The position numbers were made by a program, and so were the translations under genes. Under the pieces are notes generated by a model that did no database searches, was not told where the DNA came from, and saw nothing but the letters and a program-made list of their open reading frames with translations. 36,777 bases of DNA. Source: Planctomycetaceae bacterium. Its GTDB lineage: Bacteria; Planctomycetota; Planctomycetia; Planctomycetales; Planctomycetaceae. Numbering within the stretch: position 1 is the stretch's first letter; each line of letters starts with the position of its first letter. Positions 1 to 36,777 of the stretch are shown here, one piece after another. Location of the stretch: NCBI GenBank assembly GCA_021732995.1, contig JAKFWA010000109.1:1-36777 (forward strand), written 5' to 3'.

Positions 1-147
1 GGTCATGCCGGTCTGTATCTGCCGGACAAGCGACCGTGGCATCGCCGGGCGAAAGGGAATGTACCCAACTGCCACTATCAATGAGGTCAGAAGCAGAGCG
101 AGCAGCAACCACGGGTGAGTCGCAGGTCGCTGCTTTTCCATCGTCAT
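1..147 (-). CDS. Partial single-pass membrane protein (N-terminus only)
   Basis: Reading leftward from an ATG at 147 (a second ATG is at 141), the frame stays open to the window edge, giving 49 residues. After a short basic start (MEKQRPATHPW) comes a hydrophobic stretch of leucines, alanines and valines that forms one signal anchor or uncleaved signal, then the visible part ends in VRQIQTGMT. That ending resembles the first helix of SmpA/BamE-like domains (I-x-x-G-M-T), but too little is visible to name the family. It starts 13 bp after the stop of the zinc-ribbon gene on the same strand, so the two are probably co-transcribed. Function unknown. Confidence 0.55.
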   Translation of the reverse strand, partial: MTMEKQRPATHPWLLLALLLTSLIVAVGYIPFRPAMPRSLVRQIQTGMT

Positions 148-160
148 GAGTGAGCCCCGG

Positions 161-469
161 CTAGAGCGCGAACATGAACATCGACAGGATCACAGCCGCG
201 ATTCCCGCCATGGCCAGCATCACGAACCACAGGGGGCGGCCGTCCCAGACTGTGTGATTCCGCGTAAACCATTCGCCGCACAGCGGACATTGCTCAGCAT
301 CGGCATAGACGTCGCAACCGCACATCGGGCATTCACGCAGGTCGGTTTCGTCGACCGAATCCTCGGCCCATGTGTCGTCGCGCGAGTCATCCAGATCGTT
401 GTCAAACTCAGAACGTTCGGACCAGCGGTCCGTATCGTCGTCAGCGTCATCTCTCCAGGCGTCGCGCAT
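161..469 (-). CDS. Small zinc-ribbon protein with C-terminal membrane anchor
   Basis: A 102-residue protein in three parts. Residues 1-45 are very acidic and rich in Asp, Glu, Arg and Ser. A C-x2-C ... C-x2-C zinc ribbon (CPMCGCDVYADAEQCPLCG) follows, and a single hydrophobic helix lies at the extreme C-terminus, so it should be tail-anchored with the ribbon in the cytoplasm. The ATG at 469 is preferred over the GTG at 472 because GGGAGG lies 5 bases before it. It is first in a probable two-gene minus-strand operon with the partial gene at 1-147, and it is divergent from the decarboxylase. The zinc ribbon suggests protein or nucleic-acid contact. No specific role can be assigned. Confidence 0.75.
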   Translation of the reverse strand: MRDAWRDDADDDTDRWSERSEFDNDLDDSRDDTWAEDSVDETDLRECPMCGCDVYADAEQCPLCGEWFTRNHTVWDGRPLWFVMLAMAGIAAVILSMFMFAL

Positions 470-666
470 CACAGCCTCCCGCTCAAACAGGCGTACTGAG
501 CGTCAGGTTACACCGAGTTGGCGCGTTGTCGAGTGCCCAGATACCAGAACTTGGATGAGTTGCGATTCTGCGGTTCGCCGACCTGAGACGTTGGCCTCCA
601 GTCATTTGCGGTCATCAGCGTATAGTAGACCGGGCGGAACATCCCGGAGATGAAAGGCTTACGACC

Positions 667-2343
667 ATGGCGGCGAAGAAAGCAGCAGCGAAGCGTAATT
701 CCAAAGCTCCCGCAGCAGGTCCCACCATCGGCAGCTACCTGATTCAGCGGCTGCAGGACTACGGGGTCAAGGATGTCTTCGGCATCCCGGGTGACTTCGT
801 GCTGCAGTTCTACGGGATGCTGAGCGAGAGCCCGATTCGGGTCATCGGAACGACCAACGAAGCCTGCGCAGGTTATGCGGCGGACGGCTACGCCCGCGTC
901 AATGGTATGGGAGCAGTCTGCGTCACCTATTGCGTTGGCGGCCTCAGCGTCTGCAATCCCATCGCCGGTGCCTTTGCGGAAAAGTCGCCGGTGATTGTCA
1001 TCAGCGGTGCTCCCGGCATGGCTGAGCGGCGGCATGATCCGCTACTGCATCACAAGGTACGAGACTTCAATACTCAGCGCGACGTCTTCGAAAAGATCAC
1101 CGTGCGCGCCGCCTTGCTGGACGACCCCGCCACCGCGTTTCGCGAGATCGATCGCTGCTTCGAAGCCGCCGCGAGGTACAAGCGGCCGGTGTATCTGGAA
1201 CTGCCGCGCGACCGCGTGCAGGCTCGTTCGCCGTTCGAGCACAACCCCGTCGTCGATCCGCCGGTCAGTGATAAGCAGGCTCTGAAGGAGTCGCTCGACG
1301 AAGCCGCCGAGCAGATTCAAAAGGCGAAGCAGCCGGTCATCATCGCGGGCATCGAAATGCACCGCTTCGGCCTGCAACGCGAAGTCGTGAAGTTCGCGGA
1401 GAAGCATCAGATCCCGTTGTGCGCGACGTTACTGGGCAAGTCAGTCGTCAGCGAGACGCATCCGCTGTACCTCGGCGTTTACGAAGGCGCGATGGGGCGA
1501 GAATCCGTGCGCAAGTACGTCGAAAGCAGCGACTGCGTGATGCTGCTGGGGACCTTCATGACGGACATCAACCTCGGCATCTACACCGCCAATCTGGATC
1601 CGTCCCGCTGCATCTATGTGACCAGCGAGCAACTGCGAATCAAGCACCACTTCTTCCACGACGTGCTGCTGACTGACTTCATTAAGGGGTTGCTCAAGCA
1701 ACCGATGAAACTGCAGGCGGATGCTCCAGTCATCGAACGGCCAGAGATGCCGTTTGTGGAGGTGAAGCCCAAAGATCCGGTCACGATCCGCTACTTGTTC
1801 CAGCAGATCAACGACGTGCTGGATCAGAACTTCACGGTCGTCGCGGACGTTGGCGATTCACTGTTCGCGTCAGGCGACCTCTGCATTCATCGTCACACCG
1901 AATTCATCAGTCCTGCATACTATACATCAATGGGCTTTGCGATTCCGGCGGCGCTGGGAGCTCAGGTTGCCAATCACAAGCGACGCCCGATTGTGCTGGT
2001 GGGTGATGGCGCGTTTCAGATGACCGGCATGGAGCTGTCGACGATTCTACGCCACGGCTTCAACCCGATCGTCATCGTGCTTAATAATCACGGCTACACG
2101 ACCGAACGTTTCATTCAGGAAGGTCCGTTCAACGACATTCCCTGCTGGAACTACCACTGCCTGCCCGCCGTGCTAGGCGGAGGTCTAGGGCTTGAGGTCC
2201 GCACGAACGAGGAGCTCGACCGCGCCCTGACGACCGCGATCGCGAACGAAAACACCTTCAGTCTGCTGAACGTCCACCTGCGTCCCGACGACGTCAGCCC
2301 AGCTCTGCAACGTCTCGCCTCCCGCCTGGCCCAGAAGGTGTGA
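667..2343 (+). CDS. Thiamine diphosphate-dependent 2-keto acid decarboxylase (pyruvate/indolepyruvate decarboxylase family)
   Basis: A 558-residue cytoplasmic enzyme with the full three-domain TPP fold. The N-terminal PYR domain has the conserved cofactor-activating Glu65 ([15 protein letters not shown]) and a His-His pair at 128-129, the hallmark of pyruvate and indolepyruvate decarboxylases as opposed to acetolactate synthases. The C-terminal PP domain has the Mg/TPP motif GDG at 446-448 followed by Asn473-Asn474. The family non-oxidatively decarboxylates 2-keto acids to aldehydes; the substrate (pyruvate, indolepyruvate, phenylpyruvate or a branched-chain keto acid) cannot be decided here. 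Length is normal (550-570). The first 18 residues are an extra Ala/Lys-rich tail ([13 protein letters not shown]) not needed for the fold. An AAAGG lies 9 bases before the ATG. It stands alone, divergent from the zinc-ribbon gene. Confidence 0.9.
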
Positions 2344-2350
2344 TACGGAT

Positions 2351-2399
2351 GCCACAGATTCGCCGCGCGTATGGGTGCAGTCGCGGCGGATCATGTGGC
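2351..2399. terminator. Imperfect hairpin between convergent genes
   Basis: The arms 2351-2367 (GCCACAGATTCGCCGCG) and 2382-2399 (CGCGGCGGATCATGTGGC) pair over about 16 positions with small bulges, eight bases after the stop of the decarboxylase. It sits between two convergent genes and could end transcription from the left. There is no clear T-run. The rest of 2344-2575 holds no convincing gene. Confidence 0.4.
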
Positions 2400-2575
2400 T
2401 TGACGGAACCGCAGGGTGCGTCAGGGAAGGCGAGAACTCCGGCAGCGAGCGTTCGGTGGCTGACGAGTAAGCCAGTCGAATGGTTCATCCGAGTTGAAAC
2501 GACATGTCGCCGGACTTGCGAGACGTCGAGACAGCAACAGGCCCGTGCGTGACGATGCAGTAGTCGTCGCGTGAA

Positions 2576-3382
2576 TTACTCGCCCTGCTGATGGCCGATA
2601 TGGCGGATGTCGCCGTTAGCTCGCAGGCGTTGCAGCTTCTGTTCGAGTTCTTCGATCTCGGTGGCTCGCAGCTCGGCTTCAGACGGGTCCTCGACGGGAC
2701 CGATCTGGATATGGCGCAACCGGTCCGGTGCGGTGCGGAACATCTGGCCGTTGCGTTCCATGCCGATGGTCGTCGAACGCAAGCTCGGTTCCTCGGCGAG
2801 TTTCGCCACGCGTTCATCACGCCGTGGATTTCCGGGAGTGAACGGCTCTTGTGGCTGTGACTCTTGCTGAGCACGCGGGGTGCCCGCGAGTTTGACGTTG
2901 GTCATGTCCGAAAACAGATGGCTGCCATCGGGACGCTGCAGTTTGAGCCGCAACGCGCAATTCGTTTCGTGATAGTCCGCAGTCGGGCACGGCACGAACA
3001 GGTTGTAGGCCGGACCAAATTGAGTTTTAGACAACCTATTGCGCATTTCGAAGCCGGTAAGATTCACCTGGTGCACCGGCTTCGTCTGGTCTTCCGATGA
3101 ACCAGTGTCGTCGAAGACATACACTTTAACGTCGCCGTCCACCGTGAGGGGAATGTCGCCCTGGCCAAAGAAGAAGACTTGTCCCGCGAAGCCTCGACAC
3201 TGTGCGCCGTTCGGTCCCGGACCTTCCGCCGGTTCCCACAGACACAGGCATCTGACTGCCGGGTTCTGCGGTGTCGCGGCCTGGAAATTCGTGCGTTGAG
3301 CGGTCAACGACGAACAGCCTGCGGACGTCAGCAGCATGCAGGCAGCCAGCAGTACGAACGATATGCGACAGCGACTCGCCAT
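2576..3382 (-). CDS. Probable lipoprotein downstream of the secretin
   Basis: A 268-residue exported protein. The N-terminus (ASRCRISFVLLAACMLLTSAGC) is a lipoprotein-type signal with the acceptor Cys at residue 23; the -3 position is Ser rather than the usual Leu, so the lipobox is imperfect. Residues 40-170 contain several Cys (RCLCLW, GAQCRG, PCPT, NCAL) and look like a beta-rich domain. The last 60 residues are charged and probably helical (TEIEELEQKLQRLRANG). It begins 61 bp after the end of the giant secretin on the same strand, so the two are probably one operon. That position, and the lipid anchor, fit a secretin-associated or pilotin-like lipoprotein, but this is inference. I do not recognise the family from known pilotins. 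Confidence 0.75.
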   Translation of the reverse strand: MASRCRISFVLLAACMLLTSAGCSSLTAQRTNFQAATPQNPAVRCLCLWEPAEGPGPNGAQCRGFAGQVFFFGQGDIPLTVDGDVKVYVFDDTGSSEDQTKPVHQVNLTGFEMRNRLSKTQFGPAYNLFVPCPTADYHETNCALRLKLQRPDGSHLFSDMTNVKLAGTPRAQQESQPQEPFTPGNPRRDERVAKLAEEPSLRSTTIGMERNGQMFRTAPDRLRHIQIGPVEDPSEAELRATEIEELEQKLQRLRANGDIRHIGHQQGE

Positions 3383-3443
3383 GTGATTGATCCCGCAATT
3401 TCAACAGTCGATTGATCCAGACCAGACACCGCGACCCCGCCAG

Positions 3444-6400
3444 TTACTCTTCCCGTTTGCGGGGTTGAGCAGCAGCTCGTTGATTGGTGCGTGGAGGTTC
3501 CTGATGAGACACCTGACGAACTCCCGTATCACGCGTGCGACGTGTCATCGGAGCACCTTCGCCTGCCGGAGCGGGCGGATTGGGAATAACCGGTCGCGGC
3601 GGAGTCGGTGTGACTGGCGTCACCGGTGCAACGGGCTCGGACAAACTGTCGAAGTGGTTGGGTGCGACAACCGGGTCCATGAGTTCGGCAGGCACGCCGA
3701 AGATCGGCCCGTGAACCTCTTCCGCTTCGCATTCCGTCCAGTGCAGGCGACAAGCCTCGATCTGCTTGATCATCTCGTTGTCCGCACTGTTCTTGATCAC
3801 GTGCGGCGTCAGGAAGATCAGCAGCTCTTTACGCTGCTGGACGGACTTGTCGTAGCGGAACGCGGTACCGACGACGGGCAGATCGCCCAGCCACGGCACC
3901 TTGCGTTCCAGCGTGTCGTTGGTCTTCGTGATCAAACCGCCGAGCACGATGGTTTCCGAATCGCTGACCGTGATGGTGGCGCGAGCCGTTGTGCCGTCGA
4001 TGATCGGCGAGCGGATTTCCGCTTGCCCGGCACTCGCGCCGACGATGGCCACGGAGCCGTTGATGATCGTCTTGATGGCCTGCAACTGCATCTGAATCTT
4101 GCCGTCAGGACCGACCTTCGGAATGACTTCCAGGGTGATACCGACCTGCTGTTGAGAAATCTGCGGCGAGAAGAATCCGGTCGTGCCGTTGGACTGAGTG
4201 CCAGTCACAATCGGAATCTGCTGGCCGACGTTGATATAGCCAATTTGGTTGTGCAGCGTGCGGATCTGCGGGCGGCTGAGGATTTCCAGCTTGCGGTTGT
4301 AAGCCAGGGCTCGCAGCAGCACGCTGACCGAGTCCGAGCCAGCCGACAGCACCAGACCGCCGAAGCCCAGACCGTCGGCATTGGTACGACCAACGCCGAG
4401 GTTACCGAGGCCCTGAGCACCCACACCAGCCGGATGCGCGTCCGGTCGTGTCGGTACTTGGCCGATCGAGTTTCCGATCGTCGCCGAGTTGAATCCGAAG
4501 CCGGGCGACAGTACGCCGTTGGCCACCGCGCTGCGGTTGAACAGGATGGGATCCTGGAAGCCCAGTTCGACGCCGAATTCATCGGTGTTGTCGAGCGTCA
4601 CTTCGACCAGCAGAGCTTGAATGATGACCTGCGGCAGGTTCTCGTCGAGCGACTCGATCATCTTCACGATCTCTTCGTAGTAGCGCGGACTCGCACTGAT
4701 CAGGATCGAGTTCGTGCTCTGTTCTGACTGCACGATGATCTGCTTCTCAATCAGTTCAAACGCGCTGATCAGTCCACCGCCCTGCTGACCGCCGGTCTGT
4801 TGTTGCAACAACTGAACTTGTGAAGTCATGAACTGCTGAATGGCTTGCGCGACAATCGGCGATTCGGTGTTCTTGAGACGGAACACTTTCATCTTGCGCT
4901 CACGGACTTCGCCTTCGTCCAGTCGCAGCATCAACGCTTCGACGACTTCCAGAGCCTCGGCCGTACCAATCGCGACCACGCTGTTGGTGCGGACGTCGCC
5001 CGAGAACCGCAGCGGCACGACGCTCGACGCATCCTGAGCGGCGGCCAACTGGATTCCCAGCGGTTGCTGGTTGTTCTGGTTGTTCAGACCACCGCCGCCA
5101 CCGCCCTGCTGCTGCTGTCCGTTGAACAGTTGATTCAGCAGCGTGACGACGGAACTGGCGTCGGCGTTTCGCAGCGAGAAGTGTTTGATTTCGGCTGCGT
5201 TTGAGGTCGGTCGATCCAGCCGTTCAATCAACGACTGAATGAGTTCCATGCTTTCACGCGGCGCTGTGACAATCAGCGTGTTCGAGCGGTTGTCTCCACT
5301 GACACGGATGTCTGCGAGAATGCCCGAACGATACTTGCGCTGTTCGGTGCCGTTTGTGCCGAGGTATTCGAGAATCGAGGACCGCACTTCCTTCAGTTGT
5401 GCCGAAGAGTTGCCGCCGCCGATCCCCAGCACCTGCTGACCGAGCTGGCCTTGTCCGAGCTGAGCCGGGTTCAAGACGCTCTGGAAGATCAGGTTCAACG
5501 TCTGAGCCATATCATCCGCAACGGAGTGGTTCAGGTTGAAGAACTGCACCTGACTCACTGCACCGGATTCGCTGCGGTCCAGTTTCGTGACGAGCTTCGA
5601 GATCTCACGCAAGTCGCTGGGTTGAGCGAACACGATGACCTGATTCGTGCGCACATCAGCGACGATCCGAATCTTCGTGCCCAGTCCGCCGCGTTCGGTG
5701 ATGTTGCCGGTCTTCGTGTAGAAGTCTGTCAACATCAACTCGACTTGCGACGCGATGGCATGTTCCAGCGAGAACACCGCGAACGCTGCCTGTGGAGGCA
5801 CCGGCTTATCGAGTTCCGTAATCAAGTCCGTTACCGAACCCAGGTCGCGGTCCGAGGCGACGACGAGTACAGCGTTGGGACGTACCACGCCAATGATGCT
5901 GATCGTCCCTTCCTGATCGCTGCGAGAACCGCGAGCTTCCTTAAGCTTGTCATAAACGGAAGTCAGCAGTTCCGCGAGTGCGACACCATCGACGTGCTTC
6001 AGGGTTTGCACGTGCACATTCGGAGCAGTGGTGGCGCTGAGTTTTTCAATCTCCTCAATGACTGCTAACACGGCATCCACATCCGCCTGATTGCCTTTCA
6101 GGATGATGATTCCGTTCTCCATGACCTCGACGGTGACTTCGCCGCGGACTCCGGCAACGGTACTCGGTAGTGGGTTGCCGTCGGCGTCTTTGCGATTGGT
6201 TTCCGTCTTCGCCTCGTTCGGCTGGCCATCATTCTGCGCGATCATCTTGGCGACAGCCGTATTGACGTTCTTGACAACCGTGGCGGGATTCTTGGTCGTG
6301 GTGACGATCTTGGTCACCTCGCCGTCGTTCAGCGGCGGTGCGTCGAATCGTTGCACCAGTCGCACGATGCGCTCGACCTCTTCACCGGAGGCTTCCACAA

Positions 6401-7331
6401 ACAGTTCATTGTTCCCGGTGTCAACGCCCAGCGTAAACCACACTTCACGCGGCGCGTTCGGATTACCGGACAGCTTGTAGATGCGCAAGCCAGGCAGGCC
6501 ATCAATGGCATTCTCCAGCACTTTGGCCTGGCTGTTGAATGAGGCGAGCAGCGACTTGGCAATAGCTTCCGAAGTCACGCGCTTGGGCTTGTAGCTCTTC
6601 ACTGGAGTTGTTTCGGCGGCGTTCTTCACGGCCGGAGCATCGTCGCCTTGGAAGTTGGCGGTACGGATTCCGCTATCTCGCGCCGGACCTTGTACCGGGC
6701 GTTGGCCACCGGCCTGCTGCACGCGATTTCCCGTTCCCGTCCGTGCGACTCCGGCGACCGGAGCACCTTGCGGAGTCTTCTGAGCGGGCTCAGTGGCTTC
6801 GGGAGCGATCTGATGACGGCGATAATCGGGGCGAGTGTTCGGCAAGTACATCACCACCAGGAAGTTGCCCTGCTCGACAACGCGGAAGTCCTGACTTTCC
6901 AACTCGCGGTTGAGAATGCGCAGGGCTTCTTCGCGAGTGTATTTCTTAGTGAATTCGGTGCGAGTGAAGCGGCCTTTGGGAACGCGGTCCATCACCAGCG
7001 TTGATCCGCAGTCATCGGCGACCTTCTTGAGAACAACGTCCCAGTTCTGAGCCGAGAAGTTCAGCTTGATCTCGGGCTCTTGCTTCTCCGGAAGCGCGCC
7101 AAGTGGCTTCGCGCCGGTCTGCACGCGTGCGGAAGACTGGGGCTTCTTCGCGGCATCATTGCTGGCGGCTTTGTCCGCTTTATCTTTGTCGCGTTTCAGG
7201 AAGCCCGGCAGGCTTTGAGCACGTGCCACATCAGGGCCAAATAACGCATCGGACGGCAGTACCCAGGACGAGCCCAGTCCAAGCAACACCGCTGAAGCCA
7301 AGGGCCAACGTGGTTTGAATGACATTGTCAT
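3444..7331 (-). CDS. Giant GspD/PilQ-type secretin with multiple N1-like repeats
   Basis: A 1295-residue outer-membrane secretin, about twice the usual 600-750. A signal sequence (residues 1-39) is followed by an N0/STN-like domain (about 85-165), a linker, and seven repeats of the KH-like Secretin_N (N1) fold at roughly 245-330, 340-431, 438-510, 514-587, 593-707, 713-806 and 813-897. Several contain Gln/Gly-rich insertions (QQQQGGGGGG at about 739-748). The secretin core spans about 900-1180, with the conserved SRPQIRT, VGITLEVIPKVGPDG and VPWLGDLPVVGTAFR regions. A Pro-rich basic tail ends the protein. The ATG at 7331 has GGAGG ten bases upstream. Secretins form ring channels for type II secretion, type IV pili or related machines; no inner-membrane or ATPase partner is in the window. 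The first gene of a probable two-gene operon. Confidence 0.92.
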   Translation of the reverse strand: MTMSFKPRWPLASAVLLGLGSSWVLPSDALFGPDVARAQSLPGFLKRDKDKADKAASNDAAKKPQSSARVQTGAKPLGALPEKQEPEIKLNFSAQNWDVVLKKVADDCGSTLVMDRVPKGRFTRTEFTKKYTREEALRILNRELESQDFRVVEQGNFLVVMYLPNTRPDYRRHQIAPEATEPAQKTPQGAPVAGVARTGTGNRVQQAGGQRPVQGPARDSGIRTANFQGDDAPAVKNAAETTPVKSYKPKRVTSEAIAKSLLASFNSQAKVLENAIDGLPGLRIYKLSGNPNAPREVWFTLGVDTGNNELFVEASGEEVERIVRLVQRFDAPPLNDGEVTKIVTTTKNPATVVKNVNTAVAKMIAQNDGQPNEAKTETNRKDADGNPLPSTVAGVRGEVTVEVMENGIIILKGNQADVDAVLAVIEEIEKLSATTAPNVHVQTLKHVDGVALAELLTSVYDKLKEARGSRSDQEGTISIIGVVRPNAVLVVASDRDLGSVTDLITELDKPVPPQAAFAVFSLEHAIASQVELMLTDFYTKTGNITERGGLGTKIRIVADVRTNQVIVFAQPSDLREISKLVTKLDRSESGAVSQVQFFNLNHSVADDMAQTLNLIFQSVLNPAQLGQGQLGQQVLGIGGGNSSAQLKEVRSSILEYLGTNGTEQRKYRSGILADIRVSGDNRSNTLIVTAPRESMELIQSLIERLDRPTSNAAEIKHFSLRNADASSVVTLLNQLFNGQQQQGGGGGGLNNQNNQQPLGIQLAAAQDASSVVPLRFSGDVRTNSVVAIGTAEALEVVEALMLRLDEGEVRERKMKVFRLKNTESPIVAQAIQQFMTSQVQLLQQQTGGQQGGGLISAFELIEKQIIVQSEQSTNSILISASPRYYEEIVKMIESLDENLPQVIIQALLVEVTLDNTDEFGVELGFQDPILFNRSAVANGVLSPGFGFNSATIGNSIGQVPTRPDAHPAGVGAQGLGNLGVGRTNADGLGFGGLVLSAGSDSVSVLLRALAYNRKLEILSRPQIRTLHNQIGYINVGQQIPIVTGTQSNGTTGFFSPQISQQQVGITLEVIPKVGPDGKIQMQLQAIKTIINGSVAIVGASAGQAEIRSPIIDGTTARATITVSDSETIVLGGLITKTNDTLERKVPWLGDLPVVGTAFRYDKSVQQRKELLIFLTPHVIKNSADNEMIKQIEACRLHWTECEAEEVHGPIFGVPAELMDPVVAPNHFDSLSEPVAPVTPVTPTPPRPVIPNPPAPAGEGAPMTRRTRDTGVRQVSHQEPPRTNQRAAAQPRKREE

Positions 7332-7690
7332 GCCGTTAGGACCTCCATGTCCCGGTGCGAAGATGAAGCACGCCGATTCGGTCTACGTGGTTCAGACGCC
7401 TGAAATCCCTCCAGTCGCCCGATTGACCGGTTGCCAGCCCACGCACGAATGCCTCATCCCTGAGAACATCCGCTCTCTGCAACTGACCGCCGCGCAGAGT
7501 GTTTCCCGACCGGAAAACGCTCTGTGATCGTTACTATCGGCAAACCTCACTTAACCCCTAAAGTCAAACAGTCACGTCATGCGGATCTGTCAGTTTGGGC
7601 GAGATTGCCTCCAGAATCTTGCTCGCGAGAGTTCCCGACCTAGGGTTGCCGGACCGAGCCTTCTCACTCGTAACCCAGCCGAGGTCCCGC
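7332..7690. other. Intergenic region between divergent secretin and small membrane protein genes
   Basis: 359 bases with no convincing gene. It must hold the promoters of the minus-strand secretin operon and of the plus-strand gene at 7691. I could not pick a -35/-10 pair with good spacing on either strand. The short open frames here lack a good ribosome site and have no protein-like features. Confidence 0.6.
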
Positions 7691-8014
7691 ATGAACTCCG
7701 TTCCGAATCAAGCGCGTAAGTCCTTTGCACAACTCTTCATACTGTCGCTCGCGACGGTCGTGCTGAGCCTCTACATGGGACGTGATTTGCCCGCCGGACT
7801 GGACCTCTTCACACTGCAGGTGGGGCTGCTTGGGACTCTTACATTCATCAGCTTGACCTCGATGACGCAGGTGGCGACCTGTCGCAAAGTCGCCAGCACC
7901 GAGCCAGTTCCGACGAGCAGTGCCGTTGAACGCCGCCTCGACCGTTACGTGCCACCGAGCCACATTGGCCGCACCCGAAAAACTCCGCTGAAACGATCGG
8001 CCTGGACCCGCTGA
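7691..8014 (+). CDS. Small two-helix membrane protein, hypothetical
   Basis: A 107-residue protein not recognised as a family. The ATG at 7691 is chosen over the in-frame start at 7595 because the extra 32 residues are arginine/proline-rich and unlike a membrane protein start, and because a weak AGG lies just upstream. After a polar start (MNSVPNQARKS) come two hydrophobic segments (FAQLFILSLATVVLSLYMG and TLQVGLLGTLTFISLTSM), then a basic, probably cytoplasmic tail rich in Arg, Lys and Thr. A clean hairpin follows 37 bases after the stop, which supports a real transcription unit. Function unknown. Confidence 0.55.
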   Translation: MNSVPNQARKSFAQLFILSLATVVLSLYMGRDLPAGLDLFTLQVGLLGTLTFISLTSMTQVATCRKVASTEPVPTSSAVERRLDRYVPPSHIGRTRKTPLKRSAWTR

Positions 8015-8051
8015 GACGGTCGACCTCCAGTCTCCAGCCGCTGCAATCAAC

Positions 8052-8082
8052 ACGCCTCGCCGGGAATTTCCGCGCGAGGCGT
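8052..8082 (+). terminator. Intrinsic terminator-like hairpin
   Basis: A perfect 9-bp stem, ACGCCTCGC (8052-8060) with GCGAGGCGT (8074-8082), has a 13-base loop and is followed by TCGCATTT. It lies 37 bases after the stop of the small membrane protein gene. It shares its core with the hairpin at 9096-9128. Confidence 0.6.
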
Positions 8083-8190
8083 TCGCATTTCAGGATGAAT
8101 GCACTGGGACGGTGGCTCAGCCGATGATATACCGTTAGGACATTCCGACGATTGTTCGGTTGGGTTGCTGAGTTCGAGGGGAGGCGAGTC

Positions 8191-9066
8191 ATGTCACGCC
8201 ATTGGATGCTGATTGGTTTCCTGGGTTTGGGCCTGAGCTGCTTGAGTCAGTCTGCGTTCGCACAGCAGAATCGAGGCACGACCGGAAACTCCAATGCCAA
8301 CCCGTATGGTGCTCTCCAGCAGGCCGCGAACAGTTTCGGCAATGCGAATAGCGGATTTGGAAACACTGGCTCCGGAAACACGGGGTTTGGACAAAGCGGG
8401 TTCGGCAACACTGGCACGTCGAACAGCGGGATGTCGGGCAACAACTCGGGCTTCGGCAATACGACGCGCCTGAGCAATTCCAACTCGCAGAACAGCCGTC
8501 TGAGCAACCTCAACGCGAACGGCCAGATGCAGAGCAACACCGGTACGAACACCACCGGCATGACGAACAACAATGCCATGGGGACGAATCAGGGCGCGTT
8601 CGGAAACAATCAGCAGAGCATGTTCGGCAACCAGCAGAACCAGTTTGGTAACGCTCTGCAGAACCAGATTGGCCGTAACGCCACCCGCAACGCTCTGGGC
8701 GGCGGACGCAGTGCGTTTGGGCAGTTTGGTAATTTCAATCAGTTCAACTTCGGAAACCAACAACAGCAGCAGGGCACGATTCAGCCCTCGCTGTCGCTGG
8801 GCTTCAAGCCGCCGATGCGAGCTCCTGAACAAGTCACCGAAAGCGTTGGCACAAGGATGCAGAACGTGGCTACGCGACCTGTGAGCCGTGGCCTGTCCCG
8901 ACCCGAGTTGAAGGGTGTCGCCGCCTCGACGACTGTCGAGGGAGTTTTGACGCTCAGCGGCAAAGTGCCCACACCAGAAGCCCGGCGTCTCGCCGAGAAC
9001 ATGGCGCGATTCGAGCCCGGCGTGCGTAAGATCGTGAACGAGCTGGAAGTCGAAGCCGTGCAATAG
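8191..9066 (+). CDS. Exported Asn/Gly/Gln-rich protein with C-terminal BON domain
   Basis: A 291-residue protein. The ATG at 8191 is chosen because a strong GGGGAGG ends six bases before it and because a clean signal peptide starts there (MSRHWMLIGFLGLGLSCLSQ, cleavage near SAFAQ at 21-25). Residues 30-195 are low-complexity, made of short degenerate repeats such as GFGNTG, GQSGFGNTG, SNSN and GNQQ, almost free of charge. Residues about 237-291 match the BON fold: TTVEGVLTLSGKVPTPEARR, then AENMARFEPGVRKIVNELEV. BON domains bind lipids or peptidoglycan-associated structures, so the protein is probably periplasmic or outer-membrane associated. The Asn-rich part may be a flexible or aggregating linker. 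A strong terminator follows. Confidence 0.8.
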   Translation: MSRHWMLIGFLGLGLSCLSQSAFAQQNRGTTGNSNANPYGALQQAANSFGNANSGFGNTGSGNTGFGQSGFGNTGTSNSGMSGNNSGFGNTTRLSNSNSQNSRLSNLNANGQMQSNTGTNTTGMTNNNAMGTNQGAFGNNQQSMFGNQQNQFGNALQNQIGRNATRNALGGGRSAFGQFGNFNQFNFGNQQQQQGTIQPSLSLGFKPPMRAPEQVTESVGTRMQNVATRPVSRGLSRPELKGVAASTTVEGVLTLSGKVPTPEARRLAENMARFEPGVRKIVNELEVEAVQ

Positions 9067-9095
9067 GCGTCAGTTCGCAGAGATGAATTCACCAG

Positions 9096-9128
9096 CAGGC
9101 CTCGCGCTCAGATCGAACGCGAGGCCTG
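9096..9128 (+). terminator. Strong intrinsic terminator-like hairpin
   Basis: A perfect 11-bp stem, CAGGCCTCGCG (9096-9106) and CGCGAGGCCTG (9118-9128), has an 11-base loop and is followed by TTCGCTTTTA. It lies 30 bases after the BON-protein stop and should end its transcript. Confidence 0.75.
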
Positions 9129-9330
9129 TTCGCTTTTAGTGGGCAATGCAGCGCCTACAGCAATCGGCTCGACTGTTGGTAGCTACGCCCGGGGCTTACC
9201 CATTCCGCAGCGGCGTTGAACCCCTCGAATCGTGTCGTCTGAATCGCGGAGCGAGTATCGTCTAGATACGTCCTTGCACGGGCTTGAACCTTGTCCGAAT
9301 TATTGAGGAAATCCGCAAAAGGGGCCGAGG

Positions 9331-10245
9331 ATGAAACGCTGTGATTGGGTCCGTTGCTGTCTGATCATTCTGAGCTGCTGGACGCTTGAGCTGAGGGCAT
9401 CTCAAGCCCTCGCCGCAGAGGAAAAAGGCACCGACAAGGTCGTCATCCAGAAGAACGTGAGCTACCTGCCGGAAGGTCGGACCGAGAAGGCGGACTTGTA
9501 TATGCCGCCGAATCGTTCGGCTGACGTGCGATCGCCAGCGGTCGTGATCATTCACGGCGGGGGCTGGACTGGTGGCAAGAGGGATGCTGCCCGCGAGATC
9601 AACATCGGGACGACGATCGCCGCTCACGGCTACGTCGGCATGAGTATCGACTACCTGCTGGCCACCGAAGAAAAGTCTTCGTGGCCCCAGAACATTCATG
9701 ACTGCAAGACGGCGGTGCGGTGGTTGCGAGCCAACGCGGTTCGGTTGCAGATTGATGCGGACCACATTGGCGTGATTGGCGGTTCAGCCGGAGGTCACCT
9801 GACATCGTTGCTGGCATTGACCGGACCGGCCGACGGTCTGGATCCGAAGGAGCCCTATGGCGAACACTCGTGTCGAGTGCAATGTGCGATCCCGATGTAC
9901 GGAGCCGGCGAGGTTCGCGACAGCTCCAACGCGAAGCTGATGCTGGGCAAGTCGCGGGACGCCGCTCCGGAACTCTACAAGCTCGCGTCGCCGATCACGC
10001 ATGTGGATGCTCAAGACCCGCCGTTCCTGATTCTGCATGGCACGGCGGATAAGACTGTCCCCGTTGAGCAATCAGAAATTCTGGCCGACGCGCTGCAGCG
10101 AGTTGGTGTGCAGCATCAACTGATCCTCGTCAAAGACGCGCCGCACACGTTCCATTTGCAGCCCAAACAACAGGATCTGCGGCCGCTCGTGCTGGAGTTT
10201 CTGGACAAGCATCTGAAGCCGAAGCCGGCATTCATCGGCAAGTAA
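9331..10245 (+). CDS. Exported alpha/beta-hydrolase (BD-FAE-type esterase)
   Basis: A 304-residue secreted esterase. The N-terminal 29 residues are a signal peptide with a hydrophobic core (CCLIILSCWTLEL) and an ALAAE cleavage site. The oxyanion-hole motif HGGGW is at 75-79, the nucleophile elbow GGSAGG at 150-155 (Ser152), the acid in HGTADKTVP (Asp240) and the catalytic His in DAPHTFH (about 272). This matches the bacterial BD-FAE/carbohydrate-esterase group, which removes acyl or feruloyl groups from polysaccharides. The substrate is not known. Length and motif spacing are normal and the triad is complete. GGGG lies six bases before the ATG. It is the only gene on its strand here and is convergent with the DUF2721 gene. 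Confidence 0.88.
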   Translation: MKRCDWVRCCLIILSCWTLELRASQALAAEEKGTDKVVIQKNVSYLPEGRTEKADLYMPPNRSADVRSPAVVIIHGGGWTGGKRDAAREINIGTTIAAHGYVGMSIDYLLATEEKSSWPQNIHDCKTAVRWLRANAVRLQIDADHIGVIGGSAGGHLTSLLALTGPADGLDPKEPYGEHSCRVQCAIPMYGAGEVRDSSNAKLMLGKSRDAAPELYKLASPITHVDAQDPPFLILHGTADKTVPVEQSEILADALQRVGVQHQLILVKDAPHTFHLQPKQQDLRPLVLEFLDKHLKPKPAFIGK

Positions 10246-10320
10246 TACGAACACATCACATGATTGCTCGGCAGAGCCTCGTGATGACTCTGATGCCGAT
10301 CCCGAACTCAGGTTTGATCG

Positions 10321-10845
10321 TCACGAGCCCGGTTTGGCCGTATGGCTGCCGGACTTGCAGGTTTCGCGTTTCAGTTGATGGTCCATTTCGTCGCTGAGGA
10401 TGCGCAGGGCCATGCGCGTTTCCCAGACGAGCAGACCAGAACCTGTGACAAGGCCTCCCACACCCAACGCGCCGGCGCACAGGGCCGCAATCAGAAGGGG
10501 GCGGTTCAGCGTTTGGTACCCCGTCGCGAAGAACACGGCGCCCAGCAGAGAGATCAGCGCTGCCGCCGCGAAGCAACCAACCGACGTGTAGAACGCGGTC
10601 AGGGCACGCACGAGAAACAGCGCGCGGCGTTCGGCACTGGCCAGTTGACGAAGTCTCAAGGCGATCTCGGGGCTGGCGTCCTCTTCCTTGCCTTCTACCT
10701 GTGCGGATAGTTCGCGGGCTCGATCGATGGCGCGGGCAAAGCGATTGGCGGTTCCCAACGACATGATTGACGACGCGTTGGTCAGAATCGCGGGCGCGAC
10801 AATGAAAGTCAGAATGCCGAGCGGATTGGCGCCGAGTCCATCCAT
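10321..10845 (-). CDS. DUF2721 family membrane protein
   Basis: A 174-residue inner-membrane protein. The internal ATG at 10845 is preferred because it gives the typical family start (GLGANPLGILTFIVAPAILTNASS) and has GGAG eight bases upstream; the longer frame to 10884 adds 13 unrelated residues. The first hydrophobic segment is at residues 7-25, followed by a soluble charged helix (RFARAIDRARELSAQVEGK). Two more hydrophobic segments follow (FYTSVGCFAAAALISLLGAV and PLLIAALCAGALGVGGLVTG). The C-terminal tail is charged. The family is widespread but its role is not known. It is transcribed alone, facing the esterase. Confidence 0.85.
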   Translation of the reverse strand: MDGLGANPLGILTFIVAPAILTNASSIMSLGTANRFARAIDRARELSAQVEGKEEDASPEIALRLRQLASAERRALFLVRALTAFYTSVGCFAAAALISLLGAVFFATGYQTLNRPLLIAALCAGALGVGGLVTGSGLLVWETRMALRILSDEMDHQLKRETCKSGSHTAKPGS

Positions 10846-11225
10846 GAAAATCTCCGAGTGATCTGGAACACCAGCACAGCGCACCTCAAGTGTGAGACTG
10901 ATGAGTTTAGTGGGGAACCCGGCAGCGCGGAAATCTGTGGTTCACCACTGGTCTGCCAACTTCAGCGCTAAAGATTGGTGCGACCGAGGTGACGAACAGG
11001 TCCGCAGTCGTTGAAATCTGGTCGCGAGTTCTGATCCTCTTTCTTGTGGGACGTTAAGAGATGGCTTCTGTTAACGAGCGGAGTCTGACGAGGCATCAAC
11101 AACCCGTAGCATGGACGGGGCGTCCATGCTACGGCTCTGATTCCGGATTCAGGCTACTTGGTATTCGAGTTCGGATCGTCCACTAGAGTGCGTCAGCCAG
11201 ATGATTCACCTGCGGAGAACAACGC
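10846..11225. other. Divergent intergenic region with a palindromic element
   Basis: 380 bases between the divergent DUF2721 and YhdT-like genes. No gene seen. It must contain promoters for both directions. The one distinct structure is the perfect palindrome at 11104-11134, listed separately. Confidence 0.6.
11104..11134. repeat. Perfect 13-bp palindrome, REP-like
   Basis: The arms CCGTAGCATGGAC (11104-11116) and GTCCATGCTACGG (11122-11134) are exact reverse complements with a five-base loop (GGGGC). It lies about 90 bases before the YhdT-like gene, where a terminator would not be expected, and has no T-run. The short loop, perfect arms and intergenic position fit a REP-like mobile palindrome. 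No second copy was seen in this window. Confidence 0.5.
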
Positions 11226-11582
11226 ATGTCGTCGACAGAGGAAGACCCGGTCGTCAGTTCGTCGCGGCGGGAGGCCGTGGTGGTATTAAGCATGGTGGCC
11301 ATCGCACTCAGTTACACCATCACCACGTGCTATCGCATGGGCTATGGAACCGGGACGCAAGAGCCGAAGTTCGTACGTCTCTTCTTCGGCATTGCGTTTC
11401 CCGACTGGGTGTTCTGGGGCATCGTCGTCCCCTGGCTGACCTGCTTCGTGCTGGGGTCCACATTCGCGTTCTTCGTGATGAAGGACGCGGACCTTGGAGT
11501 TGAACTGGAAGACGATGACGACTTGCCGGGCGATGCTCCCGTCGGCGCCAGCCTGACCACGGAAGGAGCACCAGATGCCTAA
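11226..11582 (+). CDS. YhdT-like small membrane subunit of a sodium symporter
   Basis: A 118-residue protein with two transmembrane helices: VVVLSMVAIALSYTITTCY (about 18-36) and a second around residues 56-85 (FPDWVFWGIVVPWLTCFVLG). Size, topology and the position immediately before a sodium:solute symporter match YhdT/DUF997 proteins, which accompany PanF-like transporters. The C-terminus is acidic (VELEDDDDLPGD). GGAG lies eight bases before the ATG. Its last eight bases overlap the start of the symporter gene, which indicates translational coupling. It probably assists or stabilises the transporter; this follows from context rather than from any proven function. Confidence 0.78.
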   Translation: MSSTEEDPVVSSSRREAVVVLSMVAIALSYTITTCYRMGYGTGTQEPKFVRLFFGIAFPDWVFWGIVVPWLTCFVLGSTFAFFVMKDADLGVELEDDDDLPGDAPVGASLTTEGAPDA

Positions 11583-13359
11583 CGCAGGTTACGGAACGCT
11601 CTTCATGCTGGTGCTGCTGATCGCGGCATCAGTCTGGCTGGGCACGGTCGCACAGCGCGTGGTGCGCAAGGGAGCCTTCGTCAAAGGCTACTTCCTGGGC
11701 AATCGCGGACTGGGAGCCTGGGCTCTCGCTCTGACGGCCACTGTGCAAAGCGGCGGAACCTTCATGGGCTTTCCGTCGATGGTCTATTCGCACGGCTGGA
11801 TCGTCGCACTGTGGATCTCGGGCTACATGATCGTCCCATTGACCGGCTTCGCGGTCGTGGGCAAACGCATGGCTCAGCTCTCGCGACGCACCAATGCTGT
11901 CACGGTCCCCGACTTGTTCCGCGAACGGTTCCAAAGTCCGCGGGTGGGCTTGATCGCTCTGGTCTTCGTCCTCACGTTCATGACGTCGATGATGATCGCC
12001 CAGTTCAAAGCTGGTGCCCTGATCATGAAAATTGCCTGGCCGGGCTCAGGAACTCTGGCCCTCAGCGAGGATTCGGGCCAGTTCCGACTCGGTGCGGATT
12101 CACTCATGGGGTTGAGGAAGGCGGGCGTCCCCGAGACAACGGTCAGCAAGCTACAGCCGTTGGTCGGTGAAGCCTTTGCAGACAAGGGTGAGCTGAAAGC
12201 ACAGCTTACTAAGTTGCTGGTTCCGGGAGAGTTCGACGTAAGCGGCAACAAGATCCTCGCGGCCGCCGAACCAACCGACTGGCTCTACTTCTTCGGGCTC
12301 GGGATCTTTGCTCTGACCGTGGTGGGCTACACGCTGATTGGTGGCTTCCTGGCTGCGGTTTGGACTGACCTGTTTCAGAGCGTGATGATGCTGTTCGGCG
12401 TCACGATTCTGCTGGTACTGGCCATCCCGGCAGCGAATGGTGTCGAGGCCGCGACCCTCGCCGCAGTGCAGCAGACGGGCGAAGCCTTTGCGTTCGGACC
12501 GGGTTATTCCAAAGACGGTCGCGAGTTTCTGCCGCTGGGACTGGCAATTTCATTCTTCTGCGTGTGGGTCTTTGCGGGCTTTGGTTCGCCCGCCAGCGTT
12601 GTGCGGGTGATGGCCTCCAAAAGCACTGAGCACATCCGCAAGTCGATCTTTCTGCTCGGCGGTTACAACCTGCTGATCTACATCCCGTTGATCATGATCT
12701 GCATTTGCGGCCGGGCGCTGATTCCGGACCTCGAAAAGACAGACGAGATCATCCCGCGGCTGACGCTGAAGCTGACTGACAAATTGCCCGGTGGATCGCT
12801 CCTCGCCGGACTGGTGCTGACCGCTCCCTTCGGCGCGGTGATGGCGACCGTCAGCGGCTATCTGGTGGTGATCGCGTCCGGACTGGTGCGCGACATCTAT
12901 CAGCGGTTCATCAACCCGCAGGCTGGACCTCACGAGATCAAGCGATTGACCTACATCGCGATGATCAGCGTCGGGATCTTTGCGGTGGCGATGAACATCA
13001 AGCCCGTCGAGTACCTGCAGGTATTCGTCGTGTTCAGCGGCAGCGGCGGCGCGGTGACATTCGTCGTCCCGGCCCTGATGGCGGCGTACTGGCGGCGAGC
13101 GACCGCGACCGGCTGTGCCGCCGCGATGCTCGCTGGCGGCGGCACCTTGATCGCATTCTATGTCTCGGGATTCCTGCTGCCAGACCCGATGATGGGACCG
13201 AAAAGCTCCGTGCGGCCGTTCTATTGGATGGGTGTCGACCCGATCCTCTGGGGACTGGCGGCATCGACGGCCGGTGGGATCTTCGGCAGCTTGCTGACAT
13301 CGCCGCCGGATGCTGCTCACGTGTCAAAGATGTTCGATCGGCAGGAGACGGCGCAATGA
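11575..13359 (+). CDS. Sodium:solute symporter (SSS family, PanF-like)
   Basis: A 594-residue inner-membrane transporter with about 13 hydrophobic segments and typical SSS landmarks: an N-terminal region with FLGNRGLGAWALALTATVQS and GGTFMGFPS, and a later VWTDLFQSVMMLFG segment, which is the conserved SSS signature region. A soluble insertion of about 75 residues (about 155-230, ending near SGNKILAAAEPTDW) lies between helices and looks helical and charged. The family couples sodium entry to uptake of a small solute. The YhdT-like partner suggests pantothenate or a related carboxylate, but the substrate is not proven. It overlaps the preceding gene by 8 bp and the following yraN by an ATGA, so the three are one operon. 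Confidence 0.9.
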   Translation: MPNAGYGTLFMLVLLIAASVWLGTVAQRVVRKGAFVKGYFLGNRGLGAWALALTATVQSGGTFMGFPSMVYSHGWIVALWISGYMIVPLTGFAVVGKRMAQLSRRTNAVTVPDLFRERFQSPRVGLIALVFVLTFMTSMMIAQFKAGALIMKIAWPGSGTLALSEDSGQFRLGADSLMGLRKAGVPETTVSKLQPLVGEAFADKGELKAQLTKLLVPGEFDVSGNKILAAAEPTDWLYFFGLGIFALTVVGYTLIGGFLAAVWTDLFQSVMMLFGVTILLVLAIPAANGVEAATLAAVQQTGEAFAFGPGYSKDGREFLPLGLAISFFCVWVFAGFGSPASVVRVMASKSTEHIRKSIFLLGGYNLLIYIPLIMICICGRALIPDLEKTDEIIPRLTLKLTDKLPGGSLLAGLVLTAPFGAVMATVSGYLVVIASGLVRDIYQRFINPQAGPHEIKRLTYIAMISVGIFAVAMNIKPVEYLQVFVVFSGSGGAVTFVVPALMAAYWRRATATGCAAAMLAGGGTLIAFYVSGFLLPDPMMGPKSSVRPFYWMGVDPILWGLAASTAGGIFGSLLTSPPDAAHVSKMFDRQETAQ

Positions 13360-13748
13360 ACGGCTTCTGGCGGCGTCTGTTCGGAACCGCAGGCGAACGC
13401 GCCGCCGAGAAGTATCTCAAGCAGCAGGGCTTTCGAGTCATCGCCCGGCAGTTCAACACTCGCTGGGGCGAGATCGACCTGATCGCCACGGACGGCGAAA
13501 CGATCGTCTTCATCGAAGTGAAGACGCGGCGTTCCGATGCGAAAGGCACGCCGCTGGAACGAGTCGACCAGACCAAGCGCGAACACAGCACCAAAGCCGC
13601 GCTCGCCTTCCTCAAACGCCACCGCCTGCTCGGCCGCCGCTCCCGCTTCGACGTCATCAGCGTCGTCTGGCCCGAAGACAAACAGCCTCCGCAAATCGAA
13701 CACATCCGCAACGCCTTCGAAGCCGTCGATTTCGGGCAGTTGTATTAA
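13356..13748 (+). CDS. YraN/UPF0102 family putative nuclease
   Basis: A 130-residue protein of the UPF0102 family with a restriction-endonuclease-like core: TRWGEIDLIATDGETIVFIE with EVKTRR, giving the E...D...ExK arrangement. The start at 13356 overlaps the symporter stop as ATGA, and AGGAG lies about nine bases upstream, so translation is coupled. The family is conserved in bacteria and thought to act on nucleic acids, without a settled role. It more often sits beside rnhB or rsmI, so coupling to a transporter operon is unusual. Length and motifs are normal. A longer in-frame start inside the symporter gene adds about 44 residues without family similarity and is rejected. Confidence 0.88.
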   Translation: MNGFWRRLFGTAGERAAEKYLKQQGFRVIARQFNTRWGEIDLIATDGETIVFIEVKTRRSDAKGTPLERVDQTKREHSTKAALAFLKRHRLLGRRSRFDVISVVWPEDKQPPQIEHIRNAFEAVDFGQLY

Positions 13749-13768
13749 GCATCAAACTTCGCCGCGGA

Positions 13769-13855
13769 GGAATAGCAGGGAACGTCCGGATGAAATCCCA
13801 GGCGGGGCGGATGAGCTTGTCGGGCGGCGGACAGCATTGTCTACCCTGCTATTCC
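13769..13855. repeat. 87-bp segment bounded by perfect 12-bp inverted repeats
   Basis: GGAATAGCAGGG (13769-13780) and CCCTGCTATTCC (13844-13855) are exact reverse complements 63 bases apart, filling most of the convergent gap between yraN and the DJ-1 gene. The inside is GC-rich and contains further short complementary stretches. It could be a bidirectional terminator-like stem or a miniature inverted-repeat element. No coding potential. Confidence 0.45.
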
Positions 13856-13870
13856 GGTTCGTGCGGTTCG

Positions 13871-14452
13871 CTAGTTCGCTGGCGCGTTCAACACCTTGAG
13901 AAATTCGGCAAGCCACTTGGGGTGAGCGGGCCAGGCCGGTGCTGTCACCAGATTGCGATCGACGAAGGCGCCATCGATGGATGTCTCCATATAGATGCCG
14001 CCCGCCATCCGGATCTCAGGCCAGCACGCCGGATACGCGGTGCATTCTCTGCCTTTCAAGATTCCAGCCGCAGCCAGCAACTGGACGCCGTGGCAGATCG
14101 CCGCGATCGGCTTCTGAGCAGAATCGAAGTGCCGCACCATCTGCAGCACATGCTCGTTGAGCCGGATGTACTCCGGAGCCCGACCGCCTGGCACCAGCAA
14201 GGCGTCGTAGTGCGTTGGCAGCACTTCATCGAACGTGGCGTTCAGAGTGAAGTTGTGGCCGGGTTTCTCGCTGTAAGTCTGATCGCCTTCGAAGTCGTGC
14301 ACGGCGGTGCGGATCTGCTCTCCAGACTTCTTGTTGGGGCAAACGACGTCCACTGTATGTCCCAGCATCTGCAGCGCCTGAAACGGAACCATGACTTCGT
14401 AGTCTTCCACGAAGTCGCCAGTGAGGATCAGAATCTTTTTGAGAGTCGTCAT
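13871..14452 (-). CDS. DJ-1/PfpI family protein (glutamine amidotransferase-like fold)
   Basis: A 193-residue cytoplasmic protein. It starts at the ATG at 14452, preceded by GAAAGGA at about six bases; the longer frame adds 14 unrelated residues. The fold begins [15 protein letters not shown] with the conserved acidic residue Glu16. The nucleophile elbow [10 protein letters not shown] carries Cys120-His121, and [11 protein letters not shown] and [13 protein letters not shown] are further family segments. DJ-1/PfpI members act as glyoxalases, deglycase-like enzymes, chaperones or amidases; which applies here cannot be told from sequence. It is closest in feel to the PfpI/YhbO group. It is transcribed alone and diverges from the deacetylase gene. 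Confidence 0.85.
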
Positions 14453-14775
14453 TGCATGTCCTTTCACTGAGCGTTGTTGGGCCGTCGACCACAAACATCA
14501 TCACTGTGCGCGAATCGCGGCCGGAAGAAAACCGCAGGACGTCTTGACCGATTTCGAGAATTCGTCCGAGTATTCCCTTTTCCGGGGGACATTTTGTGCG
14601 CTGCGGGCATTTCGCAGCTAACGGCAAGCCGAAGACCGCAGGTTTTCAACTTGATCTGTCGCTTGCGATTGATCGTCCGACGCGCACGTTGAGGTTACTC
14701 CGGAAGTCCTGAGTTCGATGGGGCCACTGGGCCGTCAGATTGATTTGATGGCCCAGAGTTCGGAAAGGATTCCAC

Positions 14776-16008
14776 ATGGCAGCCGGAGTGCTGTCGATCA
14801 GCTTCGACTTTGAGATGGCTTGGGGCACGCGGCGATCAAGCGATCCCAACCATGCCGCCGGTGTCGAACGTGTGCGCGAGGTCGTGCCTGCGCTGCTCGA
14901 CATGTTCACGCGACATGGCATCTCGGCAACATGGGCGACCGTCGGACATCTGATGCTCCGCCGTGAGGACTGCCCCGGTGGTCGCTTCCCTCTGACACTG
15001 CCAGCGCCGCAGCCTGCGTGGTTCGAAGGCAACTGGTACGACGGCATTCCCCATTGGAACGATCCGCGAGCTGCCCGCTTCTATGCGCCGGACCTCGTCG
15101 AACAGATCGTGCAGTGCCCGGCGTATCAGGAACTCGCCAGCCACACGTTCTCGCACGTGGTCATCGGCGAGGACGCCTGCACTCCGGAAGTGGCCGAAGT
15201 GGAATTCGATCTCGTCCGCGCGATGGGTGCGAGCTGGGGTCGTGAGATCCGTTCGATCATCTTTCCCCGCAATCAGGTCGGTCATCTGGACCTGCTGCGC
15301 GAAACCGGACATCGCTGCTTCCGCAGCACGAACACCGAGTGGTATCAACGCGCTGCCGTCCGATTGAAGAACTGGCCGAGTGAGATGGTGCGGCAGGCGG
15401 TACGGGCCATGAGATTCATTGACGAGTCTTGCGGACTGCCTCCGTATGTTGGTCGAGCTCGTCGCGTCGCCGGGATGTGGGAGTTGCCTTACGGCATGTT
15501 CTTCTCAGGCCATGCCGGGCTCACTCGCTTCCTGTCGCAAGAGCGATTGGTGAGCAAAGCCATCAAGGGCCTGCGTGCGGCGGCGAAGTCGCAGCGCATC
15601 TTCAGTCTCTATACCCACCCGCACAACTTTCTGCCCGAGCCCGCGCCAATCCTCGCGGCGTTTCAGCAGATCTGTGAAGAAGCGGCCCGGCTGCGTGACG
15701 CCGGGAAGCTTGAAATTAAAACGATGGAGCACATCGCCGATGACCTGGAACACGGACGCAACCTGCACTGGGCCGACTCCTTCACCCGCGCGCGTCATCG
15801 TGCTGATGGGTGGTTCGATGAGTTCTCGTTACATCCTCAGCCAGCTCGCACCGCAGGTCGATTTGCAGGCTATCGTGCGCCAAGTGCCGTCGCGCACGAA
15901 GTCCTTCAAGCAGATCTGGAAGCGCAGCAAGAAGCTCGGCTGGACCTACCTGGCCGATCGCCTGCTGCTCGGACTCTACACAAAGCTGAGTCTGAAAAAA
16001 CGGGCTGA
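14776..16008 (+). CDS. Polysaccharide deacetylase (NodB/CE4 fold); C-terminal part out of family
   Basis: The first 340 residues form a NodB-type deacetylase: SISFDFE with Asp11 as the first metal/catalytic residue, HTFSH at 123-127 as the metal-binding His pair, the segment FPRNQVGHLDLLRETGHRCF, and a C-terminal SLYTHPHNF. Such enzymes remove N-acetyl or related groups from cell-surface glycans. AAAGGA lies eight bases before the ATG. The recognisable part ends near WADSFTRAR at about 15795. From there to the stop, some 70 residues of low-complexity Ala/Arg/Gln sequence run in a different frame over the formyltransferase. Either the gene overlaps its neighbour by 269 bp, or a frameshift has split a deacetylase-formyltransferase fusion. 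Confidence 0.85.
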   Translation: MAAGVLSISFDFEMAWGTRRSSDPNHAAGVERVREVVPALLDMFTRHGISATWATVGHLMLRREDCPGGRFPLTLPAPQPAWFEGNWYDGIPHWNDPRAARFYAPDLVEQIVQCPAYQELASHTFSHVVIGEDACTPEVAEVEFDLVRAMGASWGREIRSIIFPRNQVGHLDLLRETGHRCFRSTNTEWYQRAAVRLKNWPSEMVRQAVRAMRFIDESCGLPPYVGRARRVAGMWELPYGMFFSGHAGLTRFLSQERLVSKAIKGLRAAAKSQRIFSLYTHPHNFLPEPAPILAAFQQICEEAARLRDAGKLEIKTMEHIADDLEHGRNLHWADSFTRARHRADGWFDEFSLHPQPARTAGRFAGYRAPSAVAHEVLQADLEAQQEARLDLPGRSPAARTLHKAESEKTG

Positions 16009-16612
16009 GCAGTGTGAGGAGTACCGGCAAGTCCGCGCGGCCAGTGAACCTTCCGCGCCGCGCTCGCTGCAAGTCAGCTCAATCAATGACCTCGCGGTCG
16101 TCGAACTGTTGCACGAGATCAAACCGGAGCTGGTGGTAGTGCTCGGCACCGAGATCATTCGCGACAAGGTGCTGGCGGCCGCTCCGCGATTCGTCAACGT
16201 GCACGCAGGCATTACGCCGCTGTATCGCGGCTCGCACGGCCAGTTCTGGGCTGTCATGCAGCAGGACTGGGCCAACATCGGAGTCACGTTGCACATCGTT
16301 GATCGCGGGATCGATACCGGCGGGATTCTGGGTCAGGCGCGATTCGACTTCGAACCGGCCACCGACAACCTGCTGACGCTGCTCGCCAAGTCTGCCTTTC
16401 ACGGTGCCGAACTGCTTACCAGTTGGATTCACGAGCAGCGCGGCGACTTTCAAAACGTCGCGACTGAACCCGCTCCGCAGGGTACCAGCCGGCTGTTTTA
16501 CTCACCGGGCTTCCGCGACTACCGCAAGTTCGAACAACAAGCGAACGAACTTCAGCAACGTGGAGTCGCCGTCACTCAGCCAGTGGCTGAGCCCATGCAG
16601 CGCGCCGCGTGA
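15740..16612 (+). CDS. Formyltransferase-family protein (sugar or methionyl-tRNA formyltransferase-like)
   Basis: The conserved part starts at RVIVLMGGSMSSRYI (about 15791) and runs 270 residues. It has the formyltransferase core with NVHAGITPLYRGSHG, where Asn and His are catalytic, and GVTLHIVDRGIDTGGIL, with the catalytic Asp. It transfers a formyl group from N10-formyl-tetrahydrofolate to an amine. It lacks the C-terminal tRNA-binding domain of Fmt, so a sugar or small-molecule acceptor is more likely. The start is uncertain: ATG 15740, ATG 15806, or no own start if it is fused to the deacetylase. No good ribosome site precedes either ATG. Paired with a deacetylase, it could formylate the amine that the deacetylase exposes; this is inference. 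Confidence 0.8.
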   Translation: MTWNTDATCTGPTPSPARVIVLMGGSMSSRYILSQLAPQVDLQAIVRQVPSRTKSFKQIWKRSKKLGWTYLADRLLLGLYTKLSLKKRAEQCEEYRQVRAASEPSAPRSLQVSSINDLAVVELLHEIKPELVVVLGTEIIRDKVLAAAPRFVNVHAGITPLYRGSHGQFWAVMQQDWANIGVTLHIVDRGIDTGGILGQARFDFEPATDNLLTLLAKSAFHGAELLTSWIHEQRGDFQNVATEPAPQGTSRLFYSPGFRDYRKFEQQANELQQRGVAVTQPVAEPMQRAA

Positions 16613-17017
16613 CCGCAGTCTTCCACCCTGGAATGCCGAGGCTTGACTCAGCCCTCCATCGGTTTGCGGAGGCCAGTCTGACGGTAGAGAAGAACGTAGC
16701 CGTCCACCTGCGTGCGGATGAAGTTCTCAAGAACGCGCGCTTCACGACTGAGGTCGTGGGCCATGTGCAACTGCCGCGCCGCAAAGAATGGAGGGCTCCG
16801 TCAAGCCGGAGCACTCCAGGACCAGAACCACACTTAAGAACGGTCGGGGGCGAGTAACGATCGCAGCCAGTCGTCTTCGCCCTGGTGAACTCTCCAGACC
16901 ACTGATGCTCGCATCAAGACGAAGCGCGAGCTAAACAACCTGCCGTAGCACCGACTTGATGATGTCGCTCGTAAAGAAGCGGTATCCCAACGATTCAGCC
17001 TTGAAGAGAGTTCAACC
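16613..17017. other. Intergenic region between formyltransferase and beta-lactamase-like gene
   Basis: 405 bases without a convincing gene. The only clear structure is a hairpin at 16789-16818. The promoter of the following gene should lie here, but I could not choose a -35/-10 pair. Confidence 0.55.
16789..16818 (+). terminator. Hairpin, possible terminator without T-run
   Basis: TGGAGGGCTCCG (16789-16800) pairs with CGGAGCACTCCA (16807-16818), with one mismatch and a six-base loop. It lies 177 bases after the formyltransferase stop and has no T-tract, so termination is uncertain. Confidence 0.35.
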
Positions 17018-18214
17018 ATGCGACTTCCACGCAGTGCTGTGTTGTGTCTGTTGGTGATCTGCAGCCAGAGCGTTGCAGGCACTGTTGCTCGAGCCGCCGA
17101 GCCGAGTGTGAAGCCGGTGCTGCAACCGTTTGTGGAAAGTCATTCGCTCGCCGGGGCCGTGACGGTGGTGGCATCCAGAGACAAGGTCTTGAGCACCGAG
17201 GCCGTTGGTTACGCGGACATTGCGGCGAAGAAGCCGATGGAGGTCAACAGCCTGTTCTGGATCGCATCGATGTCCAAACCGATCACTGGCGCTGCGGTGA
17301 TGGTGCTAGTCGATGACGGCAAGCTGACGATTGATGATCCGGTTGAAAAATATCTGCCGGAATTCGCCAAGCAGACGATGATCGAGGACGAAGCTGCGGA
17401 ACGCCTCACGTTCAAGAAGCCCAGTCGCACGATCACCATCAAGGACGTGTTGTCGCACACCAGCGGTCTGCCTTTTCTGTCACGATCAGAGCCGAAGATC
17501 GATCTGCTGACACTGAAGGAAGCGACGGACATCTACGCCAAGACGCCGCTCAAATCTGAGCCGGGCACCAAATACCTCTACAGCAACGCGGGTATCGGCG
17601 TGGCCGGGCGAGTTGTGGAAGTCATCAGCGGCATGCCGTTTGAGAAATTCGTGGAAGAACGACTTTTCAAGCCGCTAGGGATGACCGACACCACGTTCTG
17701 GCCTAACAAAGAGCAACTGCAGCGGCTGGCAAAGTCTTATAAGCCCAACGCGGCGAAGAACGATCTCGAAGAAACCGTGGTGACGCAGTTGACCTATCCG
17801 CTGGACGGTCCCGGTCGCTGTGTTTCACCGGGCGGTGGATACTTCTCGACGGCAGCCGATATGGCTGCGTTCGGGCAGATGGTGCTCAACGGCGGCATCT
17901 ATAACGGCAAGCGTGTGTTGTCTGAGTCATCAGTGCGGTTGATGACCTCAACGCAGACAGGCGATCTGCTCAACAAGGGGCAGGGTGAGCACGGTTATGG
18001 TCTCGGCTGGTCGACGAGCAAGAAAGCCAATCCCGACGTTCCGGTAGCTGGCCAGTGCGGACACGGCGGTGCGTATGCCACGAACTTGAGCGTCGATCCG
18101 CAACGTGGACTGGTGACCGTGTGGATGGTCCAGCACGCGGGCTACCCCGGAGACGGCAACAAAGCTCAAGGAGCATTCAACAAGTACGCTCAAGACTCGT
18201 TCGGCAAGAAGTAG
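17018..18214 (+). CDS. Exported serine hydrolase of the beta-lactamase class C/penicillin-binding family
   Basis: A 398-residue secreted enzyme. A signal peptide is visible (LCLLVICSQSVAGTVARAAE, cleavage near 27). The three active-site motifs of the family are present: SMSK at 84-87 with the nucleophile Ser84 and Lys87, the YSN at 188-190, and HGG at 349-351 in place of the KTG triad. Members include class C beta-lactamases, D-aminopeptidases, esterases and related hydrolases, and sequence alone does not tell these apart. HGG rather than KTG is common in the esterase-like and EstB-like members. It is a single gene, convergent with the sulfatase-fold gene. Confidence 0.88.
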   Translation: MRLPRSAVLCLLVICSQSVAGTVARAAEPSVKPVLQPFVESHSLAGAVTVVASRDKVLSTEAVGYADIAAKKPMEVNSLFWIASMSKPITGAAVMVLVDDGKLTIDDPVEKYLPEFAKQTMIEDEAAERLTFKKPSRTITIKDVLSHTSGLPFLSRSEPKIDLLTLKEATDIYAKTPLKSEPGTKYLYSNAGIGVAGRVVEVISGMPFEKFVEERLFKPLGMTDTTFWPNKEQLQRLAKSYKPNAAKNDLEETVVTQLTYPLDGPGRCVSPGGGYFSTAADMAAFGQMVLNGGIYNGKRVLSESSVRLMTSTQTGDLLNKGQGEHGYGLGWSTSKKANPDVPVAGQCGHGGAYATNLSVDPQRGLVTVWMVQHAGYPGDGNKAQGAFNKYAQDSFGKK

Positions 18215-18244
18215 TTGCGGGGTGCGAAAGAGAGACCACGCGGC

Positions 18245-19801
18245 CTATTGCTTCACGATCATGCGTTTGATGACGTCGGGAGATTCGGCGGCTCGATCGG
18301 TCTTTTCAGCGGGATCGAGTTCGACGTCGAACAGCATCATTGTGCGGTTGCCGGCAGCTCGAACACCCTTCCAGGTGTCAAATCGCACGGCCTGCCCGAT
18401 GTCGCTTTGACCGTGCTCCCAGTAGAGCAGGCCGGAGCGGCGCGTCTGCTTGCCTCCGGTCAGAGCGGCGGACATCGAAACACCGTCGAGCCTGCCTGGC
18501 TGACGCATCGCAGCCGCAACTTCACAGCACGTGGGCAACAGGTCCCAGGCACCAAGTAACTCGGTCGTTTCTGTTTCGCTGCGAATTCGACCGGGCCAGC
18601 GAATGATGGCCGGTACTCGCAGGTTACCCTCAGCCAGACCGTGCTCGGCGAGTTGCAGTGGTCCCGTGCTGCGCAGCTCCGCAGCGGCCGCTTGCCAAAG
18701 GCGTGACGGACCAGTCTCGGCCAGAGCGATCACGCAGGTGTTCGAGGTCAGATTGAGGTCATCCAGTTCTTGCAGCACTTTGCCAATCGTTGCATCAGCA
18801 GCCTCGACGCTCCCGCGGTATGCCGCAGCCGATGTGTCGCTCGGGCTGGTTTCTGGAAATGCAGCGATCGCCACATGGGCGAAGAATTGACGCTTCTGTC
18901 GTGCCGCCTGTCCCAGCCACGCGGACAGTTCGCCGATCAGCAGCCGTTCCGCTGAATGCACATGCTTGTTGTTGGCGTTATCAACAATCTTGAGTTCCGC
19001 GCTGTCGACATGAATGACTTCCGGGAAGCCGCTCTTCAACTCGGTCTGCTTAAGGAAGCCACTCCAGTTTTCATAACCGTGAGCCGATGGACGATCCGAG
19101 TTCTCCCACAGTCCGAAGAAGGACGTCACATAGCCCGACTCCCACAAAGCTTCGGCCAGCGTTGACTGCTCTTCCCGCAGCCGGAACTTGTCAACACGCG
19201 CGGCGGGAACTCGCGATGCCGCCCGGCCTGTATGCAGGCACCAGCGTGCCGCTTTCAGGTCAGCGCCGCCAGCGTAAAAGCGAGTGAGCTTGATACCCTC
19301 GCGCGCCAGGCGATCCAGGTGAGGTGTCTTGATCGTCTGCTGGCCGAAGGCTCCCAGGTCTGCCCAGCCGAGTCGATCGACGGAGATCAGCACGATGTTC
19401 GGTGAACGCCGCGAGGCACCCACTCGAACTTGACGATTCGCATGCCGCAACGCAGCCATGTTCTCGGCGCGAATGTTCGCCAGCAGATGATCCGCGTCCC
19501 GCAACTGGTCCAACAGCGAGTCGGACAGTTCTGCTTTGTCGAACGCTTCGGACTCAAGAATGGACTGCCTCAGCCCACGAAGCAGCGGGCTTTTGAACTC
19601 ATCGTCGGCAACCGGTTGACGCTTCTGCGATGGCTCTACGTCGGGTGGCAGAGCCTGCTTTTCTTGAGCGAACTTCTGCGGCTGATCGCTCGCATGCGGC
19701 TCATAAGGCGAATCGCCGACTCGCGCCAGGAACGCCGTCACGGCGGCCAGCAGAATCGCCGTCCCCCACACCACTCCGAGCAAGCCGGATGAAGTTCGCA
19801 T
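18245..19801 (-). CDS. Sulfatase-fold protein with degenerate active site (probable pseudoenzyme)
   Basis: A 518-residue protein with an N-terminal signal anchor (GLLGVVWGTAILLAAVTAFL), an Arg/Asp-rich linker to about 125, then an alkaline-phosphatase/sulfatase fold (NIVLISVDRLGWADLGAFG, then TPHLDRLAREGIKLTRFYAG). The catalytic elements are missing. The expected C/S-x-P-x-R formylglycine motif is LKAAR at 182-186; the paired Asp of the metal site is Asp142-Arg143; the usual GKW-H is GLWENS at 230-235; the usual SDNG is AETG at 361-364. The rest of the fold, including RVPAIIRWPG, is well kept. It starts 11 bp after the M28 peptidase stop, so the two form an operon. Likely a periplasmic binding or scaffold protein rather than an active sulfatase. 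Confidence 0.85.
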   Translation of the reverse strand: MRTSSGLLGVVWGTAILLAAVTAFLARVGDSPYEPHASDQPQKFAQEKQALPPDVEPSQKRQPVADDEFKSPLLRGLRQSILESEAFDKAELSDSLLDQLRDADHLLANIRAENMAALRHANRQVRVGASRRSPNIVLISVDRLGWADLGAFGQQTIKTPHLDRLAREGIKLTRFYAGGADLKAARWCLHTGRAASRVPAARVDKFRLREEQSTLAEALWESGYVTSFFGLWENSDRPSAHGYENWSGFLKQTELKSGFPEVIHVDSAELKIVDNANNKHVHSAERLLIGELSAWLGQAARQKRQFFAHVAIAAFPETSPSDTSAAAYRGSVEAADATIGKVLQELDDLNLTSNTCVIALAETGPSRLWQAAAAELRSTGPLQLAEHGLAEGNLRVPAIIRWPGRIRSETETTELLGAWDLLPTCCEVAAAMRQPGRLDGVSMSAALTGGKQTRRSGLLYWEHGQSDIGQAVRFDTWKGVRAAGNRTMMLFDVELDPAEKTDRAAESPDVIKRMIVKQ

Positions 19802-19812
19802 GAGTCACTCTC

Positions 19813-22425
19813 TCAGAACTTCACCTTGACTTCGAGCTTCACGCCGTTGCGCTCGATGAGCAGTTTGAGTTCATCGTTAAGCTTCTTGCCACGGACAATC
19901 GCGGCCATTTCGTCGGACGTTTTGATCGACTTGCCATCTACTTCGCGGACCAGATCACCCACTCGGAGACCGGACTTCTGCGCAATCGAATTGGGCAGGG
20001 TTCTTTCGATGATCAGCCCTGGGCCCGAGCCCGCCGGAGCGAGTACCACTCCCAGCAAACTGGGGCGACGCCCCGGCTTGCCCACCATAATATCGTCCAG
20101 GAAACCCGGAGAGGCATCAGTGAGCAAAGACTCCGTCTGAGCGCGATGTGCCGGCTGCATCTCGGGGTCAGCGAGTGCCACAACCAGTTCCACGACCAGG
20201 TCGGTAATCTGTCGCATGCCTTCAATGTTGAGCAGTTCCGCGTCATCTCCCGGCCGGTGATACTGCGGATGGAAGCCGGTGAAGAAGTGGAGCACCGGAA
20301 TTCCCTTCTCATAGAACGAAGCGTGGTCGCTGGGACCAAATCCGCCTGCCCGACGAGACATACTAAAGACTTTGCCAGCCTGAACTTCATCCAGCAGCTT
20401 CGGCCAGGAAGGAGACGTTTCGCTGCCATAAACAGTGAGCTTACCCTCGCGCAGCCGTCCGACCATGTCGAGGTTCAACATGGCCACGGTCTTGCCGAGC
20501 GGCACAATCGGCTCTTTCACGTAACGCTTGCTTCCGACCAGCCCCAGCTCTTCTCCACTGAAGCCGGCAAACAGGACGCGACGCGCCAGCGGCTTATTGC
20601 GAGCCCGCAACTGCCGGGCGACTTCCAGCAGCACCGCCGTGCCAGAAGCATTGTCGTCCGCGCCGTTGTGGATCTCACGCTCACCACTGAAAGACAACGA
20701 CCCGTAGCCACCGCGTCCCAAGTGGTCGTAGTGCGCCCCGACGACGATTGTCTGCTCGGCTTTCTCACCCTCGCCCGCAATTGAGGCCAGCACGTTCTTT
20801 AGTTTGCGTCCGACGCGCGCCTGCGAACAGCGACCGTATAACAAGGTCTTGCCTAACACCCTACTCTGGGGAGTGGATGTCTTCGTAATCTGTGCCTCGG
20901 CGCCATCGAGATCGAAACCCGAGTCCTCAGCCGCTTTGGCTAGTGCCGCTCGGTGACAGTGCACAATCGGGATCAGCGGATCGATCTGATCAGTCGCGAG
21001 ATCAATTCTCAAGAGCGAATCAACAAGCGGCTCACCATCCTGACTGCCCGCGCGCAAACTCGCCGCGTCACTGCAGAAGATGATCGCCGCCGCTCGACGT
21101 TCAACCGCGTTGTTGACTTTGGTCCTCAAGAAGGCCTGCTGGCTAAATGACGGGTTCTTGGCCAGATGCGGGGGCAGGTTTCTGAGTACGATGACCGCCT
21201 TGCCCTCGACATCGAGCCCGGCATAGTCGTCGTATTTACCATCCGGCAGCGTGAGGCCGTAGCCGACGAAGACCAGTTCGAGATTGAACGGCGTGCTCGA
21301 GGCTGCGGCCATTAATGAGGAGAAGTCGTTGTCGAGCACCAGTTCGTGCCGGTCATCACCAATCCGAACCTGCAGGTCCTGAACGACGCGCTCGCGACCG
21401 ATGGCGTAGAGTTCAAACTCCTGGAACGGTTGCCCATGCACGAGGTCGGTCTTCAATCCAGCAGCTTTGAACTCGCTGGCGAGATAGTCCGCCGCCAGAT
21501 CGAGCCCCTGAGTCCGGACGCCGCGACCTTCCAGTTCATCGGACGCGAGGTAGGCAGCCGAATCCCTCAAGCGTCGATCGATCGCCTCGGGGGCGAGATC
21601 CAGTTTGACTCTCGGCCAGTCGATCGTCTTGATGGAACTGGCAGGAATTGGAGGAACGGGTGGCTTGGGCGGCTTCTGAACGGGAGCAACAGCGGGTTTG
21701 TTCGCCGGAGCGCTACTCGGATTGCTGACAAGTTGGCTGCTTGCGGCGGGAATCTCGGTTTCAATCGGCGTCGGAATAACCTTGCCATCGTTCGCTGCTA
21801 CCGCGACGGATTTCGAAGGCAGGAACAGTCCGAGCGTCGCGGTCCCGATCACAATCAGACAGACGCCCACGAAGGCATTCCGCAAGAGCACCGAGTTCCG
21901 GTCGTTGCCCTGCCAGATGCGACTGGGAAAAGACGAGCCTGGAGGAGTGATCCACACTTCGCCAGTCCGATCCGGCGGAACCAGACCGAAGACTTCGAGC
22001 GGCTTCCATTTCAAGCGCTCGGCGAACCACTTCAGCGGTGGCACCTCGGCGTCCGCACCAGAGGATTCGGAGCCAGCTTGTACCTCGGTGACCAGATCCG
22101 AGATTCGGGCACGGAGCGCGTCATCTGCCAGCCCCTCGAGTTCGCCGGCCGTTAATTGGATCACGCGATCCTGTTGCAGATCCTGCAGCGGCGGGCAGTG
22201 GTCGAAGGGTTCTGCCGGGCTCCACTCAGGAGTCTGCGCAACGACGACCCGCAGCGGAACCGAGTGACTCAGTCCACCTTCAAAGGTCAGCGATTTCGCC
22301 GCCGTCACGACCACAATCGAACCAACAAATTCGTTGCCACTCAGTCTTTGCAGCAACGAATTCAGGCTGGCGGTCGACAGTCGGTTCTGGTCGTCGACAA
22401 GTAGTAATGTGTAAGTCTGAAGCAT
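19813..22425 (-). CDS. Membrane-anchored M28 metallopeptidase with PA and PDZ domains
   Basis: An 870-residue protein. Residues 1-175 form an N-terminal domain I do not recognise, with a predicted cytoplasmic location. A single transmembrane helix follows at about 180-203 (AFVGVCLIVIGTATLGLFL), then a Pro/Ala-rich stalk. Outside the membrane lie a PA-like region (about 380-520), an M28 peptidase and a PDZ domain (about 785-866). The zinc-site residues are all present: His565, Asp590, Glu625-Glu626, Asp653 and His723. M28 enzymes are aminopeptidases or carboxypeptidases acting on peptides. The ATG at 22425 has no clear ribosome site. First gene of an operon with the sulfatase-fold gene. The PDZ may restrict access or bind C-terminal tails. 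Confidence 0.87.
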   Translation of the reverse strand: MLQTYTLLLVDDQNRLSTASLNSLLQRLSGNEFVGSIVVVTAAKSLTFEGGLSHSVPLRVVVAQTPEWSPAEPFDHCPPLQDLQQDRVIQLTAGELEGLADDALRARISDLVTEVQAGSESSGADAEVPPLKWFAERLKWKPLEVFGLVPPDRTGEVWITPPGSSFPSRIWQGNDRNSVLLRNAFVGVCLIVIGTATLGLFLPSKSVAVAANDGKVIPTPIETEIPAASSQLVSNPSSAPANKPAVAPVQKPPKPPVPPIPASSIKTIDWPRVKLDLAPEAIDRRLRDSAAYLASDELEGRGVRTQGLDLAADYLASEFKAAGLKTDLVHGQPFQEFELYAIGRERVVQDLQVRIGDDRHELVLDNDFSSLMAAASSTPFNLELVFVGYGLTLPDGKYDDYAGLDVEGKAVIVLRNLPPHLAKNPSFSQQAFLRTKVNNAVERRAAAIIFCSDAASLRAGSQDGEPLVDSLLRIDLATDQIDPLIPIVHCHRAALAKAAEDSGFDLDGAEAQITKTSTPQSRVLGKTLLYGRCSQARVGRKLKNVLASIAGEGEKAEQTIVVGAHYDHLGRGGYGSLSFSGEREIHNGADDNASGTAVLLEVARQLRARNKPLARRVLFAGFSGEELGLVGSKRYVKEPIVPLGKTVAMLNLDMVGRLREGKLTVYGSETSPSWPKLLDEVQAGKVFSMSRRAGGFGPSDHASFYEKGIPVLHFFTGFHPQYHRPGDDAELLNIEGMRQITDLVVELVVALADPEMQPAHRAQTESLLTDASPGFLDDIMVGKPGRRPSLLGVVLAPAGSGPGLIIERTLPNSIAQKSGLRVGDLVREVDGKSIKTSDEMAAIVRGKKLNDELKLLIERNGVKLEVKVKF

Positions 22426-22993
22426 GAATCAATCATGTGGCCCGCACGTTTGCATCCTCAGTCCGGCGGTGCTTCGACACTGCCTCCAAGTTTGCGCGCA
22501 GTTATCGCGCAGAGTTGGCGCTAAAAGTGCACGCAAACGCCATTCCTCCCAAACATGGTTCCTGAACAAAGACCCGCGTTCAGGACTTATTAGCGTCTTT
22601 TGTTATTTTGGAGAACATAGATAAACGGTGTAGACCAAGGATAAGGCGTTGATAGAATCCTGCGGTCTGTTAACTGTCTGCAACAGAGACGACCGATGGA
22701 AACAGCTTCCGTGCCGCAGATTGGCAGGTGAGCGAGGTATGTCGGGAACTCTGTTATCCAACGGATACATCTAAGAGTACAGAGCGACTTCCCTGGTAAC
22801 AGGTGGAGACAGCCAACACTTCGGGAATGGATTTCTTAAGCGTTGCGGCAGCTTTTTTGATTGCGACCAAGCTGCGTTAACCAACGTTAGCGTTCGCCAA
22901 GCTGATGCTTTCCAAGTTTACGAAACGTCCTGTTCGCTCCGTTGAACTAGCGAACGAGAACGCCCTTCCAGCCTCGTTGGAGTTGGCCTCGGA
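22426..22993. promoter_or_regulatory. Divergent promoter region between M28 peptidase and sigma-54 activator genes
   Basis: 568 bases with no convincing gene. It has to carry promoters for both directions. A small hairpin, TGCGCG (22493-22498) and CGCGCA (22506-22511) with a seven-base loop, lies 68 bases before the peptidase gene. No sigma-54 -24/-12 element was convincingly found. Confidence 0.45.
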
Positions 22994-24397
22994 ATGTCTC
23001 AAGATCTGGTACTTGTAAGCCCTGACGCCGCGCTCTCCAGTATCGTCAGGCAAACCTTGCAGGACGAGTTCTCCTGCTCGGTCCTGATGAGCGAACCGGA
23101 ACAGGCGTTGGACCTGCTGCGACGTCAGAGTCGTCCGCAGTTGCTGCTGGATACCCGACCTGAGCATGTTACCAAGCCCGTCGAGGCCCTGATTCACTCG
23201 CTCGCCAAGCGAGCCATCCCCGCCTTGGACCTCTTCTCGCTCGGCTCGGCCCATCTGCCGATGTTCAGCGCCGCTGAACTGGACCTGCTGTCGACACGTC
23301 ACATCAACGTCGATCAGGACAACATCGCGGACGCCCTGAGAGCCAACAGTGAATGGTTTCACGAAACGAAAGCTATTCGCCCGCTCTGCGACTCGCGTCA
23401 TGTCGAGTTTGGTGAGGTTCACGTCGCCACATACACGCCAGAATTCTTCCCAGTTGTGGATGACCTGATTCGGGTCGCCAGCCGGGACGTGACAGTCTTG
23501 CTGGTGGGTGAAACTGGAACCGGCAAGACGACCCTTGCCCGGCTCGTACATGAGATGTCGCTGCGAAAGAATCGCCAATTCCAGCATCTTGCCTGCGGTG
23601 CTCTACCTGCCGACCTGATCGAGAGCGAATTGTTCGGTCACACCCGCGGCGCGTTCACTGGAGCCGACCGCACGAAGATCGGCCGCTTTGAAGCTGCCGG
23701 CCACGGAACACTGCTGCTCGACGAAATTGACGTGCTCGACATGAAGCAGCAGACCAAGCTGCTGAAGGTCATCGAAACCGGCGAATACGAAATGGTCGGC
23801 TCGACGGAACCGCGCAAGTCCAACGCTCGCCTGATCGTTGCGTCGAACGTGAACCTCAAGGAACTCACCGAAAGCGGCCGCTTCCGCTCGGACCTTTACT
23901 ATCGTCTTAATGTGCTCGAGTTTCGGCTGCCCGCACTGCGGGAACGGCCGCTGGATGTCGCGTTTCTGGCGATCCAGTTCGTCAAAGAACTGTGCCAGGA
24001 GCACAGCATCGTCATCAACCGCGTGCACCGTGAGTTCCTGGAAGCCTTAAGGAATTATCCCTGGCCGGGCAATCTGCGCGAGATGAAGAACCACATGCGC
24101 CGGGCAGTGTTGTTCTGCCAGAACAGTGAGTTGAACGTCTGCGACCTGTCACACACGTTGATCCGGTCCCAGTTCTCAGGACAGAACGGCAACAAAACGG
24201 ACTCGTCCTTCACCCTGGCCCAGCGAGTCGCTCAAAGCGAACGCGAGATGCTGGAAGAGGCCCTGCGAGCTAACGGCAACAACCGCACGAAGACCGCGCG
24301 AGCCTTGGGCATCAGCCGAGTCGGGCTCTACAAAAAGATGCAGCGCCTCGGGATGATGGAAAACTCGACGGTAAACACGCCCGTCCGGACCAGTTGA
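22994..24397 (+). CDS. Sigma-54-dependent transcriptional activator with Fis-type HTH
   Basis: A 467-residue regulator. Residues 1-115 look like a receiver-type domain that has drifted: an Asp sits near the phosphoacceptor position (Asp53), but the N-terminal acidic pair and the later Lys are not clear. The AAA+ domain has Walker A GETGTGKT (172-179), the sigma-54 contact loop GAFTGA (219-224), Walker B LLLDEID and the R-finger region RSDLYYRLNVLEFRLPALRE. The C-terminus is a Fis helix-turn-helix (about 420-455, NNRTKTARALGISRVGLYKK). It should drive ATP-dependent open-complex formation at sigma-54 promoters. No sensor kinase is nearby, so it may be an orphan or a response to another signal. 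Confidence 0.92.
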   Translation: MSQDLVLVSPDAALSSIVRQTLQDEFSCSVLMSEPEQALDLLRRQSRPQLLLDTRPEHVTKPVEALIHSLAKRAIPALDLFSLGSAHLPMFSAAELDLLSTRHINVDQDNIADALRANSEWFHETKAIRPLCDSRHVEFGEVHVATYTPEFFPVVDDLIRVASRDVTVLLVGETGTGKTTLARLVHEMSLRKNRQFQHLACGALPADLIESELFGHTRGAFTGADRTKIGRFEAAGHGTLLLDEIDVLDMKQQTKLLKVIETGEYEMVGSTEPRKSNARLIVASNVNLKELTESGRFRSDLYYRLNVLEFRLPALRERPLDVAFLAIQFVKELCQEHSIVINRVHREFLEALRNYPWPGNLREMKNHMRRAVLFCQNSELNVCDLSHTLIRSQFSGQNGNKTDSSFTLAQRVAQSEREMLEEALRANGNNRTKTARALGISRVGLYKKMQRLGMMENSTVNTPVRTS

Positions 24398-24440
24398 GGA
24401 ACTTCGTGGAAAACCCGAACGTCGGAAGAAGCAGATTTCG

Positions 24441-24515
24441 ACCGACGGCGCGAGAAACTTAAAGGACCGAGTCGCAATAGGGGGCACGCGGTCTGGAGAG
24501 AACTCCGCCGTCGGT
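24441..24515 (+). terminator. Long-range stem with T-rich tail after the activator gene
   Basis: ACCGACGGCG (24441-24450) and CGCCGTCGGT (24506-24515) are exact reverse complements 55 bases apart, followed by TGTTTTCGTTT. This fits a terminator for the sigma-54 activator transcript, though the loop is long. Confidence 0.4.
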
Positions 24516-24636
24516 TGTTTTCGTTTCTGGACCGCTGAATCTGAGCGGGCGGCTCATCACAGCCCAGACGACACTTCAGCAGCGTCGCGGCTGGCATTTC
24601 AACGTGAGTTTTCGGTTCGCGATGCTGCGCCCAGAT

Positions 24637-24676
24637 CTACGAAAGTCTTCGTTGACTTCTACGAAGCGGTTCGTAC
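24637..24676 (+). promoter_or_regulatory. Tandem BlaI-type operators
   Basis: Two dyads with the same half-site: CTACGAA-AGTC-TTCGTTG (24637-24654) and CTACGAA-GCGG-TTCGTAC (24659-24676). Their centres, 24645.5 and 24667.5, are exactly 22 bp apart, about two helical turns, so dimers bound to both would lie on the same face. BlaI/MecI repressors bind short dyads as dimers upstream of their own genes. The half-site here (TACGAA) differs from the staphylococcal TACA-type. They overlap the promoter below. Confidence 0.75.
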
Positions 24677-24679
24677 AAT
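24652..24679 (+). promoter_or_regulatory. Sigma-70-type promoter of the blaI-blaR1-like operon
   Basis: TTGACT (-35, 24652-24657), a 16-bp spacer, and TACAAT (-10, 24674-24679). Both elements are close to consensus. The first operator covers the -35 and the second fills the spacer and -10, so bound repressor would block RNA polymerase. The leader to the BlaI start is about 75 bases. Confidence 0.65.
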
Positions 24680-24759
24680 CCGCTTCGGCCTTCGCTTGGA
24701 TAGGATTAACCCCGCGCTGATTCATGCGAGAGCCGTCCACAACGACGAAGGACGGATTC

Positions 24760-25149
24760 ATGGTGAAAGGTGATCTCCCGAAACCCACCGAGGCGGAGCT
24801 GGCGATCTTGCGAGTGCTCTGGGAACGCGGGCCGAGCACGGTTCGCGAGGTGACTGAGCACCTGCAGAACGAACGCGGTACGGGATACACGACCGCGCTG
24901 AAGCTCATGCAAATCATGACGGAGAAGGGGCTCGTCGCGCGGGATGAGTCTTCGCGAACTCACGTCTATGAAGCTGTCGCGACGGCCGAGACCACTCAGC
25001 GACAGCTTGTCAGTGACTTGCTGGAGCGAGCCTTTGGCGGGTCTGCTCAACAACTCGTAATGCAGGCCCTGTCTTCCCAACGGGCGTCGAAAGCCGAACT
25101 CGCCGAGATCCGCAGTCTGCTCGACGAACTCGACAAGAAAGCCAAATAG
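24760..25149 (+). CDS. blaI: BlaI/MecI family transcriptional repressor
   Basis: A 129-residue winged-helix repressor. The ATG at 24760 is chosen because AAGGA lies about eight bases upstream and the protein then begins in the normal place (LPKPTEAELAILRVLWERGP); the frame start at 24724 has no ribosome site. The helix-turn-helix and wing are typical (STVREVTEHL, then GYTTALKLMQIMTEKGLVAR). The C-terminal helical dimer region is LVSDLLERAFGGSAQQLVMQ. In the classical system a signal through BlaR1 causes cleavage of BlaI in this part and derepression. It lies 49 bp before the M56 gene and is preceded by a promoter with two operator dyads, so it most likely represses its own operon. Confidence 0.92.
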   Translation: MVKGDLPKPTEAELAILRVLWERGPSTVREVTEHLQNERGTGYTTALKLMQIMTEKGLVARDESSRTHVYEAVATAETTQRQLVSDLLERAFGGSAQQLVMQALSSQRASKAELAEIRSLLDELDKKAK

Positions 25150-25198
25150 AACCGCAAACGCACTGGCACGTTCCGAGTCGAGTTACGGAGTCCTGCTC

Positions 25199-28100
25199 AT
25201 GCTGAATTCTATTGAAATACCGGAAGCCCTGATCGACGGACTGGGTTGGTCGTTGCTGCACTTTGTGTGGCAGGGAGCCGCGCTGGGAGCACTCGCAGCA
25301 GGTGTGCTGATTGCAATGCGCCGCAGTTCCTCTCATGCCCGCTATCTGGTCGCGGTTGCGGCGCTGGCGCTCATGGGAGTTGCTCCTGTGATGACGACCG
25401 TCTGGCATATCGGCCACAACACCACCGCGCCGATGGCGACTCACGCCGAAGGTTCGCCTCAAGCCGAATCTATCAACGCGATGTCTGCGTTTGACGCGAC
25501 GGCTGCGCTTGATCAATCGCCCGCGATCAGCGCGCTGCCTGTGGATGCTGTTGATGTGGCATCTGCTGAGCCTGATACCAACGGCTTCCTGTCGGAAACC
25601 GCAGCAACGCCGCTCGAACCAGCGGCTGAAACGACGTTATTGAATGCGGCTCGAGCCTTGTGCGAATCGCACCTGACGTGGATCGTCAACGCCTGGCTCG
25701 CGGGAGTACTGTTGCTGTCGCTGCGAATGTTCGTTGGTTGGTGCCGCGTGCAGAAGCTCAAGCACCGCGGTCAGCAACTCGCGGACGACACGTTGCAAGC
25801 TGTCCTGCTGCGATTGATTGAACGGCTGAAGGTGTCGCGACCCGTGCGGCTCGTGGAGTCAGCTCTGGTGGAAGTGCCGACCGTGATCGGCTGGTTGAAA
25901 CCGGTGATTCTGTTGCCAGCGACCGCACTGACAGGTTTGAGCGCGGAGCAGATCGAAGCGTTGCTCGCGCATGAACTGGCCCACATTCGCCGCAACGATT
26001 ATCTCATCAATCTGCTGCAGACAGTGATCGAGACGCTGCTGTTCTATCACCCCGCCGTGTGGTGGCTGTCACACCGGATTCGCATTGAACGCGAACACTG
26101 CTGCGATGATCTGGCCGTGCAGGTTTGCGGTGACGAAGTGTCGTATGCGCGAGCGCTGGTCGCTCTGGAAGAACTTCGCGGTCCGCGCATTAAGCTTGCG
26201 CTGTCCGCCGATGGCGGTTCGTTACTCGGTCGAGTTCGCCGGCTGGTCACACCGCCCCGCGCCGTTGAAGATCGCTCCGGCTGGGGCGTTGGGTTGATCG
26301 CAGTTGTCGTGCTGGCGGCGTTGATGGCCGGACTCAGGTCCTCACCCGCCGAGACGCCGAACTCGACGGATGCAAACTCACCACTGACTGCAGCCGAGGC
26401 ATCAACAAACGAGACGACAGAATCAGCGGTCGTAGACACAGCTCTGGACGCCGTCGCGAAGGTCGAACCGCTCGATGGCAAGACGCTGGCCACGAAGATG
26501 CAAGAGGCCGCAGCTGCTTTGTCTGTCGGTCGCATGCGGGTCGACTTCGAGAGACTCACGGACAATTCGTGGATCTCCGGCAAGAAGGATCAGCCGCTCG
26601 TGAAGACGACGGGCAAGATCGCCTGGCGGAACGATGGCAAGCAGTGGCGAGTTGACTACGACAGCGAGCTACCGAACTCCGGCAGACCAGAAACCAGTTC
26701 CGATCAGTGGACCACCGGTTTTGATGGTGAGAGGCTGTATGACTTTGATCGCGATGGCAATTCGCTGGTGATTGGTGCCCCGAACGCGGCAGCGCGGACC
26801 TATGAGCCCTCAAACTTGTTCTGGAATCCGACGAACGGCGGACTGGAGTCGGTACTTGGCGTGCTTCGCAAACCCGATGTGAAGGTCGAGCCAGCTCAAC
26901 TGAACGGGCTGGATGGCTATCGCGTGGAACGCGTCGTCGAGAGCGACGGTAAGTGGCGTTGGTCGGCGTTCGTATGTCCGAGCCGCAGTTATCTCGCACT
27001 CGAACTGCAGCAGTTCTTCAATGATCAACTCGCATGGGACTGCAAGCTCTCAGATCTCGTCGAAGTGCATCCGGGCGTGTGGGCTCCGCAAACGATTCAA
27101 CGCGGCAGTTACACGTGGTCGAAGGAAGGCCGGCGTGGCGTCGCGTGGCAATACGATTTCAAGATCAAAGAACTGAAGCTCGGCGCTGCGGAGGCTTCAG
27201 CGTGGCCAACCGAAGCTGAACGACTCGCTGGCTTCGCGCACCCGACCATCAAGACTCCATTCGGCATCGCGATTGATGATCTGACGCGCGGCGTGGGTTA
27301 CTTCAACGATCCCTGGTGGAGCGATCTGGAGCCGATCCTCAAGGAGAAGCACGACTGGCCGAAGGTGTCGTTGCTACCACTGAGTAGCCTGCGGTCAAAC
27401 ATCAAGGAACCACGTGAATCGACGCCGAGCACCGAGCAACTCGAGAAGCTCGTGCATGAGTTTTCCATACTTCCCTGGGGAAAGCCCACTCTCCAGAAAC
27501 TGAAGCCCGGGCAGACGCCGCAGTTTCTCGAAGGTCACGTCTTCCTGTTTGTGTTCTGGGCTCCGTGGGAGCAACGCAGCGTCAAAGCTCTGGTGGCAGC
27601 GAAGCGATTGCACGATGAGTACGCACACTTCGGCCTGAAGATCGTAGCGGTCCAAGATGCGGCGAAGACTGAAGACGGTGCGACGATCTTGAAGTCGCTC
27701 AAGCTGCCGTTCCCGTCGGTGGTCGATGTACCGCCTCCGGAAACGAACCCTTGGCGGAAGGAGACGCTGCGAGAACTGCTCGGAGTGCGTGGTATGCCTA
27801 CGGCCATCTTCGTCGATCACAAGCGCGATCAGCGCAAGATTCATCCCATCGTCGATCACAAGCGCGATCAGCGCAAGATTCATCCCATCGTCGATCCCAA
27901 CAAGTTCACCGAGCAGATCGCCGAACTGGTTAAGGCTGCGGGCGCAACTGACGTTCCCATTCTCAAACTGGATGAACCGCTTTCGGATGAGATCGGCCAG
28001 GCAGCGAAGGCCGCGTGGCTGGACCTCGCGGCGAAGTCTCCGCAGAAGACAGAGATCAAGGGGCGAGTGGTCGATGGTCGCAACCTGCCACTGGCGGATG

Positions 28101-31100
28101 TGGCCATTGAGTTGCAGCCTAGATTGAAGCTGAGTCGCGGCGGCTACGGTGGTCTGACGGTGTATCCCGACCACAAGGGGACTCGGACCTTGAAGACCGA
28201 TGCAAAGGGCGCCTTCGATTTTTCGTCGCTGCCCAAGGGCAGCTACGAGATGCGAGTCAAAGCGGCGGGATATGCCAGCCGAAAGTTCGATTTCTCAGCC
28301 GCAGTGGACCAGCCGACCACCATTGATGTTGTTCTGAACCAGCCTGATTGGATCGTCGGCCGTGTCGTCAACGACAAAGGCCAACCCGTCAAAGCAGCTA
28401 AGATCGAGGCTCTGCTCCGGCACCCCGATCCGAACAACTTTGCGGCGACCGTCCGCTCGCCCGGCGCGATGCCGAAGACAGTTTCTCAGGACGATGGCGG
28501 CTTCCGGTTAGAGAACCTGGAAGTGGGCCACTACACATTCGAAGTCGATGCCATCGGGCATGAACGGCGAGTGGTCAAAACCGTGGCACTGGGAAAAGCG
28601 GATCTCAAAGTGTGGCTCGATGAATACCCCGAGCCGCTGCAACGCAAGGTGACACTCAAGGCTCAGCGCATGCCACTGCACCAAGCTCTGCAGAGTCTCT
28701 GCGACGCAGCGAAGGTGGAGTTCCAGCTCGACGGCGAAGGCCTGAAGACTCACGGCTTCACCCGAAACATGCCGGCCACGTTCGAAGTCACGGACCTGCC
28801 GCTGGGTGATGCGCTGGAAGTTCTGCTGAACGGCTTTGAGCAACTCGGCTTCGTCTGGGACGGCAAGCGTGTCTTCGTCAGCGTGCGCGACATTGCTGAG
28901 AAGCATCGTTTGCCACCGCTGGAAACCGTCAAAGGTCCGCCTCGCGAACGCTACACGCAGCTTGCTTATGAGAACGCGACGAAGGAACTCGAAGACGCTC
29001 AGCGGTCGAATTTGAAGAATCCCGGCTCGGTTGCGCCGCTGCCACTGAAGAAGCTGCAGCAGACGGTGGATGCAACTCGCGCTGAACTCGATCTCGTGTT
29101 GCACGAAGCCTCGCAAGTTACCGGTCAGCCGATCACTCCGGAGTTCTCGAAGAAGTCGAACGACTTGTTGATCAAACGCGTGCAGACCTTCCTGGCGCTG
29201 AACAAGACGCTGCTGGAGATCGCGATTGACGCGAACCAAAAGCAGCCGAGTTCAGTGCCCGATGCTGAGGTACAACGATTGCGCACGCAGATTGAACAGC
29301 TCGAAAAGGATCTCGCACGGCTGAAAGGTCAAGTGGCTGCCGATGCTCGCTCTCTCGAAAAATCGTTGGAAGTCGCTCTGAAGGAATTTCAGGTCGCGCT
29401 GGACGCGAATCAGCGTTTGCCCGGTACTGTGCCTCAAAGCGAAGTGGCGAAGCTGGAACGTGCTGCAAGTGCTCTCGCTCGCGTGAAGTCTGTGCAACTC
29501 GGGCTTGAACGTGTGACAAAGGAGCTCGAAGACGCGCAACGAGCCAACACTCAGCAGCCCGGCACGGTCACGCCGCTCGCTATGAAGGAGCTTGAACTGA
29601 AGCTCGATGCGTTTCGTGCCGAGTACGAAACCACTCTGCATGAAGCCGCCGAGCCAGTGGAACAGCCGGTTACTCCTGAGTACACGAAGAAGTTGCACGA
29701 GCTGCGCGCCAAGCTCTTGCCGACATTGTTGGCGTGGCGCAAGACGCAGCTTGAGATCGCGGTTGAAGCCAATCAGAAGCAACCGGGCTCAGTACCCGCA
29801 ACCGAGCTGAGACGGCTGGCGGATGATATCAAGACCTTCGAAATGAACATCGCGACGTCGAACGCGCGAGCGGAAGTCGATTCTCGCTCGCGTGCCAAGG
29901 CCGTGGAGTCCGCTCTGAAGGAACTTCAAATCGCTCAGGATGCGAATCAGCGTTTGCCCGGAACGGTACCTCAAAGCGAAGTAGCGAGGCTGGAACTTGC
30001 GGTCACGAAGGCAGTCCAGCAGGTGGAAGCTGAGGTCGCTCAGAGGGGGAACTCACTGCCCAATGCCAATGGCACTGCGACGCCAGTTCCGAAGCCAAAT
30101 GCAGATCGACCAGCGTCTCAAGAGGGAGTGATTCGCGGGCAGATCAAGATCGAAGGCCGAATTCCCAAGCTGCCGCCGATTCCGGTTTATGATCGCTCGC
30201 TGAACTATCCGTGGAGGATGAAGGATCCTCCGGACGAGATGGTCGCGAAGTTTGAAGCCGACCGAGCCAAGAATCCGGCGAAGTATGATCCTCGTAAGTC
30301 GCGCGATGAGTCGCTCACCGTTGGGCCGCGTGGTGAATTGGTGGATGCAGTTGTCTATCTGCCGAAGGCTCCCCCAGGCTGGAAACCAACCGCCGTTCCG
30401 AAAGAGCCCGCGACGATCAGTGCCGAAGCGGACCGCTTCGCCCCGCGCCTACAATTCGTGCGAGCTGGCCAGCAACTGATGCTGTCTTCAAAGAACAACC
30501 CGGCAATCGACAACTTTCATTCGAATCCCGTCAAGAACAATCCGTTCAACATGATGGTCCCCAAAGGGGAGTCTCTCGCGGTACCGGCGGCCTGTCTCAC
30601 TCAGCCTGAGAATTTCCCCATCGAAGTTCGCAGTGACATTCAACCCGGCAAGCGAGCCTGGCTGCTGCTGCTTGACCATCCGTTTGCCGCGGTGACTGAT
30701 GCAGAGGGAAGATTCGAGATCAAAGACCTTCCGCCCGGCAAGCATCAGTTGCGCGTCTGGCACGAACGCTCGGGGTATCTCAACAAGAGCGTTGAAGTCA
30801 CCGTGAAGGCGGAGCAACCCGCCGAGCCACTCGCGCTGAATTTTCCCTTCGAGAAGTTGATGCCGCATCGCGACGACTTCATGAAAGACGCACTCGGTCG
30901 CCCTGAACTGTCCCTGCTGGCAACCTGGTCCGATGTCAGCAATGAGTTCACCGTTGAAGCAGGCGTTCCAACTCAGGCGAAGATCATTCTGCAACTGCGG
31001 AACAGCACCGATCGTCCTGTGACCCTCACCTTACCCGGTGGCGATTGGAAGCAACGTCGTGAGGTCAAAGTTCGAGAACTCAAAGTGACGCTCGAACCTG

Positions 31101-34100
31101 CCGCCGATGCGAAGCCGACGGAGCTCACGATTCCGGCCTTTGAAACAATTCAACTACCGCTGTGCGATGTGCCGTTGGACCTGACTGGCCTCAATGCAGG
31201 CTATTGGTCCGTCCAACTGCAAACACCGCTGCATAAGGCAACCTGTTATCTGACGATGTGGATTGATGCCGGACCAAAGGGTGCAGCAGTCGCGCGTCCT
31301 GCTGTTCCACAACCGAAGACCGTGCGTGTCGCAGACCCTGAAGCTGCTGCCAAGCACCAGCAAGCTTGGAAACAGAAAGTGGCCGACATCGCCAAGCTGG
31401 TCACTCAACGCGATCAGCTTGTCCAAGAGGGCAAGGTGACTGATCAGCTCGAATCGCAGCTGGCGATGGAACGTGTGCGGTTGGCTCAGATCAAGCTCTG
31501 GTTGGCGGAAGAGAAGAACCTGTCGTTGTCGAATTCGACCACACCCGAGACGTTGGACGCACTGAAACGCGAAACGCTGGTGCGCTGGGCGCAACCGGTC
31601 GATGGCATCCAGATCGGACTTGAGCGTGTCTCGCTGAATGACACTGCGACGCCCGGCCGCCCCGTCAAGTTCCGTCACCGCGCCCGCAATGTCACCAATG
31701 AGGTGCTGCACAGAACGCTGAAGTTTGCTGCGTCAGGCGATCCTCAGGTGAAGATTCATGCGGGTGATCGGATCACACTGCGACACCTCGGTGCTGCGAC
31801 AGCGATGGCCGAAATCGAATTGCCACCCGGCGCGGATATGCCCATCGCAGGTTCTGAGTTCACACTCAAGACCGATGGACTGCTGCCGGGGCGCTACCAG
31901 GTGGAGTCGTACGATCAGTTCGCTTGGAGTGATGCTGCTCAACCAGAACGGCAGCGCACTGCTACCGCACCCGGCTGGACTCAGATGCCGTCTGATTTGC
32001 CACTGGGCTTCGACGTAGTTGCCGACCTGCTTGCTGCCGAAGCGGCCTCACCTCAGCCAGTTGTTTTTCAAGGGAGTGCTGATACTCGCTGGGGCGTGCC
32101 GGTGCAGGGACTACAGGCGGGTTTGAGATACACCAGACCCCTCGCTCGCCCGAAGGAACTTGGTGATGCGGCAAACTGGGAATGGAAGTTGAACGATGTC
32201 GTCAAAGCCGAGTACCTGATCCGCAACGTACTGACCGAACCAGCTTCGGTGACTTATTCCGTGGTCGGCGAAAACAAGCCGGTCGCACTGCTGCCGATTG
32301 CTCACTCTGTGGTCTCGTATGACGACAATGGCCCACTGCAGAATCGACGGCTCAAAGGGGGTGTCGCCTGGTCCGAGGGACACGAGCCGACCAAGGATCG
32401 CCGCACCCAACGGTTGGAACCCGGCGAGGTGCTCGTCCTCGCAACCGCTGACTTCCAACTCATCGAACAACCGAAAGAACGAAGCAACGCGGAATGGGCC
32501 AAGCTGCCTCGAGTGGATTCCATTCTGGTGACTGACGGCGGGAAGTACCGCTTCGCGACCAGTCTGGCTGTGTCGAAAACACCGGACATCTCGCTCGACC
32601 TGCGCAGCGGATCGCTGCCGCTCTTCGTGCAATCTGAGACAGCCGAACCTGATAATGCACTGGAAGCGATCCCGGCCGGAATCGGTCGCGTTTCTGTTCG
32701 CTATGAAATGCCGGGTGGTCCCGCTCAAGCGGAGGTTGTCTTCAAGCCGCTCAGGGGTAATGGTCAGCCGATCGTGAAAACTGTTCGGCAGGCTGAGACA
32801 ATTGCAGCTTTCGAACTGCCAGCGGGACATTACGAAGTCGTGAGGCGCTTAACGCTGAACACAGGCTCGTTTGAGAAATCCATCGACTGCAATCGGCAGG
32901 CGATTGCGGTCAAGCCGCAGTCCGTCGCGAACGTTGAGTTCGTCCGCAAGGCGGAATCGGTCACGCCAGTCAAAGGGCAGTGGGCGAAGCTGAGTGACGC
33001 GGGCGTGACGGGCGCGTTTCTTACGGTGCATCCGGTCGACACAAAGATCCTGAACACCGGCGATCCAGATTCGGCTTATGACTTTGAAGCTCAGCGCGAA
33101 ATCATCGCCGCCGGAACGTGCGGCGCGGACGGAAGGTTTCTACTGGAGTCACTGCCGGCAGGGCGATACGCCGTGGTGCTGAGAGCATTCCGGGCGTCCT
33201 CACAACCCGCTGGCCGAGTCACTGTGCCCTATGTCGTCGGTGTGGAAGTGGTGTCGGTGATACGACCTGACTTCCTGAGCTACTACCCCAACGAATTCGG
33301 CGTGCGGACTCGCTGGAATGCACCGCTCTGGTTGCCGACGCCAGTCAAAGCCAAGGTGGATGAACGCGTTCAGGCGGCACCGGAAGCCGCAAAGCCTGCT
33401 GATGCTATTGCGCGTGCTGTCGCCTACTTGAAGGACCAGCAGGAAGCCGACGGAAGTTGGAAGGGACCGGAGACTTTTGAAAACGGCGTGACGGCGTTAA
33501 GCACCGTGGCACTGCTGCAATCCGGTGTGAAGGCGGACGAGGCCGAGATTCAGAAGGCGCTGGTTCGTCTGCGGAAGGTGGAGCCATCCCAAACCTACAC
33601 GGTCGCATTGCAGACGATCGCATTCTGTCTGGCCTCCCCACAGGACCATGCCGACTTGATTCGTCGCAATGTGGCGTGGCTGGAGCAAGCTCAGGTCGCC
33701 GCTGGTCCTTCGACGGGCGGCTGGAGCTACGGTCTGCAGCACGGCGGTCGCGGCGATGGTTCGTGCACGCGCTTCGCGGTTCTCGGTTTGCACGCGGCCA
33801 AAGAAGCCGGGTTCGACGTCAAGCAGCAGACCTGGCAACGCCTCAGCGAGTACTGGATGAAGAATCGGACCCCGACGGGACTATGGGCTTACTCTCAGGG
33901 AGCGCCTCCCACCGTCACCATGACCCTGGCCGGCGTCGCCGGTCTGGCGACGGCTCATCGCTATTTGCCGAATGACGACGACGCCAAAGCCCGCGAGGCA
34001 GCCATGCAGGCTCCTGCAAAGTATCTGGAGAAAGTCGTCTCCGAGTGGAAGCCGACTTCGACGCCGCTCTATGCGTACCACTGCCTGGAGCGGGCTGGCC

Positions 34101-34315
34101 ATCTCAGCGGTGTCGAAAAGTTCGGCGAGGTGGATTGGCAAGCGGCGAGTGTGCCCAAGCTCCTGAAACTCCAGAACCCGAACGGCAGTTGGCGCGGCAA
34201 CGAAGCGATCGAGAATGATATCGTTGCCACGAGCCTCGGGTTGCTCACACTCACCGGCCAGGGCGGCAGGATGAGGGAAGTTGCAGCAGCTCAAGGAAGA
34301 TTTCGGATCGAGTGA
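25199..34315 (+). CDS. Giant BlaR1/M56-family metalloprotease with multidomain extracytoplasmic region
   Basis: A 3038-residue protein. Residues 1-380 are a BlaR1-like M56 module: helices near 14-39, 47-68, 158-180 and 362-379, with the zinc motif HELAH at 258-262 and the downstream EREHCCDD. The rest should lie outside the membrane: a LolA-like beta domain (about 425-680); a thioredoxin-like domain with WAPWEQRS (787-794) where WCxxC is expected; two carboxypeptidase-regulatory-like domains (about 952-1045, 1049-1140); an STN-like domain (1150-1235); two 179-residue helical repeats (1262-1619); a cupredoxin-like part (1640-1885); beta-rich regions; and an alpha/alpha toroid (2735-3025). BlaR1 normally has about 600 residues. 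Probably a sensor protease that inactivates the neighbouring BlaI; ligand unknown. Confidence 0.9.
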   Translation: MLNSIEIPEALIDGLGWSLLHFVWQGAALGALAAGVLIAMRRSSSHARYLVAVAALALMGVAPVMTTVWHIGHNTTAPMATHAEGSPQAESINAMSAFDATAALDQSPAISALPVDAVDVASAEPDTNGFLSETAATPLEPAAETTLLNAARALCESHLTWIVNAWLAGVLLLSLRMFVGWCRVQKLKHRGQQLADDTLQAVLLRLIERLKVSRPVRLVESALVEVPTVIGWLKPVILLPATALTGLSAEQIEALLAHELAHIRRNDYLINLLQTVIETLLFYHPAVWWLSHRIRIEREHCCDDLAVQVCGDEVSYARALVALEELRGPRIKLALSADGGSLLGRVRRLVTPPRAVEDRSGWGVGLIAVVVLAALMAGLRSSPAETPNSTDANSPLTAAEASTNETTESAVVDTALDAVAKVEPLDGKTLATKMQEAAAALSVGRMRVDFERLTDNSWISGKKDQPLVKTTGKIAWRNDGKQWRVDYDSELPNSGRPETSSDQWTTGFDGERLYDFDRDGNSLVIGAPNAAARTYEPSNLFWNPTNGGLESVLGVLRKPDVKVEPAQLNGLDGYRVERVVESDGKWRWSAFVCPSRSYLALELQQFFNDQLAWDCKLSDLVEVHPGVWAPQTIQRGSYTWSKEGRRGVAWQYDFKIKELKLGAAEASAWPTEAERLAGFAHPTIKTPFGIAIDDLTRGVGYFNDPWWSDLEPILKEKHDWPKVSLLPLSSLRSNIKEPRESTPSTEQLEKLVHEFSILPWGKPTLQKLKPGQTPQFLEGHVFLFVFWAPWEQRSVKALVAAKRLHDEYAHFGLKIVAVQDAAKTEDGATILKSLKLPFPSVVDVPPPETNPWRKETLRELLGVRGMPTAIFVDHKRDQRKIHPIVDHKRDQRKIHPIVDPNKFTEQIAELVKAAGATDVPILKLDEPLSDEIGQAAKAAWLDLAAKSPQKTEIKGRVVDGRNLPLADVAIELQPRLKLSRGGYGGLTVYPDHKGTRTLKTDAKGAFDFSSLPKGSYEMRVKAAGYASRKFDFSAAVDQPTTIDVVLNQPDWIVGRVVNDKGQPVKAAKIEALLRHPDPNNFAATVRSPGAMPKTVSQDDGGFRLENLEVGHYTFEVDAIGHERRVVKTVALGKADLKVWLDEYPEPLQRKVTLKAQRMPLHQALQSLCDAAKVEFQLDGEGLKTHGFTRNMPATFEVTDLPLGDALEVLLNGFEQLGFVWDGKRVFVSVRDIAEKHRLPPLETVKGPPRERYTQLAYENATKELEDAQRSNLKNPGSVAPLPLKKLQQTVDATRAELDLVLHEASQVTGQPITPEFSKKSNDLLIKRVQTFLALNKTLLEIAIDANQKQPSSVPDAEVQRLRTQIEQLEKDLARLKGQVAADARSLEKSLEVALKEFQVALDANQRLPGTVPQSEVAKLERAASALARVKSVQLGLERVTKELEDAQRANTQQPGTVTPLAMKELELKLDAFRAEYETTLHEAAEPVEQPVTPEYTKKLHELRAKLLPTLLAWRKTQLEIAVEANQKQPGSVPATELRRLADDIKTFEMNIATSNARAEVDSRSRAKAVESALKELQIAQDANQRLPGTVPQSEVARLELAVTKAVQQVEAEVAQRGNSLPNANGTATPVPKPNADRPASQEGVIRGQIKIEGRIPKLPPIPVYDRSLNYPWRMKDPPDEMVAKFEADRAKNPAKYDPRKSRDESLTVGPRGELVDAVVYLPKAPPGWKPTAVPKEPATISAEADRFAPRLQFVRAGQQLMLSSKNNPAIDNFHSNPVKNNPFNMMVPKGESLAVPAACLTQPENFPIEVRSDIQPGKRAWLLLLDHPFAAVTDAEGRFEIKDLPPGKHQLRVWHERSGYLNKSVEVTVKAEQPAEPLALNFPFEKLMPHRDDFMKDALGRPELSLLATWSDVSNEFTVEAGVPTQAKIILQLRNSTDRPVTLTLPGGDWKQRREVKVRELKVTLEPAADAKPTELTIPAFETIQLPLCDVPLDLTGLNAGYWSVQLQTPLHKATCYLTMWIDAGPKGAAVARPAVPQPKTVRVADPEAAAKHQQAWKQKVADIAKLVTQRDQLVQEGKVTDQLESQLAMERVRLAQIKLWLAEEKNLSLSNSTTPETLDALKRETLVRWAQPVDGIQIGLERVSLNDTATPGRPVKFRHRARNVTNEVLHRTLKFAASGDPQVKIHAGDRITLRHLGAATAMAEIELPPGADMPIAGSEFTLKTDGLLPGRYQVESYDQFAWSDAAQPERQRTATAPGWTQMPSDLPLGFDVVADLLAAEAASPQPVVFQGSADTRWGVPVQGLQAGLRYTRPLARPKELGDAANWEWKLNDVVKAEYLIRNVLTEPASVTYSVVGENKPVALLPIAHSVVSYDDNGPLQNRRLKGGVAWSEGHEPTKDRRTQRLEPGEVLVLATADFQLIEQPKERSNAEWAKLPRVDSILVTDGGKYRFATSLAVSKTPDISLDLRSGSLPLFVQSETAEPDNALEAIPAGIGRVSVRYEMPGGPAQAEVVFKPLRGNGQPIVKTVRQAETIAAFELPAGHYEVVRRLTLNTGSFEKSIDCNRQAIAVKPQSVANVEFVRKAESVTPVKGQWAKLSDAGVTGAFLTVHPVDTKILNTGDPDSAYDFEAQREIIAAGTCGADGRFLLESLPAGRYAVVLRAFRASSQPAGRVTVPYVVGVEVVSVIRPDFLSYYPNEFGVRTRWNAPLWLPTPVKAKVDERVQAAPEAAKPADAIARAVAYLKDQQEADGSWKGPETFENGVTALSTVALLQSGVKADEAEIQKALVRLRKVEPSQTYTVALQTIAFCLASPQDHADLIRRNVAWLEQAQVAAGPSTGGWSYGLQHGGRGDGSCTRFAVLGLHAAKEAGFDVKQQTWQRLSEYWMKNRTPTGLWAYSQGAPPTVTMTLAGVAGLATAHRYLPNDDDAKAREAAMQAPAKYLEKVVSEWKPTSTPLYAYHCLERAGHLSGVEKFGEVDWQAASVPKLLKLQNPNGSWRGNEAIENDIVATSLGLLTLTGQGGRMREVAAAQGRFRIE
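27812..27889 (+). repeat. Exact 39-bp tandem duplication inside the M56 gene
   Basis: Two identical 39-base copies (27812-27850 and 27851-27889) each encode VDHKRDQRKIHPI, residues 872-884 and 885-897, at the end of the thioredoxin-like domain. The identity at every base and the in-frame length show a recent duplication that does not break the gene. Confidence 0.97.
28982..30055 (+). repeat. Two tandem copies of a 537-bp (179-residue) helical repeat
   Basis: The copies start at KELEDAQRS (28982, residue 1262) and KELEDAQRA (29519, residue 1441). Each holds three versions of a sub-motif: a short helix, A-N-Q (or Q-R-A/S-N), then P-G-[ST]-V-[PTA] and an [EK][VL]xxL helix. The segment ANQRLPGTVPQSEVA is nearly identical in both, with base differences only at a few third positions. 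Heptad-like charged stretches suggest a coiled-coil or helical rod. Confidence 0.9.
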
Positions 34316-34321
34316 CAGGTC

Positions 34322-34843
34322 ATGCGTTTCCGTCGTGTCATCGGAATTCTGCTGGCAGGTATCTGCCTCGGATATCTACTTCAGACGGTCGGCTGTTCCC
34401 TCAAACACTGGAGCGTTACGGCAGCGCGCCTATCGCCCGACGAAACGAAAAGTGTCGTCGTGGAAGATGTGGTACTGCTCTTCTTTCAGCTTGATCGCAA
34501 TTTTAGAGTTCTACTGCAAGATGCTGGCCAGGCAGACGGCGCGTCGAAAGTGGTATTCGAGTCACCCGATGAGGGACGGCCTGTTGGTACGGAGCGGATC
34601 GTCTGGTCCAGAGATTCGTCGAAGTTCCTCTTGCTCGGACGACATTTTTTAGTGCATGAAGAATGCAAACTGAGTTCGGGAGAGATCGTTTACTTCATGA
34701 TGGATCTCCGAACTGGCAAGACCTGGTGCAATGCTCGTCAGGGAGCTGACATATCTCGACTTGAACGAGACCACGTGATGAGCATCGACTGGGAGTTCCC
34801 GCTTGAGTGGCCAGAGCCGGGAACAAAGCCAGAGACCAAATAA
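34322..34843 (+). CDS. Small exported protein, hypothetical, last gene of the BlaI/M56 operon
   Basis: A 173-residue protein starting six bases after the M56 stop, so it belongs to the same operon. The N-terminus is a signal or lipoprotein signal (MRFRRVIGILLAGICLGYLL, then QTVGCS; Cys25 has only a partial lipobox because the -3 residue is Thr). The rest is one soluble domain with two short segments that look like single blades of a beta-propeller: ARLSPDETKSVVVED and ERIVWSRDSSKFLLLG. These resemble WSPDSxxF motifs of PD40/TolB-type repeats, but there are too few for a full propeller. Function unknown; it may act with the giant sensor outside the membrane. Confidence 0.7.
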   Translation: MRFRRVIGILLAGICLGYLLQTVGCSLKHWSVTAARLSPDETKSVVVEDVVLLFFQLDRNFRVLLQDAGQADGASKVVFESPDEGRPVGTERIVWSRDSSKFLLLGRHFLVHEECKLSSGEIVYFMMDLRTGKTWCNARQGADISRLERDHVMSIDWEFPLEWPEPGTKPETK

Positions 34844-34876
34844 TCCCGGTTCGCGTCATGCCTGCGAGCGTTCGCG

Positions 34877-35923
34877 TTAAAACTCAGCCAGCCTGAGCCC
34901 GTCCGCTCGGCGAGCGAGATTGATCCAAGTTACAAGGTCGATGGAGTCGCTCACGAAGCGGGCACTGCCGTCACCCATCAGGATTTGCACGCCACCGGGA
35001 TGAGCGCTGCTATAGCCCAGCGAAATGTCTCCGCGCAGCTCACCACCATTCGGCCCAGGCTTCTTGTTGGGAAGGATAGGATTCGCGTTTGCGCCGGCGC
35101 CTTCAGTAGAGCAGGCTCGGTTGGCAGTTTCGAACTTGTCACCTTTCCAGGTTCCTTCACAAAGCGGTCCGGTGACGGCATAGAACCCGGTGGCACTTTC
35201 CAACGCGGCGCTACCGAGAATCGCCTGCGCTTCAGACTTCTTGACCTCTGGGTCACCTGCCCACAATGAAGCGAAGGGCCCGCTGACCGAGCCCGCTTTC
35301 CAATCCACAGCCGCCGACGGCAAGCGACGCTCGCCGACTATGCAAACATTGCTCACGCCGTCTCGGACGTCGCGAAGGCGCACCTTTGAGTTATGCCCAA
35401 ACATGCCATGCACCTTCCTGGCAGCAGTGTTGTCGCCTTCGTTCGTGATCCATTTAGGCAAGCCGACACCGAAGTTCCCCACGTAGTTGGTGGTTCCCCA
35501 TACGGAACCATCGGCCAGTTCTGCCTGCACCGGACCACTTTCGTCAGGACATCGCCACTCCGGCAAAACTGTGACGGTGAAGATCAAGTTCTTAGGATCT
35601 GTGACGTTGCGATTGGTGTCGAATCTCTTGTAGAGCGGCGGGTGATCGAGAAACGGAAGGAGGGATAAAGACCATGCAAACCCTCCCACATCCTTCGCTT
35701 GAGTGCCGTTGCAAACAAACCCCGGAGGAAATACCCGATGGGTCTCTTCATAATTGAGCAGCGCGAGCCCAATCTGCTTCAGTTGCTTTCTGCAATCGAC
35801 GCGACGATCAACAGCCCGCGACTGTTGAATTGCCGGCAACAAGACCGCCATCAACACCGTAACGATCACGATGACGGTGAGCAGTTCGACAACAGTAAAA
35901 CCGCGACGCGTTCTCTGACTCAT
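34877..35923 (-). CDS. DUF1559 family protein with prepilin-type N-terminus
   Basis: A 348-residue protein of the family much expanded in Planctomycetes. The start at ATG 35923 has GGAGG five bases upstream; ATG 35926 would add one Met, and the longer frame to 35965 adds 14. The type III signal is typical: RRGFTVVELLTVIVIVTVLM, with Gly before Phe as the cleavage site and Glu at +5. A helical stalk with PAIQQSR follows, then the DUF1559 domain, ending in AHPGGVQILMGDGSARFVSD. The signal means it is processed by a prepilin peptidase and inserted like a pseudopilin. The role of the C-terminal domain is not known. A palindromic site lies 32 bases upstream. Confidence 0.9.
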   Translation of the reverse strand: MSQRTRRGFTVVELLTVIVIVTVLMAVLLPAIQQSRAVDRRVDCRKQLKQIGLALLNYEETHRVFPPGFVCNGTQAKDVGGFAWSLSLLPFLDHPPLYKRFDTNRNVTDPKNLIFTVTVLPEWRCPDESGPVQAELADGSVWGTTNYVGNFGVGLPKWITNEGDNTAARKVHGMFGHNSKVRLRDVRDGVSNVCIVGERRLPSAAVDWKAGSVSGPFASLWAGDPEVKKSEAQAILGSAALESATGFYAVTGPLCEGTWKGDKFETANRACSTEGAGANANPILPNKKPGPNGGELRGDISLGYSSAHPGGVQILMGDGSARFVSDSIDLVTWINLARRADGLRLAEF

Positions 35924-35954
35924 CATGACCTCCGGGAACGTGCAACCGAGCCTA

Positions 35955-35968
35955 TTTGTGTACACAAA
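35955..35968. promoter_or_regulatory. Perfect 14-bp palindrome upstream of the DUF1559 gene
   Basis: TTTGTGTACACAAA is its own reverse complement. It lies 32 bases before the start codon, inside the likely 5' region, and could be an operator for a dimeric regulator. No obvious matching copy was noticed elsewhere in the window. Confidence 0.45.
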
Positions 35969-36046
35969 CTCAAAGCGCCCTACTCTAGTCGATATTTGAT
36001 CAGATCAGAAAGGAACTCGCGTTCGTGACGTCTCCTGCAGCGTCAG

Positions 36047-36777
36047 TCAGTTCCGCACGTTGACCACCACCTTGCCGAAGGGGCTGGCCTGCAAGCGATC
36101 GAAAGCGGCTTTGTATTGATCCAGCGGGAACCGTGAATCCACCTGCGGACGCTGACCGGACTTATTGAGTACATCCACAATCTGCCGCCACTCGGCTTGT
36201 GACTCGGCGGGGGTGGCGCCGGTCACCAGAATGCCGTGCAGGCTCGCACGCTTGAACATAAAGGCAGGAATCGGCAGCGGAGCGTCAATGCCACCCAGTA
36301 CTCCGAGCACGCTGACTCGACCGCGCTCGCCCAGCAGATGCACCGCGGTCGTCAACAGCTTGCCGCCAACGGTATCAACAATGACATCAGCGCCCTTCTT
36401 GCCAATGGCCTGGAAGACCTGCGACTTAAGATCGCTGCTGTCAGGCGAGAATACGTGCTCGACGCCCAGTGCCTTGAGTCGTGCCTGCTTCTCTTCCGAG
36501 CGCGACAGCGCAACGACCCTGGCTCCTAACCCGCGAGCAAGTTGCACCGCGGCCAGCCCGACGCCGCCACTCGCGCCGGTTACTACGACGGCCGACTGGC
36601 TGGTAATGTCGCCATGCAGGACCAGCGCCTGCCAAGCGGTTTGAAAGACCAGCGGCGCGGCGGCGATTTCATCCAGAGTCCACCCTGCGGGCACCGTCGT
36701 CAGGCACTCCGCCCGAAAAGCTTGCCGCTCGCACAACGGACCTCGCCGCAAGTCCGTTGCCGTTGACTGCAGGCTCA
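36047..36777 (-). CDS. Partial zinc-less MDR-family dehydrogenase/quinone oxidoreductase (C-terminal part)
   Basis: About 243 residues at the right edge; the frame stays open past 36777, so the N-terminal third lies outside the window. The Rossmann domain is complete: VVVTGASGGVGLAAVQLARG as the NAD(P)-binding loop, then ARVVALSRSEEKQARLKALG, GADVIVDTVGG and GRVSVLGVLGG. The C-terminal catalytic-fold return ends in SPFGKVVVNV. This is the quinone-oxidoreductase/crotonyl-CoA-reductase-like branch of the medium-chain dehydrogenase superfamily. The first visible residues (RRGPLCERQAFRAECLTT) are a poor match to the usual GAFAEY segment, so the start of the visible part might contain a frameshift or sequence error. 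Confidence 0.8.
   Translation of the reverse strand, partial: SLQSTATDLRRGPLCERQAFRAECLTTVPAGWTLDEIAAAPLVFQTAWQALVLHGDITSQSAVVVTGASGGVGLAAVQLARGLGARVVALSRSEEKQARLKALGVEHVFSPDSSDLKSQVFQAIGKKGADVIVDTVGGKLLTTAVHLLGERGRVSVLGVLGGIDAPLPIPAFMFKRASLHGILVTGATPAESQAEWRQIVDVLNKSGQRPQVDSRFPLDQYKAAFDRLQASPFGKVVVNVRN

Follow-up and report, generated by a model that had tools for sequence, protein, structure and literature searches.

The window analysed here, a 36,777-nt stretch of contig JAKFWA010000109.1 from a Planctomycetaceae bacterium, encodes a BlaI-type repressor followed by a BlaR1-like membrane protease of 3038 residues.

Frame, membrane core and neighbouring genes

The gene for the giant M56 protein (25199-34315) is a single ORF from ATG to stop and, like all features described below from the blaI promoter to the ORF behind the giant, lies on the + strand. 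Its 3038-aa translation has no internal stops, and GC at third codon positions is uniform over the frame (0.62-0.71). A stop or frameshift, named in the sequence-only reading as evidence that would weaken it, is not found in 25199-34315. A frameshift or misassembled fusion was rejected in view of the open frame, the even third-position GC and the fusion seen in relatives too.

Pfam places Peptidase_M56 (PF05569) at residues 156-329 (E 2.1e-33; 116 bits against a cutoff of 31), and the zinc-protease motif HELAH occupies residues 258-262. With a profile score above the curated cutoff and an HExxH motif, the protein belongs to peptidase family M56. Residues 1-383 (25199-26347) form a four-helix M56 chassis, as judged from HELAH, hydropathy and a match to the BlaR1 structure: two solved BlaR1 chains, 8exs and 8exp, align to residues 165-306 (E about 0.001), and with the whole giant as query the E value is 0.008. 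Five hydropathy peaks lie at residues 22-40, 50-68, 159-177, 221-239 and 361-379, the fourth of them within the M56 domain. The charge pattern around the other four helices fits a protease in the cytoplasm and a tail outside, and residues 384-3038 (2655 aa) are the predicted extracytoplasmic tail by hydropathy and charge. The earlier description of one stop-free frame with an intact M56 domain, HELAH and four membrane helices holds on ORF, Pfam and hydropathy analysis.

The proposed BlaR1-type chassis with an adjacent BlaI was likewise upheld, as was the missing penicillin-binding sensor. NCBIfam blaR1_generic covers only residues 160-313 (98 bits against a cutoff of 400), and neither this model nor the Pfam scan detected a penicillin-binding sensor domain in the giant. 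A beta-lactam system was rejected, since that domain was not found. A gene of beta-lactamase fold (PF00144) is located at 17018-18214, about 6.5 kb upstream of blaI; it is not linked to the blaI-M56 operon because no dyad lies near it. Elsewhere in the window, 3444-7331 on the - strand encodes a 1295-aa secretin with six secretin N domain matches.

The BlaI-type repressor (PF03965, E 5e-26) is encoded directly upstream of the giant at 24724-25149. Comparison with a same-genus relative (L029) suggests that its real start is probably the in-frame ATG at 24760, 12 codons into the ORF. Six nt past the giant, a possibly co-transcribed ORF (34322-34843) encodes a lipoprotein-like product of 173 aa that matched no Pfam family and is unlike the ORFs behind other giants compared. 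A conserved third gene does not follow the giants: when 73 loci were scanned for a sense ORF of at least 90 aa within 150 nt after the giant, one was present at 29, and none was related to another.

Domains of the tail

The tail begins with a LolA-like fold (residues about 421-670; 26459-27208) and a thioredoxin-like fold of the ResA/DsbE kind (about 731-945; 27389-28033). An AlphaFold2 model of residues 421-945, made from an alignment with nine relatives, has a mean pLDDT of 81. Foldseek matched its LolA-like part to LolA3 (9tp6, E 3.5e-10) and its second part to ResA/DsbE-type thioredoxin-fold proteins (3gl3, E 8e-5); sequence profiles gave ResA for the latter (4nmu, E 4.5e-14) and a weak match to 9tp6 for the former (E 0.08). 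Both folds, named earlier from the letters, were thus confirmed. The thioredoxin-like domain has EQRS and no CXXC, and CXXC is missing in 8 of 8 thioredoxin-like homologues, five behind M56 and three without M56 in frame. Fusion to M56 was rejected as the cause of the loss, since homologues without an in-frame M56 also lack the motif. An exact 39-nt in-frame tandem duplication (27810-27887) lies inside this domain.

Carboxypeptidase-regulatory-like domains (CPD) at residues 946-1140 (28034-28618) were recovered by Pfam, in agreement with the previous assignment. They are followed by a small domain at residues 1141-1235 (28619-28903) with matches in 14 other M56 tails, some of which are the same locus counted twice; the STN-like label given to it found no confirmation. 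A helical region (1236-1645; 28904-30133) contains an internal duplication with 537-nt spacing. Neither this duplication nor the 39-nt one is mentioned in the sequence-only reading.

Residues 1646-1885 (30134-30853) comprise a cupredoxin-like and CPD-like domain that lacks copper-type ligands. Its homologues include common free-standing proteins some 300 residues long. Of 31 distinct full-length copies of the free-standing kind (37 rows minus 4 fragments and 2 duplicates, with the HN column read from the alignment), 30 have both a Cys and the His of an HN motif, versus 0 of 13 M56 tails. These residues are presumably type-1 copper ligands. The sole free-standing copy without them is a separate protein of 691 aa (L213). 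Independent loss in each tail was rejected, and the claim is limited to the 13 examined tails being without ligands, because the tree allows a single loss. Sequence searches, PDB included, named no cupredoxin for residues 1646-1885; the cupredoxin-like label would hold through the ligand motif of the free-standing relatives.

Module C (2027-2714; 31277-33340) matched no family, and a PDB search found nothing like it among solved structures. The protein ends in a squalene-cyclase-type toroid (2713-3038; 33335-34312), a region already recognized and now recovered as a profile match to squalene-hopene cyclase that spans 54 positions within the final 326 residues. The view that the tail consists of mostly inactive domains stands for two of them, which lack active or ligand residues (CXXC and copper-type ligands, respectively). 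Several tail modules resemble one-time enzymes or metal-binding domains turned into scaffold or binding parts.

One explanation for such a tail is mostly neutral domain accretion, by which it would grow through recombination and duplication while the M56-BlaI core alone matters. Internal duplications and large gains and losses between relatives are consistent with this, as are a decayed locus (G160) and a stop in a related copy (G001), but the substitution pattern speaks against it. In comparison with one relative, with dS near saturation, dN is well below dS in all five stretches of the giant gene; the dN/dS values along the tail are 0.56/1.92 for the LolA to STN region, 0.42/1.40 for the cupredoxin-like region, 0.53/1.56 for module C and 0.36/2.08 for the toroid. 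The frame is also open over 9 kb. Neutral accretion is considered very improbable.

Module exchange among M56 genes

The giant was rejected as a unique protein, with M56 relatives in its own genome and in others. Nine M56 matches occur in the 9.39-Mb genome, among them ORFs of 2767, 2212 and 1246 aa, and M56 is present in 46 of 59 relatives. A set of 83 M56 proteins, taken from the window's genome or picked for long frames or for M56 similarity, keeps HExxH in every member. Its 74 complete tails have a median length of 1320 aa, with 47 above 1000 aa, 15 above 2000 aa and the longest at 3275 aa, although these lengths are biased and not a fair sample because members were chosen by similarity or length. 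Pfam modules across the tails include WD40 propellers, LRR, HEAT, PQQ propellers, SecDF-head and CPD. In 20 further giants, Pfam found CPD in 14, Big_1 in 10, LRR in 7 and WD40 in 4. In the named loci whose tail is complete, lengths above 1000 aa are seen in 11 of 19 Planctomycetota versus 0 of 49 others. Schlesneria and further Planctomycetaceae are among the nearest relatives with a name; organism names of MAGs may be wrong.

Other members of the family show further variety. An acidobacterial M56 ORF (L099) has a polysaccharide-deacetylase tail at residues about 387-514 (PF01522, E 9e-8). Tails of about 320 aa that are apparently short repeats occur in two Myxococcus loci (L129 and L155) and one from Acidobacteria (L095), and those of L129 and L095 matched no convincing Pfam family. 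The blaI-M56-tail locus at 827-4879 of L209 (G160) is decaying, its frame being in several pieces. In the same-genus relative L029 (G001; 2723-8635), a TAG splits the M56 gene near its start, and this copy may be broken.

Comparison of tails with M56 domains revealed discordance between the two. L029 shares with the giant the M56 domain (69% over 162-384) and residues 427-1413 and 1576-2023, and then ends. L020 has residues 428-1237 in common with the giant and continues directly into the toroid, and L017 and the giant have only M56 and module C in common. A survey of relatives for the same domain order had been proposed as a check; shared blocks are found in these three, but the arrangement is a mosaic and the order varies. 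The most similar M56 domains do tend to carry related tails: among 22 pairs with M56 identity of at least 60%, 18 share some tail and 10 share more than 80% of the shorter tail; at 50-60% identity, any tail is common to 62 of 150 pairs. L051 and L059 have M56 domains that are 62% identical and complete tails of 1894 and 2196 aa that do not match. L037 and L040 (M56 68%) have no tail in common, the tail of L040 being cut at a contig end.

Part of the module sharing is by descent, because the toroid, cupredoxin-like and LolA labels are clustered on an M56 tree of 81 rows (0 of 500 shuffles as low). The M56 domains of the window and L017 stand apart on this tree, and grouping them was rejected (p-AU 0.0005); module C is 44% identical between the giant and L017, which represent two separate M56 lineages. 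Full-length module C occurs outside the giant only behind the M56 of G065, and no other of the 170 family genomes has it at full length, with three weak partial matches. Copies of the LolA-thioredoxin-CPD block that lack M56 (23-26% identity) are L204, with a start of its own, and probably L205 and L206, both of which start at the edge of a contig. Toroid relatives are proteins of about 800 aa (about 31-41% identity). Free-standing cupredoxin-like and squalene-cyclase-type proteins of planctomycetes are homologous to tail modules, yet are separate genes. The downstream parts thus exist as separate genes for the LolA-thioredoxin-CPD block and the toroid, which would weaken the idea of a single sensor, but not for module C, which is found at full length only behind M56. 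It appears that modules are exchanged between M56 genes, and that the giant is one of many M56 proteins with exchangeable tails; the notion of one sensor extended once was not sustained.

Similar M56 domains can carry tails unrelated in sequence, and one conserved ligand is therefore hard to reconcile with the data. This would suit an assembly checkpoint, in which M56 senses export and folding of its own tail and fits synthesis to export capacity, with no external ligand; the giant as the sole output found points the same way. Such a checkpoint is nevertheless improbable, as the same gene pair and operator accompany short tails with little to check (L041, 350 aa; L060, 301 aa).

Operator, proposed regulatory loop and related systems

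The blaI gene has a sigma70-like promoter, TTGACT-16-TACAAT, at 24652-24679 with 10 of 12 consensus matches; a promoter search upstream of blaI found this one, versus a shuffle mean of 0.2. Two operator dyads abut its -35 and -10 elements. O1 (TACGAA-N4-TTCGTT, 24638-24653) overlaps with its end the first two bases of the -35 element. O2 (24660-24675) is a perfect TACGAA-N4-TTCGTA that covers the larger part of the spacer and extends two bases into the -10 element; it is the sole perfect copy in the 9.39-Mb genome. By sequence, the locus thus has the inverted-repeat operator at the operon promoter by which a BlaR1/BlaI pair is recognized, although this operator presumably differs from the bla/mec operator.

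The arrangement recurs across M56 loci. A blaI gene lies directly upstream of M56 in 79 of 83 loci, and the other four M56 genes begin at the edge of a contig. Of the 79 blaI genes, 59 have CGAA-N4-TTCG in the 300 bp before them, 56 of these in two or three copies; mononucleotide shuffles for 77 of the 79 upstream regions gave 0.2. The dyad is missing in 20, of which at least four have a short upstream stretch (2 to 222 bases) and most others are distant M56 clades. There are two main operator classes, TACGAA and (T)AGCGAA, separated by 13 BlaI columns, of which seven fall at residues 33-46, presumably the recognition-helix region; this link could come from descent alone. Tandem clusters lie before blaI within 400 bp in 54 of 54 cases among loci L009-L091, and within 350 bp in 39 of 40 among 80 named loci, the 40th being about 355 bp before the blaI ORF. 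At least one dyad is present upstream of blaI in Acidobacteriota (17/27), Gemmatimonadota (4/4), Myxococcota (3/3) and Bacteroidota (3/7), and in none of Actinomycetota (0/1).

Genome-wide searches place the operator near-exclusively at blaI-M56 promoters. In the window's genome the tandem pattern occurs three times, before this blaI, before the one paired with the 2212-aa giant and within a simple repeat, against one in a backward control. In 170 family genomes, the strict TACGAA form gave 19 distinct sites in 19 genomes (control 0), all just before blaI, with M56 within the stretch read in 18. Seventeen of these run into TTGA(C/T), and the strict -10 form of the overlap occurs in only six. 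The AGCGAA form gave 34 places at 33 promoters in 27 genomes (control 0), and blaI is within 350 bp in 30 of 32 promoters read. Both exceptions are near contig ends. At L257, 51 contig bases remain on one side, and the other side has what is presumably a PurH-like gene. At L270, the tandem site precedes a tail-module fragment with no blaI in reach, and a target without blaI is therefore possible. In L279 (G181:C150, 1-445), at a contig end, a tandem operator lies directly before an ORF fragment of an M56-tail module, with no blaI or M56; this site is either a remnant or a stand-alone target.

No separate effector gene under a tandem operator was found in the window's genome in a search for strict patterns, which may miss weaker or single sites. 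Since nearly all operators found lie at blaI-M56 promoters, the idea of a regulon elsewhere in the genome loses weight. A classical sensor with a wider regulon would have the tail read an envelope signal and BlaI also act on unlinked genes by way of degenerate or single sites. Separate effector genes are controlled by BlaR1 systems whose function is known (PMC7593790), and the AGCGAA-type tandem site before a tail-module fragment without blaI is in keeping with such targets. However, single sites with at most one mismatch outside this promoter number 11 in the window's genome, which is the level of the control (11), and tandem sites lie almost only at blaI-M56 operons. A wider regulon is rather unlikely.

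There is about an even chance that blaI and the giant M56 gene instead form an autoregulated, closed-loop operon whose tail is both sensor and regulated product. The features that lead to this model were computed directly: the gene, its membrane pattern, the pairing with BlaI, the operator and its near-exclusive position, the module discordance and the ligand loss. Binding and proteolysis of BlaI, and what the tail senses or does, are inferred. BlaI would bind the two dyads at -35 and -10 of its own promoter and hold the operon low. The giant would reside in the inner membrane, its zinc protease facing the cytoplasm and the 2655-residue mosaic tail lying outside. A change in the state of the tail, through a ligand, tension, misassembly or a missing partner, would switch the M56 protease on, by analogy with BlaR1. 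The active core would then remove BlaI, and more giant would be made from the operon. The giant itself is taken as the product of the loop because no other target was found; the output would be the tail protein, sensor and effector in one. In S. aureus, BlaI is cut by the BlaR1 protease itself, and binding of a beta-lactam has been proposed to move an extracellular loop away from the BlaR1 sensor domain (PMC9834060).

BlaR1/BlaI and MecR1/MecI of staphylococci and bacilli share with the giant an M56 zinc protease between helices and a BlaI-family partner, and their extracytoplasmic C-terminus agrees with the location predicted for the giant's tail. In contrast, neither a penicillin-binding sensor domain nor an effector gene was found for the giant. 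The BlaR1 sensor part comprises residues 332-585, and the tail of the giant is about ten times longer. The M. tuberculosis BlaR1 homologue is also an M56 protease without an equivalent sensor domain, but the available text describes no giant tail for it (PMC9834060). Huge proteins are reported to be frequent in Planctomycetota (PMC11573180), and large repeat domains like those of the giant are known from planctomycete serine/threonine kinases, whose WD40 and TPR repeats are predicted to be periplasmic, and from ECF sigma factors with WD40 or TPR (PMC11032199, PMC8567305). Those proteins have a different signalling core, and the available text of both sources does not mention BlaI or the operator. 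Giant or tail-swapping BlaI-M56 systems, or this operator, were not found among the literature matches listed, which is weak evidence of absence. The parts are of known kinds.

Antibiotic resistance is the main setting in which the BlaR1/BlaI switch is known; here a switch of this kind is joined to exchangeable envelope proteins that reach about 3,700 residues. The natural fusions of one protease core to unrelated tails offer a handle on how BlaR1-type proteases are triggered. The locus also makes a regulatory principle open to experiment, and its operator is precise enough for cloning and assay. The tails found on M56 proteins include giant mosaics, propellers, LRR, HEAT and a polysaccharide-deacetylase domain. 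It is conceivable, if somewhat doubtful, that blaI, CGAA-N4-TTCG and a membrane M56 protease constitute a cross-phylum chassis that takes nearly any envelope protein, each regulated in amount by its own state, and that Planctomycetota expanded it into self-regulated giant surface receptors. As far as can be judged from the DNA, the blaI-M56 switch here controls little but itself.
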